Shown: positions 1 through 59,054 of the stretch, in pieces
Numbering within the stretch: position 1 is the stretch's first letter
How the letters are laid out: each line of letters starts with the position of its first letter
Source of the DNA: Pararhodobacter sp.
GTDB taxonomy: Bacteria; Pseudomonadota; Alphaproteobacteria; Rhodobacterales; Rhodobacteraceae
Direction of reading: 5' to 3'
DNA: 59,054 nucleotides
NCBI GenBank assembly: GCA_020832545.1
Contig: JAFIEK010000024.1
Location: 1-59,054 of the forward strand
The notes under the pieces: generated by a model
What the model was told of the DNA's origin: nothing
Databases searched by the model: none
What the model saw: the letters and a program-made list of their open reading frames with translations, nothing else
Program-made: the position numbers and the translations under genes

Positions 1-5
1 GAATT

Positions 6-38
6 GGCCGCAGGCCAAGAGGGGGGCAACGCCCCCCT
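6..38 (-). repeat. Truncated copy of dispersed hairpin element (copy 0)
   Basis: A small GGCC-GCA-GGCC hairpin at 6-16 is followed by a 7-bp stem GGGGGGC/GCCCCCC with loop AAC at 21-37, directly downstream of the VWA gene stop. The same arrangement sits near 32.2, 41.3, 50.2 and 55.5 kb next to a conserved GGATATTT...GATGAA core. Here the core would lie left of the window edge, so membership is inferred from the hairpin part only. It could also act simply as a terminator for the VWA gene. Confidence 0.5.
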
Positions 39-51
39 GCCCGGCCCGCCT

Positions 52-1236
52 TCAGCGCCGCAGATGCCGCATCCCCTCGGTCAGCCCTTCCAGCGTCATG
101 GAAACCATCCGATCCTCAAAAATCTCACGGATCATGCGGATCGAGTGTGAATGGTCCCAGAAGTGCTGTGGCGTGGGGTTGATCCACAGGTTGTCCGGCC
201 ATTGCGCCCGCGCACGCGCCAGCCAGGTGGCGCCGGTTTCCTCGTTCCAGTGCTCGTTCGCGCCACCGACATAGGCAACCTCATAGGGTGACATGTTCGC
301 ATCGCCCACAAAAATACATTTGTAGTCAGCGCCATAGGTGCGCAACACTTCCCATGTCGGGGTGCGATCAGACCAGCGTCGCGCATTGTCGCGCCAGACA
401 AATTCATAGAGGCAGTTATGGAAATAGTAATACTCCATATGCTTGAATTCGGCCTTGGCGGCGCTGAACAGCTCTTCCACCACCTTGACATAGGGATCCA
501 TTGAACCGCCGGCATCCAGAAACAACAGCACCTTTACTGCATTGCGCCGTTCGGGCCGGGTTTTCACGTCCAGCCAGCCCTGTTCGGCGGTGGCGCGGAT
601 GGTGCCGTCAAGGTCCAGTTCCTCATGCGCCCCGTCGCGCGCCCAGTGGCGCAGGCGTTTGAGCGCGACCTTGATGTTGCGTGTGCCCAGTTCCACGGAA
701 TCATCCAGATTGCGGAACTCGCGCTTGTCCCAGACCTTGACGGCGCGCCCGTGCCGCCCTTCTTTCTGGCCGATCCGCACGCCCTCAGGGTTGTAGCCAT
801 AAGCGCCAAAAGGTGAGGTTCCGGCCGTGCCGATCCATTTGCTGCCGCCCTGATGGCGGCCCTTTTGCTCTTCCAGCCGCTGGCGCAGGGCCTCCATCAG
901 TTTGTCAAACCCGCCCATCGCCTCGATCGCCGCGCGCTCCTCATCCGTCAGATGCTTCTCGGCCATCTTCTCCAGCCATTCGGGCGGGATATCCACAGCC
1001 TCCATCACCTGATCCGCCGTGATCGCTTCCAGGCCCTTGAAACTGTGAGAAAAGGCGCGGTCAAACCGGTCGATATGGCGCTCATCCTTCACCAGGGTGG
1101 TACGCGCGAGGTAGTAAAACCCCTCCGGATCGAACTGTGCCAGCCCCGCCTTCAGCGCCTCAAGAAAGCTGAGGTATTCGCGCAGGCTGACCGGAACGGC
1201 ATGTTGGCGCAGGCTGTCGAAAAAGGGCCGGAACAT
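52..1236 (-). CDS. VWA domain protein, CoxE-like
   Basis: A 394-residue cytoplasmic protein with a helical, basic N-terminal region (about 1-220) and a C-terminal von Willebrand A/CoxE-like domain. The metal-ion adhesion motif reads D241-A-G-G-S245 (DxGxS), so the first serine of the canonical DxSxS is glycine. Proteins of this family usually act with a MoxR-type AAA+ ATPase as a metal-insertion or complex-remodelling pair. The ATPase partner is not in the window and may lie beyond the left edge, downstream of this gene. The start codon overlaps the stop of the upstream 54-residue membrane gene (ATGA), so the two are probably co-translated. The domain class is fairly sure; the client is unknown. 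Confidence 0.8.
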   Translation of the reverse strand: MFRPFFDSLRQHAVPVSLREYLSFLEALKAGLAQFDPEGFYYLARTTLVKDERHIDRFDRAFSHSFKGLEAITADQVMEAVDIPPEWLEKMAEKHLTDEERAAIEAMGGFDKLMEALRQRLEEQKGRHQGGSKWIGTAGTSPFGAYGYNPEGVRIGQKEGRHGRAVKVWDKREFRNLDDSVELGTRNIKVALKRLRHWARDGAHEELDLDGTIRATAEQGWLDVKTRPERRNAVKVLLFLDAGGSMDPYVKVVEELFSAAKAEFKHMEYYYFHNCLYEFVWRDNARRWSDRTPTWEVLRTYGADYKCIFVGDANMSPYEVAYVGGANEHWNEETGATWLARARAQWPDNLWINPTPQHFWDHSHSIRMIREIFEDRMVSMTLEGLTEGMRHLRR

Positions 1237-1400
1237 CAGAGCAGCCGTTCAATGCCAATGGTGGCGAAGGTGCCCAGAATGCCGCCGATGATCGCCCCAA
1301 CCGCCGCATACTGCGCGATATCAAAGCCCGTGCCACCCCGTTTGCGGGCATTGAACACGCCCCAGAGCGCGCCGATAACTATGCCTGCGATGATGATCAT
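1236..1400 (-). CDS. Small membrane protein, 54 residues, unknown function
   Basis: The reading frame encodes MIIIAGIVIGALWGVFNARK and then a short basic loop (RKRGG), a second hydrophobic glycine-rich segment (about residues 29-48) and a C-terminal IERLL. It looks like a two-helix membrane hairpin protein. It is too short for most gene finders. Its stop codon overlaps the start of the VWA gene by ATGA, and it lies 45 nt downstream of the DUF2927 lipoprotein gene on the same strand, so it fits into one operon. The GxxxG-like glycine spacing suggests helix packing. I do not recognise a named family. Confidence 0.65.
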   Translation of the reverse strand: MIIIAGIVIGALWGVFNARKRGGTGFDIAQYAAVGAIIGGILGTFATIGIERLL

Positions 1401-1445
1401 GCCGTGCCTCCGGGCGTTGCGCCACTGTCTTGCCTGCCTTGCCGC

Positions 1446-2831
1446 CTATCGCGACGCCACCCTGATCGCTGCACCGGTCAGGCGCGCGATCTCATCAAGG
1501 CGGGCGCGGGCGGCGGCGTCCGAGCCGAAGCCATAGCGTGCAGCGGCCATACTGTCGAGCCTCAGCCGGTCAGCGCGCTCACCCTGCCCCAACTGCTCCA
1601 GCGCCTCGGCCCGGATAAAACCGAGCGAGGCCAGAAAGGCCGCGTTTTCGGTGCGTTCGGCCATCGGGCGGGCCCGGTCGGTCAGCTCCAGCACCGTCTC
1701 GAACTGGCTGGTGGCCAGCGCCTGCACCGCCAGATGCATGTCCAGATGCGCGACATGCACCTCGCCGCCGGGCAGTTGGCGATAGATCTCTGCCGCCGTC
1801 AGCAGCGCCATCAGCCCCGCATCACCCCGGTCACGCGGGGCCAGCCGCGCGGTCAGCATCAGGCTGAGCGCCAGCCGCGGCCCGCCCCAGCCCTGCGCGC
1901 GCGCCAGATCAAGCGCGCGCATCGCCCCCTCACGCCGTGCGGCCAGGCCATTCTCGCTGGACAGGGCCTGTTCGATGGCCAGCACCCATTCCCGCGGCGT
2001 CAGGCCAGCAGATGGCCCGCCTGAGCGGCGACCGGCCGGGTTGAGCCGGTTGAAGATCGTCGGCAGCCGCGCCGCAACCTCTTCGCGTGTCATGCCGGGG
2101 CGTAATTCCGGCGCATGCCAGACGCGCAGCGCCAGCATGTCAAAGCCGGTCAGGGTGGTCTGGAAATTGTCGTCGTTGAAGACGCTGTCAGTCAGTCGAT
2201 AGAGGTCATTGAGCGGCCCCAACGCCTGCGCAACCTCTTCATGCAGGCAGTCGCGGATTTCCTGTGGCGTGGTGTCGGCGGGCACGAACACGGCCGCTGA
2301 ACGGCGCAGGCTGACCCGCGTCCAGTCGATCAGCGGGCTGCGGCGGTTGGCCACGAATTCTTCCCAGTTGGCAACATTCGGCACCACGAAACAGGCCGCG
2401 CCGGGCACTGCCGCGCGCATCAGTCGGCGCGGCACAAATTCGACCGTCACCACATTCTCGTCCGGTGCCACGGCATTGCCGGGCGCGCGCGTGATGTCGA
2501 TACCGGCTTCATTGCGCAACCGGGCCAGCAAGCGATCCAGATCAGCCTGCGAGAGCGGTGTCGCCTCGCCGCGCGTGACCACCTTCACCGGACCCTCGAA
2601 ACGCGAGAACTGCGGAATGGGCCGCCCGCTTTCCATGAAGAAACCAAGTTCCAGCAGGTCTTCGACCATATCGGAATTGGCGCGCATCGGCGGCAATGGG
2701 CGCGGCTGGCCGGGGTCATAGACTTGCAGCGGTGTCGTGGCCGGGGTGGTTTGCAGCCGCGCGACATCTGTGGTCGCGGCGCAGCCGCCCAACAGGGTAA
2801 GTATGGTCAGGCCCAGAGCCACGTGTTTCAT
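1446..2831 (-). CDS. DUF2927 lipoprotein
   Basis: The 461-residue product begins with a short signal sequence ending in the lipobox L14-G-G-C17, so it should be a lipid-anchored periplasmic protein. The central part (about 80-290) looks like the DUF2927 domain found mainly in Rhodobacterales; it contains CFVVPN and a CLHEEVAQALGPLNDLYRL stretch reminiscent of a degenerate zincin-type HE motif. The C-terminal third is helical and alanine/leucine-rich, like TPR repeats. Its start overlaps the dusA stop by four bases (ATGA), showing translational coupling. Biochemical function is unknown; proteolytic or cell-envelope roles are only suggested by the HE motif. Confidence 0.8.
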   Translation of the reverse strand: MKHVALGLTILTLLGGCAATTDVARLQTTPATTPLQVYDPGQPRPLPPMRANSDMVEDLLELGFFMESGRPIPQFSRFEGPVKVVTRGEATPLSQADLDRLLARLRNEAGIDITRAPGNAVAPDENVVTVEFVPRRLMRAAVPGAACFVVPNVANWEEFVANRRSPLIDWTRVSLRRSAAVFVPADTTPQEIRDCLHEEVAQALGPLNDLYRLTDSVFNDDNFQTTLTGFDMLALRVWHAPELRPGMTREEVAARLPTIFNRLNPAGRRSGGPSAGLTPREWVLAIEQALSSENGLAARREGAMRALDLARAQGWGGPRLALSLMLTARLAPRDRGDAGLMALLTAAEIYRQLPGGEVHVAHLDMHLAVQALATSQFETVLELTDRARPMAERTENAAFLASLGFIRAEALEQLGQGERADRLRLDSMAAARYGFGSDAAARARLDEIARLTGAAIRVASR

Positions 2832-3814
2832 GCTGCCACCTTCTGGCCAAGCTGCGCCAACGCGCTGTCGTAATCATCAATCGTGCCACCCGGCGCGGCC
2901 TCTGACAACAGCCGACGCCATGCCCGCGCACCGGGCTGGCCGGAAAACAGCCCCAGCATGTGCCGCACCACGCCGCTCAGCCGTCCGCCCTGCGCCAAAT
3001 GCGCGACAATCTGCGGGCGCATGGCGTGGGCCACCGCCACCGGGTCGGCATCAGGCCCCGGCGCCCCAAAGATGCGCCGGTCGGCGCTGGCCAGTATCGC
3101 CGTCGGGTGGTGATAGGCCGCGCGTCCGATCATCACCCCGTCCAGCCCCTGCGCCAGCAACTCCTCGGCCTGATCGAGCGAGGCAATACCGCCGTTGATG
3201 CAGATTTTCAGGTCCGGAAAGGCACGCTTCATGGCCAGCACGAGCGGGTAGTCCAGTGGCGGCACATCGCGGTTTTCCTTGGGCGACAGGCCCTTGAGCC
3301 AGGCCTTGCGCGCATGCACGATCACCCGTTTCACGCCTGCCGCGCGCATGGTTTCAATGAACAAGGGCAACACCTGCGCAGGGTCCTGATCATCGACGCC
3401 GATGCGACATTTCACCGTGATCTCGGCCCCGCAAGCCGCCGCCATGGCGCTGACACAATCGCCCACCAGCGCCGGTTCCCGCATCAAGACCGCGCCAAAA
3501 CAGCCTGACTGCACCCGGTCCGAGGGGCAGCCGACATTGAGGTTGATCTCGCCATAGCCTTCATCCGCGCCCATCCGCGCCGCCTGCGCCAGTTCCGCCG
3601 GATCAGAGCCACCGAGTTGCAGCGCCACCGGCTGCTCTGCCGCATCGAACGCCAGCAGGTGCCGCGCGCGCCCGCGCACCAGTGCAGCCGAGGTCACCAT
3701 TTCGGTATAGAGCAGCGCTTCCCGCGACAGGTGGCGATGAAAACGGCGGCAATGGCTGTCCGTCCAGTCCATCATAGGCGCGACAGATAGTCTATATGAT
3801 TGATTTTTATTCAT
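2828..3814 (-). CDS. dusA: tRNA-dihydrouridine synthase DusA
   Basis: An FMN-dependent enzyme that reduces specific uridines in the D-loop of tRNAs, using NADPH. The 328 residues match the DusA length. Visible signatures are the N-terminal VAPMMDWTD motif, the QLGGSDP segment at about 66-72, and NLNVGCPSDRVQ around the catalytic cysteine C96. The KCRIGVDD, HARKAWLKGLSPKENR and INGGI/DGVMIGRAAY stretches contact FMN and RNA in the family. It heads the minus-strand operon that continues into the DUF2927 gene with an ATGA overlap. The first codon lies within an AT-rich leader. Identification is firm. Confidence 0.95.
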   Translation of the reverse strand: MNKNQSYRLSVAPMMDWTDSHCRRFHRHLSREALLYTEMVTSAALVRGRARHLLAFDAAEQPVALQLGGSDPAELAQAARMGADEGYGEINLNVGCPSDRVQSGCFGAVLMREPALVGDCVSAMAAACGAEITVKCRIGVDDQDPAQVLPLFIETMRAAGVKRVIVHARKAWLKGLSPKENRDVPPLDYPLVLAMKRAFPDLKICINGGIASLDQAEELLAQGLDGVMIGRAAYHHPTAILASADRRIFGAPGPDADPVAVAHAMRPQIVAHLAQGGRLSGVVRHMLGLFSGQPGARAWRRLLSEAAPGGTIDDYDSALAQLGQKVAA

Positions 3815-4429
3815 TTTTTATTGCATCTTTAGCCCGTTGATCAAGCTTACCCCTACTCTGGAATACGCCCGGATATCCCTGAGTTTCCCCCTCTACGACG
3901 ACTCATTGCACACATGAGCCACACACGAAAATGGCCGCTGTCGACCCAAGTTACCTTCTGGTGCCTACCGGGTCCAGATCAGACGAAAGGGCGGCTCACG
4001 CGAGCGAGACTTTCTTGTGTCGCGACTACGCCCGGAAATGAGCGCTGTCCATGCCGAGATTCTGGTCGATCAGGGGCTGGCGCCCAACAGATCGTCCTTG
4101 GCCCGTCTGCACACATTCAGCGACCCGCCTGACCTTCACATAGCCGATATGGGCGCTGTAGGGAAACCACCTCGGCGCGAGCCACGGCGGCAAAGCTTGC
4201 CTCTCTGAAGCGCGACCTGGGCAGGGGTGAACCGCCTCTTGCGATGCTGTAACGCAAACAACCTTCTGATCTTGCCCATGACGCGTAGCGTACGCTTCGC
4301 AGTCGCGACCGCCAGGCACATATGCAATGGCGTGATAGGCGGACTCGTATATCGGGTCAGGCTGGTGCGATGCCGAAATCACGGCCACATGGCTAAATTA
4401 TGCCGTCAACTAACAGGGGCCAGCCTTAC
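3815..4429. other. Gene-free stretch, no recognisable feature
   Basis: About 615 bp separate dusA from the next minus-strand gene. All frames here have short overlapping open stretches without good ribosome binding sites, and the longest (120 codons, minus strand, 4026-4388) has no family-like features. The sequence is less GC-rich than its surroundings. It may be an eroded remnant at the border between core genes and the regulator-rich region, but I cannot name the ancestor. Confidence 0.5.
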
Positions 4430-4744
4430 CTACTGCGCGATGTGCAGACGCAGGGGTTTGGTGTTTTCTCTGGCGATGATCCCTTTGGCTTCCAGGTCCA
4501 GCTGCGCGGCCTTCAGCCACCACCCTGCCTTGTCACCACCGGGAAACAACGCATCTGGCAGCACTGGCAACAGCGCCGCCTTGGCCTGCGCGACAGTCAG
4601 CCCCGGCGGTGATTTGGGCAGGACAGACAGTAAGGCCATGCGCATGGCTTCGTATTTGGCGCGGTCCACGCGGTGGACCCTGCCGGGGGACATGATGTTC
4701 TCCACCTCGATCTTGTCCCCGATCATATTTCGGTCAGCGGGCAT
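4430..4744 (-). CDS. Small conserved hypothetical protein (DUF6958-like)
   Basis: A 104-residue soluble protein containing KIEVENIMSPGRVHRVDRAKYEAM at the N-terminus, then a winged-helix-like helical region (GLTVAQAKAALLPVLP) and a FPGGDKAGWWLKAAQLDLEAKG motif. It resembles the DUF6958 family from memory; function unknown. It overlaps the preceding minus-strand gene by 11 bp and is probably in one operon with it. An internal start at the second methionine (MIGDK, seven codons in) is also possible and would remove the overlap. Confidence 0.7.
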   Translation of the reverse strand: MPADRNMIGDKIEVENIMSPGRVHRVDRAKYEAMRMALLSVLPKSPPGLTVAQAKAALLPVLPDALFPGGDKAGWWLKAAQLDLEAKGIIARENTKPLRLHIAQ

Positions 4745-5267
4745 TCAGCTTTCCTTTCACATAGTCATGTTTGGGCACCCGAAACCCCATTGCAGCCCAG
4801 GCTATGATCAACTTGGCAAAAAAGCCGATATTATGGGTCCGGGCGTTGGGCACGTCATCTGGCAGCACCACATCCGCCGGGGCGTCCTTTGTCATGGTGC
4901 GCAAATTCAGCTTCGGCAGCGCCCCGTCTGGCCACAGCGTGCCATAGATACTCAGCCAGTGGCCCTGCGTGAAATCCAGAAACATGGGCGTGTTGCAGCA
5001 TGTGGCGATCACCCGTCGCGTCTTGCTGTCGTCGGTCAGCCGATGCTCTGCCAGAAACTCCTGCCCCCGCTCACATTGAACGCGATCCTTGCGGTACAGC
5101 ACGAACCGCGTGGCACCCTTGTCATCCACAACAGGGCGCGTGTCCGGCAATGCCTGAAATGCCACCGCCGCTTGCTGGCAGTCCGAACAGAGGCATTCGG
5201 CGCTCAGTATATGCCTGCCGGTTAGGTTCAGAGCCACCTGCCCACAGGCGCATGTTAAGTCGGTCAT
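4734..5267 (-). CDS. GFA-like zinc-binding protein (DUF6151-type)
   Basis: A 177-residue protein with the cysteine pattern of the GFA/CENP-V fold: CACG near the N-terminus, CLCSDCQ about 20 residues later and CCNTP in the middle. In this fold the cysteines bind zinc, and some members add glutathione to formaldehyde. No activity can be assigned here. I chose the start at MTDLTCACG (5267) rather than an open frame extending to 5330, because the longer form would run across the palindrome at 5304-5318 that probably controls this gene and the divergent TetR gene. The neighbouring TetR repressor is its likely regulator. Confidence 0.75.
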   Translation of the reverse strand: MTDLTCACGQVALNLTGRHILSAECLCSDCQQAAVAFQALPDTRPVVDDKGATRFVLYRKDRVQCERGQEFLAEHRLTDDSKTRRVIATCCNTPMFLDFTQGHWLSIYGTLWPDGALPKLNLRTMTKDAPADVVLPDDVPNARTHNIGFFAKLIIAWAAMGFRVPKHDYVKGKLNAR

Positions 5268-5303
5268 CTGGGATGTCTCGCTGCAGCCCGAGTCATTGAT
5301 TAG

Positions 5304-5318
5304 ACTGGACGGTCCAGT
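5304..5318. promoter_or_regulatory. Palindromic TetR operator candidate
   Basis: Perfect inverted repeat ACTGGAC-G-GTCCAGT in the 109-bp gap between the divergent GFA-like gene and the TetR gene. Location and symmetry fit a self-regulating TetR operator. Binding has not been shown. Confidence 0.7.
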
Positions 5319-5376
5319 TCCATTTGTCAAGCAAGGGTGCTAGATTGCTTCGACCATAGAGAAAAGGCGTCACACC

Positions 5377-6021
5377 ATGTCGAACGGTGCCGAAACCCGC
5401 ATACGCCGCAGCCGTCAGAAAATTCTGACCGCTGCCGAAGTGGTGTTTCTGACGGCCGGGTTTCTGGGGGCGAGCATGGATCAGGTGGCCGAACAGGCGA
5501 GCGTGTCCAAACAGACCGTCTATGCGCATTTCAAATCCAAGCAAGCGCTGTTCATTGAAGTCGTGGTGTCGATGACAGGCGGCGCGGCACAAACGCTGCA
5601 AGATGAACTTGGCGCACCATTGGATCATCGGCCCGTGCAGGATTTCTTGCTGGATGCCGCCATCGAGCAACTGGATGTGGTGCTGACCCCACGCCTGATG
5701 CAACTGCGCCGCATGGTGATTGGTGAAGTGGAGCGGTTTCCCGAACTTGGCAAGGCGCTGTTCGAAAACGGACCGCAGAAAGCGATAAACCGGCTGGCGC
5801 TGGCCTGCGCGCATTATACGGACATTGGGCAGTTAAACACGCCAGACCCAGCCGAAGCTGCAGGCTTTTTCAACTGGATCGTGATGGGCGCGCCTACCAG
5901 TGCGGCGATGCTGTTGGGCGACAGGGGCATACCGGACCAGAAAGCGCGCCACAGGCACGCGGCAGAAAGCGTGCGGATATTCCTTTGCGCCTATGGAGCG
6001 AGCGCGCAGGTTAGGCGCTGA
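5377..6021 (+). CDS. TetR/AcrR family transcriptional regulator
   Basis: A 214-residue repressor. Residues about 10-58 form the TetR DNA-binding domain: IRRSRQKILTAAEVVF then the helix-turn-helix QVAEQASVSKQTVYAHFKSK. The C-terminal ligand-binding domain (about 80-205) looks like the AefR-type TetR_C subgroup, with PRLMQLRRMVIGEVERFPEL as a typical stretch. The gene is divergent from the GFA-like gene, and a perfect 15-bp palindrome lies between them, so it probably represses itself and the minus-strand pair. The inducer is unknown. Confidence 0.88.
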   Translation: MSNGAETRIRRSRQKILTAAEVVFLTAGFLGASMDQVAEQASVSKQTVYAHFKSKQALFIEVVVSMTGGAAQTLQDELGAPLDHRPVQDFLLDAAIEQLDVVLTPRLMQLRRMVIGEVERFPELGKALFENGPQKAINRLALACAHYTDIGQLNTPDPAEAAGFFNWIVMGAPTSAAMLLGDRGIPDQKARHRHAAESVRIFLCAYGASAQVRR

Positions 6022-6033
6022 CGCCTGCCGCCC

Positions 6034-6462
6034 TTATTGTGGCACAGCGTCATCGGCATATTGCGCCAGAAACTCGGCACTTGGGGCAATGGGGGTAATC
6101 ACGTCGATCAGCACGCCTGCGGGGTCGCGGGTAATGAAATGGCGCTGGCCGAACGCCTCATCGCGCAGGGGCAGCAGGATCGGCAGGCCCTTGGCCTGAA
6201 GCGATTCATAGACCTGCGCGGCATCCGGCACCTCAAAATTCAGAAGCATTCCAGCGGCTGTGGTGTTGCGCGCCACTTCCGGAATGGTTTCGTGATGGCA
6301 ATCCAGAATGGCCAGATTGACGCCCTCATCCTCGATGGATTGCAGATGCACATACCAATCACTGTCAAACAGCGACCTGAAGCCGAAATGCGCCTGATAG
6401 AAGGTACTTACCTCGGCCACGTTCCCGACCATCAGCACCGGATAGTATTGTGTTATTTTCAT
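6034..6462 (-). CDS. VOC family protein (glyoxalase/bleomycin-resistance fold)
   Basis: A 142-residue single-domain VOC protein starting [15 protein letters not shown]. Two beta-alpha-beta-beta-beta modules are visible: residues 1-65 ([14 protein letters not shown]) and 75-130 ([37 protein letters not shown]). The usual metal-binding His/Glu positions are not conserved, so it may be a binding protein rather than a metalloenzyme. The start was chosen at 6462; the open frame continues upstream through the palindrome at 6485-6499. It is transcribed away from a TetR gene, its probable regulator. Substrate unknown. Confidence 0.82.
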
Positions 6463-6484
6463 TGCTTGCGTTCCTTGCAAAACA

Positions 6485-6499
6485 CATACACAGTGTATG
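6485..6499. promoter_or_regulatory. Palindromic TetR operator candidate
   Basis: Perfect inverted repeat CATACAC-A-GTGTATG within the 68-bp divergent gap between the VOC gene and the second TetR gene. It would cover the promoter region of both. The match to a specific known operator was not tested. Confidence 0.72.
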
Positions 6500-6530
6500 C
6501 ATGTGATCAACTAACATACAGGCTGCACGT

Positions 6531-7124
6531 ATGCAAGAGAGGCGTTCAAATTCTGACAGGCGCGCAGAGACGCGCGGCGCGCTGATCCACTCGGCCCGCG
6601 CATTATTTCTTGAAAAGGGCTTTGCCGCGACGGGGACGCCTGAAATCGTGCAACAGGCGGGCGTCACGCGGGGCGCGCTGTATCATCACTTCAAGGACAA
6701 GCAGGCGCTGTTTCTGGCAGTGGTCGAGGCCGAAGCCGCACAGCTCGCGCAGGAGATCGAGGCGGGTGCGTCCGACGCGCAGACACCGATGGCCGCACTG
6801 ACTGACGGTGCGCGCGCCTATTTCAAAGCGATGCGCCAACCCGGTCGGGTACGGTTGCTGCTGCTGGAAGGGCCAGCCGCCCTTGGCCCTGAAACCATGC
6901 GCCGGATTGATCTTGACACCGGCGGGCATGAATTGCGCCGCGGCCTGTCGGACGTGATGGGCGCAGACATGGACGGCGCGCAGATCAACGCGCTGGCCGA
7001 CATGATCTCGGCCATGTTCGACCGCGCAGCACTTGCCTGCGACGCGGGCGCAGCGTCCAACGCCTATGAAGATGCAATCGACAGCGTGCTGCATGCGCTG
7101 TACCGGCAAAGCCGCATTGACTGA
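6531..7124 (+). CDS. TetR/AcrR family transcriptional regulator
   Basis: A 197-residue repressor with an N-terminal TetR domain (about 13-60): RGALIHSARALFLEKGFAAT followed by the recognition region QAGVTRGALYHHFKDKQALF. The C-terminal part is an all-helical ligand pocket without a recognisable subgroup. It is divergent from a VOC gene with a perfect palindrome between them, the standard arrangement for a local repressor and its target. The open frame begins at this ATG and no longer start is plausible. Confidence 0.88.
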   Translation: MQERRSNSDRRAETRGALIHSARALFLEKGFAATGTPEIVQQAGVTRGALYHHFKDKQALFLAVVEAEAAQLAQEIEAGASDAQTPMAALTDGARAYFKAMRQPGRVRLLLLEGPAALGPETMRRIDLDTGGHELRRGLSDVMGADMDGAQINALADMISAMFDRAALACDAGAASNAYEDAIDSVLHALYRQSRID

Positions 7125-7213
7125 CCGCGCGCCGCCCCACCCTGCCCATGCCGGCCTGCTGTGGTGTCATGGGCGTGACATTTACCTTGTACATAAATGT
7201 CATAAGCGGGTGC

Positions 7214-8023
7214 CTAGCTTTCCTGTTGCGCTTGATCGCCCGGAAAGTACACGATCATGCGCAGATGCTGGTGTTCGTTGACGGTCATCATCTCATGGTT
7301 GAATCGGCTTACCGCTTTGCCATCCAGAAACTGGCTGATCCCGCGGATGTAGTCGCCCCGCGCTGGCTGATCCCACCAGCGCCTGAAATCCGCAGACAAC
7401 TTCCTGAGATCCTCAACCAGCGACAACAGCGCCGGGTTGTCGGGCAGCACCGCCAGATCGCATCGGAAGTTTGCGATCAGGCGCGGGCCATCGTCGTGGA
7501 AGGACGGGTGGCGGCGACGAAACTCTGGGTCGGCAAAGACCATCCTGAGGAAGTTTCGGTTGACACGTTCGCGCGCCTTGAGGCCGAACAGGCGATCCGC
7601 CGCCGCATTCCATGCCACGACATCCCAGCCAAGACTGATGACATAGGCAGGCTGTGTTTCCAGCGCATCCATGATCTGCTGAATACGGGGGGTCACCGCA
7701 GGCCAGTCGTAGATATCGGCTGGCGGGGGCCGCCGGTGCGCAAGCAAAAACAGATGGCAGCACTCGGCATCGCCAAGCTTCAGGGCGCGGGAAATGTTGA
7801 GCAGGAAGGCCTCGGACACGCCGATATCACGGCCCTGTTCGAACCATGTGTACCATGTCAGACCAACCCCGGCGAGGGCCGCCACCTCCTCACGCCGCAG
7901 GCCCGGCGTACGGCGGCGGCCGGTTTCGGGCAATCCGACATCGGCGGGTGAGAGGCGTTCACGGTGCTGGCGCAGGAAGGCCGACAGCTCTGCACGCGTA
8001 CGATCAAGGGACCGGGTGTTCAT
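7214..8023 (-). CDS. XRE-family regulator with MmyB-like ligand domain
   Basis: A 269-residue regulator. Residues about 35-85 carry the helix-turn-helix with the subfamily signature RRTPGLRREEVAALAGVGLTWYTWFEQGR. Residues 100-260 match the MmyB-like (PAS-fold) C-terminal domain, with AYVISLGWDVVAWNAAADRLFG and NFLRMVF stretches; in related proteins this domain binds small hydrophobic ligands. It is divergent from a DHA2-type efflux gene, so it probably controls that pump. Two 10-bp direct repeats lie in the gap. Confidence 0.88.
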   Translation of the reverse strand: MNTRSLDRTRAELSAFLRQHRERLSPADVGLPETGRRRTPGLRREEVAALAGVGLTWYTWFEQGRDIGVSEAFLLNISRALKLGDAECCHLFLLAHRRPPPADIYDWPAVTPRIQQIMDALETQPAYVISLGWDVVAWNAAADRLFGLKARERVNRNFLRMVFADPEFRRRHPSFHDDGPRLIANFRCDLAVLPDNPALLSLVEDLRKLSADFRRWWDQPARGDYIRGISQFLDGKAVSRFNHEMMTVNEHQHLRMIVYFPGDQAQQES

Positions 8024-8039
8024 GGATATTGCCTATAAC

Positions 8040-8072
8040 AACAGGATAAGAAATTACATTGTAACAGGATAA
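8040..8072. promoter_or_regulatory. Direct repeat, candidate operator for XRE/MFS pair
   Basis: AACAGGATAA occurs at 8040-8049 and again at 8063-8072, 23 bp apart start to start, in the 87-bp divergent gap. The spacing is close to two helical turns, which suits a dimeric regulator contacting one DNA face. Confidence 0.5.
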
Positions 8073-8110
8073 TTTTCACACATGTCTCGCCTCTGATCAA
8101 GGAGGCACGC

Positions 8111-9646
8111 ATGACCATCGACGCAGCATTTCATCCGCAAAGCCCACCCGCACCCGCCAGCACCAGAACATGGCTGGGCTTGGCCGTACTGGCGCTTCCC
8201 ACCGCCTTGCTGGGGCTGGATGTGACATTGCTCTATCTCGCACTTCCCGCGCTGGCGGCAGATCTGCAGCCGACCAGCACGCAGGCGCTGTGGATCATGG
8301 ATGCTTACGGCTTCATGATCGCGGGGTTTCTGATCACCATGGGATCACTGGGTGATCGCATCGGTCGGCGCAAACTGCTGATGATCGGCGCTGTGGCCTT
8401 TGCGGGTGCCTCGGTTCTGGCGGCGTTTTCCACCAGCGCCGAAATGCTAATCCTTGCGCGGGCGGCACTTGGTGTGGCGGGTGCGACGCTGATGCCCAGC
8501 ACGCTGGCGCTGATCAGCAACATGTTCCATGTCCCGGCGCAGCGCGCGTTGGCCATCGGGGTCTGGGCCACGATGTTTGCACTGGGAATGGCAGCGGGCC
8601 CGCTGGTCGGCGGGCTGTTGCTGGAGCAGTTCTGGTGGGGTTCCGCCTTTCTGGTGGCGTTGCCCATCGTGGCCGTCTTGCTGGTCGCCGGGCCGGTCCT
8701 GCTGCCCGAATACCGTGACCCGTCAGGCGGCAGGCTAGACCTGATCAGCGCGCTCCTTTCACTCTTGGCGATCCTGCCGGGGATCTATGCGCTCAAGGAG
8801 GCGGCCAAATATGGCATCGATCTTTCGTCAGCGCTGGCTTTCGCGGCAAGTGCCGTGCTGGCAGTCATCTTCGTGCGGCGCCAGCTGACCCTGCCCCACC
8901 CTTTGCTTGATGTCCGGCTGTTTTCGAACCGGGCTTTCACGGTGGCCTTGGTCATTTTGCTGTTCGGTCTGGTCAGTGTCGGCGGCATCATGCTGCTGGT
9001 CACCCAGTATCTGCAACTGGTCGCGGGCTTCTCACCACTGGTTGCGGGAATATGGATGGGGCCACCGGCGCTGATGATGTTCATCGCGGGCATCGCCGCG
9101 CCGCTGATGGCACGCAAGGTGCAGCCGGGCATTGTTGTCGGTGGGGCCCTCGCCCTGTCAGCCCTGGGCTATCTGCTGCTGAGCGCCCTTGCGCCCACAA
9201 GTGGCATTGCCCCTCTCATCACGGGTTTCTCGCTTGCCTATCTCGGGCTGGGGACCATCGCCGCACTGGGAACGGACCTTGTGGTCAGCACCGCGCCACC
9301 GGCAAGGGCCGGTTCTGCCTCGGCCATGTCAGAGATGGTGCAGGAACTGGGGATCGCGCTTGGCGTGGCAACGCTGGGCAGCCTGACAACCTTCATATAC
9401 CGCCGCGAGATGTTCGATGCGCTGCCATCTGGCCTGCGTGTCGCTGAGGCGGATGCGGTGACAGACAGCCTCGCCCGGGCCTATGCGGTTCAGGCGACGC
9501 TGCCGGACGGGCTGTTCGTGGCAGCGCAAAGCGCCTTTGTCACAGGGCTGAACGGGGCTGCGATGGTGGCAGCCCTCATCGCGGCCTCGCTTGCGGCCCT
9601 TTCAGTTCTGGCCCTGCGCCATGTCGCGGTCCCCCGGACATCGTGA
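8111..9646 (+). CDS. MFS drug efflux transporter, DHA2 family
   Basis: A 511-residue inner-membrane drug:proton antiporter of the 14-helix DHA2 group (SmvA/QacA type). The first helix region contains PTALLGLDVTLLYLALPALAADL, corresponding to DHA2 motif D1. The cytoplasmic loop GSLGDRIGRRKLLMIG is the MFS motif A, and the segment around 150-165 (GVWATMFALGMAAGPLVGGLLL) is the antiporter motif C. A strong ribosome binding site (GGAGG) precedes the ATG. The divergent XRE/MmyB-type gene probably controls it. Likely substrates are cationic or hydrophobic toxicants; this is family-based inference. Confidence 0.9.
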   Translation: MTIDAAFHPQSPPAPASTRTWLGLAVLALPTALLGLDVTLLYLALPALAADLQPTSTQALWIMDAYGFMIAGFLITMGSLGDRIGRRKLLMIGAVAFAGASVLAAFSTSAEMLILARAALGVAGATLMPSTLALISNMFHVPAQRALAIGVWATMFALGMAAGPLVGGLLLEQFWWGSAFLVALPIVAVLLVAGPVLLPEYRDPSGGRLDLISALLSLLAILPGIYALKEAAKYGIDLSSALAFAASAVLAVIFVRRQLTLPHPLLDVRLFSNRAFTVALVILLFGLVSVGGIMLLVTQYLQLVAGFSPLVAGIWMGPPALMMFIAGIAAPLMARKVQPGIVVGGALALSALGYLLLSALAPTSGIAPLITGFSLAYLGLGTIAALGTDLVVSTAPPARAGSASAMSEMVQELGIALGVATLGSLTTFIYRREMFDALPSGLRVAEADAVTDSLARAYAVQATLPDGLFVAAQSAFVTGLNGAAMVAALIAASLAALSVLALRHVAVPRTS

Positions 9647-9661
9647 GCCCGGAATGCTCGG

Positions 9662-10396
9662 TCATGTCTGATGGCTTATCGCGCGCCCCTCTGCATCCCA
9701 GTCGCGCCAGCCGGGGAAAGCAAGCGGCTCGTCCGTGCCAAGCGCGCTTAGCCGGTCAGACCAGTCAATCAGGCGTTGGTTCAGGCGCTGCGCTGCTTTT
9801 CCTTCATCCTCATAGGCATAGCCGTGGCCCTGAACTCCGAAAGTCCAGAACGGCGGCAGAACCGTGAAGCCGAGGTAATGTAGCGAATAGTGGATCGGCC
9901 ACAGCATCGCTGCCGCATCACCCCCGCGCGCACCCGGGCCAAACGCAGCTTCCGGCGCGCCGCTTGTCACCGAGACAAGCGCGCGCCGCCCTTTGAAATG
10001 GCCGGTGTCATAGCGTTTTCGGCTGGTATAGAGCCCGCCGCTGAGGAACACCCGGTCAAACCACCCCTTCAGAATGGCAGGCGGCCCATGCCACCACAGC
10101 GGGAACTGCAGGATCAGCGTATCGGCGCGTTCCAGTGCAGCGATCTCATGGTTTACATCACAGGGAACCGCGCCCATTCCAAAGGCATGGCGCTGTTCGG
10201 CGAGGGGTGAGAAAACCTCAGCTTCAAGGCGCAGAGGGTAATGCGCGCCGCGTTCCACCGGGTCGAAACCTGCCGCATAAAGGTCTGAGAGCGTGACCGT
10301 ATGCCCGTTTGCGGGTAAAACCGCCCGGGCCTGTTCGGTCAGCGCCCCATTGAATGACTTTGGCTCAGGATGTGCGTGGATGATGTGAAAATGCAT
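9662..10396 (-). CDS. NAD(P)H:quinone oxidoreductase-like flavoprotein
   Basis: A 244-residue flavodoxin-fold protein starting MHFHIIHAHPEPKSFNGAL, the FMN/FAD phosphate-binding loop of the NQO1/MdaB/KefF group. Further family signatures are DTLILQFPLWWHGPPAILKGWFDRVF (about 95-120) and the GRRALVSVTSGAPEAAF loop. It probably performs two-electron reduction of quinones or other electrophiles in the cytoplasm. It is divergent from a LysR gene, its likely activator, and ends 16 bp from the efflux pump gene in tail-to-tail orientation. Confidence 0.87.
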   Translation of the reverse strand: MHFHIIHAHPEPKSFNGALTEQARAVLPANGHTVTLSDLYAAGFDPVERGAHYPLRLEAEVFSPLAEQRHAFGMGAVPCDVNHEIAALERADTLILQFPLWWHGPPAILKGWFDRVFLSGGLYTSRKRYDTGHFKGRRALVSVTSGAPEAAFGPGARGGDAAAMLWPIHYSLHYLGFTVLPPFWTFGVQGHGYAYEDEGKAAQRLNQRLIDWSDRLSALGTDEPLAFPGWRDWDAEGRAISHQT

Positions 10397-10483
10397 GTGC
10401 CGCCTTTCTGCCTGGTCAACGGCATCAATACAGGTTCAAATATGGCCACTAAAGGCGCAGAAATGAGCAATGGATGATCAGAA

Positions 10484-11353
10484 GTGAACACTCGGCTTGA
10501 TTGGGGCGACTATGCCACCCTCCTTCTTATTGCGGAGGGCCGGACACTGGCCGGTGCCGCGCGCCATTCCACCCAAAGCCGCCCGACCCTGATGCGTCGG
10601 CTCAATCAGATTGAAGAGCGGCTTGGCGCGCGGGTGTTTGAGCGGCTGCGCACCGGCTATGAACCGACTGCGGCGGGGCGGGAGCTGATCGAGGCCGCGC
10701 GCGAAATGCAGTCTCTGGCCGCCGAGGCTGAACGTCGGGTCGGTGACCGCGACAAACGACCGGCTGGCAAAGTGGTGCTGACCACGACAGACACGCTTTT
10801 CGCAGCCCTTGTCGCACCCGAGTTGCCGGGTTTCAGCGCAGCATTCCCCGGGATCATTCTGGAGGTGCATGTCTCAAATCTGCTCCAGAACCTGACCCAT
10901 CGTGAGGCTGACGTGGCGTTGCGCCCCGCCAGTTCGCCGGAGGAAAGGCTTGTCGGCCGCAAGCTGGGCAACATCCGGCAGGCAATCTTCGTGCATCATG
11001 CGCTTGCCGAACAACCGCTGGACACGCTGCCCGCCATCGGCCCTGGCGATGACCTTCCCTACCCCGCCCTGCACGCGGCGATGCGCAGCACCGGGCTGTT
11101 TCAGAACTGCACCGTCCGGCTGAACTCGATCCTGTCGATGCATCAGGCAGTCCGTCATATGGGCGGCGCAGGGATATTGCCTGTCTATCTGGGCGGCAAC
11201 GACCCTGACCTTTTGCAACGCGGTGAGCCGATCGCGGCACTGGATACCGATCTGTGGCTTCTCACCGACCCCGCTTTGCGCAACACCGCCCGTATCCGCG
11301 CCGTGCTGGACTACTTCGGCAACTGCAACCGATTGCGCGCCAAACTGGGTTAG
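10484..11353 (+). CDS. LysR family transcriptional regulator
   Basis: A 289-residue LysR-type regulator. The N-terminal winged helix-turn-helix (about 8-65) reads DYATLLLIAEGRTLAGAARH then SRPTLMRRLNQIEERLGARVFER. The C-terminal part is the periplasmic-binding-like effector domain. The start is a GTG, because the frame is closed by a TGA three codons upstream. It is divergent from the quinone-reductase gene, which it probably regulates. I did not find a clear T-N11-A palindrome in the 87-bp gap. The effector is unknown. Confidence 0.88.
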   Translation: MNTRLDWGDYATLLLIAEGRTLAGAARHSTQSRPTLMRRLNQIEERLGARVFERLRTGYEPTAAGRELIEAAREMQSLAAEAERRVGDRDKRPAGKVVLTTTDTLFAALVAPELPGFSAAFPGIILEVHVSNLLQNLTHREADVALRPASSPEERLVGRKLGNIRQAIFVHHALAEQPLDTLPAIGPGDDLPYPALHAAMRSTGLFQNCTVRLNSILSMHQAVRHMGGAGILPVYLGGNDPDLLQRGEPIAALDTDLWLLTDPALRNTARIRAVLDYFGNCNRLRAKLG

Positions 11354-11396
11354 TTTGCCTCGTACGGTCGCAATCAGGCATGGACCGCGGAATAGC

Positions 11397-11831
11397 TTAT
11401 TGCCCGGCTTTCACCGGCTGCGACCCACGGCTGGCCAGCAGTTCGGGAAGTTTTTTCCGGACCAGCGATTTCCAGCCACTGCCAAGAACAAGGCGCGGCA
11501 TGATGGCCGATAGCCCTTTGAAACCGGCATGTGTGAGGCGCAGATGTGTCGCGTGACCGATATCCTCCAGTTCAAAGCTCACAATCGTATCGATACCGCC
11601 GCCTTTCCATGTCAGCACCAGCCGCGAAGGCGCTTCAAGAACCTTCACCGTGCTCTGCACAATCCCATCGAACCCCGGCGCGGGTTTGGTTTGAAAGGTG
11701 AATGAATGCCCCACTTCGGGGCGAAAATCATTGGGCATCAGCCATGCGGCCAACTGGTCTGAATCGGTCAGCGCCTCCCACACCATGTCACGCGGGAAAG
11801 GCAGGGTCTGTTCAATGACGATATCACGCAT
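11397..11831 (-). CDS. SRPBCC (AHSA1-like) domain protein
   Basis: A 144-residue START/Bet v1-fold protein of the AHSA1-like group: MRDIVIEQTLPFPRDMVWEALTD at the N-terminus and ELEDIGHATHLRLTHAGF in the second half are typical. These proteins bind hydrophobic ligands in a deep cavity. It starts 9 bp after an ArsR gene with an AGGAG ribosome binding site. ArsR plus AHSA1-like SRPBCC is a very common two-gene operon in bacteria. The ligand is unknown. Confidence 0.88.
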   Translation of the reverse strand: MRDIVIEQTLPFPRDMVWEALTDSDQLAAWLMPNDFRPEVGHSFTFQTKPAPGFDGIVQSTVKVLEAPSRLVLTWKGGGIDTIVSFELEDIGHATHLRLTHAGFKGLSAIMPRLVLGSGWKSLVRKKLPELLASRGSQPVKAGQ

Positions 11832-11840
11832 GGAATTCTC

Positions 11841-12167
11841 CTATTGCTTGCGTCTGGCAAGATGCGCATTCAGTGCGCCAAGCTTGTCGTTCCAGAAGAT
11901 TTCGTATTTGCCGAGCCAGTCGGCGATGATCTGAAGCTCAGGGCCATTGACCTGATAATAGCGGTTCCGGCCCGCCTTGCGCTCGGTCACCAGCCCGGCC
12001 TGTTTAAGCACCTGCAGATGTTGCGACACGGCAGGCTGGCTGATCTCCAGCATCTGCGTCAGCGCGCCGACAGAACGCTCCCCGGTCAGCATGGCGTCCA
12101 GCATCCTGCGGCGCCCCGGATCGGCGACGGCGCGAAAAGGGTCTTGAGAGGCGGCGATACGGCCCAT
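11841..12167 (-). CDS. ArsR-type winged-helix repressor
   Basis: A 108-residue ArsR/SmtB-fold repressor. The winged helix covers most of the protein: DPFRAVADPGRRRMLDAML, then MLEISQPAVSQHLQVLKQAGLV and the wing RKAGRNRYYQV. No cysteine metal site is visible, as expected for the SRPBCC-linked subgroup. A 13-bp perfect inverted repeat directly upstream of its start is the probable autoregulatory operator. It is co-transcribed with the downstream SRPBCC gene. Confidence 0.9.
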   Translation of the reverse strand: MGRIAASQDPFRAVADPGRRRMLDAMLTGERSVGALTQMLEISQPAVSQHLQVLKQAGLVTERKAGRNRYYQVNGPELQIIADWLGKYEIFWNDKLGALNAHLARRKQ

Positions 12168-12175
12168 GATCTTCC

Positions 12176-12218
12176 TATCAGCGATTGCTTATGGGTAATG
12201 CATAGGCAATCGCTGATA
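12176..12218. promoter_or_regulatory. Long inverted repeat, candidate ArsR operator
   Basis: Two perfect 13-bp arms, TATCAGCGATTGC at 12176-12188 and its complement at 12206-12218, are separated by 17 bp. The left arm begins 9 bp before the ArsR start codon. The size and position suit binding of two repressor dimers or one wide site covering the promoter. Confidence 0.75.
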
Positions 12219-12248
12219 TATAGTCAACCCTTGAGGCGCTTGCCGCTG

Positions 12249-12821
12249 TCAGATCGGCGAGACACCGAACAGCAGCGCATGCAGACCACCGATAAAAGCC
12301 AGATAAAGCGCAAGACCGCAGGCAATGGCGATGGCATCATTTCTGCCCCAGTTCTTACTGGCGACTGTCGCTTCCCCGTCACGCCGCAGCAGCGCTTGCC
12401 GGTCCAGAAAGGCCCAAACCAGAAAACTGCCGAACAGCAGCAGATCAGCCAGTGTTCCGTTCGCCATGAGATGCGCCGCGCCCCAGAGAATGGTCGCGAA
12501 AAGCATCGGATGGCGGACAATCTGCCCGATGCGCCCCTTCAGCAAGGCTGCCAGCAAAAGCGGAAAGACCGGAAGCATCACAATCAGGGCCAGATGCCGC
12601 AGCGCGGGCGGCGGGAAATAAAGGAACGTCGAATCCTGACGCGCCAGCGCATAGCCAAGGATGATCAGCACAAAGCCCGCACCCGCGATGCCGGTATAGG
12701 GCCACATCCATGCTCCCCTGCCCCCGCCACGCGCGATGACCCGGGCCCGGAGATCCGGCGCGACCATATGGATAGAATGCATTCCGAGAAACAGGATCAG
12801 GCCGAGGATGAGGTAGATCAT
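12249..12821 (-). CDS. NnrU family membrane protein
   Basis: A 190-residue integral membrane protein with about five hydrophobic helices. The stretches GMHSIHMVAPDLRARV, RHPMLFATILWGAAHLMANG and WGRNDAIAIACGLALYL match the NnrU family, whose members were first linked to nitric-oxide metabolism and include isoprenoid-active relatives (15-cis-zeta-carotene isomerase). The histidines in HSIH and AAH could bind haem or metal. No denitrification genes are nearby, so a role in NO metabolism is not supported by context. It is divergent from a TetR gene, with a palindrome in the gap. Confidence 0.82.
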   Translation of the reverse strand: MIYLILGLILFLGMHSIHMVAPDLRARVIARGGGRGAWMWPYTGIAGAGFVLIILGYALARQDSTFLYFPPPALRHLALIVMLPVFPLLLAALLKGRIGQIVRHPMLFATILWGAAHLMANGTLADLLLFGSFLVWAFLDRQALLRRDGEATVASKNWGRNDAIAIACGLALYLAFIGGLHALLFGVSPI

Positions 12822-12860
12822 GATGCGCTCCGGTTTTTCGATTGTGATATATAATTACTT

Positions 12861-12879
12861 TTGTTATAGTCAATAACAA
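12861..12879. promoter_or_regulatory. Palindromic TetR operator candidate
   Basis: Inverted repeat TTGTTAT-AGTCA-ATAACAA in the AT-rich 74-bp gap between nnrU-like and tetR genes. It overlaps the likely -10 region for the TetR gene. Confidence 0.68.
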
Positions 12880-12895
12880 TACCGGAGAACTAACC

Positions 12896-13597
12896 ATGAT
12901 CGACCGTCGTAGCCAGGTCCGCGCGCGCAGCTACCAGGAGATCCGGCAGGTTGCGCGCGACCTGCTGGTCACCGAGGGTTTGCAGGCCGTCACCATCAAC
13001 GCCGTGGCACGCCGCATGGGCATGAGCGGGCCTGCGATCTATCGCTATTATGACAGCCATGACGACCTTATCGCCGGGCTGACGGCTGAGTTTTACCATG
13101 AGGTGACGGCGGCCGTTGACGGGGTGCGCGTGCCCGGTGCCGTAAACCTTGTCCCCATGAGCCGCGCGTTGCGCCGGTGGGCAATCGGCAACCGCGCCGG
13201 TTTCCGCCTGATCTTCGCAAGCCCCCCACTGGCTCTGCCCCCCGGCCCGGCCCCGCGCGAAGATCGCGCGGCGGCAAATACCTTTGGCGCGGTGTTCTTT
13301 GACGAGGTCGCAGCAATCTGGGATCAGAAAGGCTTTCCGACGCCAAAGCCTGCCTCAGTTGCGCCAGCGCTCTGGCACCAGCTGGACCGCTACGCAGGCG
13401 AGACCGGCAGAAGGATGCCGCCTGAGGCGGTTTATGTTTTCCTCAACTGCTGGATCAGGCTCTATGGGCATCTGTGCATGGAGGTTCTTCATCAAATCGA
13501 CTTCGCCATCACCGATGCCGCGCCGCTGTTCGAGGACTGCCTCAGAGAACTTTGCGGCTGGCTTGATATCCCATACCGCGAGGAAAACACCGGCTAA
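12896..13597 (+). CDS. TetR/AcrR family regulator with WHG-type C-terminal domain
   Basis: A 233-residue regulator. The TetR DNA-binding domain spans about 10-60 (SYQEIRQVARDLLVTEGLQA, then RRMGMSGPAIYRYYDSHDDL). The C-terminal half, including FRLIFASPPLALPPGPAP and FLNCWIRLYGHLCMEVLHQID, resembles the WHG (TetR_C) domain seen in actinobacterial and alphaproteobacterial regulators. It is divergent from the NnrU-family gene and probably controls it. It ends 13 bp from the stop of the convergent sigma factor gene. Confidence 0.87.
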   Translation: MIDRRSQVRARSYQEIRQVARDLLVTEGLQAVTINAVARRMGMSGPAIYRYYDSHDDLIAGLTAEFYHEVTAAVDGVRVPGAVNLVPMSRALRRWAIGNRAGFRLIFASPPLALPPGPAPREDRAAANTFGAVFFDEVAAIWDQKGFPTPKPASVAPALWHQLDRYAGETGRRMPPEAVYVFLNCWIRLYGHLCMEVLHQIDFAITDAAPLFEDCLRELCGWLDIPYREENTG

Positions 13598-13610
13598 CCG
13601 CGGTCTTCGC

Positions 13611-14513
13611 TCATCGTGCCATATCATACCCGTCGTTCACGCCCAGATGCCGCAGCTTATCAGGGTTGCGGACGATCCAAACGGCGACGATTTTGCCCGC
13701 GCGGATGCCGATTGCCGTGGTTTGCAGCACATTCCCCGGCTCTCGCGTCACAAAACCCGGCGCGCCGTTGATCAACCTGAGGGGCGGCAACGGCGGCGGC
13801 GGAAGGTGGCGTTTGCGCGCCAGCCCGACAAACAGCCCCGCCGCCCGTCTGCGACCGCGCAGTACGTTGATCGCCGCAGGCACCTTGCCGCCACCGTCGG
13901 TATGAACCTCGATCTCTTCCGCAAAGAGGTCGGTCAGCGCCTGCATGTCACCCGTGCGGGCCGCGTGCCAGAAGGCCGCGACAAGGGGCACTGTCTCTTC
14001 GCGCGAAGGCGCGGGGCCCGGGTCTGCCCCGGCCATCCGCTTGCGGGCGCGTGACACAAGCTGGCGGCAGGTCGCGGGTGTGCGACCGACCACGGCTGAT
14101 ATCTCGCCAAAGGAATAGTCAAAGGCATCGCGCAACAAAAACGCCGCGCGCATTTCCGGTGTCAGCCGATCCAAGGTCAGGATCAGCGCGATCCCCACAT
14201 CCTCGGCGACGATCCAGCTCTGCTCGGCATCCGGCGCGCTATCGTGAACCAACGGCTCCGGCAGCCATGCACCGACATACCGCTCGCGCCGGACCCGCGC
14301 GGATCTGAGGTGATCAAGGCACAGCCGGGCAACAAGCGTGCCCAGATAGCGCGCAGGATCATCGATCCCGGCAAGAGGCTGCCCGGCAAAACGTATCCAC
14401 GCCTGTTGCAGGATATCTTCGGTATCCGCCACTGACCCCGTCATGCGGTAGGCGAGCCCCGCCAGTCGGCGGCGCTCGCGCTGAAACAGCACCAGATGCG
14501 GGTCAGTCTGCAT
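13611..14513 (-). CDS. ECF41-type RNA polymerase sigma factor (SigJ-like)
   Basis: A 300-residue extracytoplasmic-function sigma factor with a C-terminal extension. Region sigma-2 is at about 10-75 (AGLAYRMTGSVADTEDILQQAWIRF) and sigma-4 at about 105-165 (LTPEMRAAFLLRDAFDYSFGEISAVVGRTPATCRQLVSRARKR). Residues about 180-295 are a SnoaL-like NTF2-fold domain, which in ECF41 factors replaces an anti-sigma factor and modulates activity. The start at MQTDPH (14513) is preferred; an upstream in-frame start at 14552 would lengthen it by 13 residues. It overlaps the end of the carboxymuconolactone-decarboxylase-like gene, and this pairing is the known ECF41 context. Confidence 0.88.
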   Translation of the reverse strand: MQTDPHLVLFQRERRRLAGLAYRMTGSVADTEDILQQAWIRFAGQPLAGIDDPARYLGTLVARLCLDHLRSARVRRERYVGAWLPEPLVHDSAPDAEQSWIVAEDVGIALILTLDRLTPEMRAAFLLRDAFDYSFGEISAVVGRTPATCRQLVSRARKRMAGADPGPAPSREETVPLVAAFWHAARTGDMQALTDLFAEEIEVHTDGGGKVPAAINVLRGRRRAAGLFVGLARKRHLPPPPLPPLRLINGAPGFVTREPGNVLQTTAIGIRAGKIVAVWIVRNPDKLRHLGVNDGYDMAR

Positions 14514-14958
14514 CTGTGCGCAAGGGATGCGGCGCGCGGAAGCCAACCGCAAACCGGTTCCATGCGTTGATCGCGTTGATTACCAGCGTCAGGTCCACGC
14601 ATTTCTTTGGTGTGAAGGCATCCGTCAGCGCAGCGTAATCGGCATCCGGCGCGCCGGTGGCCTCGATCCGGGTCAACGCCTCGGCCCAGCCAAGGGCTGC
14701 GCGTTCACGCGCATCGAACGACGGGCTTTCGCGCCATGCCGCCAGCACATCCAGCTTTTGCTGAGATATGCCCGCACCCCGAGCCTCGGGCGCGTGCATG
14801 TTCAGGCAATAGGCGCATCCGTTGATCTGTGAGACCCGCATCTTGACCAATTCGCGCAACGCAAGCGGGATTGAAAGCGCCTGTGTCTCAACATCAAGCG
14901 CCAGCATCGCCTGCACCGCTTTGGGCGAGGCTTTGAAACAGTCCAGTCGTTCGGTCAT
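14503..14958 (-). CDS. Carboxymuconolactone decarboxylase / AhpD-like protein
   Basis: A 151-residue alkylhydroperoxidase-D-fold protein. The redox motif reads INGCAYCLNMH (ExxxCxxC-x-H type, with the two cysteines three apart), preceded by PLALRELVKMRVSQ. Members act as peroxidase components or decarboxylases. The start at MTERLD is supported by a GGAGAG ribosome binding site; a longer frame to 15183 would run across the promoter. It is the first gene of the operon with the ECF41 sigma factor, and a consensus ECF41 promoter lies 35-60 bp upstream. Physiological substrate unknown. Confidence 0.9.
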   Translation of the reverse strand: MTERLDCFKASPKAVQAMLALDVETQALSIPLALRELVKMRVSQINGCAYCLNMHAPEARGAGISQQKLDVLAAWRESPSFDARERAALGWAEALTRIEATGAPDADYAALTDAFTPKKCVDLTLVINAINAWNRFAVGFRAPHPLRTDAD

Positions 14959-14993
14959 GATCAGCTCTCCGTTACCAAGTCTAACAAAGACAA

Positions 14994-15020
14994 GACGAGG
15001 TTGGCGGGCGCTTTGTGACA
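14994..15020 (-). promoter_or_regulatory. ECF41-type promoter
   Basis: Read on the minus strand, TGTCACA (15020-15014) and CGTC (14997-14994) are separated by 16 nt. This is the -35/-10 pattern described for ECF41 sigma factors. It lies 36 bp upstream of the carboxymuconolactone-decarboxylase-like gene that heads the sigma operon, so the sigma factor probably drives its own operon. Confidence 0.8.
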
Positions 15021-15252
15021 GGGACGGCAAAGAAATCCCGCCCGGGCACGCGCTATGCCTGTCCACCCGATCCGCAATCGCGGCCAGCTCGGCATCAAGG
15101 CCGTTGCCCCCATGATCAGAATTTTGCCGGATCGCTTGCTGATCAAAAGGACTATGCGGCGATCCGGGCGCCATCTGTTTCAACCGTTCTCAAATCGCGT
15201 TCAATTCTTTGGATGGGCAAAGCCCTCTCAAGGCATCAGTCGCCCGGTTCAA

Positions 15253-16140
15253 TCACTCCGCCGCGCGTTGCAGCTCTGAGAGGTTGATTTTACCCATTCC
15301 CATGAAGGCTTCCATCACCTTGGCCCCCGGAGCCGAGAGCAACGCAGGCAATTGCCGGGGGATGATCTGCCACGACACGCCAAAGCGGTCTTTCAGCCAG
15401 CCGCAGCGCTCTGCCTCAGGTACGGCGGACAGGCCGTTCCAGTAGTGGTCAATTTCAGCCTGATCATCGCAGAACACGAGGAAAGAGTTCGCCTCGGTGA
15501 AAGTGAACGCATGCGCCAGCGCGCTGTCGCCTGCCATGAAGGTCTTTCCAGCAAGCTGGAACTGCGCATGCATGACACTGCCTGCCGCGTCATTGCCAGT
15601 GCCATCGTGGCGAAGAATGCCCTCGATGCCGGAACCGGGGAACATGCTTGTGTAATGCGCAAGCGCCGCCTCGGCCTGCCCTGCCTTCTCGCCGGTGAAC
15701 AGCAGCATCGGCGTCATCGCCTGCCCCCCGGTCTGCACCAGTTCCCCCAGCGACAGCTGCCACGAGACGCCCCAGCGATCATCAAGCCAGCCATAGCGCG
15801 TGCTCCATGGATAGGCGTCAAGCGGCATATGGACCCGTCCGCCCTCGGCCAATTCCGACCATGCGTGATCAAGCGCATCGCGCTCCTCAAACGTCAGGTA
15901 GTATGACACTGCCGGGGTGGGCCGAAACCGGGGGCCAGCGTTGAGTGCCAGCATGCGTTGACCGCCCAGTGTAATATCCACATTCATTGCCGTGCCCTCG
16001 GGCTGGCCATGCACCTCAAACCCGGCCTTGCCATAGCGACTGATCGTGCCGATGCGTGAGCCCGGCACCAACGCCGTGTAAAGCTTCGCCGCCTCTTCCG
16101 CCGTACCGTCGAACCACAGATGCGGGACAATCTTTTCCAT
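15253..16140 (-). CDS. Tandem VOC protein (3-dmu-9_3-mt / PhnB-like)
   Basis: A 295-residue protein with two repeats of the PhnB-like VOC module. Repeat 1 (about 1-130) begins EKIVPHLWFDGTAEEAAKLY and ends RYGWLDDRWGVSWQL; repeat 2 (about 140-275) ends CGWLKDRFGVSWQIIP. The shared W-L-x-D-R-x-G-V-S-W-Q motif is diagnostic of this group. The start at 16140 is supported by a GGAGG site; the frame is open further upstream but without ribosome binding sites. A MarR gene lies divergently upstream. The function is uncertain; homologues are often labelled methyltransferase by historical error. Confidence 0.85.
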   Translation of the reverse strand: MEKIVPHLWFDGTAEEAAKLYTALVPGSRIGTISRYGKAGFEVHGQPEGTAMNVDITLGGQRMLALNAGPRFRPTPAVSYYLTFEERDALDHAWSELAEGGRVHMPLDAYPWSTRYGWLDDRWGVSWQLSLGELVQTGGQAMTPMLLFTGEKAGQAEAALAHYTSMFPGSGIEGILRHDGTGNDAAGSVMHAQFQLAGKTFMAGDSALAHAFTFTEANSFLVFCDDQAEIDHYWNGLSAVPEAERCGWLKDRFGVSWQIIPRQLPALLSAPGAKVMEAFMGMGKINLSELQRAAE

Positions 16141-16323
16141 TTCAGACCTCCACCTCAGGAACAAAGTCACCAAAGGGCATCGCCGCCCCCGCAAAACGTG
16201 CATACCCCGTCTTCCCGGCGCTGCCCGCGTCGCGTGTCGCCTTGTCGGATCACTGTGCCTGGGAACACACGGTTGCTTGTCCGGTTCTCGTTGCGACAGG
16301 TTTTCACATTGCCTAGCAAAAAC

Positions 16324-16341
16324 AACTTGCATATACAAGTT
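16324..16341. promoter_or_regulatory. Palindromic MarR operator candidate
   Basis: AACTTG-CATATA-CAAGTT, an 18-bp site with two perfect 6-bp arms in the 283-bp divergent gap. The AT-rich centre with CTTG/CAAG flanks is typical of MarR-family operators. Confidence 0.75.
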
Positions 16342-16423
16342 TACACCGGACAATTTTATACCTGACAATGCGCAATGCAGCGCCGATCAAAATGCACTGC
16401 CGATTGACCAGCCACAGGGCAAA

Positions 16424-16918
16424 ATGACAGATCACCTCGATGCAGCAAGGGTTATGGCAGCGCAATGCCTGTGCTTTCGCGCCCGGCGCACGGCACGGGC
16501 GATCACGCGCGCCTATGATGAGGCATTGCGCCCGACCGGGCTGCAAGCCACGCAGGTTACCTTGATGAACGCGGTTGCACTGGGACCGGACGGGGCGCAA
16601 CCAATGGGCCAGCTTGCAGAAATCCTGGCGCTTGAAATCTCGACACTCACCCGCAACCTGCGCGCGCTGGAAAGCGCAGGGCTGCTTGACGTGGGCCGCA
16701 GCGAGACCGACAGGCGCGTCCGGGTTGTCCGGTTGACCGAAACCGGCAAGACGCGGTTGGCCGGGGCGCTTCCATACTGGAAGCAGGCGCATGGCGAGAT
16801 CGTCACGGCATTGGGCGCTGACACAGCAGCCGACCTTCACGCCGCGCTCGATGCGACAGCGCAGGCGATGTCCCCGGCAGAGGGCAGAAAGGCCGGGCAG
16901 AAGCACTCAACTGCATGA
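16424..16918 (+). CDS. MarR family transcriptional regulator
   Basis: A 164-residue winged-helix regulator. The helix-turn-helix region (about 55-100) reads QLAEILALEISTLTRNLRALESAGLL, followed by the wing DVGRSETDRRVRVVRLTETG. N- and C-terminal helices form the dimer interface. The start at MTDHLDAARV (16424) is preferred over a frame open from 16277, which would span the operator palindrome at 16324-16341. It probably represses itself and possibly the divergent VOC gene. Confidence 0.87.
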   Translation: MTDHLDAARVMAAQCLCFRARRTARAITRAYDEALRPTGLQATQVTLMNAVALGPDGAQPMGQLAEILALEISTLTRNLRALESAGLLDVGRSETDRRVRVVRLTETGKTRLAGALPYWKQAHGEIVTALGADTAADLHAALDATAQAMSPAEGRKAGQKHSTA

Positions 16919-16953
16919 CGCTTGCGGACATGGCGTTACAGAGTTCAATAATG

Positions 16954-17202
16954 TCAGGTGTTTGATCCCCCTCCCTTCCGCACGGCTGACAGCCAGTTGG
17001 CTATCCGGGAAAAGTTGGATTGCTTATGCAGCCGCTGCGCGTCATCCCGCGTCAGTCCGGCATCATCAAGCCAGTGATCATGCGGTTTTCCCACAATATC
17101 GCGCAGCGCCCGGCGTTCTGCGGCACATTGCCGACGCATCGTGAACAGGGCTTTTGCCCGGCGGGGCAAAACCCCAAACCGGCGAAGAAATCGCATTGCC
17201 AT
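16954..17202 (-). CDS. DUF1127-like small protein
   Basis: An 82-residue basic protein whose middle part, RRALRDIVGKPHDHWLDDAGLTRDDAQR, resembles the DUF1127 motif (short arginine-rich proteins that include phosphate and RNA-metabolism regulators). It starts next to a GAGG ribosome binding site. It is divergent from a LysR gene; LysR-DUF1127 pairs are common in Rhodobacteraceae, and the regulator probably activates it. Some residues of the core motif differ, so confidence in the family is moderate. Confidence 0.65.
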   Translation of the reverse strand: MAMRFLRRFGVLPRRAKALFTMRRQCAAERRALRDIVGKPHDHWLDDAGLTRDDAQRLHKQSNFSRIANWLSAVRKGGGSNT

Positions 17203-17241
17203 GATTCTGGCCTCAATAGGTTGAACGGGGCCAATTTGCGG

Positions 17242-17257
17242 TTGATTTCATCATCAA
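17242..17257. promoter_or_regulatory. Inverted repeat, candidate LysR binding site
   Basis: TTGAT-TTCATC-ATCAA contains a T-N11-A type LysR box in the 107-bp divergent gap between the DUF1127-like gene and the LysR gene. Confidence 0.5.
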
Positions 17258-17309
17258 ACAATCGAATAGTCATGATATCAGACATGAACATTTTTGATGG
17301 TGAGCCGAA

Positions 17310-18188
17310 TTGATCAACCCGCCAAGCAGTGAATTGCTGCGCGCCTTCCTGACCGTCGCCACCAGCCGAAATCTAACCCGGGCATCAGAGGTACTGGGCC
17401 GCACGCAGTCAGCCGTCAGCATGCAGATCAAGCGCCTCGAATCCGATCTGGACACCACTCTGTTCGACCGTGGGCCGCGCGGGGTGCGCCTGACCGCCCG
17501 GGGCGAGCAGCTTTTGCCCTTTGCCCGGCGCATCACCGGCCTGCTGGATGAGGCAACGGCGGCCATGCACAAGGGCCCGCTGGAAGGGCCGGTGCGGATC
17601 GGCATACCTGAGGAATACAGCCAGTCGGTGTTGCCGCAGGTGCTTGCGGCGTTCTCGGAACGGCATCCGGCGGTCGAAGTGACCATCCGCTGCGGCTATT
17701 CCGCCCAGCAGATCGCGGCGCTGGAGCGCAATGAGCTGGACCTTGCGGTGGTGTTCGACTGGCATCAGGAAACGACCGGCGAGGTTCTGTGCGTTGACCC
17801 GACGGTCTGGGTGACATCAAAGCTGCACAATCTGCACCTGCACAACCCGGTGCCGATTGCGGTGTATCAACCGTCACTCTGGTGCACCGAGTTCGCCATC
17901 CGCTCGCTGGAGCAGCACGGGATACGCCACCGGGTGGCCTTCTCCTGTGAGACCAGCAGCGGCCTGAAGATGGCGGTATCCGCAGGTCTGGCGATCGCAG
18001 CCCTGTCGCGCAGCAATGTCCCCCCTGATTGCCGGGCGCTCAGCGAGGCGGATGGCTTTCCCCTTGTCGATTCCTCGCGCGTGGTCCTTCGTCGCGGGCC
18101 TCTGCGCTCAAGCGACGCCATAGATGAGCTTGTCGATATGATCCGTGCAGGTTTCACGCCGCTCAGGCACAGAGCGGCGGATCCGTGA
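17310..18188 (+). CDS. LysR family transcriptional regulator
   Basis: A 292-residue LysR-type regulator. The winged helix-turn-helix (about 7-65) reads ELLRAFLTVATSRNLTRASEV then TQSAVSMQIKRLESDLDTTLFDRG. The effector domain starts near residue 90 (GPVRIGIPEEYS). The first codon appears to be TTG, because the frame is closed by TGA three codons upstream and no ATG or GTG fits. The divergent DUF1127-like gene is its likely target. Effector unknown. Confidence 0.87.
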   Translation: MINPPSSELLRAFLTVATSRNLTRASEVLGRTQSAVSMQIKRLESDLDTTLFDRGPRGVRLTARGEQLLPFARRITGLLDEATAAMHKGPLEGPVRIGIPEEYSQSVLPQVLAAFSERHPAVEVTIRCGYSAQQIAALERNELDLAVVFDWHQETTGEVLCVDPTVWVTSKLHNLHLHNPVPIAVYQPSLWCTEFAIRSLEQHGIRHRVAFSCETSSGLKMAVSAGLAIAALSRSNVPPDCRALSEADGFPLVDSSRVVLRRGPLRSSDAIDELVDMIRAGFTPLRHRAADP

Positions 18189-18313
18189 ACACGCGGATCT
18201 GACAGCCGACGCGCGCGCGCAGCACCCGAAAATGGGGCTGCGACAGGTCGGCGCCTTGACATCCGTGCGCCGGGACAGCACTCAGCCCCCATAGTCTTAC
18301 AGGAGCGCCGCCC

Positions 18314-19366
18314 GTGACCCACCCCACCGCCACCGACCGCCCCACCAAGACCATCCTGCGCGCGCTTGCGGGTGAAAAGCAGGCTGTGCCGCCGGTCTGG
18401 ATGATGCGTCAGGCGGGCCGCTACCTGCCCGAATACATGGCCACGCGCGCACAGGCCGGCGATTTTCTCAGCCTGTGCTACAACCCCGAGCTGGCCGCCG
18501 AGGTGACGCTGCAACCGATCCGCCGATACGGGTTCGATGCCGCGATCCTGTTTGCCGATATCCTGCTGTTGCCGCAGGCACTGGGGGCCGATCTGTGGTT
18601 TGTCACCGGCGAGGGGCCGCGCCTGTCCACCATCACCAGCCCGGCTGATCTGGCCCGGCTCAAGCCCGTCGATACCATCCATGACACGCTGGGCCCGGTC
18701 TACCAAACGCTGCGAATTGTGGCGCGCGAGCTGCCGCGCGAAACCACGCTGATCGGTTTCGCCGGGGCGCCGTGGACGGTCGCCACCTATATGGTCGCCG
18801 GGCGCGGCACCAAGGATCAGGGCCCGGCGCACAAGCTGAAGGATGAACAGCCCGAAGTGTTCGATGCGCTGATGGAGCGGATTACCCTGGGCACGATCGA
18901 ATATCTGTCGGCACAGGTTCAGGCCGGGGCCGAAGTGATCAAGCTCTTTGACAGCTGGGCCGGGTCGCTGAAAGGCGATGACTTCGACCGCTACGCACTG
19001 GAACCTGCGCGCCGGATCATTACTGCGCTGAAAGCCCGCCACCCTGATCTGCCCATCATCGCCTTCCCGCGTGAGGCAGGTGAGCGCTACATCGGGTTCG
19101 CCCGTGCCACCGGTGCAGATTGTGTGGCGCTGGATAACTCGGTGGCCGCAGATTGGGCGGCGGAAAAGGTGCAGGTCGATGGCTGCGTACAGGGCAATCT
19201 GGCACCCGGCCACATGGTCACCGGTGGCCCGGCGCTAGTGTCGGAAACCCGGCGCATCGTGCAGGCCTTTGCCGGGGGGCCGCATATCTTCAACCTCGGC
19301 CACGGGATCACACCGGATGCCGACCCCGACAATGTGTCGCGCATGATCGAGGCGATCCGGGGCTGA
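18314..19366 (+). CDS. hemE: Uroporphyrinogen decarboxylase
   Basis: HemE decarboxylates the four acetate side chains of uroporphyrinogen III to give coproporphyrinogen III in haem and bacteriochlorophyll synthesis. The 350 residues match the family. The N-terminal signature [15 protein letters not shown] (about 27-41) and the second signature [16 protein letters not shown] (about 150-165) are intact, as is the aspartate in [12 protein letters not shown]. The start is a GTG with an AGGAG site 8 bases upstream. It ends four bases before the stop of the convergent SLAC1-like gene. Identification is firm. Confidence 0.96.
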
Positions 19367-19370
19367 AACG

Positions 19371-20375
19371 TCAGACGCTGGCGGCGTTGGTTTTCGCGGC
19401 CAGACCGCCCTTGGCCCAGGCCTGCATCACCTTGATCGCCACTGGTACGGTCAGCGCTGTGGCCCCCAGCAACAGCGCCGCCCCCAGCACCAGCCCTGTC
19501 GTTGATGTACCCCAGACATAAAGAACCGCCCCGGCGCAGGCCGCCAGCGGGAAGGTCAGCGCCCCCCAGAGCGGCGAGAACCCGGCTGCCAGCAGCCAGC
19601 GGCCAGAGGCGGCAAGCGCCAGCAAGATGGCCAGTGCCAGTGCTCCAAAGGCCATCGCCCAGCCGCCCCAGCCCAGAAGCGCGCTGACCGAGGCCCCCAG
19701 ACTGGCCGGGGCCAGATGGATCGCCAGCAGCGGCCTGAGCGGCGCGGGCGGCACACGCCGCCACAACTGCACCGCGCTGGCCGCCCAGATCAGCAGCGCC
19801 ACGCCGGCCGTTGCCACCAGAACACCGGCAGACAGCTGCGTGTAGCCCAGCGGGATCAGCGTGAGTGGTGACAGGATATGGCCCACGAACACCAGATGAA
19901 ACACCGGGGTGACCACGCGCCCCTCCTGAGGCCCGCGCGCCAGAACCGAAAGCACCAGCGCGCCCAGCCCCAGCAGCAAAACCGTTGAAGCCGAGATTAT
20001 CACCAGTGCCAGCCCCGGCGCATAGGGCACCATGACAGCGGCCAGCAGGCTCAGACTCAGCACCCCCGCCGCCACACCCGCACGCCCCGGCAGCACCTGC
20101 AACTCGTCGATCAGCGCACCGGGGCGGCGCAGCGGCTTGGCGGCCCAGGCGATGGCACAAAACACATAAAGCAGCGCCACCGCCCCCAGCGCGGCCTCGG
20201 CCAGTGCCAGAATGGGGCCGCTGGCCAGCTTCTCACCCATCAGCCGCCAGCCCAGTGCCACCCCAAAAAGCCCCATCACCGGCGGAAAGATCGCGGGCGG
20301 TGTACGCCGCCACAGGCCGGGCGGGTTGGCCACAAGGGGCGGTGGCGGCGGGAAATGGCGCTTGGGATCGGTCAT
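19371..20375 (-). CDS. SLAC1/TehA family anion channel-like membrane protein
   Basis: A 334-residue protein with about ten hydrophobic helices. The N-terminal NPPGLWRRTPPAIFPPVMGLFGVALGWR segment is the characteristic first helix of the TehA/SLAC1 (tellurite-resistance/dicarboxylate transporter) family, and the central TPVFHLVFVGHILSPLTL stretch fits the conserved pore region. The start at 20375 has an AAGGA site; a GTG 21 bases upstream is an alternative. Members conduct anions or export C4-dicarboxylates. There is no tellurite-resistance context. Confidence 0.82.
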   Translation of the reverse strand: MTDPKRHFPPPPPLVANPPGLWRRTPPAIFPPVMGLFGVALGWRLMGEKLASGPILALAEAALGAVALLYVFCAIAWAAKPLRRPGALIDELQVLPGRAGVAAGVLSLSLLAAVMVPYAPGLALVIISASTVLLLGLGALVLSVLARGPQEGRVVTPVFHLVFVGHILSPLTLIPLGYTQLSAGVLVATAGVALLIWAASAVQLWRRVPPAPLRPLLAIHLAPASLGASVSALLGWGGWAMAFGALALAILLALAASGRWLLAAGFSPLWGALTFPLAACAGAVLYVWGTSTTGLVLGAALLLGATALTVPVAIKVMQAWAKGGLAAKTNAASV

Positions 20376-20533
20376 GGTGGCATGGGTCCTTGTCACAGCT
20401 GGCGCGGCGTACTGTCCTGCGATCCCCGGTCAAGCGCAAGGGGTTGGCGCGTGCAAAGACCCGGGCAAAACAAGGCGCATTGCCCGCCCCACCTTGCACC
20501 ATTAGGCTGCGCGCAGCGCCACGGAGAAACGCC

Positions 20534-21496
20534 ATGCCCCAGCCCCGGCCCACCAATCCCTCATCCTGCCAGTTGCTGGCCGATATCGGCGGCACCCACA
20601 CGCGGCTGGCGCTGGCCGATGCGGGCGTGCTGCGCCCTGACAGCATCCGCCGCTATCGCAATGACGGGTATGGCGCATTTCAGACGCTCCTCGCCGACTA
20701 CCTGCGTGACTGCGCGCTGCGCGATTGCGCGGGGGTCTGCCTTGCTGTGGCTGGGCCGGTGCGCGGCGACACCGTGCGCATGACCAATCTGGGATGGGAG
20801 CTGACCCATGCGGCGATCGCGGCGCAGACCGGGGCCAGCCGGGTACATTTCCTGAATGATCTTCAGGCACAGGGCTACGCGCTGGAGGGGATGGCCGCAG
20901 ACCGGTTCTGTACCCTCCTGCCCGGCCACGCTGCACCAGAGGCGACAACCCGGCTGGTGGTGGGGATCGGCACCGGCTTCAACGCCGCGCCGGTTCACCG
21001 GCTCTCGGACGGCGTGTTCGTGCCGCCCTCGGAATGCGGCCATGCGCATCTGCCGCAACGCGATCTTCAGGCCCGGGCGCTGGCCGAATGGCTGGCCCGC
21101 CTGCACCCTGTCGCAACCGTGGAAGAGGCACTGTCTGGCCGGGGGCTTGCGGCGATCCACCGGTTTCTGGGGCATGGCGAAACCACGCCCGAGGCGCTGG
21201 TGGCCGCCCTGCGTGACAATGACGCAGATGCGCGCGAGACCGTCGCCCTCTACACGAAACTGCTGGCACGCAGCCTTGCCGATCTGGCGTTGATCCATCT
21301 GCCGTTCGGCGGCATCTGGCTGATCGGCGGCACGGCGCGCGCCATTGGCCCGCATCTTGCAGGCTTTGGGCTTGAGGCTGACTTTCGCGCGATGGGTCGC
21401 TATGGCGATCTCATGCAGGCGTTTGCGATCCACCTTGTTGATGATGACTACGCCGCGCTCAGCGGCTGTGCCGCATGGCTTGGCGCCCGGAACTGA
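20534..21496 (+). CDS. glk: Glucokinase
   Basis: ATP-dependent phosphorylation of glucose at C6, feeding the Entner-Doudoroff or pentose phosphate routes. The 320-residue protein belongs to the bacterial Glk group (not ROK): phosphate-1 loop LLADIGGTHTRLAL near the N-terminus, AGPVRGDTVRMTNLGWEL, the sugar-binding HFLNDLQAQGYAL with catalytic aspartate, GIGTGFNAAPV, and the PSECGHAHLPQ zinc-free variant region. The start at MPQPRP is supported by GGAG; the open frame continues far upstream without coding character. It stands alone with no sugar transporter nearby. Confidence 0.92.
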   Translation: MPQPRPTNPSSCQLLADIGGTHTRLALADAGVLRPDSIRRYRNDGYGAFQTLLADYLRDCALRDCAGVCLAVAGPVRGDTVRMTNLGWELTHAAIAAQTGASRVHFLNDLQAQGYALEGMAADRFCTLLPGHAAPEATTRLVVGIGTGFNAAPVHRLSDGVFVPPSECGHAHLPQRDLQARALAEWLARLHPVATVEEALSGRGLAAIHRFLGHGETTPEALVAALRDNDADARETVALYTKLLARSLADLALIHLPFGGIWLIGGTARAIGPHLAGFGLEADFRAMGRYGDLMQAFAIHLVDDDYAALSGCAAWLGARN

Positions 21497-21502
21497 ATCG
21501 GA

Positions 21503-21536
21503 AATACGAAACACAGTGTTTCTAAAGATGCGTATT
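21503..21536. promoter_or_regulatory. Nested inverted repeats upstream of acidic protein gene
   Basis: A perfect 15-bp palindrome GAAACAC-A-GTGTTTC (21508-21522) overlaps a wider pair AATACG (21503-21508) and CGTATT (21531-21536). It lies in the 153-bp gap between glk and the acidic protein gene. It may be an operator or a weak glk terminator, though no T-run follows. Confidence 0.45.
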
Positions 21537-21649
21537 GGTCATGATTTGACCATCGTTTAACGCTTTAAGCTCGAACTGTTGTGCGAATGTAACCAGTTCA
21601 GCCAGGCTGACTGACACCCGCGTGTTCTGCACGCATTCCGGAGGGACCC

Positions 21650-22483
21650 ATGCCAAGCAAAGTGTTTGATTACGAGGAAGACGGCCTCAGCTATTCCGTC
21701 ACCGTGACTCAGGGAGAGGACGGCGTGTTCACGGCGACCGTCACGGTGCACAGCGGGCACATGGACGTGAACGCACTCTATTTCGCCGATGACGACCAGT
21801 CCACAGGCGGCGGGTTCGGGCTTGGTGGTCCGCTGAACATGAACGGCGGGGGATCGCTTTTTGAAGGTGAGCGGATTGACTGGGATGGTGGTGTCGCGCT
21901 TTCCCGTCCTGGCCTTGGCCGCGAAGGCACCAGCAAGGAGACCTATCTGTCCGCCGATTCTGACCAGAACGAGCTTTCCATCCCGCTGCCCGGCATCCAA
22001 AGCCTGGACGAGATCGACTATATCGGCATCCGGGCCACCAGCACCAGCACGCCTGAAGGTTCGATCAAGGGTGTGTCCACAGGCACCGAGCCTGACCCGG
22101 AGGTCCCTGAAGATCCTGATTGCGACCTGCCCGACGGCACGAACAAGGTGCTCTTTGCATTCGCATTCACCGAAGAGGAAGACGCCTACTGGGCCATTCT
22201 TGACTCTGATCTTGAGGGTATCGAGAATCCGACGCTTCAGGACTATTATGATGCCCTGGCCGCAGAGCTGTCAGGGAGCGAGGGGCTCTACAGTCTCGAC
22301 AATCTGATCAGGATCGAAGCGTTCAATGTGGATAAGGATGGTGTGCCGACGCTCTTGGGCACCTACGAGCTTGATGACGACTTTGACTTCGCTGACCCGG
22401 TGCTGCCCGAAGTCTGCTTTGACCTCGAATCCGATGAAAGCGTAGACGACGACAGCGCACACACGCATGACATGGTCGCCTGA
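21650..22483 (+). CDS. Acidic protein of unknown function
   Basis: A 277-residue, strongly acidic protein that I do not recognise. It has no signal peptide or membrane segment. The N-terminal half (about 1-145) looks beta-rich (LSYSVTVTQGEDGVFTATVTV, then glycine-rich GGGFGLGGPLNMNGGG). A proline/glutamate linker (TEPDPEVPEDPDCDLPDG) leads to a second domain (FAFAFTEEEDAYWAILDSDL, LQDYYDALAAELSG). The C-terminus is very acidic and ends DDDSAHTHDMVA. Translation starts after GGAGGG, and a strong terminator follows. The composition suits a calcium-binding or type-I-secreted protein, but there is no RTX repeat, so this is only a guess. Confidence 0.7.
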   Translation: MPSKVFDYEEDGLSYSVTVTQGEDGVFTATVTVHSGHMDVNALYFADDDQSTGGGFGLGGPLNMNGGGSLFEGERIDWDGGVALSRPGLGREGTSKETYLSADSDQNELSIPLPGIQSLDEIDYIGIRATSTSTPEGSIKGVSTGTEPDPEVPEDPDCDLPDGTNKVLFAFAFTEEEDAYWAILDSDLEGIENPTLQDYYDALAAELSGSEGLYSLDNLIRIEAFNVDKDGVPTLLGTYELDDDFDFADPVLPEVCFDLESDESVDDDSAHTHDMVA

Positions 22484-22517
22484 AGCGGGCTGAAGTTTGT
22501 CCTCACAGCGTTTGCCG

Positions 22518-22555
22518 GCGGCGCGCAGCAACAGTTGCGCGCCGCTCTCTTTTTA
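22518..22555 (+). terminator. Rho-independent terminator
   Basis: A 10-bp perfect stem GCGGCGCGCA/TGCGCGCCGC with an 8-nt loop, followed by TCTCTTTTTA, 34 bp after the acidic protein gene. Confidence 0.88.
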
Positions 22556-22623
22556 GTGAGCGGTGCAAGCTTCCCCGGCACGGTGACTTGCCGTTTTGGC
22601 AGGGCTGCGCCATATCATAGGGC

Positions 22624-23310
22624 ATGTTGAAGTTTCTCCCCTTCGTGCTGATTATCGGCTACGCGCTGTTGATGTATCAGTTCTCGGCCTGGCGCACCCG
22701 GCGTGAGCTGGATACGCGCTCTACCGTGCTGGCCGATCCTAAGCTCAAATCGCTGACCGAACGCATGGCCCGCGCGCTGGACCTCAAGCGCATCCGCGTG
22801 CATGTCTATGAGATTGAGCCGGTGAACGGGCTTGCCGCGCCTGATGGCCGCATCTTCCTGACGCGCGGCTTTCTGCGCAAGTATCACGCAGGCGAGGTCA
22901 GTGCCGAAGAGCTGGCCTCGGTCATCGCGCATGAACTGGGCCATGTTGCGCTGGGGCATTCCCGGCGGCGGATGATCGATTTTTCGGGCCAGAATGCGAT
23001 CCGGTTGGCGCTGGCGACGGTGCTCAACCGCTTTCTGCCCGGTATCGGCGCGCTGATCGCCAGCGGGCTGGTGACAGTGCTGGCCGCCAGCCTCAGCCGC
23101 GCCGATGAATACGAGGCCGATGCCTACGCCGCCGCGCTGCTGACCAAGGCGGGCATTGGCACAGGGCCGCAGAAATCGCTGTTCACCAAGCTGGGCACGA
23201 TCACCGGCTATGCCGGGGCACCGCCCGTCTGGCTGGCCAGTCACCCAAAATCCGAAGACCGCATCCGCGCCATTGAAGAAATGGAAGCGCGCTGGCTGGA
23301 TGAAGCGTAA
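22624..23310 (+). CDS. M48 family metalloprotease
   Basis: A 228-residue zinc peptidase of the Ste24/HtpX-like M48 family. It starts with one hydrophobic anchor (LKFLPFVLIIGYALLMYQF). The zinc site is VIAHELGHVALGHS (HExxH at about 102-106), and the third ligand is in SRADEYEADAYAA. A hydrophobic stretch between them (about 125-160) may be a second membrane segment. The C-terminal HPKSEDRIRAI matches the family. It probably removes damaged membrane proteins; the orientation of the catalytic domain is not clear from sequence. Confidence 0.9.
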   Translation: MLKFLPFVLIIGYALLMYQFSAWRTRRELDTRSTVLADPKLKSLTERMARALDLKRIRVHVYEIEPVNGLAAPDGRIFLTRGFLRKYHAGEVSAEELASVIAHELGHVALGHSRRRMIDFSGQNAIRLALATVLNRFLPGIGALIASGLVTVLAASLSRADEYEADAYAAALLTKAGIGTGPQKSLFTKLGTITGYAGAPPVWLASHPKSEDRIRAIEEMEARWLDEA

Positions 23311-23506
23311 GGGGCGCTGCCCGGTCTTGCCAAACGTTCAGTACTGACACAGCCGCCATTGACGCAATGATACCATAGGCATAGGTATCTCATATCAGCA
23401 GAAGGAGATTTATGCGCAGAGGCTTTGATTGAACCGCATTTAGCGGAATCGCCCGGTACCGCGAAGGCACCGAACCTCTTTGCATATCTTACTCTGCGGA
23501 GTTCTC

Positions 23507-23959
23507 ATGAAGACCCTGAATATGGTGATCCGGCCCTTTGATGCGGCAACGGACATCGAAAAACTGTCGGACATCTGGTTTGACGCGTCCCTTAGGGCGC
23601 ATCCTTTCATCGGTGAGCAACGGCTCATGGAACAACGGCAACTGATCAAGGACAAGTATCTTCCTGAGGCCGAGACCTGGGTAGCCCTGCGCCTGGGCAA
23701 ACCGGCAGGTTTCATCAGCCTGCTGGACACGTTCATCGGGGGAATATTCGTTGCCCCGGACCAGCAGGGCCAAGGCATAGGGCGCAAGCTGATTGCCTTT
23801 GCAATGGAGCGCAAAGGCCAATTGGCGCTGGAAGTGTACACACGCAACACTCAGGCTGTTGCGTTCTATACGGCGCTAGGTTTCCGCGAGGTGTCGCGCA
23901 GGCCGACTGACGATGAGGGCCACCCGTTCGAGAATGCGCATCTGCGTCTGAACGGGTGA
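23507..23959 (+). CDS. GNAT family N-acetyltransferase
   Basis: A 150-residue GNAT acyltransferase. The acetyl-CoA loop is at about 85-100: IFVAPDQQGQGIGRKLI (motif A, Q/RxxGxG/A). VYTRNTQAVAFYTALGF forms motif B. It resembles the YjaB/YafP-like group; the substrate is unknown. The start at 23507 has a GGAG site six bases upstream. Just upstream is a short frame with a very strong ribosome binding site, interrupted by a TGA, whose end overlaps this start codon. Confidence 0.86.
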   Translation: MKTLNMVIRPFDAATDIEKLSDIWFDASLRAHPFIGEQRLMEQRQLIKDKYLPEAETWVALRLGKPAGFISLLDTFIGGIFVAPDQQGQGIGRKLIAFAMERKGQLALEVYTRNTQAVAFYTALGFREVSRRPTDDEGHPFENAHLRLNG

Positions 23960-24020
23960 AGAATCTGCCGGACAGCGTCATGCGCTGTCCGGTCACATCG
24001 CCAATCCCCAAAACGAAAGC

Positions 24021-24047
24021 GGGGGCAAGGCCCATGGCCCTGCCCCC
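24021..24047. terminator. Hairpin between convergent genes, possible terminator
   Basis: A long imperfect G/C stem (GGGGGCA...TGCCCCC extended by GGCC/GGCC with one mismatch) lies between the GNAT and metallo-beta-lactamase-fold genes. The T-content after it is modest on the minus strand (CGCTTTCGTTTT), so it may end the minus-strand transcript or act on both. Confidence 0.55.
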
Positions 24048-24117
24048 CAAAAAAGCGTTGGTGCTAAAAACCAGCGTGTTCTGCCCTGTCGCAATGACAC
24101 GGGCATGACAGGCGCGT

Positions 24118-24993
24118 TCAACGTGGTTCGAACTTGCCGATCGGCAGTTTCAGATAGCTGTGGCCGTCGCTTTCCGGCTCTGGCAGCCGACCGCCACGAA
24201 TGTTGACCTGAAGCGCAGCCAGCATCCGTGCGGGCAGTTTCAACGTGGCGTCGCGGGCGTCACGGGTGGCGATGAACGATTCCTTACTGATTCCGTCCTT
24301 CACATGCTTGTTGCGCGCGCGGTGTTCGGCCACCGTAGCCTCATATTGCGGCGCCTCCCCTTCGGCCGGGTAGTCATGGCCGACGAACAGGCGGGTATCG
24401 CCAGGCAGATCGAGGATCTCGCGAACGGAGTTCCACAGCGCCTCGGACGAGCCGCCAGGAAAATCGGCGCGCGAGGTGCCGCTTTCAGGGTACATAAGCG
24501 TATCATGCACAAAGGCCGCATCGCCTGCCACATAGGTGATCGACCCCAGCGTGTGACCGGGTGAGAACAGCACCTTGACCGGCACATTTCCCACCATGAA
24601 CGTGTCGCCTGCGTGAAACAACTTGTCCCACTGCGAGCCATCGGTGGGGAAGTCGCCGGGCAGATTGTACTTGTCTTTCCACAGCTTCTGGATGTCGCGC
24701 ACCTTCTCGCCGATGGCTCGCGGCGCGCCCAGCTTTTCGGCCAGATAGGGCGCGGCGCTGAAGTGGTCGGCATGGGGGTGGGTATCAAGGATCCATTCCA
24801 CGCTAATCCCCTGATCCTTGACATAGGCCAGAATTTCATCGGCGGATTGGGTGGTGACAGCTCCAGCCTCTGGATAGAAGTTCCACACCGGATCGACAAT
24901 CGCGCCTTTCATGGTTTCAGGATCATGAAAGACATATTGCAGGCTGCCCGTGGGGCGGTCGAAAAAGGCTTTGACGACGGGGGAAGCGGTCAT
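24118..24993 (-). CDS. Persulfide dioxygenase-like MBL-fold hydrolase
   Basis: A 291-residue metallo-beta-lactamase-fold protein of the ETHE1/Blh group. The metal motif is T-H72-P-H74-A-D76-H77, with further ligands in SPGHTLGS, FVHDTLMYPESGTSRADFPGG and FVGHDYPAEG. The SGTSRADFPGG motif is characteristic of the BigR-linked sulfur dioxygenases, which oxidise persulfide (GSSH) to sulfite with a mononuclear iron. The start MTASPV has a GAGG site; a frame open to 25029 is less likely. An AT-rich imperfect palindrome centred on TTCATGAA (about 25037-25044) lies upstream. No ArsR-type BigR gene is adjacent. Confidence 0.85.
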   Translation of the reverse strand: MTASPVVKAFFDRPTGSLQYVFHDPETMKGAIVDPVWNFYPEAGAVTTQSADEILAYVKDQGISVEWILDTHPHADHFSAAPYLAEKLGAPRAIGEKVRDIQKLWKDKYNLPGDFPTDGSQWDKLFHAGDTFMVGNVPVKVLFSPGHTLGSITYVAGDAAFVHDTLMYPESGTSRADFPGGSSEALWNSVREILDLPGDTRLFVGHDYPAEGEAPQYEATVAEHRARNKHVKDGISKESFIATRDARDATLKLPARMLAALQVNIRGGRLPEPESDGHSYLKLPIGKFEPR

Positions 24994-25097
24994 TGTTCTG
25001 TTCCTCAGATTGGTTACGTTGAGGAACACATATTATTTCATGAATATATTTCAACCCTACCCGGCCCCGTCTTGTTGCGGGGCCGGGTGAGGGTGGA

Positions 25098-25688
25098 CTA
25101 CTGGCTCTTGCCCAGTTCCTTGGCATGCAGCCAATCGGCATGCTTTGGGGCGCGTTTGGTACGGCTCCACTCTTCAAGCATGTCCCATTTCACCGAATCC
25201 AGCCGCTTGAGCAGTGCCTCTTCCTCGGGATCAGGGCAGGCGAGTTCGATCCGGTGGCCGTTGGGATCGAAGAAATAGATCGAATGGAAGATCGAATGGT
25301 CGGTGACACCCAGCACCTCAACACCCTTCGCCTCCAGATGCGCCTTGAAGGCCAGCAGCGTGGCGCGGTCCTTCACCTTGAAGGCAATGTGCTGAACCCA
25401 GACCGGGGTATTGGGGTCGCGCCCCATCTCAGGCTTGGTGGGAAGCTCGAAAAAGGCCAGAATATTGCCCATCCCGGCATCCAGAAAGATGTGCATGTAG
25501 GGGTCAGGCTCATGCGTCGAGGGCACGCGGTCTTCGGCAATGGCCAGAACGAAATCCATGTTCAGCATCGTCGTGTACCATTCAACCGTCTGTTTGGCGT
25601 CGCGGCAGCGATAGGCGACGTGATGCATCTGCTCAATCTTGAGCGCGGATGGCGTGTCAGATGGAATGGTGTTCAATGGCGCGTTCAT
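25098..25688 (-). CDS. VOC family metalloenzyme
   Basis: A 196-residue VOC protein. The metal triad looks intact: histidine in EQMHHVAYRC, histidine in VWVQHIAFKV and glutamate in NGHRIELACP, the pattern of extradiol dioxygenase/glyoxalase I-type members. The C-terminal 40 residues (EEEALLKRLDSVKWDMLEEWSR) are an extra helical tail. The start at MNAPLN (25688) is supported by GGAGG; an upstream start at 25739 lacks one. The substrate is unknown; there are no aromatic-catabolism genes next to it. Confidence 0.8.
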   Translation of the reverse strand: MNAPLNTIPSDTPSALKIEQMHHVAYRCRDAKQTVEWYTTMLNMDFVLAIAEDRVPSTHEPDPYMHIFLDAGMGNILAFFELPTKPEMGRDPNTPVWVQHIAFKVKDRATLLAFKAHLEAKGVEVLGVTDHSIFHSIYFFDPNGHRIELACPDPEEEALLKRLDSVKWDMLEEWSRTKRAPKHADWLHAKELGKSQ

Positions 25689-25782
25689 GGCTGGCCCCTC
25701 CGTTCGTTGCATTTGCAATGATTCACGGCCACAAACCACGAACGGCGATTCGTGTCAATTCATTGCAAGCGCTACGATACAG

Positions 25783-25817
25783 GTAAAAGGAAGCGGAGGC
25801 AGACCGCGCCTGCCCCC
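25783..25817 (-). terminator. Terminator of the curli operon
   Basis: On the minus strand an 8-bp stem GGGGGCAG/CTGCCTCC (one G-U pair) with a 7-nt loop is followed by GCTTCCTTTTACC. It lies about 40 bp after the stop of the last curlin gene. Confidence 0.7.
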
Positions 25818-25857
25818 GATCTCACCGGCGCAAAGCCGGGCGCGCAGTCACCAAAAA

Positions 25858-26289
25858 TTACCAACCGATGATGACTGTCATCCCGGTCTGGCCTTGGCCC
25901 TGCTGAGTTTCATGATGCGTGGTGTTCTCGCCGAACTGAAACACCCCATAGGCATGGTTGTTGCCGCGCTGCGTGACGGTACCGGTATGGCCGTTGCCAT
26001 ACTGCTGAACGACGGCTGTCGAGCCACGTCCGTTCTGCGAGATAGCGGCGCCATTGTTGGACCCGTTCTGCCTGACATGGGCACCGCCACCGGTGCCATT
26101 CTGTCCCGACAGTTGCGCAAGGCCGCGACGTACGGCGCGCGCTTCCGCGCGGGTGGTCGGGTTCACTTCGAAGACCAGCGCGTTGCCACTGGCTTGCGCA
26201 GGACTGGGGGCCAGCGCGAAACCACCAACTGTGGTTGCGGCGGCGAAGGTCAGGGCGAGGGCAAGAGTTTTCATAGCAACGGTTTTCAT
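25858..26289 (-). CDS. Curlin repeat-containing protein (second subunit)
   Basis: A 143-residue secreted protein. Residues 1-33 are a signal peptide (MKTVAMKTLALALTFAAATT then AQA-SGN cleavage). After a non-repetitive segment (about 35-62, ARAVRRGLAQLSGQ) come irregular curlin repeats: VRQNGSNNGAAISQNG, STAVVQQYGNGHTGTVTQRG, NNHAYGVFQFGENTTHHETQQG. The Q-x-G-x-x-N spacing is curli-like but less regular than in its partner gene, so it may be the nucleator (CsgB-like) or a minor subunit. It is the last gene of the csg operon. The start at 26289 places the signal peptide correctly; the frame opens further upstream inside csgH. Confidence 0.82.
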   Translation of the reverse strand: MKTVAMKTLALALTFAAATTVGGFALAPSPAQASGNALVFEVNPTTRAEARAVRRGLAQLSGQNGTGGGAHVRQNGSNNGAAISQNGRGSTAVVQQYGNGHTGTVTQRGNNHAYGVFQFGENTTHHETQQGQGQTGMTVIIGW

Positions 26290-26317
26290 AGCGGTCTCCT
26301 GTTTGCGACGAATATGT

Positions 26318-26345
26318 GGGGGCGAGCGAAGGCAAGCGCGCCCCC
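26318..26345 (-). promoter_or_regulatory. Intergenic hairpin between csgH and second curlin gene
   Basis: A 10-bp stem (GGGGGCGAGC / GCGCGCCCCC, one mismatch) with an 8-nt loop in the 64-nt spacer. It may stabilise or attenuate the operon mRNA. Confidence 0.55.
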
Positions 26346-26353
26346 GACCGAAT

Positions 26354-26764
26354 TCAAAGATTGCGGGCGCCGTTGGTGCAGCTGAGGCGATCACCGCCGA
26401 CGCGCACTTCCAGATCAGCCGTATACTGGCCGCGCGGGCCGCCCAGCGTGGTCTGACCCAGAATGGCCGGGGCTGACGGCGAAGCAGAAAAATCGCCCGA
26501 CTGGTTGATCATCGCCTGACCGCCAGACGAGCGGCTGGAAATGGCCAGGCTGTAGGTGCCAGTCACCGGGCGGTCTGAATCAACCCGGCCTTCGATGGTG
26601 GTGGAACCGCGTACGTCCTGGATGCTGATCTCGCAGCGGACAGGCCCGTTGCTGGCGGTGCCTGCCTGCGTGGCGGGAATTCCGCAAGCGGCGGCGGCGA
26701 TGCCGACGACCGTGCCGCCAAGAAGCAGGGCAGGCAGACGGCGGGAATGGAAAATGCGTGTCAT
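26354..26764 (-). CDS. csgH: Curli assembly chaperone CsgH
   Basis: A 136-residue exported protein. Residues 1-35 form a signal sequence (RRLPALLLGGTVVGIAAAAC, possibly a lipobox). The mature part is an all-beta immunoglobulin-like domain of the CsgC/CsgH group: VRCEISIQDVRGSTTIEGRV, then VTGTYSLAISSRSSGGQAMINQSGDF and GQYTADLEVRVGGDRLSC. In alphaproteobacteria CsgH keeps curlin from polymerising in the periplasm. Two cysteines flank the domain and could form a disulfide. Placement between two curlin genes supports the call. Confidence 0.88.
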   Translation of the reverse strand: MTRIFHSRRLPALLLGGTVVGIAAAACGIPATQAGTASNGPVRCEISIQDVRGSTTIEGRVDSDRPVTGTYSLAISSRSSGGQAMINQSGDFSASPSAPAILGQTTLGGPRGQYTADLEVRVGGDRLSCTNGARNL

Positions 26765-26793
26765 GAGAGTCCTCCGGATGTTCGGGGATCGGC

Positions 26794-26813
26794 TGCCGGG
26801 CACAGGCCCGGCA
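26794..26813 (-). promoter_or_regulatory. Intergenic hairpin between curlin gene and csgH
   Basis: A perfect 8-bp stem TGCCGGGC/GCCCGGCA with a 4-nt loop in the 64-nt spacer downstream of the first curlin gene. There is no T-run, so an attenuation or mRNA-stabilising role is more likely than full termination. Confidence 0.6.
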
Positions 26814-26828
26814 ACCCTGCGTTCAGGA

Positions 26829-27272
26829 TCAGTCCTGAACGATGGCGGTCACGTTGTTCGAGCCGCTCTGATGGACCGAGGCCGAGCTGCCGCGACCGAC
26901 CTGCACCACCGCCGCAACATTGCGCCGGCCTTGCTGGCTGACTTCCGCATTATTGCGGCTGCCGATCTGGGCAACGCCCACGGTGTTCTGGCGGCCACCC
27001 TGATGGGTATCGACGCTGTTTGCACGCCCGCTCTGGCCGACCACGGCGCGGTTACGACGACCGTCCTGAGTGTTGACCGTGAGGTTAGAGGTGCCTTGCT
27101 GAATCACGGTCAGACGCTGTCCCTGGCCGCTCTGACCGCCACCGATCACGTTGTTCGAACCCCATTGTTCGATATGAACACGGTGACCCTGTGCAAATGC
27201 GGGCACGGCCAGAACGGTCGAAGCGACCAGAAGGAAAGCGGCAGCGGTGCGGGTGGTTTTCGCGATGAACAT
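26829..27272 (-). CDS. csgA: Curlin, major amyloid subunit-like
   Basis: A 147-residue secreted protein. Residues 1-28 are a signal peptide (TAAAFLLVASTVLAVPAFAQ). The rest is almost entirely curlin repeats of about 11 residues with the x-Q-x-G-x-x-N pattern: HIEQWGSNNVIGG, IQQGTSNLTVNTQDGRRN, VGQSGRANSVDTHQGGRQN, AQIGSRNNAEVSQQGRRN, VQVGRGSSASVHQSGSNN. These stack into an amyloid beta-helix in biofilm fibres. It heads the operon with csgH and the second curlin. The outer-membrane export genes (csgG, csgE, csgF) are not in this window. Assignment as CsgA rather than CsgB is inferred from order and regularity. Confidence 0.85.
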   Translation of the reverse strand: MFIAKTTRTAAAFLLVASTVLAVPAFAQGHRVHIEQWGSNNVIGGGQSGQGQRLTVIQQGTSNLTVNTQDGRRNRAVVGQSGRANSVDTHQGGRQNTVGVAQIGSRNNAEVSQQGRRNVAAVVQVGRGSSASVHQSGSNNVTAIVQD

Positions 27273-27710
27273 GTCAGTTCTCCTGTTGTCCGGTGTGTGT
27301 GTTGTGCCGCCAGTCCGGTTTCGTCGTCTGGTGACACGGGTTGGTCTGTCTCGCCGGTCGGGCAGTTCCGTCTGGTCTGCACCGCCGATGAACCCAACCT
27401 GCCGCCAACCGCAATGTCAGGCAAAGTCAGCGCGCTGACAGTCGATAGCACCCGGGTTGTTATTCGATATCAGGCGGCAGGCCGGCGCCTTTATGATTGT
27501 TTTTGCACGATTTTCAGCCCGCATGCGCCAGACGCCCCCCGCAAAGGGACCTTGCATGCATGTTTGAACGAAACCGCGTCAGTGCCCAATTCTCTGGCAC
27601 AAACACCCATGTTATCGGATAACTGCGCCAGAACCGGCGCATTTGCCGCCCACCGATACGGAGAGGCCCATGCACGACTCACCGCGCGAATCGTATCCCG
27701 GCAGGACGCC
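27273..27710. other. Regulatory gap upstream of the curli operon
   Basis: About 440 bp without a supported gene separate the divergent curli operon and the ribbon-helix-helix gene. It has a good AGGAG site for the curlin gene and AT-richer patches around 27480-27510 that could hold promoters. The length suggests a multi-input promoter, as for csg genes in other bacteria, but I could not identify specific operators. Confidence 0.45.
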
Positions 27711-27980
27711 ATGAGTGGCCGACCGGAAAAACACTCGCTGACCCTGCGCGGCCACCGCACCTCGGTCTCGCTGGAGGCGGAATTCTGGGACGCTTTTCGT
27801 GCCCTCGCCCGCGAACAGGGTCAGGGCATCAACCAACTGGCCACCGAGATTGATGAGGCCCGCGGCAACCAGGGGCTGGCATCGGCAATTCGCGTGGCGG
27901 TATTGCGGGCATTGCAGGCGCAGGCGGCGGGACACGCGGTCAGGCCAGGGGCGGTGCCCCCGGACCCCCGCGATATTTAG
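27711..27980 (+). CDS. Ribbon-helix-helix domain protein
   Basis: An 89-residue protein starting MSGRPEKHSLTLRGHRTSVSLEAEFWDAF, which fits the RHH_4 ribbon-helix-helix family widespread in alphaproteobacteria (KRSLTIAGHRTSVSLEPEFW type). Residues 8-70 form the DNA-binding fold; the C-terminal AVRPGAVPPDPRDI is an unstructured tail. The start is at 27711, although the frame is open far upstream. It is divergent from the curli operon across a 440-bp gap, so a role in curli control is possible but unproven. Confidence 0.8.
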   Translation: MSGRPEKHSLTLRGHRTSVSLEAEFWDAFRALAREQGQGINQLATEIDEARGNQGLASAIRVAVLRALQAQAAGHAVRPGAVPPDPRDI

Positions 27981-28039
27981 AGACAGCAAATGAAACGGGC
28001 GGCGCGCCGGTTTGGTAAGCGTACCGGTCCGGGGAATGC

Positions 28040-28558
28040 TCAGAGCGCGCGCAGGCCCCGGGCAAAGCGGCGGGCGTTTTCCTGATAACCACGCGCTGCG
28101 TGGCGCAGGCCGTCGATAGCCTGATCATCCAGCATGCGCACCACGCGGCCCGGGCTGCCCATCACCAGCGATCCGTCGGGGATGTCCTTGCCCTCGGTGA
28201 TCAGAGCGCCCGCGCCGATCAGGCAATTCTTGCCAATGGTCGCGCCATTGAGAACCGTCGCGCCCATACCAATCAGGCTTTCATCGCCGATGGTGCAGCC
28301 GTGCAGGATGACATTGTGGCCGATGGTGCAGTCCCGCCCAATGGTCAGCGGATAGCCGATATCGGTGTGCAGAACGCTGGATTCCTGAATGTTTGATCCC
28401 GCGCCCAGCGTGATCCATTCATTGTCACCGCGCAATGTGGCCCCGAACCAGACCGAGGCCCCTGCCCCCATCCGCACCCGACCAATCACATTGGCATCTG
28501 GTGCGACCCAAGCGTCATCGGCCAGTTCAGGGATCAGGTCATCAAGGGCGTAGATCAT
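28040..28558 (-). CDS. Gamma carbonic anhydrase family protein (YrdA/PaaY-like)
   Basis: A 172-residue left-handed beta-helix protein with hexapeptide repeats throughout ([66 protein letters not shown]). The three zinc-ligand histidines appear in LHTDIG, IGHNVI and LHGCTI. Residues needed for strong carbonic anhydrase activity in the Cam subgroup are not all recognisable, so the activity is uncertain. Its start overlaps the gmk stop (ATGA), making it the last gene of the yicC-gmk operon. Confidence 0.88.
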
Positions 28559-29253
28559 GCTTGCTCTCCGGTCTGGCGCGCGCCGGTCTGTTGGGTCGCG
28601 GTCTGGTGGGTGGCGGTCTGGTGGGCGGTGAATTCGTTGTTGAGACCGCGCACGATGTCGTTCAGCCCCGGCAGCCTGTCACGGCGCAGGCGCTCGGCAC
28701 GGATGACGGTGATCAGGGCCTCGGCGGTGGTGTCGAGGTCGTCGTTGACCAGCACATAGTCATATTCGGCCCAATGGCTGATCTCGTCGCGCGATTTCGC
28801 CATGCGTGCGGCGATCACTGCTTCGCTGTCCTGCGCACGCCCGCGCAGGCGTTGCTCCAGCGCAGCGATCGACGGTGGCAAAACGAAGATCGACACCACA
28901 TCCTTGCCAAGGGAAGAGTTGCGCACCTGCTGCCCGCCCTGCCAGTCGATATCAAACAGCGTGTCACGCCCCGCGGCCATTGCCGCCGCGACCGGTGCCT
29001 TGGGCGAGCCGTAGTAATTGCCGAACACTTCGGCATGTTCGAGCATCCCGCCGGCATCCACCAGCGCTTCGAAATCGGCGCGGCTTTTGAAATGATAATG
29101 CTCGCCATCGACTTCGCCCGCACGCGGTGCGCGGGTGGTGGCCGAGACCGAGAACGACAGCGAAGGGTCCCAGTCCATCAGCCGCCGCGCCAGCGTCGAT
29201 TTTCCCGCACCCGAGGGCGAAGACAGGATGATCAATAGCCCGCGCCGCTGCAT
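28555..29253 (-). CDS. gmk: Guanylate kinase with repetitive C-terminal tail
   Basis: ATP + GMP to ADP + GDP, essential for guanine nucleotide supply. The P-loop [11 protein letters not shown] lies at about 11-21; the GMP-binding region [23 protein letters not shown] and the [22 protein letters not shown] segment follow as in all Gmk proteins. The catalytic domain ends near residue 205. The last 25 residues are an unusual tail of five-residue repeats (x-x-H/Q-Q-T) encoded by a 15-bp tandem repeat. It starts 3 bp after yicC and overlaps the gamma-carbonic anhydrase start. Confidence 0.94.
28571..28630. repeat. Four-copy 15-bp tandem repeat in the end of gmk
   Basis: Four consecutive 15-bp units each begin GTCTG (28571, 28586, 28601, 28616); the last two are nearly identical (GTCTGGTGGGTGGCG and GTCTGGTGGGCGGTG). 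In frame they encode pentapeptides such as AHQTA and THQTA at the C-terminus of guanylate kinase, so copy number can change without a frameshift. Confidence 0.85.
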
Positions 29254-29256
29254 GCC

Positions 29257-30159
29257 CTACTCCAGATTTTGCACTTGTTCGCGCATCTGGTCGATCAGTG
29301 TCTTGAGGTCAAGCCCGATCCGCGTAAGTTCGCCGTTCTGAGCTTTGGAGCACAGCGTGTTGGCCTCGCGGTTGAACTCCTGCATCAGGAAATCCAGCTT
29401 GCGCCCCATCGGCGAATCATTGGCAAGCAGCGCGCGTGCCGCCTGACAATGCGCGGCCAGCCGGTCCAGCTCTTCGGTGATGTCGGTCTTGACGGCGATC
29501 AGCGCCAGCTCCTGTTCCAGCCGTCCCTGATCCAGTTGCGGCGCGGCCTCGGACAGCCGGGCCAGCGCCGCGCGCAGGGTTTCAACCTGCGCATCGCGCC
29601 GGTCCCCGGCGGCGGCATGGGCCGCCTGCACCAGCCCCTCGATCTGCGACAGCTGGCGCTCCAGCACGGTCTGCATCGCCGCACCCTCATGCTGACGGGT
29701 GGTATCGAACGCCTCGATCAGCGGATCAATCTGGCCCAGCAATGCAGCGGTCAGGGGCGCGGGGTCGGTGGCCTCGGGGCCGGTGTCGATCACGCCGCGA
29801 AGCGCCAGCAGGTCGGCCGCTGTCATGGGGGCCAGCGCAAACCCCTTCGCTTCGGCCTGACGCTCGGCCTGGGCAAGCATGGTCAGCGCCGCCTCCAGCG
29901 CCGGTGCATTCAGCCGCAGCCCGGCGCCGGGGTCCGCCCGGGTCAGCTTGAGCGAGACCGAGACATTGCCGCGCGCGATCCTGGCTGCGATGCGTTTGCG
30001 CAATTCGCCCTCCAGCCCGTCCAACCCGTCAGGCAGGCGAAAGCGCAGGTCAAGCCCCCGGCCATTGACCGCGCGCATATCCCATTGGCAGGAAAACGCG
30101 CCAGACGACGTTGAAATCTCGCCCCCCAGCGCGGCGAAGCCGGTCATGGATTTAACCAT
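29257..30159 (-). CDS. YicC/YloC family endoribonuclease
   Basis: A 300-residue protein with the N-terminal signature VKSMTGFA and RAVNGRGLDLRFRLPDGLDGLE (YicC_N) and the C-terminal DUF1732 signature DITEELDRLAAHCQAARALL, then GRKLDFLMQEFNREANTLCSKA. The family has been shown to have endoribonuclease activity on small RNAs. Here it lies directly upstream of gmk, the usual conserved order. Identification is firm. Confidence 0.92.
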   Translation of the reverse strand: MVKSMTGFAALGGEISTSSGAFSCQWDMRAVNGRGLDLRFRLPDGLDGLEGELRKRIAARIARGNVSVSLKLTRADPGAGLRLNAPALEAALTMLAQAERQAEAKGFALAPMTAADLLALRGVIDTGPEATDPAPLTAALLGQIDPLIEAFDTTRQHEGAAMQTVLERQLSQIEGLVQAAHAAAGDRRDAQVETLRAALARLSEAAPQLDQGRLEQELALIAVKTDITEELDRLAAHCQAARALLANDSPMGRKLDFLMQEFNREANTLCSKAQNGELTRIGLDLKTLIDQMREQVQNLE

Positions 30160-30308
30160 TTGTTAAGATTCAACTCCAATTTGAAGTAAAAACATGGCAT
30201 CACGGTACCAGCAAGACTCACCAACAAAACCCTAACACCGGACCCGCCCGAACCGCCAGTGCCGATGGCCACTGGCGCGCGGGACCGCTTTGCCCGAAGG
30301 CCCGCGCC

Positions 30309-31019
30309 ATGACCGACGCCCCCAAACCGATCACTCGCCAGCTGCGCGAACAGGCCGGCAAGATTCTGCGCCTGCCTTTCGCGCTCCGCGCCCCGGCGCT
30401 GGACTATCCGCTGGCGGACAGCGTGTTGCGCTACTGGGACGGATTGCGCGGCACCCGCCTGGCCCCTGCGCGCGCAGAAGTCGACCCGCGCAACATCTCG
30501 CAGGCGCTGGAATACACCTTTATCGCCGAACTGGTGACTCCCGAGATTGCGCGCCTGCGCATCACCGGTCGCCATTTCGAGGATTTGCTGGGCATGGACC
30601 CGCGCGGCATGCCGCTGGGCGTGTTTTTCGCGCTGGATGCCCGCGATGAACTGGCACAGGCGCTGTCACAGGTCTCGCAGGGCGCGCGGGCGCAGCTGCC
30701 TTTGCGTGGCGAAAGCGGGCTGGGCAAGCCGGGGCTGGACGGCCTGCTGATCCTGTTGCCGCTGACCGATGCGCAAGGCCAGATCACCCGCGTGCTGGGC
30801 GTGCTGGAAACGCATGGCCAGATCGGCCGCCACCCGCGCCGGTTCAAGCTCTCCGGCGCGCGCATGCAGCACCCCGCGCAGCCCGTGCCCGCCGCCACCG
30901 GGGCATCGCCCGCACCCGCGCGTCCAATGCGCCCTGCCCCGCCAGTGGAAAAAGCGGGCGCGCGACCGCAGCTCAGGGTCATCACCGGGGGGCGCAGCCA
31001 GGGGCCGCGTCAGCCATAA
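30309..31019 (+). CDS. PAS_5 family protein
   Basis: A 236-residue protein whose central part (about 30-170) resembles the PAS_5 domain common in alphaproteobacteria: LADSVLRYWDGLRGTRLAPARAEVDPRNI and IARLRITGRHFEDLLGMDPRGMPL are typical. The last 60 residues are proline/alanine-rich and disordered. No output domain is present, so it may be a stand-alone sensor or adaptor. It overlaps the stop of the convergent COQ10-like gene by 10 bp. Confidence 0.85.
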   Translation: MTDAPKPITRQLREQAGKILRLPFALRAPALDYPLADSVLRYWDGLRGTRLAPARAEVDPRNISQALEYTFIAELVTPEIARLRITGRHFEDLLGMDPRGMPLGVFFALDARDELAQALSQVSQGARAQLPLRGESGLGKPGLDGLLILLPLTDAQGQITRVLGVLETHGQIGRHPRRFKLSGARMQHPAQPVPAATGASPAPARPMRPAPPVEKAGARPQLRVITGGRSQGPRQP

Positions 31020-31468
31020 AGCGCGTCGGCGCGGCGCTCGAACGCGCTGACCACGCGCTTCATCGCCTCGTCAAACACCACGCCGATAATCTTCTGCATG
31101 AGCGCGTTGCGGAACTCAAAATCGACGAGGAAACGCACCTCGCAGCCCCCCTCGGGCCGGTCCTCGACCTCCCAGTGTGAGTGCAGGTAGCGAAACGGGC
31201 CATCCAGATACTCGGTTTCAATCCGGCCTTCGGCAGGCAAAAGCGTCACACGCGAGCCAAAGCGCTCGCGGAACACCTTGAACGAGATCACCAGATCAGC
31301 CTCCAGCACCTCGGCGCCCGCGCTCCGCCCGGCCAGCGGCTTGCGCGAACGGATGCGCGCAGCGGCAGTCCAGGGCAGGAATTCGGGGTAACGTGCGACA
31401 TCGGCCACCAGATCATAGATCTGTTGCGCGCTGTAGGGCAGTTGGCGGTTTTCGGCGTGACGGGGCAT
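31010..31468 (-). CDS. COQ10/RatA-type ubiquinone-binding START protein
   Basis: A 152-residue START-fold protein: MPRHAENRQLPYSAQQIYDL, VADVARYPEFLPWTAAARI, the strand FRYLHSHWEVEDRPEGGCEVRF and the C-terminal helix IIGVVFDEAMKRVVSAFERRA match COQ10-type polyketide cyclase-like proteins. In alphaproteobacteria these bind ubiquinone and help its delivery to respiration. Automatic pipelines often call them toxin RatA; a toxin role is not supported here. The start at 31468 has an AGAGG site. Divergent from hpt. Confidence 0.88.
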   Translation of the reverse strand: MPRHAENRQLPYSAQQIYDLVADVARYPEFLPWTAAARIRSRKPLAGRSAGAEVLEADLVISFKVFRERFGSRVTLLPAEGRIETEYLDGPFRYLHSHWEVEDRPEGGCEVRFLVDFEFRNALMQKIIGVVFDEAMKRVVSAFERRADALYG

Positions 31469-31558
31469 CCGGCACCTCTGGTCAGTCTGCGCGCCTTTTC
31501 GTAAACTGCGCGCCGAATGACAAGAGCGGCAACGCGCATCCAGCCCCAAAGGGACAGA

Positions 31559-32095
31559 ATGACCCAGCCCAACTATGTGATCGACCAGATGATCTCGGCC
31601 AAATCCATTGCCGCCCGGGTCGAGGCGCTGGCCGCCGAGATCACCGCCGCGTTTGCTGACAGTGAGAAACTGGTGGTGGTGGGGCTCTTGCGCGGCTCGT
31701 TCGTGTTCATCGCCGATCTGGTGCGCGAGATTGACCTGCCCGTGGAGGTGGATTTTCTGGAAGCCTCCAGCTACGGCGATGCGATGCATTCCTCACGTGA
31801 AGTGCGCATCCTCAAAGACCTGCGCGGCGAGATTGCCGGGCGCGATGTGCTGGTGGTAGAAGACATCGTCGATACTGGCTTTACCTTGCATCACGTCAAG
31901 AACCTGCTTTTGTCACGCGGGCCCAAGCGGCTGGAGGTCTGCGCGCTGCTGGACAAGCCGACCCGGCGCGAGGTCGAGATCAAGGCCACCTGGACCGGCT
32001 TTGAAATCCCTGATGAATTCGTGGTCGGCTATGGGATCGATTATGCCCAACGCAACCGCAATCTGCCCTATATCGGCAAGGTCCGCTTCACCTGA
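31559..32095 (+). CDS. hpt: Hypoxanthine phosphoribosyltransferase
   Basis: Purine salvage: hypoxanthine (or guanine) + PRPP to IMP (or GMP). The 178 residues match Hpt. The PRPP-binding motif [14 protein letters not shown] is at about 101-114; [17 protein letters not shown] and the C-terminal [18 protein letters not shown] are also diagnostic. The start MTQPNY has an AAGGGA site; a frame open from 31517 lacks one. Identification is firm. Confidence 0.94.
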
Positions 32096-32480
32096 TCCCT
32101 GCCCCTTCATCTACATGAAAATATCCCGGGGGGGTAAGCGGCGTCTCGGGGGCCTTCCAGTGCAAGGCCGCGGCCGGGAGATGGCCGCAAGCCGAGGGGG
32201 GCAGTACCCCCCCCTCCCGCTAACCGCGGCCCGGCTTGCGGCGATCAATTGACACCGCCAACGCGACGCTGCGCAACATCCGGCGTCCGGGTGCGGGCGC
32301 GCAAACCGGCAGGATTGTCGCGCATCCGGCAACATCCTTGCCTTACCGTTTCGTGCATGCGAAACAATTCCTTGTCTTTGCCATGTCCTGCGCCGTTTTC
32401 TGCCACGCTGCCTTGGTGTATCCTGCATCAAGGTTTCCGCACCCCGGCAACATCTGACCCGCTACTGAATTGAGGAACGC
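32096..32480. other. Intergenic region containing dispersed element
   Basis: A 385-bp gap between hpt and the alpha/beta-hydrolase-like gene. The first 120 bp hold copy A of the dispersed element. The rest shows only short frames without ribosome binding sites; the promoter of the downstream gene should lie within the last 100 bp. Confidence 0.6.
32106..32216 (-). repeat. Dispersed hairpin element, copy A
   Basis: The core TTCATCTAC...AAATATCCCGGGG (32106-32134) starts 10 bp after the hpt stop. It is followed by GGCC-rich small hairpins and a G-run hairpin GAGGGGGG/CCCCCCTC (32194-32216). The architecture matches copies at 41.3, 50.2 and 55.5 kb. Confidence 0.75.
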
Positions 32481-33425
32481 ATGTCCGACGACACGATCGA
32501 GATCTTTGACGCCAGCGAAGCCGCGTCCGACACGGACTGGCTGGTAATCATGGATGAGATCGGCGAGGAGACCGGCTATTTCGAAAAGCTCGGCCCCCGG
32601 CATTCGGCCTTTTTCAGCGACCACGGGCCGGTGCTTCTGGTGACATTCGAAACTCTGGGCGGCGTGCGCTCGGCGGGGGGCACGCAGATGCCGCTGGGCT
32701 ATCAGATCGCCGCGCCGCGCGGCTGGTCCAGTCTGACGATCGTCGCCCATGAACCAACCTGGTATCGCGATGCCTCGGTCTGGGGGTATTTCGACCGGCT
32801 GATCGACGATTCCTTCTTCGAGGATTTTGACCGCGTGGTGTTTTACGGCGCGGGTATGGGCGGCTATGGCGCGGCGGCCTTTTCGGTGGCCGCCCCCGGT
32901 GCCACGGTGCTGGCCCTTGCCCCGCAAGCCACGCTCGCGCCCGAAACCGCCGAATGGGACCGTCGGTATGCCTCGGCCCGGCGATTCGATTTTACCTCGC
33001 GCTTCGGCTACGCGCCCGACATGATCGAAGGCTGCGCGCAGGCATTCATCCTGTATGATCCCGCGCAGCAGATCGATGCGGTGCATGCCGCGCTGTTTCG
33101 TGGGCAACAGGTGGTGAAACTTCGCGCCCGTAACATCGGGCGTGACCCGCAGGCAGAACTGGCGCGCATGTCGGTGCTGCGCCCGCTTCTGGATGCCGCC
33201 TGCACGGGCACACTGGACGCGCAGCGCTTCTATCAGTTGTGGCGCGCACGCCGGGGGCACGCGCCCTATCTTGGCCGACTGGCCGCACGGGTGCAGGCCA
33301 TGAATCGCCCTGCCCGCCTTGTGCGCACCTTGCGCGCAGCGCTGACCCAGGTCGAACACCCGCGCCTGCGTCAGGCCCTGACCGAGGCCGAGGCCGCGCT
33401 GGCGCGCACCAACACCCGGACATAG
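32481..33425 (+). CDS. Alpha/beta-hydrolase-like protein lacking the nucleophile serine
   Basis: A 314-residue cytoplasmic protein with an alpha/beta-hydrolase-like centre: [53 protein letters not shown] is laid out like a strand, nucleophile elbow and helix. In active relatives the elbow is G-x-S-x-G-G; here it reads G-A-G-M-G-G (about residues 129-134), so glycine replaces the serine. The rest has no catalytic motif I can assign. Automatic annotations sometimes call such proteins PAPS reductase, which the sequence does not support. It may be a structural or regulatory pseudo-hydrolase. Confidence 0.65.
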
Positions 33426-33522
33426 GCCCACAAACCCGGTTGCCCGCCAATCTGGTAAATGTTGCCAGATGCCGGCGCGCAACCCCCCTTCACAGCCTGA
33501 CAATGGCGGGTTAAACCGCGCC

Positions 33523-34569
33523 ATGACCCGCACCCTGACCCTCACCCGCCCAGACGATTTTCACCTGCACCTGCGCGATGGTGCCATGCTGCAAGGCATC
33601 GCCCCCGAATCAGCGCGCGACTTTGCGCGGGCGATCATCATGCCCAATCTGGTACCGCCGGTGGTGACCGGCACGCAGGCCGCCGCCTATCGCACACGGA
33701 TCATGGAGGCGATTGGGGAAGCAGATTTCACCCCCCTGATGACCCTCTATCTGACCGAGGCCAGCGACCCGGCAGATATCATCGCGGCGCACAAGAGTGG
33801 GCTGATCACCGCCGTGAAGCTTTATCCCGCCGGGGCGACCACCAATTCTGACGCAGGCGTTGGCAGCTTCGAGAAGGTTCGCGCCACGCTGGACGCCATG
33901 GCCGAGGCCGGGGTACCGCTTTGCGTGCATGGTGAGGTTACCGACCCGGCGGTCGATATCTTTGACCGCGAGGCCGTGTTCATCGACCGCGTGCTTGACC
34001 CGATCCGCCGCGCCACGCCGGGGCTGAAGGTGATCATGGAGCATGTCACCACCGCCGATGCCGTGGCCTATGTGCAAAGCACGGCCTCGGGGCTGGCGGC
34101 GACGATCACCACCCATCACCTTGTCATCAACCGTAACCATATTCTGGTCGGCGGCATCAAACCGCATTACTATTGCCTGCCGGTCGCCAAGCGCGAGAAC
34201 CACCGGCTCGCACTGGTTGAAGCGGCGGTGTCAGGCGATCCGCGCTTCTTTCTGGGCACCGACAGTGCCCCCCATTCCGATGACGCCAAGGAATGCGCCT
34301 GTGGCTGCGCCGGATGTTTCACCGCCACCAATACCATGCCAATACTGGCCGAAGTGTTTGAGCGTGAAAATGCACTGGAGCGGCTGGAACCCTTTGTCGC
34401 GCACCACGGGGCGGATTTCTACGCCCTGAAGCGCAACGCGGGCACACTGGTTCTGGAACGCCAGGATCAGCCGGTGACGTTTCCGGCGAAGGTCGATACC
34501 GGCGCGGGGCCGGTCACGGTTTTTGATCCGGGGTTTGCGGTACATTGGCGCGTTGCGCCGACAAACTGA
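33523..34569 (+). CDS. pyrC: Dihydroorotase
   Basis: Third step of pyrimidine synthesis: carbamoyl-aspartate to dihydroorotate. The 348 residues match the class II (PyrC) enzymes. Zinc ligands and the carboxylated lysine are visible: FHLHLRDG (HxH) near residue 13, [16 protein letters not shown] with the bridging lysine at about 100, VHGEVTD, MEHVTT and the catalytic aspartate in LGTDSAPH. The start at 33523 is the conserved one; the frame is open to 33469. Identification is firm. Confidence 0.95.
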
Positions 34570-34596
34570 ACGGGGCACCGAGCCCGGCTCGCGCCC

Positions 34597-34788
34597 TCAT
34601 TCCTCGCCAAGGCCCTCGCCCATCGCGGTCACTGCGGTTGAAACACGCTCTGCCATCAACACCGTGGTATCCGTGAACATGGACATCAGCGCGATTGTCA
34701 TACCCACCCCGGCGGCGATCAGAACCACGAATTCCGTCGTCACAGCCCCGTCCGTCTGCCGGCAAAACCGCTCCAGCACCTTGCGCAT
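34597..34788 (-). CDS. Flp-type pilin-like protein
   Basis: A 63-residue protein with the type IVb prepilin motif: leader MRKVLERFCRQTDG, processing after glycine 14, then AVTTEFVVLIAAGVGMTIAL with glutamate at position +5 followed by phenylalanine. The single hydrophobic helix continues to about residue 36. It resembles Flp/TadE pilins, which are cut by a prepilin peptidase and assembled by the Tad machinery. No tad/cpa genes are in the window, so it is an orphan copy. It converges with pyrC. Confidence 0.78.
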   Translation of the reverse strand: MRKVLERFCRQTDGAVTTEFVVLIAAGVGMTIALMSMFTDTTVLMAERVSTAVTAMGEGLGEE

Positions 34789-34955
34789 CGACGCCCCCGT
34801 CGTTTGTCCAAGTGCCCACCATACCGGCCAATCGCGACAGAAATAGGGCGCAAAAACGTGTGATTTGCGCGTTAAAGAGACATTCTTCTTGACTCGAAGG
34901 CCCTCGGAGGATCGTTGAGAGTACAACATTCTGTAGACCATTTTTGGGGGATACA

Positions 34956-36200
34956 ATGCTTTTGATCGCTGGTGGTGGAATTGTCGGCCTGACTCTGGCC
35001 ATGACCGCGCATTCACTTGGTATGCCCGTGCGGCTGTTCGAACAGGTTGACCGGCCCGCACCATTGGGGGTTGGGATCAACCTGCAACCGCAAGCCGTGC
35101 GCGAGTTGATCGAGATGGGCCTGGAAGACGCGATGGACGCCATCGGGTTGCGGATCCGTGAAGTGGCATATTTCTCAAAACGCGGCCACAAGATCTGGGA
35201 TGAGCCGCGTGGCACCTGGGCCGGTTACAATTGGCCGCAGTATTCGGTGCATCGCGGGGAATTCCTGATGATGCTGCTGCGCGCGGCGCAACTTCGCCTT
35301 CCCAACGGCACCATCGAAACCGGCTGGAAGGCCACCGGCTTCGATCAGGATGGCGATACGGTGCGCCTGCATCTGGAGAACCGGGCCGGCGAGAAGCGGG
35401 TGGAGACCGGCAGCATGTTGGTCGGATGTGACGGAATTCATTCAGCAATCCGCGCGCAAATGCACCCGAAAGACGGCCCGCCGGTCTGGGGTGGCGCGGT
35501 GCTCTGGCGCGGCACCAGCCGTGCGGTACCCTATCTGAGCGGGGCAAGCATGGCGATGGCCGGGCATGAATGGCAGAAGTTCGTCACCTATCCGATCAGC
35601 AAGCCTGACCCGGGCACCGGCGAGGCGATCATCAACTGGATCGCCGAGCTGAAATACGAACCCACCCGCCAGTGGAACAAGGAAGACTACAACCGGCAGG
35701 GTGCTCTGGATGATTTTCTGCCGTCCTTCGAGGACTGGCTGTTTGACTGGCTGGATGTCCCCGCCCTGATCCGCAAGGCCGACAAGGTCTATGAATTCCC
35801 GATGGTTGATCGCAATCCCTTGCCCTTCTGGACCGAGGGGCGGGTGACGTTGGCGGGCGACGGCGCGCATGCCATGTATCCCATCGGCTCGAACGGGGCC
35901 TCACAGGGGATCATTGACGCCCGCTTTCTGGGCCGCTGCCTGCGCGAACATGGCCTGAGCGAAGCCGCGCTCAACGCCTACGAGGCCGAGCGACGCCCAA
36001 TCACCACGCAGATTGTGCTCGCCAACCGCTCGAACGGGCCGGATCAGGTGATGGAACTGGTTGAACAGCGCTGCGACGGCGTGTTCAGCGATGTGCGCGA
36101 TGTGCTCAGCGAGGCCGAGCTGCTGGATACTGCGCGCAGCTACAAGCGGCTGGTGGGCATGGATATCGACGAGTTGAACGCCCGCCCTTCGATCCTGTAG
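34956..36200 (+). CDS. FAD-dependent monooxygenase (PhzS/salicylate hydroxylase-like)
   Basis: A 414-residue class A flavoprotein hydroxylase. The N-terminal dinucleotide fold is LLIAGGGIVGLTLAMTAHSLG, the DG motif is GSMLVGCDGIHSAIRAQ (about 155-170), and the second FAD motif is GRVTLAGDGAHAMYPIGSNGASQGIIDARFL (about 300-330). It hydroxylates aromatic or N-heterocyclic substrates with NAD(P)H and O2. The start ATG at 34956 sits 7 bases after GGGGGA; a TTG four codons earlier is less likely. It converges with soxG, and a possible role in the neighbouring amine catabolism is inference. Confidence 0.86.
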   Translation: MLLIAGGGIVGLTLAMTAHSLGMPVRLFEQVDRPAPLGVGINLQPQAVRELIEMGLEDAMDAIGLRIREVAYFSKRGHKIWDEPRGTWAGYNWPQYSVHRGEFLMMLLRAAQLRLPNGTIETGWKATGFDQDGDTVRLHLENRAGEKRVETGSMLVGCDGIHSAIRAQMHPKDGPPVWGGAVLWRGTSRAVPYLSGASMAMAGHEWQKFVTYPISKPDPGTGEAIINWIAELKYEPTRQWNKEDYNRQGALDDFLPSFEDWLFDWLDVPALIRKADKVYEFPMVDRNPLPFWTEGRVTLAGDGAHAMYPIGSNGASQGIIDARFLGRCLREHGLSEAALNAYEAERRPITTQIVLANRSNGPDQVMELVEQRCDGVFSDVRDVLSEAELLDTARSYKRLVGMDIDELNARPSIL

Positions 36201-36219
36201 CCCGCGCCGTCGTGCGCGC

Positions 36220-36777
36220 TCAGCGCACCGCCGCCTGCCGGGCGGCCACGGCGCGCATGGCATCCGTCAGTTCATGCACCGCCGTCCCGGCCATCGAGCG
36301 GTAGACAAACAGATCGAACGCCGCCTCCCCCGCACGCCGGATCAGCACCTGCATGTGGTTGAGCGGCGCGCGCGCGCAGGCCTCCGGCTCGAAAGCCCCG
36401 GCGCGCAGATCGATCGGCAACAGCCGGGCCAGCACCGCCCTGGCATCCGGCCCCTCCAGCCGCAGACCGGCCCAGCCATCCGACTGATCGCTGAGCGCGG
36501 CATGGGCGCTCAGCCCCTCGGGCGCGGCCATGCCAAACAAGAACGCCGTCTCGCGCCCCGCCCAGACGATCCGCGCCCCGCCTGCCTCATGGCTGTGCCC
36601 CGGCGCTGGAAAGCGCAGACCCTGTGCCCGCAACACGGTCTCCACCGCTGCCACCTTCCCCGGAAAGGGCTGGATCGCGGTGATCCGCTCAACCGGCAGC
36701 GCCGCCAACCGGCAGCCCCCCAGCGTCAGCGGCAGGCCCAGCCCGGCGCAAGGCTCTCGTGCACTCAGATCAGCCAC
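36220..36777 (-). CDS. soxG: Sarcosine oxidase gamma subunit
   Basis: A 185-residue subunit of heterotetrameric sarcosine oxidase, GcvT-like in fold. Recognisable segments are ALPVERITAIQPFPGKVAAVE, the ARIVWAGRETAFLFG region and LARLLPIDLRAGAFEPEACAR, and the C-terminus ELTDAMRAVAARQ. The start is a GTG at 36777 behind a very strong GGAGGGAGG site, overlapping the soxA stop by 8 bp; there is no ATG in a suitable place. Last gene of soxBDAG. Confidence 0.88.
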   Translation of the reverse strand: MADLSAREPCAGLGLPLTLGGCRLAALPVERITAIQPFPGKVAAVETVLRAQGLRFPAPGHSHEAGGARIVWAGRETAFLFGMAAPEGLSAHAALSDQSDGWAGLRLEGPDARAVLARLLPIDLRAGAFEPEACARAPLNHMQVLIRRAGEAAFDLFVYRSMAGTAVHELTDAMRAVAARQAAVR

Positions 36778-39703
36778 GCAACTTCCCTCCCTCCGGGTCA
36801 TGGAACACCGGATGCACCACCTTGCACGCCACCTTGCGCCCGCGTAGCCCGTCATCGAGCCGGATGATCTGCCCGTGCCGGGCGCGCCCGTCCCGCAAGA
36901 ACCCCAGCGCCAGCCAGCTTTGCAGCGTGGGCGAATACCCGGCCGAGGTGACATAGCCTTGATTGTTCACCCGTGTGGCCGGGTCATTCTCGTTGTAAAG
37001 ATGCGCGCCCGCGCTCAGTTCCGCCTGCGGATCAACCGGCACCAACCCCACCAACTGCTCGCGCTCAGGCCCCATAAGGCCGGGCCGCTGGCTGGCGGAC
37101 TTGCCGATGCAATCTTTCTTCGCGCTCACCATCCCCTGCATACCAATGTCAAACGCCGTCACCCGCCCGTGGATTTCGGCATGGGTGATAAAGCCCTTTT
37201 CGATGCGCAGGACATTGAGCGCCTCCATCCCATAGGCCCCGCCGCCCATCGCTTCAGCCTCAGCCACCAGCCGCTCAAACACCGCGGCGCCAAAGCGCGC
37301 GGGCACCGCAATCTCATAGCCCATCTCGCCCGAGAACGAGATCCGGAAGAGCCGCCCCTCAACCCCCAGTATGCGCGCCGGTCCACAGGCCATGAACGGG
37401 AAATTCTCTGCATCAACAGGCGTTTCCAGTAGCTTGTTCACAAGTTCCCGCGCTTTGGGACCGGCCAGCGCGAACTGCGCCCATTGTTCGGTGACTGAGG
37501 TGAACCGCACCGCCCAATCGCCGCAAAACGCCTGATGCACGAAATCCATATGCCGCATGACCGGGCCTGCGGCGGCGGTGGTGGTGGTGATCAGAAAATG
37601 CGCCTCACCCAGCCGGGCGCAGGTGCCATCGTCCATCACATGCCCGTCCTCGCGCAGCATCAGCCCGTAACGGGTGCGGCCGGGTTTGATGCTGGACATC
37701 ATGTTTGTATAAATCAAATCAAGAAATCTATCTGCATCAGGGCCTTGTACGTCGATCTTGCCAAGGGTCGACACATCGCAAACCCCCACCGCCGTGCGCA
37801 CCATGCTGACCTCCCGGTCGCAGGCCTCGCGCCATGTCGCTTCGCCCGCACGGGGGAAATAGCTGGGCCGGTACCACAACCCGGCCTCGATCATCGGCGC
37901 GCCCATCGCGCGGGTCTGGCTATCCGAGGTCAGCAACCGTTCCGGCGCAAAACCCATCCCGCGCCCGCCAGCCCCCATCGCGGCAATCGACACCGGCGTA
38001 TAGGGCGGGCGGAATGTGGTGGTGCCGGTCGCTGAAATGCCTTGCCCGGTGGCATCCGCCAGCACCGCCAGCGCCGCCACATTCGATGATTTCCCCTGAT
38101 CCGGCGCCATCCCCTGCGTGGTGTAGCGCTTCATATGTTCGACTGAGGAAAATCCTTCCTGCGCCGCCTGTTGCACGTCTTTCGTGGTCACGTCATTGGC
38201 AAAATCCAGCCAGGCCCGCCCGCCCGCGTCAACGGCCCAGAACGGCGCAATGGCATAGGACCGGTCCTCGGCAGCGGGCAGCGGCATGTCATGCCCGGCA
38301 ATGCCCATATCGGCCAGCACCTCAGCCGCCAGCGCCGCGCCATCGGCCAGACAGGCCGCCGTCGAAAACCGCCCGCGCGCGGCCCCGGCCACCGACATAC
38401 CCGCCACCATGCCCGCACGCGGCACAAAAGCGGCCAGGCGTTCATCCCAGTCCGGCCGCCCGCCCAGATGGCAGGTCAGATGCAGGGACGGATTCCAACC
38501 CCCTGACAAAGCCAGCGTTTCCGCCGTCAGCATCGACACGCCACCACCATGCCGCACCGCCACTTCACGCAGCCCCAGCCGCCCGCGCGTGCCCACAACC
38601 TGCCCGCCGGGATAGACCGGAAACTCTTCCAGAACAGAGACATCTGCGCGCGGATCGACATACCCGGCCACCTGCACCCCCTGCGCGGTCAAATCACGCG
38701 CGGCCTGCAAGGCGCTGTCATTATTGCCAAAAACCACCACGCGCCCCGGGTTCACCCCATAGCGCGCGACATAACTCTGCACCGCCGAAGCCAGCATCAC
38801 CCCGGGGCGATCATTGTCCGGATGGGCAATCGGACGCTCCAGCGCGCCGGTTGCCAGAACCGCCCGCTTTGCCACGATCCGCCAGAAGCACTCACGCGGC
38901 AGATCGCCCGGATCGGCCAGATGCAGGCCCACCCGCTGAAGCGCACCAAAGGTGCCGCCGTCATAGACGCCAGTGACCGTGGTGCGCGTCATCAGGCGCA
39001 CATTGGGCATCGCCGCCAGCTCCGCCAGCATGTCCGCCGCCCAATCCGGCCCCGACTGCCCCGCCACCTCGGGCTGGTCCGACAGCAACCGCCCGCCCAT
39101 GCGCGCATCCTCATCGGCCAGAATGACATCCGCCCCGGCCCGCCCCGCCACCAGCGCCGCCATCAACCCAGTCGGCCCCGCACCGATCACCAGAACGTCG
39201 CAAAACGCAAAGGCCTTTTCATAGCGCCCCTCATCATGCAGGCCAGAAAGCGCGCCCAGCCCGGCTGCGCGCCGGATCGCAGGCTCGTAGACCTTCTCCC
39301 AAAAGGCACGCGGCCACATGAAGGTCTTGTAATAAAACCCTGCCGACAGGAACGGCGCAAAACGGTCATTCACCGCCATCACATCAAAGCGCAGGCTCGG
39401 CCAGCGGTTCTGGCTTTGCACGGTCAGCCCGCCATAAAGCTCTTGCACCGTGGCGCGCACGTTGGGCGTTTTCTGTTTTCCTTCAATCACTTCCACCAAG
39501 GCATTGGGTTCTTCCGACCCTGCGGTCAGCACCCCGCGCGGGCGATGATACTTGAACGACCGCCCCACCAGCTGCACCCCGTTCGCCAAAAGCGCCGAGG
39601 CCAGCGTATCGCCCTGAAACCCCTCAAACTCCCGCCCGTCGAAACTGAAGCGCAGAGGCCGCGTGCGGTCAATCAGCCCCTTGCCGGGTATGCGATGGGT
39701 CAT
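36770..39703 (-). CDS. soxA: Sarcosine oxidase alpha subunit
   Basis: The 977-residue large subunit of the cytoplasmic SoxBDAG complex, which oxidises sarcosine to glycine and passes formaldehyde equivalents to tetrahydrofolate. Residues about 15-100 form the ferredoxin-like SoxA_A domain (LRFSFDGREFEGFQGDTLASALLANG). Residues about 167-480 bind NAD+ (VLVIGAGPTGLMAALVAGRAG, G174-x-G-x-x-G179). The C-terminal 390 residues are GcvT-like with folate-binding features. Length and domain order are typical. Overlaps soxD by ATGA and soxG by 8 bp. Confidence 0.95.
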   Translation of the reverse strand: MTHRIPGKGLIDRTRPLRFSFDGREFEGFQGDTLASALLANGVQLVGRSFKYHRPRGVLTAGSEEPNALVEVIEGKQKTPNVRATVQELYGGLTVQSQNRWPSLRFDVMAVNDRFAPFLSAGFYYKTFMWPRAFWEKVYEPAIRRAAGLGALSGLHDEGRYEKAFAFCDVLVIGAGPTGLMAALVAGRAGADVILADEDARMGGRLLSDQPEVAGQSGPDWAADMLAELAAMPNVRLMTRTTVTGVYDGGTFGALQRVGLHLADPGDLPRECFWRIVAKRAVLATGALERPIAHPDNDRPGVMLASAVQSYVARYGVNPGRVVVFGNNDSALQAARDLTAQGVQVAGYVDPRADVSVLEEFPVYPGGQVVGTRGRLGLREVAVRHGGGVSMLTAETLALSGGWNPSLHLTCHLGGRPDWDERLAAFVPRAGMVAGMSVAGAARGRFSTAACLADGAALAAEVLADMGIAGHDMPLPAAEDRSYAIAPFWAVDAGGRAWLDFANDVTTKDVQQAAQEGFSSVEHMKRYTTQGMAPDQGKSSNVAALAVLADATGQGISATGTTTFRPPYTPVSIAAMGAGGRGMGFAPERLLTSDSQTRAMGAPMIEAGLWYRPSYFPRAGEATWREACDREVSMVRTAVGVCDVSTLGKIDVQGPDADRFLDLIYTNMMSSIKPGRTRYGLMLREDGHVMDDGTCARLGEAHFLITTTTAAAGPVMRHMDFVHQAFCGDWAVRFTSVTEQWAQFALAGPKARELVNKLLETPVDAENFPFMACGPARILGVEGRLFRISFSGEMGYEIAVPARFGAAVFERLVAEAEAMGGGAYGMEALNVLRIEKGFITHAEIHGRVTAFDIGMQGMVSAKKDCIGKSASQRPGLMGPEREQLVGLVPVDPQAELSAGAHLYNENDPATRVNNQGYVTSAGYSPTLQSWLALGFLRDGRARHGQIIRLDDGLRGRKVACKVVHPVFHDPEGGKLRG

Positions 39704-39948
39704 GCCACCGCCTCCGCCGCGATCACCGCATGGGTCACCGTATCGCGCGTCACCGCCACCCAGGTGCCGCAGGGGTCATGATACCACAGATCGCGTGTTT
39801 CCCCGGCCGGGTTGTCGCGCAGATGCAGGTAGTCGTCCCAGGCGCTGGCATCTGCGTCGAGGGCAGGCCGGTTCAGGTAATCGGCGGCCCCGTAATAGGT
39901 AAACTCGCGCCGGTCGCGGGGGCCACAGCAGGGACAGGAAATGCGCAT
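39700..39948 (-). CDS. soxD: Sarcosine oxidase delta subunit
   Basis: An 82-residue zinc-binding subunit. The N-terminal MRISCPCCGPRDRREFTYYG contains the CxxC pair that ligates zinc in the complex, and the C-terminal LWYHDPCGTWVAVTRDTVTHAV is conserved in SoxD. The start at 39948 was chosen since upstream codons run into the soxB end. It sits between soxB (7 bp gap) and soxA (ATGA overlap). Confidence 0.93.
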   Translation of the reverse strand: MRISCPCCGPRDRREFTYYGAADYLNRPALDADASAWDDYLHLRDNPAGETRDLWYHDPCGTWVAVTRDTVTHAVIAAEAVA

Positions 39949-39955
39949 GCTTGCC

Positions 39956-41209
39956 TCAATGCAGGTTGTGCTGGCTGCCGGTGCCTTCTTCGTCCAGAAG
40001 ATGACCCGTGGCAAAACGATCCAGCCGGAAACGGGCGGCGGTCTCATGCGGCTGACCCGTCGCAATCAGATGCGCCAGCGCCCAACCCGAGGCAGGAACA
40101 GCCTTAAACCCCCCGTAATTCCAGCCACAATTCAGATAGAGCCCCTCAATACCGGTGCTGTCGATGATCGGCGAGCCATCGGGGGACATATCCATGATCC
40201 CACCCCAGGACCGCAAGACCTTCGCGCGCCCGATCATCGGCATCAGGGTCATTCCGGCTTCCATGACATGCTCGACCATCGGCAGATTGCCCCGTGCGGC
40301 ATAGGAGGCATAGAAATCCAGATCGCCGCCAAAGACCAGCCCGCCCTTGTCCGACTGGCTGATGTAAAAATGCCCCATGCCAAAGCTGATCACATGGTCG
40401 ATCACCGGCTTCAGCCCCTCGGTGACAAAGGCCTGCAAGACATGGCTTTCAATCGGCAATCTCATCCCGGCCAGTGCCGCCACCTGCCCGGACCTGCCCG
40501 CCGTAACCATCGCCACCTTCTTCGCACGGATCATGCCGCGTGTGGTCTGCACGCCCGTGACCCGGCCATTTTCAACATCAATGCCAGTCACTTCGCAGTT
40601 TTCGATCAGATCGACCCCGCGCTGATCGGCCGCGCGCGCATAGCCCCAGGCAACCGCATCGTGGCGGGCGGTGCCGCCACGCGGATGATAGAGGCCGCCA
40701 TAGATCGGAAAGCGCGCCTGCCCGAAATCGAGGTAAGGCAGCATCCGCCGCACGCCCTCGCGGTCCAGCAGCACCGCATCATCGCCCTGTGCGAGCATCG
40801 CATTGCCGCGCCGGACGAAAGCATCGCGCTGGCCGTCGGAATGAAAGAGGTTGATCAACCCGCGCTGGCTGTGCATCACGTTATAGTTCAGATCACGCTC
40901 CAGCCCCTCCCACAACTTCAGGGAATGGCTGTAAAATTCTGAATTCCCGGGCAAAAAGTAGTTCGCGCGCACAATCGTCGTGTTCCGCCCGATATTGCCG
41001 GACCCCAGATACCCCTTCTCCAGAACCGCGACATTGGTGATCCCGTGGTTCTTCGCCAGATACCAGGCCGTCGCCAGCCCGTGGCCACCGCCACCGATGA
41101 TCACCACATCGTACTCTGGCTTCGGCGCCGGCTTGCGCCATGCTGCGCGCCACCCCGTGTTGCCGGTAAGGCCCTGTGTGAAAACCCGAAACCCTGAATA
41201 CCGCATCAT
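39956..41209 (-). CDS. soxB: Sarcosine oxidase beta subunit
   Basis: The 417-residue catalytic flavoprotein subunit. The FAD-binding dinucleotide fold is VVIIGGGGHGLATAWYLAKNHG (residues 35-56). The SGNIGRNTTIVRANY segment is conserved, and H183 in GGTARHDAVAWGYA corresponds to the histidine that carries covalent FMN in SoxB. First gene of soxBDAG; its promoter region contains copy B of the dispersed element rather than a clear operator. Identification is firm. Confidence 0.95.
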   Translation of the reverse strand: MMRYSGFRVFTQGLTGNTGWRAAWRKPAPKPEYDVVIIGGGGHGLATAWYLAKNHGITNVAVLEKGYLGSGNIGRNTTIVRANYFLPGNSEFYSHSLKLWEGLERDLNYNVMHSQRGLINLFHSDGQRDAFVRRGNAMLAQGDDAVLLDREGVRRMLPYLDFGQARFPIYGGLYHPRGGTARHDAVAWGYARAADQRGVDLIENCEVTGIDVENGRVTGVQTTRGMIRAKKVAMVTAGRSGQVAALAGMRLPIESHVLQAFVTEGLKPVIDHVISFGMGHFYISQSDKGGLVFGGDLDFYASYAARGNLPMVEHVMEAGMTLMPMIGRAKVLRSWGGIMDMSPDGSPIIDSTGIEGLYLNCGWNYGGFKAVPASGWALAHLIATGQPHETAARFRLDRFATGHLLDEEGTGSQHNLH

Positions 41210-41249
41210 CGCGCCGAAAAATCCTGATCACCTGAGAATCGTCTGTCGC

Positions 41250-41322
41250 TTCATCTACTCACAAATATCCTGGGGGGTGAATGGGCCGAGAGGCCCAAGG
41301 GGCGGGCAACGCCCCCCCCCTT
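41250..41322 (-). repeat. Dispersed hairpin element, copy B
   Basis: The core TTCATCTACTCACAAATATC... (41250-41277) is followed by a GGGCC/GGCCC mini-hairpin (41283-41296) and a G/C hairpin with loop near CAAC (41297-41322). On the minus strand the order is ABC-gene stop, hairpin, core, soxB. The first 23 bases are identical to copy D at 55.5 kb. Confidence 0.8.
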
Positions 41323-41338
41323 TCCGGCCCCGCCAAAC

Positions 41339-43423
41339 CTACTCTGCAGCCACCTTGAACACCGGCTCCATGCCCGCAAGTTCCGCATCACTGAGATGAC
41401 ATTTGATCTGATGCCCGCCTTCCAGCTTGCGCATCGGCGGCACTTCGCGATCGCACAGATCGCCGGGCACCTTTGATTTCCAGGGGCAGCGGGTCTGGAA
41501 CGGGCAGCCCGACGGCGGGTTCATCGCCGAGGGGATATCGCCCTCCAGCACGATCCGCTTCTTGACGATTTTCGTGTCGGCTATCGGTACCGCAGAGAGC
41601 AGCGCCTCGGTATAGGGGTGATAGGGCGGCGCGAAGACCTGATCGGTGGTGCCCAGTTCCACCACATGGCCCAGATACATCACCATCACCCGGTCGCTGA
41701 GGTAGCGCACGATCGACAGATCATGGCTGATGAACAAAAGGGTGGTGTGGTTCTTGCGCTGGATATCCATCAACAGCTCGGTCACCGCCGCCTGAACCGA
41801 CACATCCAGCGCCGAGATCGGTTCATCGGCCACCACCACCTTGGCATTGCCGGCAAAGGCCCGGGCGATCCCCACCCGCTGCTTCTGCCCGCCGGAAAGC
41901 TGGCGTGGCATACGCTCGGCAAATTCGCGCGGCAATTTCACCATATCGAGCAGTTCCAGCATCCGCTGGCGACGCTCACCATCGGATTTGCCCACACCAA
42001 AGATTTCAAGCGCGCGAATGATCTGCCGCCCAACCAGCATCGACGGGTTGAGTGTATCAAACGGGTTCTGAAACACCATCTGCAACGAAGACACGGTATC
42101 GGTGTTGCGTTGCTGGATCGGGGTGGATTGCACATTTTCATCGAACAGCATGACCTTGCCCGAGGTCGCGGTTTCCAGCCCCATCAGAACCTTGGCAAAG
42201 GTCGATTTTCCGCAACCGGATTCGCCCACAATCGCCAATGTCTCGCCCTCATGCGCGTCAAAGCTGAGCGTCTCGTTGGCCTTCACCACTTTGGTGTCGC
42301 CGCCTGAAAACAGTGACGAGGCCGCCACTTCGTAGTATTTGCGCACGTCTTCCATGCGCAACACGACCTCGCCGATCTTTGATTTCTCTTGCGTTTTGCT
42401 GGCCGCGACCGGTGCGTCCCAGTCGATCTCCGAGAACCGCAGGCAGCGTGAATCGTGGCGTTTGGCGTCATCGACCGGCAGCATTGCGATATCGGCCGCA
42501 TCGCAGCGCCCGCCCTCGAAATAGTCGCAGCGCGGGCCGAAATTGCAGCCCTTCGGGCGTTCGTGCGGTAGTGGGAAGTTACCGGGGATCGCGCGCAGCG
42601 GGCGCATGTTCTTGTTGGCACCGGGCAGCGGGATCGAACGAAACAGCGCCTGCGTGTAGGGGTGGCGCATCTTGTCGAACACATCCTTGATCTCGCCCGT
42701 CTCTACCGCCTCGCCGGAATACATCACCGTGATCCGGTTGCAGGTTTCCATGATCAGGCCCAGATTGTGGCTGATGAACAGCATCGATGTGCCGTATTTC
42801 TTGCCCAGATCCTTGACCAGATCGACGATCCCGGCCTCAACCGTCACATCCAGAGCGGTGGTGGGTTCATCAAGGATCAGAAGTGCGGGCTTTGCCATCA
42901 GCGCCATGGCGATCACAATGCGCTGCTGCTGCCCACCTGACAGCTGGTGTGGATAGGCATCCAGAATGCGGTCGGGGTCTGGCAGGCGCACGTCGGCCAC
43001 CAGTTGGCGGGCCAGCGCCCGGGCCTCGGTCTGGCCCATCTTCTGATGGATCATCGGCACTTCCATCAACTGCCGGCCGATCTTCATCGCCGGGTTCAGC
43101 GAGGCCATGGGCTCCTGATAGATCATGGCAATCTCTGATCCGCGCAGCTTGCGCAGCTCTTCCTGGCTCATGTTGGTCAGGTCGCGGCCCTTGAAGGTGA
43201 TCGACCCGCCGACGATCCGCCCGTTGACCCCCAGATCGCGCATCACCGCCAGCGCCACGGTGGATTTGCCGCAGCCGGATTCGCCCACCAGCCCCATCGC
43301 CTCGCCTTGCATGACGGTGCAGGAAAAATCCATCACCGCCGGAATTTCGCGCAGGCGCGTGAAGAACGAGATCGACAGGTTCTTGATCTCAAGGATCGGT
43401 TGTGACGGGTCCCAGGCAGTCAT
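41339..43423 (-). CDS. Dipeptide-type ABC transporter, fused double ATPase
   Basis: A 694-residue protein with two complete ABC ATPase modules, equivalent to DppD and DppF in one chain. Module 1: Walker A GLVGESGCGKST, signature LSGGQQQRIVIAMAL, Walker B LLILDEPTTALD. Module 2: Walker A AIVGESGCGKST, signature LSGGQKQRVGIARAF, Walker B VVVADEPISALD. Each ends with the oligopeptide-type C-terminal domain (CNFGPRCDYFEGGRCD and GCPFQTRCPWKSKVPGDLCD). The start MTAWDP has a GGAGG site. It powers the importer encoded by the next three minus-strand genes, but a 202-bp gap separates them. Confidence 0.93.
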   Translation of the reverse strand: MTAWDPSQPILEIKNLSISFFTRLREIPAVMDFSCTVMQGEAMGLVGESGCGKSTVALAVMRDLGVNGRIVGGSITFKGRDLTNMSQEELRKLRGSEIAMIYQEPMASLNPAMKIGRQLMEVPMIHQKMGQTEARALARQLVADVRLPDPDRILDAYPHQLSGGQQQRIVIAMALMAKPALLILDEPTTALDVTVEAGIVDLVKDLGKKYGTSMLFISHNLGLIMETCNRITVMYSGEAVETGEIKDVFDKMRHPYTQALFRSIPLPGANKNMRPLRAIPGNFPLPHERPKGCNFGPRCDYFEGGRCDAADIAMLPVDDAKRHDSRCLRFSEIDWDAPVAASKTQEKSKIGEVVLRMEDVRKYYEVAASSLFSGGDTKVVKANETLSFDAHEGETLAIVGESGCGKSTFAKVLMGLETATSGKVMLFDENVQSTPIQQRNTDTVSSLQMVFQNPFDTLNPSMLVGRQIIRALEIFGVGKSDGERRQRMLELLDMVKLPREFAERMPRQLSGGQKQRVGIARAFAGNAKVVVADEPISALDVSVQAAVTELLMDIQRKNHTTLLFISHDLSIVRYLSDRVMVMYLGHVVELGTTDQVFAPPYHPYTEALLSAVPIADTKIVKKRIVLEGDIPSAMNPPSGCPFQTRCPWKSKVPGDLCDREVPPMRKLEGGHQIKCHLSDAELAGMEPVFKVAAE

Positions 43424-43540
43424 GACGGCCTCCTTCAACGGGTGAACGGCGCGGCACCACATGATGCCCGGACGGAACCCAAGGCAGGGTTCGGTGTTAT
43501 GTAGACCAGTAGACAAACAGCTTCAGATGGAGATTTGAAC

Positions 43541-43615
43541 ATGCCGATTATTCTATGGATTCTTGGGGTACCGCTCAGCGTCATTGTGCTTTTGTTCCTG
43601 TTCGGCTTTTTCTGA
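43541..43615 (+). CDS. 24-residue membrane microprotein
   Basis: ATG at 43541 with GGAG nine bases upstream encodes MPIILWILGVPLSVIVLLFL followed by FGFF and a stop. It is a single hydrophobic helix. It lies antisense in the 202-bp gap between the second permease and the ATPase of the importer. Short proteins of the type MPxILWxLGVPLxxxxLLxLxG are, as I recall, recurrent in alphaproteobacteria. Function unknown; it might associate with the transporter or another membrane complex. Confidence 0.6.
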   Translation: MPIILWILGVPLSVIVLLFLFGFF

Positions 43616-43625
43616 TCTGGCAGCA

Positions 43626-44786
43626 TCAGTCCTTCAGACTTTCCTCGCGCAGGCCGTCGGCCAACAGGTTCAGACCAAGTACCAGTGACATGAGTGAAAG
43701 CGCGGGCACCAGCGCGGGGTGGGGATAGACAGTCAGCAGGCGGCGGCCTGCATTGATTGTTGAGCCCCAGTCCGGGCTTTCGGGTGCCACGCCAAGGCCG
43801 AAAAAGCCCAGCGTGCCCAGAAGGATGGTGGTATAGCCGATGCGCAGACAAAAATCGACGATCAGCGGCCCGCGCGCATTGGGCAGGATTTCCCACAACA
43901 TGATATACCACGGTCCCTCGCCGCGCGTCTGGGCGGCAGAGACATAGTCACGGGTCTTGATGTCCAGCGTGATGCCCCGCACGATGCGAAAGACGGTGGG
44001 CGCGTTGACAAAGACCACCGCCACAAACACGTTGAGCAGGTTGGGCGACATACCCCAGAAGCCCAGCGGATCGGCGTTGAACGCCAGCCCCGAATAAGCC
44101 CAGAGCCCGAATAACAGGACCAACCCCACATAGAGGTTGCGCTTGGCGGGCTGGGTGAAAAAGCGCGCGTTCAGAAGCACCATCACAAACAGCACCGGCA
44201 CCAGAAACAGCACGCCCGCCATCACGCGCGGAATAAGCGTGGCCTGAATTTCCGGCGCGACCAGCAGGAAGAACAGCAAGATCACCGGGAAGGCCAGCAC
44301 CAAGTTGGCCAGAAACGTCAGCGCCGTGTCCAGCCGTCCGGCGAAATAACCCGCCGGAAGCCCCAGCGTGATGCCGATCATGAACGAGATCATCGCCGCG
44401 AACGGCGCGATCCGCAGCACCTCGCGTGCGCCCATGACCGCGCGGGAAAATACATCCCGCGCCAGCGCATCGCCGCCCAGCAGAAAGTATTCATATCGCC
44501 CCGCCGCATCCGGCAGCGGGGTGCCCGGCACAACATTGCGCATCCGGCTGACCTGCCCCAGCGCGTCATGGGTGACTATCCAGTCAGCAAAGAGCGCGGT
44601 GAACACCCAGAACATGACAATGGCAAAGCCGATCATGCCAATGGTCGAGTCAAAGAGCTTGCCATAGAGCCCCAGCCGCCGTTTGAAGCGCAACGAAATG
44701 GCGAAGGTGAGCACCAGCGCGACCCAGACGGGCAGAAGCTGTTGCGCGATACGGGCGATGATTTCCAGCCAGCCGATCGGTTCCAT
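43626..44786 (-). CDS. Dipeptide-type ABC transporter permease (DppC-like)
   Basis: A 386-residue inner-membrane permease. The N-terminal OppC-type region (RRLGLYGKLFDSTIGMIGFAIVM) is followed by the DppC signature GGDALARDVFSRAVMGAREVLRIAP. The cytoplasmic EAA loop, which docks on the ATPase, is YVSAAQTRGEGPWYIMLWEILPNARGPLIV. It has about seven hydrophobic helices, longer than the usual 290 residues because of extra helices between about 190 and 250. The start MEPIGW at 44786 follows the upstream permease by 13 bp. Confidence 0.9.
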   Translation of the reverse strand: MEPIGWLEIIARIAQQLLPVWVALVLTFAISLRFKRRLGLYGKLFDSTIGMIGFAIVMFWVFTALFADWIVTHDALGQVSRMRNVVPGTPLPDAAGRYEYFLLGGDALARDVFSRAVMGAREVLRIAPFAAMISFMIGITLGLPAGYFAGRLDTALTFLANLVLAFPVILLFFLLVAPEIQATLIPRVMAGVLFLVPVLFVMVLLNARFFTQPAKRNLYVGLVLLFGLWAYSGLAFNADPLGFWGMSPNLLNVFVAVVFVNAPTVFRIVRGITLDIKTRDYVSAAQTRGEGPWYIMLWEILPNARGPLIVDFCLRIGYTTILLGTLGFFGLGVAPESPDWGSTINAGRRLLTVYPHPALVPALSLMSLVLGLNLLADGLREESLKD

Positions 44787-44799
44787 GCCGTGCTCCCCC

Positions 44800-45882
44800 T
44801 CAGGAAATGCGAATACGCGGGTTGAGCCAGACATAGCCGATATCGGATATCAGCTGTGTCACCAGAACCACCACCACCGCCACGACCGAAGCCGCCAGCA
44901 ACAGTTCAATGTCGTTGTTCACCGCCGCCTCATACAAGGTCCAGCCAAAGCCGGGGTAACTGAACAGCACCTCGACAATCACCACCCCGTTCAGAAGCCA
45001 CGGAATCTGCAGCATGATCACCGTGAAAGGCGCAATCAGCGCGTTTCTGAGCGCGTGTTTCAGCACGATGTTGGGAAAGCTGACACCCTTGAGGCGCGCG
45101 GTGCGGACATATTGCTGCGTCATCACCTCAGTCATCGAGGCGCGGGTGATACGCGCGACATAGCCCATACCGTAAAGCGCGATGGTCATCACCGGCAGGG
45201 TGAAGTTCCAGAAGGTGATCCGCTCCAGCGCCGAGCGCGCGTTGCCCTGAAACAGCACCGGCCCGTCGATCCAGCCCCAACTGACCAGAAGCGGCGACAG
45301 CCCAACCGTACTTGAAGCCAGAAGCGCGATGAACAACACGCCAGAGACATATTCCGGCGTCGCGGTCGAGGCGATGGCGAAGGTCGACAAAGATCGGTCT
45401 GTGCGAGAGCCTTCTCGCATCCCCGCCAGCACGCCGACCACCAGCGCCATCGGCACCATGATGATCAGCACCCAGAGCATCAGCCAGCCCGTGGCCCCCA
45501 GCCGGGCACTGATCACATCGGCGACGGGGGCGCGAAACCGGGTCGAGGTGCCCCAATAGCCTTGCGCGATGCCACAGCGTTCGCCTGCGGCGGTCTCGTC
45601 GATGCGATCCACACAGCGTCCGCGCAGCACGCCGGTCTGATCTTCGCGAACCCAGCCCGGCACCACCCCCAGCCATTCGCCGTAGCGCACGATCATGGGC
45701 GAGCCGTAGCCGTTGCGCTCCAGCCAACTGGCCACTTCGGCATCGCTCATGCGCGAGCCGGCCTGGGTCTTTGCCAGGGTCTCAAGCTTTGCGGGCAGGT
45801 TGGTGAGATAGAACACCACGAAGGTCAGACACAGCGCGGTGAGGATCATCACACCGAGGCGACGCAAGAGAAAGAGCAGCAT
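44800..45882 (-). CDS. Dipeptide-type ABC transporter permease (DppB-like)
   Basis: A 360-residue permease starting MLLFLLRRLGVMILTALCLTFVVFYL, the typical first helix of DppB/OppB. A periplasmic loop (about 30-125) contains GSRMSDAEVASWLERNGYG. The EAA loop reads YVRTARLKGVSFPNIVLKHALRNALIAP (about 265-292). Six main helices. It forms a heterodimer with the DppC-like protein. Confidence 0.92.
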   Translation of the reverse strand: MLLFLLRRLGVMILTALCLTFVVFYLTNLPAKLETLAKTQAGSRMSDAEVASWLERNGYGSPMIVRYGEWLGVVPGWVREDQTGVLRGRCVDRIDETAAGERCGIAQGYWGTSTRFRAPVADVISARLGATGWLMLWVLIIMVPMALVVGVLAGMREGSRTDRSLSTFAIASTATPEYVSGVLFIALLASSTVGLSPLLVSWGWIDGPVLFQGNARSALERITFWNFTLPVMTIALYGMGYVARITRASMTEVMTQQYVRTARLKGVSFPNIVLKHALRNALIAPFTVIMLQIPWLLNGVVIVEVLFSYPGFGWTLYEAAVNNDIELLLAASVVAVVVVLVTQLISDIGYVWLNPRIRIS

Positions 45883-45994
45883 GGCATGTCCTGTGGCTAG
45901 GCCGGACGGTCGACAAATCTGCGACCGCCACCGGGGCGAAGGATAGGATCAGCAAGAAAGGCGGCGGGTGATCCCCGCCGCCGCCATCTGGTCG

Positions 45995-47632
45995 TCAGCT
46001 CTTCCAGTACTGGTGGTAACGCACCTCGAATGTCGGATGCATCTCCGCGCCGTGGATATCCGGGCGGGCATGACGGAACAGCGAGCGCCAGTAGGGCTGA
46101 ATAAGCACGCCCTCTTCCTGCAGGATCTCCTGCAACCGGTGCATCACTTCGCGGCGCGCGTCAGCATCGGCGATGCCGTTGGCTTCATCCAGCAATGTGT
46201 CGAACTCAGAGTTGCCAAACGCCGTCTCGTTCCAGGCGCCGCCCGTGCGATAGGCCAGATTGAGAACCTGAACCCCCAGCGGGCGCATGTTCCACTCGGT
46301 CGCCGAGAACGGGTATTTCGTCCAGTCATTCCAGAAGGTTGCACCGGGCAGGATGGAGCGCTGGATATTGATCCCGGCATCGCGGATCTGGGCGGCGACG
46401 CTGTCGCAGGTCGCCGCTTGCCAGGCATCATCGATCGAGATCAGTTCGAACTCGTAATCGCCCAGCCCCTCGGCCTCGATCGCGGCACGCGCCCCGGCGG
46501 GATCGACAGAGAGCGGCGGCAATTCGGCATATTCGGGGTGGATCGGGCAGACATGGTGGTTCTCGGCAATTTCGCCCAGATCGTTGTAGCCCAGTTCCAG
46601 CACCACCGCGTTATCGACCGCCAGTTGCAGCGCCCGGCGCACATTGACGTTCTGATAAGGCTCCTGTTCCTGATTGAAGCGTACCGCGATTGTCGAGGCG
46701 GTCACCGCTTCAGTGCGCACCATGCCGATGGAATCGAAGATATCCACATAATCGCCGGTCGTCTGATAGACGATCTCGATCTCGCCACCTTCAGCCGCAG
46801 CCACCCAGGACGACGGATCGGTGCCCAGATCGACAAATTCGATCCGGTCCAGCCAGGCGCCGTTGCCCTCATTCCACCAAGTATGATCGGGGTTGCGCTC
46901 GATCACCACGCCGATGCCGGTGTCGTGGCTGACCGGGCGATACGGGCCGGTGCCGATCGGATTGGCGACCGGATCATCGCCGGTGAACGACGGATGCACC
47001 ACCGCCGCCGGGTAATCGGCCATACTGACGACGATGGCGATATCGGGGGCGGACAGATGCAGCTTCAGCGTGTGACTGTCGACAATCTCGATCGCACCGT
47101 CGCGCAATGCGTCGTTCTCGGAAATCGTGCCCATGCGGCTGGCCATCGAATTGCCCTCGACCGAGGCATCGCACCAGCGCTCGATGTTATGCGCGACATG
47201 TTCTGCGGTGAACTCATCGCCATTGTTCCAGGTCACACCCTGGCGAACATGCAGGGTGTATTCCGTGGCATCCTCATTGACCTCCCAGCTTTCCAGCAGC
47301 ACCGGGCTCAGCGAGCCGTCACGCTCATAATGGACAAGGTACTCCAGCCAGCCGCGGCAGACATTGGCCAGCTCTGACCAGTCCCAGGTGCGCGGATCAC
47401 GCTGGGCCTTGATATCCATCTGCATGCGCAGCGTGCCGCCCGCCTGCGGCGTGTCGGCGCGGGCCGCAGGCGCGGCGAGGCCCAGCAGGCCATAGGCTGC
47501 GGGCGCGGTCATGCCCAAAGCGGTGGCGCGGGTGATGAACTCGCGGCGGCTCAGTTTACCTGCGCTGCACTCGCGCGCATACATTTTTGCTGCGGGGTGA
47601 ATCGCGGTTTGATTCTGGATCGTATCTTTCAT
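45995..47632 (-). CDS. Tat-exported ABC substrate-binding protein (family 5)
   Basis: A 545-residue periplasmic binding protein of the dipeptide/oligopeptide (SBP_bac_5) family. The signal is a twin-arginine type: [20 protein letters not shown] followed by a hydrophobic run and ARAD cleavage near residue 50, so it should be exported folded. Family signatures are [36 protein letters not shown] and [17 protein letters not shown]. It is first in the importer operon, with a GGGAGA site. Ligands in this family range from peptides to opines, sugars and modified amino acids, so the substrate cannot be read. Confidence 0.92.
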
Positions 47633-47832
47633 CGTCCGTCTCCCTGACTGGCTTTGATTTTTTTTGGCAGCGGCCCGGCCAGCGGCCCCCTGCGCCTTCC
47701 CTTGCGTCATTGCGCCGCAGTTCGGCGCAAGATATGGTTCTGCAAGCGACATGTCCTTATCCAAACGCGACATCATCGAGAAAGCAACTCTTTTCTGTCG
47801 CAGCCTTTTTCGGCTCATGGCCTGCCTTGACG

Positions 47833-49065
47833 TCAATCGCGCGGCGCTCCTCCTTCAAATGCGTTCCCACTGACGTAATTGCACGGCGCTTCCTGCATCT
47901 GCAGGTGCAGGGCGTGGCCTTCGTAAGGATGCGCACGCGCCAGATCCTCATCGAAGGAGATTCCCAGCCCCGGCGCTTCAGGTGCGCGGATAAACCCGTC
48001 CTCCACCCTGATCGAATTGCGGATCAGCGGCAGATGAAACTCGCCCCCTGTCTGGATGCTTTCGACCATCAGCAGGTTGGGAATATTCGCCGCCAGCTGG
48101 ATATTCGCCGCCCATTCCACGGGCCCCGCGTAAAGATGCGGGGCGATCTGCGCGCCAAATGCCTCGGCGATGGCGGCGATTTTCTTGGTCTCCAGTATCC
48201 CGCCGGACCGGCCCAGCGCCGGTTGCAGGATCGCCGCGCCCCCGGTGCGCAGAAGGGTGGCGAACTCGGCCTTGGTGGTCAGCCGCTCGCCGGTGGCGAT
48301 GGGAATGCGCACGGCCTGTGCGACCTGAGCAAAATCCAACAGGTTGTCAGGCGGGATCGGCTCTTCGTACCAGAGCGGCAGATAGGGTTCGATCGCCTGC
48401 CCCAGCCGGATCGCGCCCGAAGGGGTGAACTGGCCATGCGTGCCAAACAGGATATCGGCGCGGTTGCCCACCGCCTCGCGGATCGCTTTCAGCATGCGCA
48501 CCGACAAATCGATGTCCCACATCGCAGGTTGATGGCCGCCGCGCATCGTATACGGGCCCGCGGGGTCCAGCTTGATGGCGGTGAACCCCTGCTCGACAGC
48601 GGCCAGTGCCGATTCCGCGTTCATTTCTGGCGAGGTCCAGTAATCGGCCTTCTTGTGATGCGGCAGCGGGTACAGGTAGGTATAGGCGCGGATCGCGTCA
48701 TTCATCCGGCCGCCAAGAAGCGCATAAACCGGCCGGTCCCGTGCCTTGCCAAGAATGTCCCAACAGGCAATTTCCAGACCTGAAAACGCGCCCATTACCG
48801 TCAGATCCGGGCGTTGCGTGAAGCCCGAAGAATAGGCGCGGCGGAACATCAGCTCAATGTTCTCCGGGTTCTCGCCCTGCATATGGCGCTCGAACACATC
48901 CTCGATCACCGCGCGCATCGCTTTGGGGCCGACCGAGGCGGCATAGACCTCGCCATACCCAGTGATGCCGTTGTCGGTGGTCAGCTTGACAAATATCCAG
49001 TAGTTGCCGCCCCAACCGGGGGGTGGCGTGCCGACCACGAAAATCTCAAGATCCAGAAGCTTCAT
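47833..49065 (-). CDS. Mandelate racemase/muconate lactonizing enzyme family protein
   Basis: A 410-residue enolase-superfamily enzyme. The N-terminal lid domain is about 1-125. The barrel shows a K-x-D motif (K165-L-D167, in [12 protein letters not shown]), GTHGQFT (about 208-214) at the first metal position, YEEP (E234/E235) and GERL (E260) as metal ligands, and a histidine in APHLYAGP. These suggest acid/base chemistry on a sugar acid or a related carboxylate. The exact reaction is not predictable. Its start overlaps the upstream zinc dehydrogenase stop (ATGA), and it precedes the ABC operon. Confidence 0.85.
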
Positions 49066-50150
49066 GGCCCCTCCCCCATCACGATCACATTGCGCCGTGC
49101 CTGCCCGGCCCTGGTGTCGGCGATGGCCGCGTTGATCTCGCCCAGCTTGTAGCGGCGGGTCACCAGTTCATCCAGCTTCAGCCGCCCCTGTCGGTACAGC
49201 TCAATGAGATAGGGGATATCACGCTTGAGCACCGTCGCCCCCATGTTCGACCCGGTCAGGGTCTGCGAGGCGGCGGCGACATTCGCAGGCTCGAAACTCA
49301 TCGCCTTGCCCGAGGCCGGCATGCCAACCATAACCAGCGTGCCCCCCTTTGCCAGCAACTCCGGCGCCCCCTGATAGGCCGAAATAACGCCGACGGTGAC
49401 ATACACATAATCCGCGCCGCGCCCGTCGGTCAGCGCAAGCACCGCGTCGCGCAAGCCCGGCGCGTCGGCGCGCAGCCCGTCCGTGGCCCCGAATTCGCGC
49501 GCCGCCGCCAGCTTGTCATCGGACAGGTCCACGGCGATGATCCGGCTTGCGCCCGCCAGCGCGCAGCCCTGAATGGTGTTCAGCCCCACCCCGCCCGCGC
49601 CGATCACCACCGCCGTCGCGCCAACCGGCATCTGCGCGGTGTTGATCACCGCACCGGTACCGGTGATCACGCCACAGGCCAGCAGACAGGCGGCATCCAT
49701 GGCAATATCCTCGGGCAAGGGCACGATCTGGCTGTGATGCACCACCACCGCCTCGGCGAACGCCCCGGTGTTGATGCCATGCTCAACCACTGTGCCATCA
49801 GGCAGGCTGAGCACGCCATTGGTGCGGTCATAGGCAGTTTCGCACATATAGGGGCGGCCCAGGGTGCAGTTGCGGCAATGGCCGCAGGCGCGCATGAGCG
49901 TCACCAGAACCGCATCCCCCATGGTCACACCGCGCACGCCCTCGCCCAGCGCCACCACCCGGCCTGCGGCCTCGTGGCCATAGACGGCAGGCAAATGCCC
50001 GCCCCAGCCGCCCTCGGCGTAAAGAATATCCGAATGGCAGATCGCGCAGGCCTCCACCTGCACCTGCACCTCGCCGGGTCCGGGCGGGCGCAACACCACC
50101 TCTTCAATCACCAGGGGCTCTCCAAACGCGTGGCAGACTGCCGCTTTCAT
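49062..50150 (-). CDS. Zinc-dependent alcohol dehydrogenase
   Basis: A 362-residue medium-chain dehydrogenase. Catalytic zinc ligands C38 (ACAICHSD) and H59 (YGHEAAG) and the structural zinc cysteines in RACGHCRNCTLGRPYMC are all present. The NAD-binding fold reads AVVIGAGGVGLNTIQGCALAGAS (about 180-205). It is related to the class III-like/aryl alcohol group. In this cluster it could oxidise formaldehyde adducts or an alcohol or aldehyde intermediate, which is inference. It overlaps the enolase-superfamily gene by ATGA. Confidence 0.88.
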   Translation of the reverse strand: MKAAVCHAFGEPLVIEEVVLRPPGPGEVQVQVEACAICHSDILYAEGGWGGHLPAVYGHEAAGRVVALGEGVRGVTMGDAVLVTLMRACGHCRNCTLGRPYMCETAYDRTNGVLSLPDGTVVEHGINTGAFAEAVVVHHSQIVPLPEDIAMDAACLLACGVITGTGAVINTAQMPVGATAVVIGAGGVGLNTIQGCALAGASRIIAVDLSDDKLAAAREFGATDGLRADAPGLRDAVLALTDGRGADYVYVTVGVISAYQGAPELLAKGGTLVMVGMPASGKAMSFEPANVAAASQTLTGSNMGATVLKRDIPYLIELYRQGRLKLDELVTRRYKLGEINAAIADTRAGQARRNVIVMGEGP

Positions 50151-50197
50151 CGCTTTCCTTTCTTCGCCGACGCAGGGCCGGAAAAATCCCGCCCCCC

Positions 50198-50258
50198 TTT
50201 ATCTACTTGCACATTTCCCGGGGGGGCACCGCGCAGCGGCGTGGGGGGCAGCGCCCAC
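50198..50258 (-). repeat. Dispersed hairpin element, copy C
   Basis: A more divergent core, TTTATCTACTTGCACATTTC... plus a G-run (50198-50226), followed by a GTGGG/CCCAC stem (50241-50258), in the gap between the dimethylglycine-dehydrogenase-like gene stop and the zinc dehydrogenase start. Confidence 0.65.
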
Positions 50259-50277
50259 CGCCCCGGTCGTCCCTCTC

Positions 50278-52827
50278 TCATGACCGCATCTTTGCCCCCG
50301 TCGGATCAAAGGGCGGCTCCAACGCAAGGCGCGCCGGGCACCGGACGCCCATGATCTCCACCTCAAAGAGCCCGTCCCCGGCCTGCTCAGCCAGAGCTGC
50401 GGGCAGGTAGCCCTGCGCCATCGAGGCGCGCACCCAATGCGCATACCCGCCCGAGGTCACCCAGCCGACCACCCGCCAGTCGCCATCGCGCACTGGGTCC
50501 GGGCGCGGCATTGGCTGGCCCTGCGCATCAAAGCGCACCGCGCCATAGCCGTGCGAGGGCTCGATCGTGCCGAAATCCTGATCACCGACCTTCGCCCAGA
50601 TCGGCTCATCCCCCAGCACATCCGCCGTTGCCGCATTAATTATCAGCGAGACACGGCGCAGCCTCGGTCCGGCATCGCGCTCGGCCAGTGCGGCGGCGCG
50701 GCCAATGAAATCGGGCTTCTGGAACTTGATGAACCGCTCCATCGCGCCCTCGATTGGCCCGTAGATGGGCCGCAATTCGGCGAACCAAGTGGGAAAGTTC
50801 TTCTCCAGCCGCATCGACAAAAGCGCGCGCATACCGAAATCGACAATGCCATGCTCTGCCCCTGCCGCCTTGATCGCCAGATACACCCGCCGCTGGACGC
50901 TGGGTTTCATCCAGATCTCATAGCCCAGATCGCCGGTATAGGTGATGCGGTTGATCATGCAGGGCGCACCCGCCACATCCATTTCGCGGTAGTCCATGAA
51001 GCGGAACGCGGCGTTCGACACGTCTTCATCCACCAGCCCGGCCAGCACATCGCGCGCCCTCGGCCCGGCGATCGACAGCCCCACCAGATCGGTATGGAAC
51101 CGGTGCACCGCGACCGAGCCATCGCCGGGCAACTGGCGTTCAAACCAGCGCATGTGGTATTTCGAGGCCCCCAGCGAGCCCCAGATCACAAACCGCCCTT
51201 CGCCTGCTTTTGCGATGGTGAAATCACCGATCAACTTGCCGCGCTCATTCAGCATCGGTGTCAGCACCAGACGGCCCGTTTTCGGCATCGTGTTGGTCAT
51301 CAGCCGGTCCAACCAGTCTTCGGCCCCCGGCCCGCTGACCTGATACTTGGCAAAGTTTGCGATCTCGGTCACGCCCACCCGTTCGCGCACGCCGCGCACC
51401 TCGGCACCCACATGCTCAAAATCGTTGGAACGATGGAAACTGAGCTTGTCATAGGCCTCCTCCGCCGAGGGGGCGAACCACAAGGGCGTCTCCAGCCCCC
51501 AGCTGTCGCCCATCACCGCATGGTTGTCGCGGACCATCAGGTCATAAAGCGGCGTGGTTTCCGCCGGGCGGGCGGCGGGCAGTTCCTCGTTCGGAAAGCG
51601 GATCGAAAAGCGGCGCGAGTAATTTTCGCGCACCTTGGCATTGGTGTAGCGCAGGGTTGCCCATTCGCCGTAGCGCGCCACATCCATGGCGAAAATGTCG
51701 TGCCCCGGGTCGCCGTCGACCATCCAGTTGGCCAGCGCCAGCCCGACGCCCCCGCCCTGGCTGAAGCCCGCCATCACCGCGCAGGCGCACCAGAAGTTTG
51801 TCAGCCCCTGCACCGGCCCCACCAGCGGGTTGCCATCGGGGGCAAAGGTAAAGGGGCCGTTGATCACCCGTTTGATGCCCGCGTGTTCATAAGGCGGGAA
51901 ATGGCGAAAACCTATTTCCAGCGACGGCGCAATGCGGTCCAGATCAGGGGCCAGCAACTCATGGCCGAAATCCCAAGGCGTGGTGAGGGGCGACCAGGGC
52001 TTGGCGGCCTTCTCATAGGTGCCCAAGAGGATGCCCTTGCCCTCCTGGCGTGTGTAGATCTCACCCTTGAAGTCGATCACATGGATCAGTTCACGCCCCG
52101 TCGCTTCATTGAATTCGATAACCTCGGGCATGTCCTCGGTCAGCAGATACATGTGTTCCATCGCCAGAACCGGCAGTTCCAGCCCCACCATCCGACCCAC
52201 TTCGCGCGCCCAGAGGCCACCGGCATTGACCACGTGCTCACACTGGATTGGCCCGTTCGCGGTGTGCAGGGTCCACATGCCGTCCGGGGCCTGCGTGATG
52301 TCCTGCACCGGGTTGCGCAATTCGATCCCGGCGCCCAGCATCCGCGCGGCTTTGGCATAGGCATGCGTGGTGCCCGACGGGTCCAGATGCCCTTCCACCG
52401 GGTCCCAGAGCGCGCCGACGAAATGGCGCTCATCCATCAGCGGGAACATGGCCTTGGCCTCAAGAGGGGTGATCAGTTCGGTCTCCATCCCCAGCGCGCG
52501 GCCACGGGCATGCGACAGGCGCAGGAAATCCATCCGCTCGGGGCTGTCGGCCATCATCACGCCGCCCACCAGATGCAACCCGCAGGACATGCCCGTCAGC
52601 TCTTCCAGTTCTTTGTAAAGCGAGATCGTATAGGCCTGCAACTTGGCCACATTGGGGTCACCGTTAAGCGTGTGAAAACCCCCGGCGGCGTGCCAGGTTG
52701 ACCCCGAGGTCAGTTCGGAACGCTCGATCAGCAGCACATCCGTCCAGCCCGCGCGCGCCAGATGGTAAAGGACCGAGCAGCCCACCACACCCCCGCCGAT
52801 CACCACGGCCCTGTAGCTTCTGGTCAT
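50278..52827 (-). CDS. Dimethylglycine/sarcosine dehydrogenase-like FAD-GcvT protein
   Basis: An 849-residue two-domain demethylase. Residues 1-400 are a DAO-type FAD domain (VVIGGGVVGCSVLYHLA; SGSTWHAAGGF, where H46 is at the position of the histidine bound covalently to FAD in dimethylglycine dehydrogenase). Residues about 430-840 are GcvT-like with a C-terminal barrel and should take methylene groups onto tetrahydrofolate. The family oxidatively removes N-methyl groups from dimethylglycine, sarcosine or related N-methyl amino acids. Start and upstream stop overlap by ATGA. Substrate unproven. Confidence 0.9.
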   Translation of the reverse strand: MTRSYRAVVIGGGVVGCSVLYHLARAGWTDVLLIERSELTSGSTWHAAGGFHTLNGDPNVAKLQAYTISLYKELEELTGMSCGLHLVGGVMMADSPERMDFLRLSHARGRALGMETELITPLEAKAMFPLMDERHFVGALWDPVEGHLDPSGTTHAYAKAARMLGAGIELRNPVQDITQAPDGMWTLHTANGPIQCEHVVNAGGLWAREVGRMVGLELPVLAMEHMYLLTEDMPEVIEFNEATGRELIHVIDFKGEIYTRQEGKGILLGTYEKAAKPWSPLTTPWDFGHELLAPDLDRIAPSLEIGFRHFPPYEHAGIKRVINGPFTFAPDGNPLVGPVQGLTNFWCACAVMAGFSQGGGVGLALANWMVDGDPGHDIFAMDVARYGEWATLRYTNAKVRENYSRRFSIRFPNEELPAARPAETTPLYDLMVRDNHAVMGDSWGLETPLWFAPSAEEAYDKLSFHRSNDFEHVGAEVRGVRERVGVTEIANFAKYQVSGPGAEDWLDRLMTNTMPKTGRLVLTPMLNERGKLIGDFTIAKAGEGRFVIWGSLGASKYHMRWFERQLPGDGSVAVHRFHTDLVGLSIAGPRARDVLAGLVDEDVSNAAFRFMDYREMDVAGAPCMINRITYTGDLGYEIWMKPSVQRRVYLAIKAAGAEHGIVDFGMRALLSMRLEKNFPTWFAELRPIYGPIEGAMERFIKFQKPDFIGRAAALAERDAGPRLRRVSLIINAATADVLGDEPIWAKVGDQDFGTIEPSHGYGAVRFDAQGQPMPRPDPVRDGDWRVVGWVTSGGYAHWVRASMAQGYLPAALAEQAGDGLFEVEIMGVRCPARLALEPPFDPTGAKMRS

Positions 52828-53564
52828 GCAAGTTCCTCCTGCGGTGGGTGACACCCCATCCCGATCAGTGTTTCCCTCAGCCCGGCTGCGAGCGCCGGTT
52901 CGGTTCTTGGCCCGGTGACATAGGGCAGGCCCGGCCGCGCGGCGGTCCAGCCCAGCACGACAAGCCCCTTGGCGCAAGGCTCATACCGACCTGCCAGCGC
53001 CCAGCTGCGGCAATCAACCGCGGCCAGATCGGCGTGCCCTGCGGCCACAGCAGTGATCGAGGCGCGATGCCCGCCGGTTTCCACCACACCCGCCGCCAGT
53101 TGGCCGGGATCGCCGCCCAGATCCGCCGCCAGCGCCAACCAGCCTGACAGCGAATGGCGCGCATTGGCGGCCAGAACACGCCCGGCCAACAGCCCCTCAG
53201 GCAGATCGGCACCCTTGCTTGTCGGCGCGGCCTTGCTTGTCAGAGCGGCCCGCGAGGTGCCTTGGCGCGCAATCACCACAGACCGGTAGTGCGCGCCCTG
53301 CCCGCCCGGCACGTCCGAATAATCAGGCTGCGCCAGCACCCGCAGCCCCGGCAACATGCCCAGCGACAGCGGCCCCCAGCAGGTTTGCGAGAATACCAGC
53401 GCCGGGTCGCGCCAAAAGGCAAGAAGCGCGGGTTCATCGACCGGGCGGGTCAACGTGGCGGGCAAGTCGCCGCCGGTGCGGGCGCGGATACCGGCCCACA
53501 GCGCATCGACTGTCGCGCGCTCTTCGGGCCAGTCATACATGGGCAGGCAGGCGCGCCCCATCAC
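52824..53564 (-). CDS. PhnD-like substrate-binding-fold protein without signal peptide
   Basis: A 246-residue protein of the PhnD/periplasmic phosphonate-binding superfamily: RACLPMYDWPEERATVDALWAGIR, the FSQTCWGPLSLGMLPGLRVLAQPDYSD segment and AAVAAGHADLAAVDCRSWALA are typical. It has no signal sequence and no transporter genes beside it, so it probably binds a ligand in the cytoplasm. It is coupled by ATGA overlaps both to the desaturase upstream and the dimethylglycine-dehydrogenase-like gene downstream. A ligand-sensing or substrate-channelling role is inference. Confidence 0.8.
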   Translation of the reverse strand: MMGRACLPMYDWPEERATVDALWAGIRARTGGDLPATLTRPVDEPALLAFWRDPALVFSQTCWGPLSLGMLPGLRVLAQPDYSDVPGGQGAHYRSVVIARQGTSRAALTSKAAPTSKGADLPEGLLAGRVLAANARHSLSGWLALAADLGGDPGQLAAGVVETGGHRASITAVAAGHADLAAVDCRSWALAGRYEPCAKGLVVLGWTAARPGLPYVTGPRTEPALAAGLRETLIGMGCHPPQEELA

Positions 53565-54529
53565 GCCACGCGCCTAGCGTGCTGGCGCGGTACGGTGGGC
53601 GGCGGCACGGGTGGGACAGCGGGGGGATGTGGCACCTCGGGGAAGACCTTGAGCGCGGGATGGGCGACCGGCTCTTTGGCGCGCAGGGCATGGGCCAGAA
53701 AAAGCTGCCAGTAATTTCGATAGACATATCCACCGTTAAGCGCCTGCCAGTGTTCACGCCGTTCACGATAAAGGCGCGGCAAGGCATACCACGGCGCGCC
53801 CGGGAGCTCATGATGCACGATATGCAGGTTGTTGTGCAAAAACAGCCAGGCCAGCGGCGAGCGTTCCACAATGATCGTGCGCCCCTGCGGTGTTTCGTGC
53901 CAGCGGTGCTCGGCATAGGTGCGAATGGAGATCAGCGACAGCGCGGGCCATGCGACCGCCAGCACATAGAGCCAAAGCGGGATGCCAAACGCCAAGAGCG
54001 CGGCCAGCACCGGCAGCGCGCCCGCCAAATGCAGCGCCCAGGCCAGCCGCACACCGCGCACGCCACGCCCACCCTTGCGCAGCAACCGCAGTTCCGAAGT
54101 CAGAAAACCGACCGCGCCCAGCAGCGGGCCCAGCACGATCCGGCCCAGCATGGTGTTGTTGACACGCAAGAGCGCGCGCAGCCAGCCCGGCATGGCCGCA
54201 AACTTCCAGCGCGCCTTGTAATAGCTCTCCGGGTCTTCGAACGGATCGGTCAGGCGGGCGTCATGATGATGGATCAGATGGGTCGCCCGGTAACGCCTGT
54301 AGGGGTGAACCAGCGACAGGGGCAGCGCCACCAGCGCCTCGTTAAGCAGCCGGTTGCGCGTGGGATGGCCGTGCAGGCATTCATGCACCAGCGAGGAATG
54401 CAGAGCCGCCATGACGGCCATCACAGCCAGCGCAACTGCGGGGGCAACCGGCCAAAGCCACAATCCCGCCATCACCCATATACCGTAACAGCCCCCGATC
54501 AGCGCCAGGGTCGGCCACTCAATACGCAT
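53561..54529 (-). CDS. Fatty-acid-desaturase-type membrane di-iron enzyme
   Basis: A 322-residue integral membrane protein with the histidine boxes of the desaturase/hydroxylase superfamily: HECLHGH (about 50-56), HLIHHHD (about 82-88) and HNNLHIVHH (about 232-240). The N-terminus has two hydrophobic helices and a second pair lies near 165-195. The last 25 residues are proline-rich. A start at MRIEWP has AGGAGG; a longer frame to 54643 is unlikely. It heads the operon with the PhnD-like and demethylase genes, so its substrate may be an N-methyl compound or a membrane lipid; this is undecided. Confidence 0.85.
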   Translation of the reverse strand: MRIEWPTLALIGGCYGIWVMAGLWLWPVAPAVALAVMAVMAALHSSLVHECLHGHPTRNRLLNEALVALPLSLVHPYRRYRATHLIHHHDARLTDPFEDPESYYKARWKFAAMPGWLRALLRVNNTMLGRIVLGPLLGAVGFLTSELRLLRKGGRGVRGVRLAWALHLAGALPVLAALLAFGIPLWLYVLAVAWPALSLISIRTYAEHRWHETPQGRTIIVERSPLAWLFLHNNLHIVHHELPGAPWYALPRLYRERREHWQALNGGYVYRNYWQLFLAHALRAKEPVAHPALKVFPEVPHPPAVPPVPPPTVPRQHARRVA

Positions 54530-54624
54530 CAATCCTCCTGATTTGTGCCATGCAGTCTGGCGCGTTCCGGCCATCGCGGGCAAGGCGCGTGTGATCGTCA
54601 TTCCGGTTATGGATTGACGACTTC

Positions 54625-54641
54625 GGTAAAATATCGTTACC
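54625..54641. promoter_or_regulatory. Inverted repeat, candidate operator of the XRE regulator
   Basis: GGTAA-AATATCG-TTACC in the divergent gap between the desaturase operon and the XRE-type regulator gene, next to the AT-rich presumed promoters. Confidence 0.55.
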
Positions 54642-54670
54642 AAAGTCTACATTTATCATGGATGGCATCG

Positions 54671-55513
54671 ATGAACAAACGCCACGCCGCCGCACAGTTC
54701 CGCGACCGCCTTGCCCAGTTGCAGCGCCAGTCCGGATTGACGCAATCGGCCTTTGCGCAAGCCATCGGCATCGACCGCTCGGCGCTGTCGCAACTGATGA
54801 GCGGCGCCAACCCCCGCTTGCCGCGGGCCGAGACGCTGCTGGCACTGGCCGGGCGGTTTCAGGTCTCGACCGATTGGCTGCTGGCGCTGACCGAAGATCG
54901 CGGCATCATCACCCAGACGCTGAATGCCGTGGAGACCGAGCAGGCGCTGGATGACGAGAGCCGCACCGCGATGGAGCGCTGGCACCACGAGGCGGCAGGG
55001 CAGAAGGTCCGCTATGTCCCGGCCCAGCTGCCTGACCTGATGCGCACCGAGGCGGTGATCGCGTTTCAGGCGGCATCCAGCGAACAGGAACGCCGCCGCC
55101 TGCAGGCACAGACCGAGCGGCGGCTGCATTTTTCGCGCATGCCGGAATCCGACATTGAAATGTGCATGCCATTCCAGACACTTGAAGTCTTTGCTAAGGG
55201 CAATGGCGTCTGGATGGGCCTGCCCGCCGCTGAGCGGCAGGCCCAGCTTGATCATATCGCCGTGACGGTGGAAGAGCTGTATCCGGCGTTTCGGATGTAT
55301 CTGTTCGATGGCCGCAAGCGCTTTGCGCCTCCGATGACGATGTTCGGCTATGCCCGCGCGGCGGTCTATGCGGGCGAGGTGTATCTGCTGATCCGCTCAA
55401 AGCAACTGATCCGCGATCTGGCGCAGGGCTTTGACGGCCATATCCGTCATGCCGAGGTCCATGCCCATGAGGCGGCCGGTTTTGTGCGCGGGCTGGTTGT
55501 TTCGCCCGATTGA
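54671..55513 (+). CDS. XRE-family regulator of the demethylation cluster
   Basis: A 280-residue regulator. The helix-turn-helix spans about 8-65: FRDRLAQLQRQSGLTQSAFAQAIGIDRSALSQLMSG. The C-terminal 150 residues are an unrecognised ligand-binding-like domain with MPFQTLEVFAKGNGVWMG, FRMYLFDGRKRFAPPMTMFGYARAAVYAGEVYLLI. An in-frame ATG three codons upstream (54662) is an alternative start. It is divergent from the desaturase-PhnD-demethylase operon and precedes the methyltransferase gene, so it is the likely pathway regulator. Confidence 0.85.
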   Translation: MNKRHAAAQFRDRLAQLQRQSGLTQSAFAQAIGIDRSALSQLMSGANPRLPRAETLLALAGRFQVSTDWLLALTEDRGIITQTLNAVETEQALDDESRTAMERWHHEAAGQKVRYVPAQLPDLMRTEAVIAFQAASSEQERRRLQAQTERRLHFSRMPESDIEMCMPFQTLEVFAKGNGVWMGLPAAERQAQLDHIAVTVEELYPAFRMYLFDGRKRFAPPMTMFGYARAAVYAGEVYLLIRSKQLIRDLAQGFDGHIRHAEVHAHEAAGFVRGLVVSPD

Positions 55514-55523
55514 GGGCGGGTGA

Positions 55524-55589
55524 AGGGGGCTTTGCGCCCCCTCGGCGCTGCGCGCCTCATCACCGCAGGATATTTGTGAGTAGATGAAA
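55524..55589 (+). repeat. Dispersed hairpin element, copy D
   Basis: A stem AGGGGGC/GCCCCCT with loop TTTGC (55524-55542) directly after the XRE gene, followed by the core AGGATATTTGTGAGTAGATG... (55567-55589) upstream of the methyltransferase gene. Order and core match copy B in inverted orientation, with a 23-base identity. Confidence 0.8.
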
Positions 55590-55683
55590 GGGGGCGCGAT
55601 TTCTCTTAACAGTCCGTTGCGTGCTGTGGGCTTGCCGGGCGGGCGCCTGCGCACATAGCCTGAGGTTTGACAGGACGGAGGGT

Positions 55684-57246
55684 ATGATGTCCGAGACCGA
55701 AGCCATACCCCGCCGCCGAGCCGGTGGCCGGGGCGGCAATGCGCGCCGCGTATCGGGGTTTCACCTTGATCAGATGCCCTGGCGCATCCCCAAGAACACC
55801 GATCGCCCGACCGAACCCATTGACGCCGAGGGGGTGCAAGCGATCCATAAGGGCGCGATGCGGATCCTGTCTGAGATCGGGATCGAGTTTCTCAATGACG
55901 AGGCGTTGGCGCTGTTTCGCCAAGCCGGGTGTCAGGTTGACGGCAACCGAGTGCGCATGGACGAGGATTTCGTCATGGAGATGGTGCGTCGCGCGCCCGC
56001 CGCCTTCACCATTACCCCGCGCAACCCGGAGCGGCAGGTGACCATCGGCGACGGGCATATGGTGTTTGTCAATGTGTCCAGCCCGCCGAACTCCTGGGAT
56101 CTGGCGCGCGGCAAGCGGCCCGGTGATTTTGCAACCTTCCGCGAATTCCTGATGCTGACGCAGGCCTTCAACTGCATTCATGTTGCGGGCGGCTATCCGG
56201 TGGAGCCGGTAGATGTTCACCCCGGCGTGCGCCATCTGGCGTGTCTGCAGGAAAAACTGGTGCTGACGGACAAGGTTTGCCACGCCTACAGCCTGGGCCG
56301 CGAGCGGGTCGAGGATGTGATGGAGATGGTGCGCATCGCAGGCGGCCTCAGCCATGAAGAGTTCGACGCAACGCCGCGGATGTACACCAACATCAACTCG
56401 GTCAGCCCGCTCAGGCATGATTTTCCCATGATCGACGGCGCGCTGCGCATGGCGCGGCGCGGCCAGCCGGTGGTGGTGACCCCCTTCACGCTGGCCGGTG
56501 CCATGGCCCCGGTCACCATGGCCGGTGCCGTGACGCTGTCGATCGCCGAGGCTTTGGCGGCCATCGCGCTGTTGCAGTATGTGGCACCCGGCTGCCCGGT
56601 CGCGATTGGTACCTTCACCTCGAATGTGGACATGCGCACCGGCGCGCCTGCCTTTGGCACGCCCGAATACATGCGTGCCACGCAGATGACCGGGCAGCTG
56701 GCGCGGCTCTATGGCCTGCCCTTGCGCTCATCGGGTGTCTGCACCGCCAATGCCCCCGATGCACAGGCGATGTGGGAAACCACCAACAGCCTGTGGGCTG
56801 CCGTGCAATCGGGCTCGAACATGGTCTATCACGCGGCAGGCTGGCTGGAGGGCGGACTGATCGCCAGCCCCGAGAAATTCGTGATGGATTGCGAAGTCTT
56901 GCAGATGATCCAGCGGTATTTCGAACCCGCGACCTTTGGCACCACGCCCGAGGATATCGCATTCGAGGCCGTGGCCGAGGTGGGGCCGGGCGGGCACTAC
57001 TTTGGCTGCGCCCATACCGAGGCGCGCTATGCCACAGCGTTTTATGCGCCCATGGTCTCGGACTGGCGCAACTATGAGGCCTGGGAGGCCGATGGGTCGG
57101 AGCAAACGCCTGCGCGCGCACATCGGATGTATCGCCAGATCGTGGACGGGTTTGAGCCGCCGGCGATGGAGGACGCAATCCGCGAGGAACTGACGGCCTT
57201 TGTCGACAAGCGCACGCGCGAGGGCGGCGCACCCACCGATTTCTGA
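55684..57246 (+). CDS. Trimethylamine methyltransferase (MttB) family protein, non-pyrrolysine
   Basis: A 520-residue TIM-barrel protein of the MttB superfamily: AIHKGAMRILSEIGIEFLNDEAL near the N-terminus, RMYTNINSVSPLRHDFPMIDGAL and AALAAIALLQYVAPGCPVAIGTF in the barrel, GSNMVYHAAGWLEGGLIASPEKF and GGHYFGCAHTEARY later. There is no in-frame amber codon, so pyrrolysine is absent and it resembles the MtgB-type group active on glycine betaine or other quaternary amines. The corrinoid protein usually needed as methyl acceptor is not encoded in the window. Starts at 55684, a second ATG follows directly. Confidence 0.88.
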   Translation: MMSETEAIPRRRAGGRGGNARRVSGFHLDQMPWRIPKNTDRPTEPIDAEGVQAIHKGAMRILSEIGIEFLNDEALALFRQAGCQVDGNRVRMDEDFVMEMVRRAPAAFTITPRNPERQVTIGDGHMVFVNVSSPPNSWDLARGKRPGDFATFREFLMLTQAFNCIHVAGGYPVEPVDVHPGVRHLACLQEKLVLTDKVCHAYSLGRERVEDVMEMVRIAGGLSHEEFDATPRMYTNINSVSPLRHDFPMIDGALRMARRGQPVVVTPFTLAGAMAPVTMAGAVTLSIAEALAAIALLQYVAPGCPVAIGTFTSNVDMRTGAPAFGTPEYMRATQMTGQLARLYGLPLRSSGVCTANAPDAQAMWETTNSLWAAVQSGSNMVYHAAGWLEGGLIASPEKFVMDCEVLQMIQRYFEPATFGTTPEDIAFEAVAEVGPGGHYFGCAHTEARYATAFYAPMVSDWRNYEAWEADGSEQTPARAHRMYRQIVDGFEPPAMEDAIREELTAFVDKRTREGGAPTDF

Positions 57247-57303
57247 TGCCCCTTTCCCCCGTCTGCCGTCGCCGTTAATGTCGCGCCGAAACGGAGGGAA
57301 GAC

Positions 57304-58890
57304 ATGCGCGATTTTCAACGCCCCGGACGCTCGGCTGTCCATGCCACGAACGGGATCTGCGCGACCTCGCACCCGCTGGCCGCACATGTCGCGCTGAACA
57401 TCCTGCAACAGGGCGGCAATGCGGTGGATGCGGCAATCGGTGCGGGCGTTCTGCTGGGCATTTGCGAGCCGCAGATGACCGGGCTGGCGGGCGATTGCTT
57501 TGTGCTGGTGAAGCCGGCGGGCGAGGAACGGGTCGTCGCGCTCAACGGCTCAGGCCGGGCACCCGCGGGGCTGAATGCGGCGGAGATGCGGGCGCGGGGG
57601 CTTACAGCGGTGCCGACCTATGGGGTGGAATCGGTCACCATGCCCGGCGCGGTCGATGCCTTCTGCCGCCTGTCTGCCGACTGGGGCAGGATGGATCTGG
57701 CGCAGGTGCTGGAACCGGCGATCCGCTATGCCGATGAGGGCGTGCCGGTGGGGCCGCGCACCGCGTTTGACTGGGCGCTGGCCGATCATCTGCAGGGCGA
57801 CGCCCGCCGCCACTTCCTGATCGACGGGCGCGCCCTGAAGACGGGCGAGATGTTCCGCGCCCCCGGGCAGGCCGAGGTGCTGCGGCGCATCGCCCGCGAC
57901 GGGCGCGCCGGGTTCTACGCGGGTGAGGTGGCCGAAGATATGATCACCTCGCTGCGCGCGCTGGGGGGGTGTCACACGCTTGAAGATCTCGCCGCGACCG
58001 CCTGTGACTATACGGACCCTATATCGAGCGACTACCGCGGTGTCACGCTGATCGAACACGCGCCCAACGGGCAGGGAGCGACAGCCAACCTCCTTCTGAA
58101 CATCCTGAAGGAGTTTGACCTGGCCAAACTGGACCCGCTGGGCGCGGAGCGTGCCCATCTGGAGGCCGAGGCCACGCGGCTGGCCTATGACGCACGCAAC
58201 CGCTTCATTGCTGACCCGGATCACACCACGCGGCTCGCGCATATGCTGGCCCCGCAAACCGCCCGCGCGCTGGCCGCGCTGATTGACCCCGGCCGCGCTA
58301 TGGCCGATGTTGAGCCGCTCACGGAATCCGTGCACAAGGACACCGTCTATCTGACAGTGGTGGACCGTGACCGTATGGCAGTGTCACTGATCTATTCGGT
58401 GTTTCATAGCTTTGGGTCGGGGCTGGCCTCTGACCGCTTTGGCCTCGCGTTCCAGAACCGCGGTGCGGGCTTCACGCTGACCGAGGGGCACCCGAACGAG
58501 GCCAGGGGTGGCAAACGCCCGATGCACACAATCATCCCCGCCATGCTGCAAGAGCAGGGTCGCATCACCCTGCCCTTCGGCGTGATGGGCGGGGCTTATC
58601 AGCCAACCGGGCATGCGCGCTTTGTCTCCAACCTTGTGGATTTTGGAATGGAGCTGCAAGCCGCACTCGACGCCCCGCGCGCCTTCGCGGGCCATGATGA
58701 CGAAGGCAGCGGGCTGATGCTGGAAACCGGATATGGGCAACCGGTCCATGACGCGCTGGCGGCCAAGGGCCACCGGATGCTCTGGCGCAAGGAGCCGCTG
58801 GGCGGGGGGCAAGCAATCCGGATCGAGGCCGACGGCACGCTGACCGGCGCTTCCGACCCGCGCAAGGACGGCTGCGCGCTGGGATACTGA
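57304..58890 (+). CDS. ggt: Gamma-glutamyltransferase
   Basis: A 528-residue N-terminal-nucleophile hydrolase. The autoprocessing threonine is T347 in VHKDTVYLTVVDRDRMAVSL, aligned with the catalytic threonine of Ggt; the GSGLASDRFGLAFQNRGAGFTL and GGKRPMHTIIPAM segments complete the small subunit. The N-terminal part begins directly with ATNGICATSHPLAAHVAL and has no signal peptide, so it should be cytoplasmic. It may cleave gamma-glutamyl amides, including gamma-glutamylated amines formed during methylamine use; this is inference from context. It is in line with the methyltransferase gene 57 bp upstream. Confidence 0.9.
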   Translation: MRDFQRPGRSAVHATNGICATSHPLAAHVALNILQQGGNAVDAAIGAGVLLGICEPQMTGLAGDCFVLVKPAGEERVVALNGSGRAPAGLNAAEMRARGLTAVPTYGVESVTMPGAVDAFCRLSADWGRMDLAQVLEPAIRYADEGVPVGPRTAFDWALADHLQGDARRHFLIDGRALKTGEMFRAPGQAEVLRRIARDGRAGFYAGEVAEDMITSLRALGGCHTLEDLAATACDYTDPISSDYRGVTLIEHAPNGQGATANLLLNILKEFDLAKLDPLGAERAHLEAEATRLAYDARNRFIADPDHTTRLAHMLAPQTARALAALIDPGRAMADVEPLTESVHKDTVYLTVVDRDRMAVSLIYSVFHSFGSGLASDRFGLAFQNRGAGFTLTEGHPNEARGGKRPMHTIIPAMLQEQGRITLPFGVMGGAYQPTGHARFVSNLVDFGMELQAALDAPRAFAGHDDEGSGLMLETGYGQPVHDALAAKGHRMLWRKEPLGGGQAIRIEADGTLTGASDPRKDGCALGY

Positions 58891-59007
58891 GCGCATAGTA
58901 CCAGACCTGACAGGCAGGGACCGGGGCCGCTCCCGCCCCTCGTCCAGCGCGGGCTTTCGCCCGCACTCTCCTCGCGTTGGGCTGGGGCCCGGGGGCGGGC
59001 CCCCCCC

Positions 59008-59054
<47 letters not shown>

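Follow-up and report, generated by a model that had tools for sequence, protein, structure and literature searches.

The lasting unit at this locus of Pararhodobacter sp. is an XRE-type regulator, a membrane di-iron enzyme of the fatty-acid-desaturase superfamily (DES) and a cytosolic protein of periplasmic-binding-protein fold (the PhnD-like protein), and not the triad of DES, PhnD-like protein and dimethylglycine-dehydrogenase-like (DMGDH-like) enzyme that an earlier note had proposed. We tentatively read these three genes as a small regulon working alongside betaine-type demethylation and carrying out a putative oxygen-dependent conversion of a small N-methylated zwitterion. A full-text literature search, with most subscription journals outside its coverage, found no description of the DES/PhnD-like pair among the papers it listed.

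Gene organization of the window

The window, that is, the whole 59,054-nucleotide stretch analysed, contains these features:

36220..41209, minus strand: sarcosine oxidase soxB, soxD, soxA, soxG (NCBIfam models)
41339..47836, minus strand: ABC transporter with an SBP_bac_5 protein (start uncertain), two permeases and a double ATPase
47833..49065, minus strand: enolase-superfamily (MR/MLE) dehydratase-like protein (MR_MLE_N + MR_MLE_C)
49062..50150, minus strand: zinc alcohol dehydrogenase (ADH), class III/formaldehyde-dehydrogenase-like (ADH_N, ADH_zinc_N)
50278..52827, minus strand: DMGDH-like FAD/folate enzyme, 849 aa (DAO+FAO_M+GCV_T+GCV_T_C)
52824..53564, minus strand: PhnD-like cytosolic protein, periplasmic-binding-protein fold, 246 aa (PF12974)
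53561..54529, minus strand: DES, membrane di-iron enzyme, fatty-acid-desaturase superfamily, 322 aa (PF00487)
54622..54644, no strand: palindrome TTTGGTAA-N7-TTACCGAA, a weak candidate operator
54662..55513, plus strand: XRE-type HTH regulator, divergent from DES (HTH_3, E 7.4e-11)
55687..57246, plus strand: MttB-superfamily methyltransferase, possible MtgB-type betaine demethylase (PF06253, E 3e-216)

The DES, PhnD-like and DMGDH-like genes lie where the earlier note had placed them, with matching Pfam domains; the divergent regulator, MttB, the downstream ADH and MR/MLE genes, the ABC transporter and soxBDAG had been left out of it. The order DES-PhnD-DMGDH is preserved among close relatives in one operon-like row, which is therefore more than chance. 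Close relatives such as L093-L095, L113 and L119-L122 also carry the MR/MLE gene in the row, and the SBP and permeases of the ABC transporter were found in L093, L113 and L122 and, at 50-60% identity, adjoining the module in L206. For the window ADH, 22 NCBIfam models were listed, and its score fell under the cut-off of each.

Tight stoichiometry had been read from four-base ATGA overlaps at both junctions of the three genes. The PhnD-like/DMGDH-like junction is indeed ATGA, and the DES/PhnD-like junction instead reads GTGATG, giving a GTGA overlap if the start is GTG (53564) and a single shared base if it is ATG (53561). The stoichiometry argument itself is unsound: because ATGA overlaps also occur at ADH/MR-MLE (49062-49065) and SoxD/SoxA (39700-39703), and because gaps, mostly of 7-144 nt with starts chosen by the analyst, split DES from the PhnD-like gene in most rhizobial relatives, the overlaps carry little weight.

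Recurrence of the regulator, DES and the PhnD-like gene

Among 80 named DES loci, the best 80 of 555, the PhnD-like gene lies downstream of DES in 78 (L067/L095 counted as present), and an XRE regulator stands divergent within 600 nt of DES, likewise in 78. Across 390 genomes of the window's order, 241 carry both DES and the PhnD-like gene, 4 DES only, 22 the PhnD-like gene only and 123 neither; thus 241 of 245 DES genomes also have the PhnD-like gene, and the suspicion that the two are partners holds up. The genomes are related, and this co-occurrence is corrected only in part for descent: within seven genera containing both kinds, labelled species numbered 40 with both genes, 11 with neither, 7 with the PhnD-like gene only and 0 with DES only, a count that omits genus g121 (4 both, 1 neither), where the two genes are linked. 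Physical linkage is not needed for the association, as 86 pairs compared for position comprised 10 within 5 kb, 30 on the same contig at least 51 kb apart and 46 on different contigs. Counting against the reading we prefer are the 22 genomes with the PhnD-like gene and without DES, and the presence of the XRE regulator in 8 of 72 genomes lacking DES. The main counts come from tblastn; the ORF caller used was crude and overlooked genes in certain loci, L206 among them.

At class level (20 loci), the PhnD-like gene was near DES in 15 (8 after DES, 6 with the XRE gene, 1 divergent) and an XRE regulator was near in 16, with gene orders differing across families. By eye, the module in L207, L208 and L210 (loci of about 10 kb) sits amid apparent housekeeping genes, which counts against our preferred reading.

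The regulator's start at 54662 is inferred from sequence, and searches were run with 54656-55513. We considered the palindrome as a conserved regulator site and rejected it: a strict search of 108 upstream regions returned the window only, and the pattern had one match in its own genome, as did the reversed control. Among the top two palindromes listed per locus, L116 and L032 each had a similar one and L157 had a partial one; the other 29 loci listed besides L116 and L032 showed no similar palindrome.

DES and the possibility of a lipid substrate

DES scores 116.9 bits against PF00487 (E 1.7e-33; gathering cut-off 29.7), which places it in the superfamily, and its three His boxes (H49/H53/H55, H84/H87/H88 and H236/H239/H240) are identical in all 35 sequences aligned. 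The predicted model is mostly helical (pLDDT 82.6). Since no solved structure is related to it by sequence up to E 0.1, and its best fold matches are chains from chloroplast FtsHi complexes, which we take to be fatty-acid desaturases, the substrate of DES may be a lipid.

The alternative that survives best, and that we nevertheless regard as unlikely, builds on this point: DES would be an acyl-lipid desaturase or hydroxylase that adjusts the membrane during osmotic stress, an osmolyte would be sensed by the PhnD-like protein and XRE regulator, and the betaine genes would answer the same stress. It accords with the superfamily and the fold matches, and also with most class-level loci, where the module stands away from demethylase genes. 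The annotated recurring neighbours, a minority of neighbour clusters, include no lipid gene, however, and the strong association with MttB and DMGDH genes also speaks against it.

The PhnD-like protein

The PhnD-like protein matches PF12974 (E 8.9e-15), and its model (pLDDT 94.6) has a type II binding-protein fold, with AioX, ArrX, PhnD and PtxB as the best Foldseek matches (E about 1e-9 to 1e-13). The first possible start of its frame in the window is GTG 53564 and in the model the first strand already begins at residue 4, so a signal peptide is impossible there and the description of a signal-less ligand-binding-type protein is borne out; this verdict applies to the window frame, the starts in relatives having been chosen by the analyst. 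No cognate permease adjoins the gene, and the sole transporter found in the row has its own SBP_bac_5 protein.

Residues Q60, C62, S95, S138, S140, G141, H166 and D184 are conserved in 76 of 76 sequences, and M9 and Y10 in 75 of 76; in this comparison the sequences of L005, L013, L015 and L020 are grouped as DES-linked. An aromatic cage for a quaternary ammonium group (W12, W63, W206) was considered and set aside: the three residues are kept in 33 or 34 of 34 sequences from DES-linked named loci, and the cage is not a feature of the module because all 15 class-level members have G in place of W63.

The invariant C62, H166 and D184 would also suit a cytosolic enzyme of binding-protein fold converting the DES product, and the fold matches include Thi5, annotated as an HMP synthase. 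We consider such an enzyme improbable, as AioX, a binder, shows the same S-x-S-G, H and D pattern in alignment.

The demethylase is a loose associate

The solved structures of dimethylglycine dehydrogenase 4p9s and 5l46 match residues 7-746 of the DMGDH-like enzyme with E values of about 1e-166 to 1e-165 and have its domain order and STWHAAG motif; residues about 747-784 fall outside the match. The His of the FAD-linking motif carries FAD in dimethylglycine dehydrogenase. With both the domains and this motif present, the protein is predicted from sequence to belong to that class.

Its gene is not tied to the module by position. A close homolog (over 60% identity) lay in the same direction as DES and no more than 1 kb from it in 10 of the 80 named loci, on the opposite strand in 52, more than 5 kb off in 1 and not seen in 17, some of them on short contigs; in the 52, its strand excludes co-transcription. 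At class level a relative was near DES in 2 of 20 loci. An obligate triad with the demethylase is therefore rejected. By gene content the tie is strong: within the class, a DMGDH-family gene (E up to 1e-220) occurs in 36 of the 38 genomes with DES versus 30 of 347 others. That DES, the PhnD-like protein and the DMGDH-like enzyme form a single complex channelling a demethylation intermediate is correspondingly quite improbable: the co-directional row with small or zero gaps in those 10 of 80 loci, and in further kin of the window, would suit it, but the other placements and the class-level count do not.

Betaine-demethylation surroundings

MttB and DMGDH are recurring neighbours of the module, whose surroundings also include sarcosine oxidase and, in rhizobia, betaine-homocysteine methyltransferase; this is a setting of N-methyl amine catabolism and agrees with the N-methyl option among the substrates first suggested for the locus. 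Window MttB has an MTTB domain (PF06253, 718.7 bits) and falls under the cut-off of TIGR02369, the Pyl-type trimethylamine methyltransferase model (265.9 versus 525 bits). The sarcosine oxidase models TIGR01373 (671 bits) and TIGR01372 (1252 bits) were matched above cut-off, and SoxD (84 bits) and SoxG (57 bits) scored under theirs. A gene of the betaine-homocysteine-methyltransferase family, assigned by scanning one representative, which scored above cut-off, lies within 800 nt of the XRE gene in 45 of the 46 loci with calls for both.

Window-type MttB (at least 65% identity) was present in 40 of 40 sampled genomes with DES and the PhnD-like gene versus 2 of 40 with neither. Against our preferred reading stand genome G299, which has a window-type MttB (75%) but neither DES nor the PhnD-like gene, the common synteny block that holds MttB and DES in roseobacters, the 16 of 20 class-level loci (about 10 kb each) in which no MttB relative was found, and the consideration that MttB alone could demethylate quaternary amines. 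The idea of an operon for homarine or trigonelline was dropped, as the papers found, judged from their listings, do not tie it to these genes.

Proposed function

In the small regulon that we favour, DES would be a membrane di-iron monooxygenase acting at the cytosolic face, where it would oxidise a small zwitterion bearing N-methyl groups, or a precursor of such a compound. With its oxyanion loop (S138-x-S140-G, H166, D184), the PhnD-like protein would capture the substrate or the product of DES in the cytosol and either hand the ligand on or signal it to the regulator, and MttB, the DMGDH-like enzyme and sarcosine oxidase might then strip the methyl groups stepwise. More doubtful is a bolder form of this proposal, a putative two-component membrane oxygenase in which DES has an obligate cytosolic partner of binding-protein fold for a zwitterionic substrate or product and, under a dedicated regulator, feeds aerobic betaine demethylation across Alphaproteobacteria.

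A route like that of TmpA/TmpB, in which DES and the PhnD-like protein would together convert a phosphonate zwitterion (e.g. N-methylated 2-aminoethylphosphonate) into phosphate and glycine betaine, is very unlikely. TmpA and TmpB belong to families other than that of DES, which argues against this route, as do the lack of a phosphonate gene among annotated neighbours and a site that could equally accept carboxylates. In its favour are the PhnD-type fold with an oxyanion loop and the Leisingera TmpA/TmpB, which yield phosphate and glycine betaine according to the available text of PMC10574752. Shared descent alone, without functional meaning, is the least probable account: the genomes are related and presence or absence partly tracks lineages, but the seven mixed genera and the differing gene orders across families oppose it.

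In sea and soil, much nitrogen and carbon circulates as glycine betaine and related osmolytes, and a pair that is tied to betaine metabolism and shared by 241 of the 390 genomes examined from one order may represent a missing oxygen-dependent step or sensor.

Comparison with known systems

The closest described surroundings are those of MtgBCDE glycine-betaine demethylation (PMC12478193, a recent pathway paper, in its main text), which shares with the window an MttB-superfamily protein, a DMGDH-like enzyme and sarcosine oxidase, and with rhizobial module loci a BHMT/MtgE-like protein, a corrinoid protein and DUF1638. That pathway is described there without the DES/PhnD-like pair, which the main text does not mention, nor does the word 'desaturase' occur in it. 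As presented in the available text of PMC10574752, TmpA/TmpB resembles the module in being a two-gene oxidative route of a roseobacter with glycine betaine as its product.

DES shares three His boxes and membrane helices with PF00487 proteins, including CrtR (beta-carotene hydroxylase) and GntB (arginine hydroxylase), although its NCBIfam matches to these two are weak (32 and 28.5 bits, against far higher cut-offs of 475 and 380), and unlike them it has a partner with a binding-protein fold. That partner has the fold of PhnD, PtxB, AioX and ArrX, and its S138-x-S140-G, H166 and D184 align with the corresponding elements of AioX; the window protein differs from these binding proteins in its absent signal peptide, and would represent an unusual intracellular use of the substrate-binding-protein fold.

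Gene order in the window

An earlier note had joined a membrane di-iron protein, a signal-less ligand-binding protein and a demethylase into one unit, and the row is present at 54529-50278 on the minus strand as described, with no room for a signal peptide in the middle protein. The genes of the row and its surroundings are:

53561-54529 (-): DES, start of the row; desaturase-family membrane di-iron protein (PF00487), 322 aa
52824-53564 (-): PhnD-like, middle of the row; cytosolic Phosphonate-bd domain (PF12974) protein, 246 aa
50278-52827 (-): DMGDH, end of the row; FAD/folate enzyme with dimethylglycine dehydrogenase domains, 849 aa
49062-50150 (-): ADH, onward from DMGDH
47833-49065 (-): MR/MLE enzyme
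Further onward (-): SBP_bac_5 ABC transporter
36220-41209 (-): soxBDAG, sarcosine oxidase
54662-55513 (+): XRE-type regulator, divergent from the row
55687-57246 (+): MttB-superfamily methyltransferase
57304-58890, also divergent from the row: gamma-glutamyltranspeptidase

The four-base ATGA overlap proposed for all junctions holds between PhnD-like and DMGDH, whereas DES and PhnD-like overlap by GTGA, or by one base if an ATG start is used. Because the ADH-MR/MLE and SoxD-SoxA junctions of the same window also overlap by four bases, such overlaps are a weak guide to stoichiometry, and the tight stoichiometry once read from them does not follow. Together with MttB and DMGDH, soxBDAG would complete a route from betaine to glycine. 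The gamma-glutamyltranspeptidase gene adjoining MttB recurred, among 100 loci compared, at one relative's locus only (L113).

Recurrence of the gene set

We compared the loci of the best 80 of at least 555 confirmed DES relatives in named genomes, a sample biased toward near kin and retrieved with a query alignment (A1) of mostly PhnD-linked DES. PhnD-like lies downstream of DES on the same strand in 78 of these 80 (absent there at L128 and L192; 2.25 kb distant at L146), and an XRE gene diverges from DES in 78, the exceptions being L128 and L125, whose contig starts 563 nt upstream of DES. A close DMGDH homolog (>60% identity) is co-directional in 11 of the best 80 (within 1 kb in 10) and oppositely oriented in 52; none was seen in the remaining 17, a group that includes some short contigs. 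Within the proposed triad the DES/PhnD-like pair recurs steadily and DMGDH is looser in position; the co-directional order of all three also occurs in kin of the window outside this sample. The suggestion that PhnD-like carries an intermediate to the demethylase may apply in the window's own clade and is not the general rule. Near the DES-PhnD pair of L036, two short fragments (12181-13157) resemble the C-terminal half of DMGDH and are perhaps a decayed DMGDH-like gene.

At class level, DES (E <=1e-50) occurs in 38/385 genomes, of which 33 belong to families other than the window's. Among loci from the 20 best-scoring of those 33, PhnD-like is found in 15 (8 after DES, 6 with XRE, 1 divergent), XRE in 16 and MttB in 4; DMGDH relatives (>=40%) are present in 2. 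At L206, in another family, SBP_bac_5 and permease genes, XRE, DES, PhnD-like, MttB and DMGDH cluster together. A midpoint-rooted tree of 91 DES proteins, a chosen subset with duplicates and two of three L143-L180 rows left out, requires 4 changes of PhnD linkage and has PhnD-linked DES on both sides of its first split; the roseobacter-type DES sampled in it are mostly unlinked to PhnD-like.

Co-occurrence across genomes

The nearest named loci to the window are from Rhodobacteraceae, and its order is accordingly taken to be Rhodobacterales. Searches of a single set of 390 genomes from this order recovered DES (E <=1e-30) in 245 and PhnD-like (E <=1e-9) in 263, with both in 241, DES only in 4, PhnD-like only in 22 and neither in 123 (Fisher p 3e-72, descent ignored). 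For 86 pairs among the matches listed, the two positions were compared: the genes sit on different contigs in 46, share a contig at a distance of 51 kb or more in 30, and lie within 5 kb of each other in 10. To correct in part for descent, we counted seven genera having at least one species with both and at least one labelled as having neither, the observed places being unlinked; they gave 40 both, 11 neither (genus labels covering a part of the genomes free of both), 7 PhnD-like only and 0 DES only (p 1.4e-7), and the five genera without any mixed species gave 31 both and 9 neither.

The regulator was found in 2/50 'neither' and 6/22 PhnD-like-only genomes, and DES was not seen in the 20-kb loci around XRE in these eight DES-free genomes; the regulator is therefore not strictly tied to DES. 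In one genome without DES and PhnD-like, an XRE homolog lies near an MR/MLE relative (55%; L199 5756-10388).

Window-type MttB (>=65% identity) was present in 40/40 genomes sampled from the 241 with both, compared with 2/40 sampled from the 123 with neither. This association is partly shared synteny, since MttB in roseobacters is often 7-9 kb from DES; one compared genome (G299) carries such an MttB without DES or PhnD-like. A DMGDH-family gene (E <=1e-220) occurs in 36/38 class-level DES genomes versus 30/347 others, the pairs lying mostly on different contigs (rows compared by eye). We consider it very likely that the regulator, DES and PhnD-like form a functional module, probably tied to betaine metabolism.

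Protein models and a possible mechanism

The PhnD-like structure model (pLDDT 94.6) has AioX, ArrX, PtxB and PhnD as its nearest folds. Q60, C62, S95, S138, S140, G141, H166 and D184 are invariant in 76 sequences from four sets, and M9, Y10 and Y93 are each kept in 75/76. In an alignment with AioX the S-x-S-G, H and D elements find counterparts, suggesting that the ligand likely carries an oxyanion. All three His boxes of DES are retained in 35/35 sequences; structural matches to its model (pLDDT 82.6) are two chains from chloroplast FtsHi complexes and, at a weak level, AlkB. The best mechanism we can offer, tentatively and at rather less than even chances, is that DES would oxygenate a small N-methylated zwitterion which PhnD-like would handle; its main rival makes DES a lipid desaturase accompanied by an osmolyte sensor.

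Neighboring genes and known systems

Around the same best 80 of at least 555 relatives, a homocysteine S-methyltransferase-family gene occurs in 50 loci, of which L113 alone belongs to the window's family and the other 49 do not. It stands within 800 nt of XRE in 45/46 loci with both called; the single representative scanned exceeds the NCBIfam betaine-homocysteine methyltransferase cut-off (575 vs 338 bits). A corrinoid protein recurs in 20/80, DUF1638 in 11/80 and, around PhnD-like and DMGDH, a DddP-like M24 protein in 36/80; the sole M24 protein scanned (L171 4323-5684) scored 456 bits, under the DddP cut-off of 600. In Leisingera, an XRE-DES pair lies near carnitine 3-dehydrogenase (L192 6386-10879; 817 bits, cut-off 592).

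In several Rhodobacteraceae, at L048 (8901-19901) and comparable loci within L038-L050, the unlinked PhnD-like gene is accompanied by an amino-acid ABC transporter, genes of the TerB family, and glutamine-synthetase-like and amidotransferase-like genes; judged partly by eye, the set resembles polyamine gamma-glutamylation. For betaine itself, a study whose main text does not use the word 'desaturase' (PMC12478193) describes demethylation in Ruegeria by MtgBCDE, in which MtgE is a homolog of the Bhmt predicted in rhizobia.
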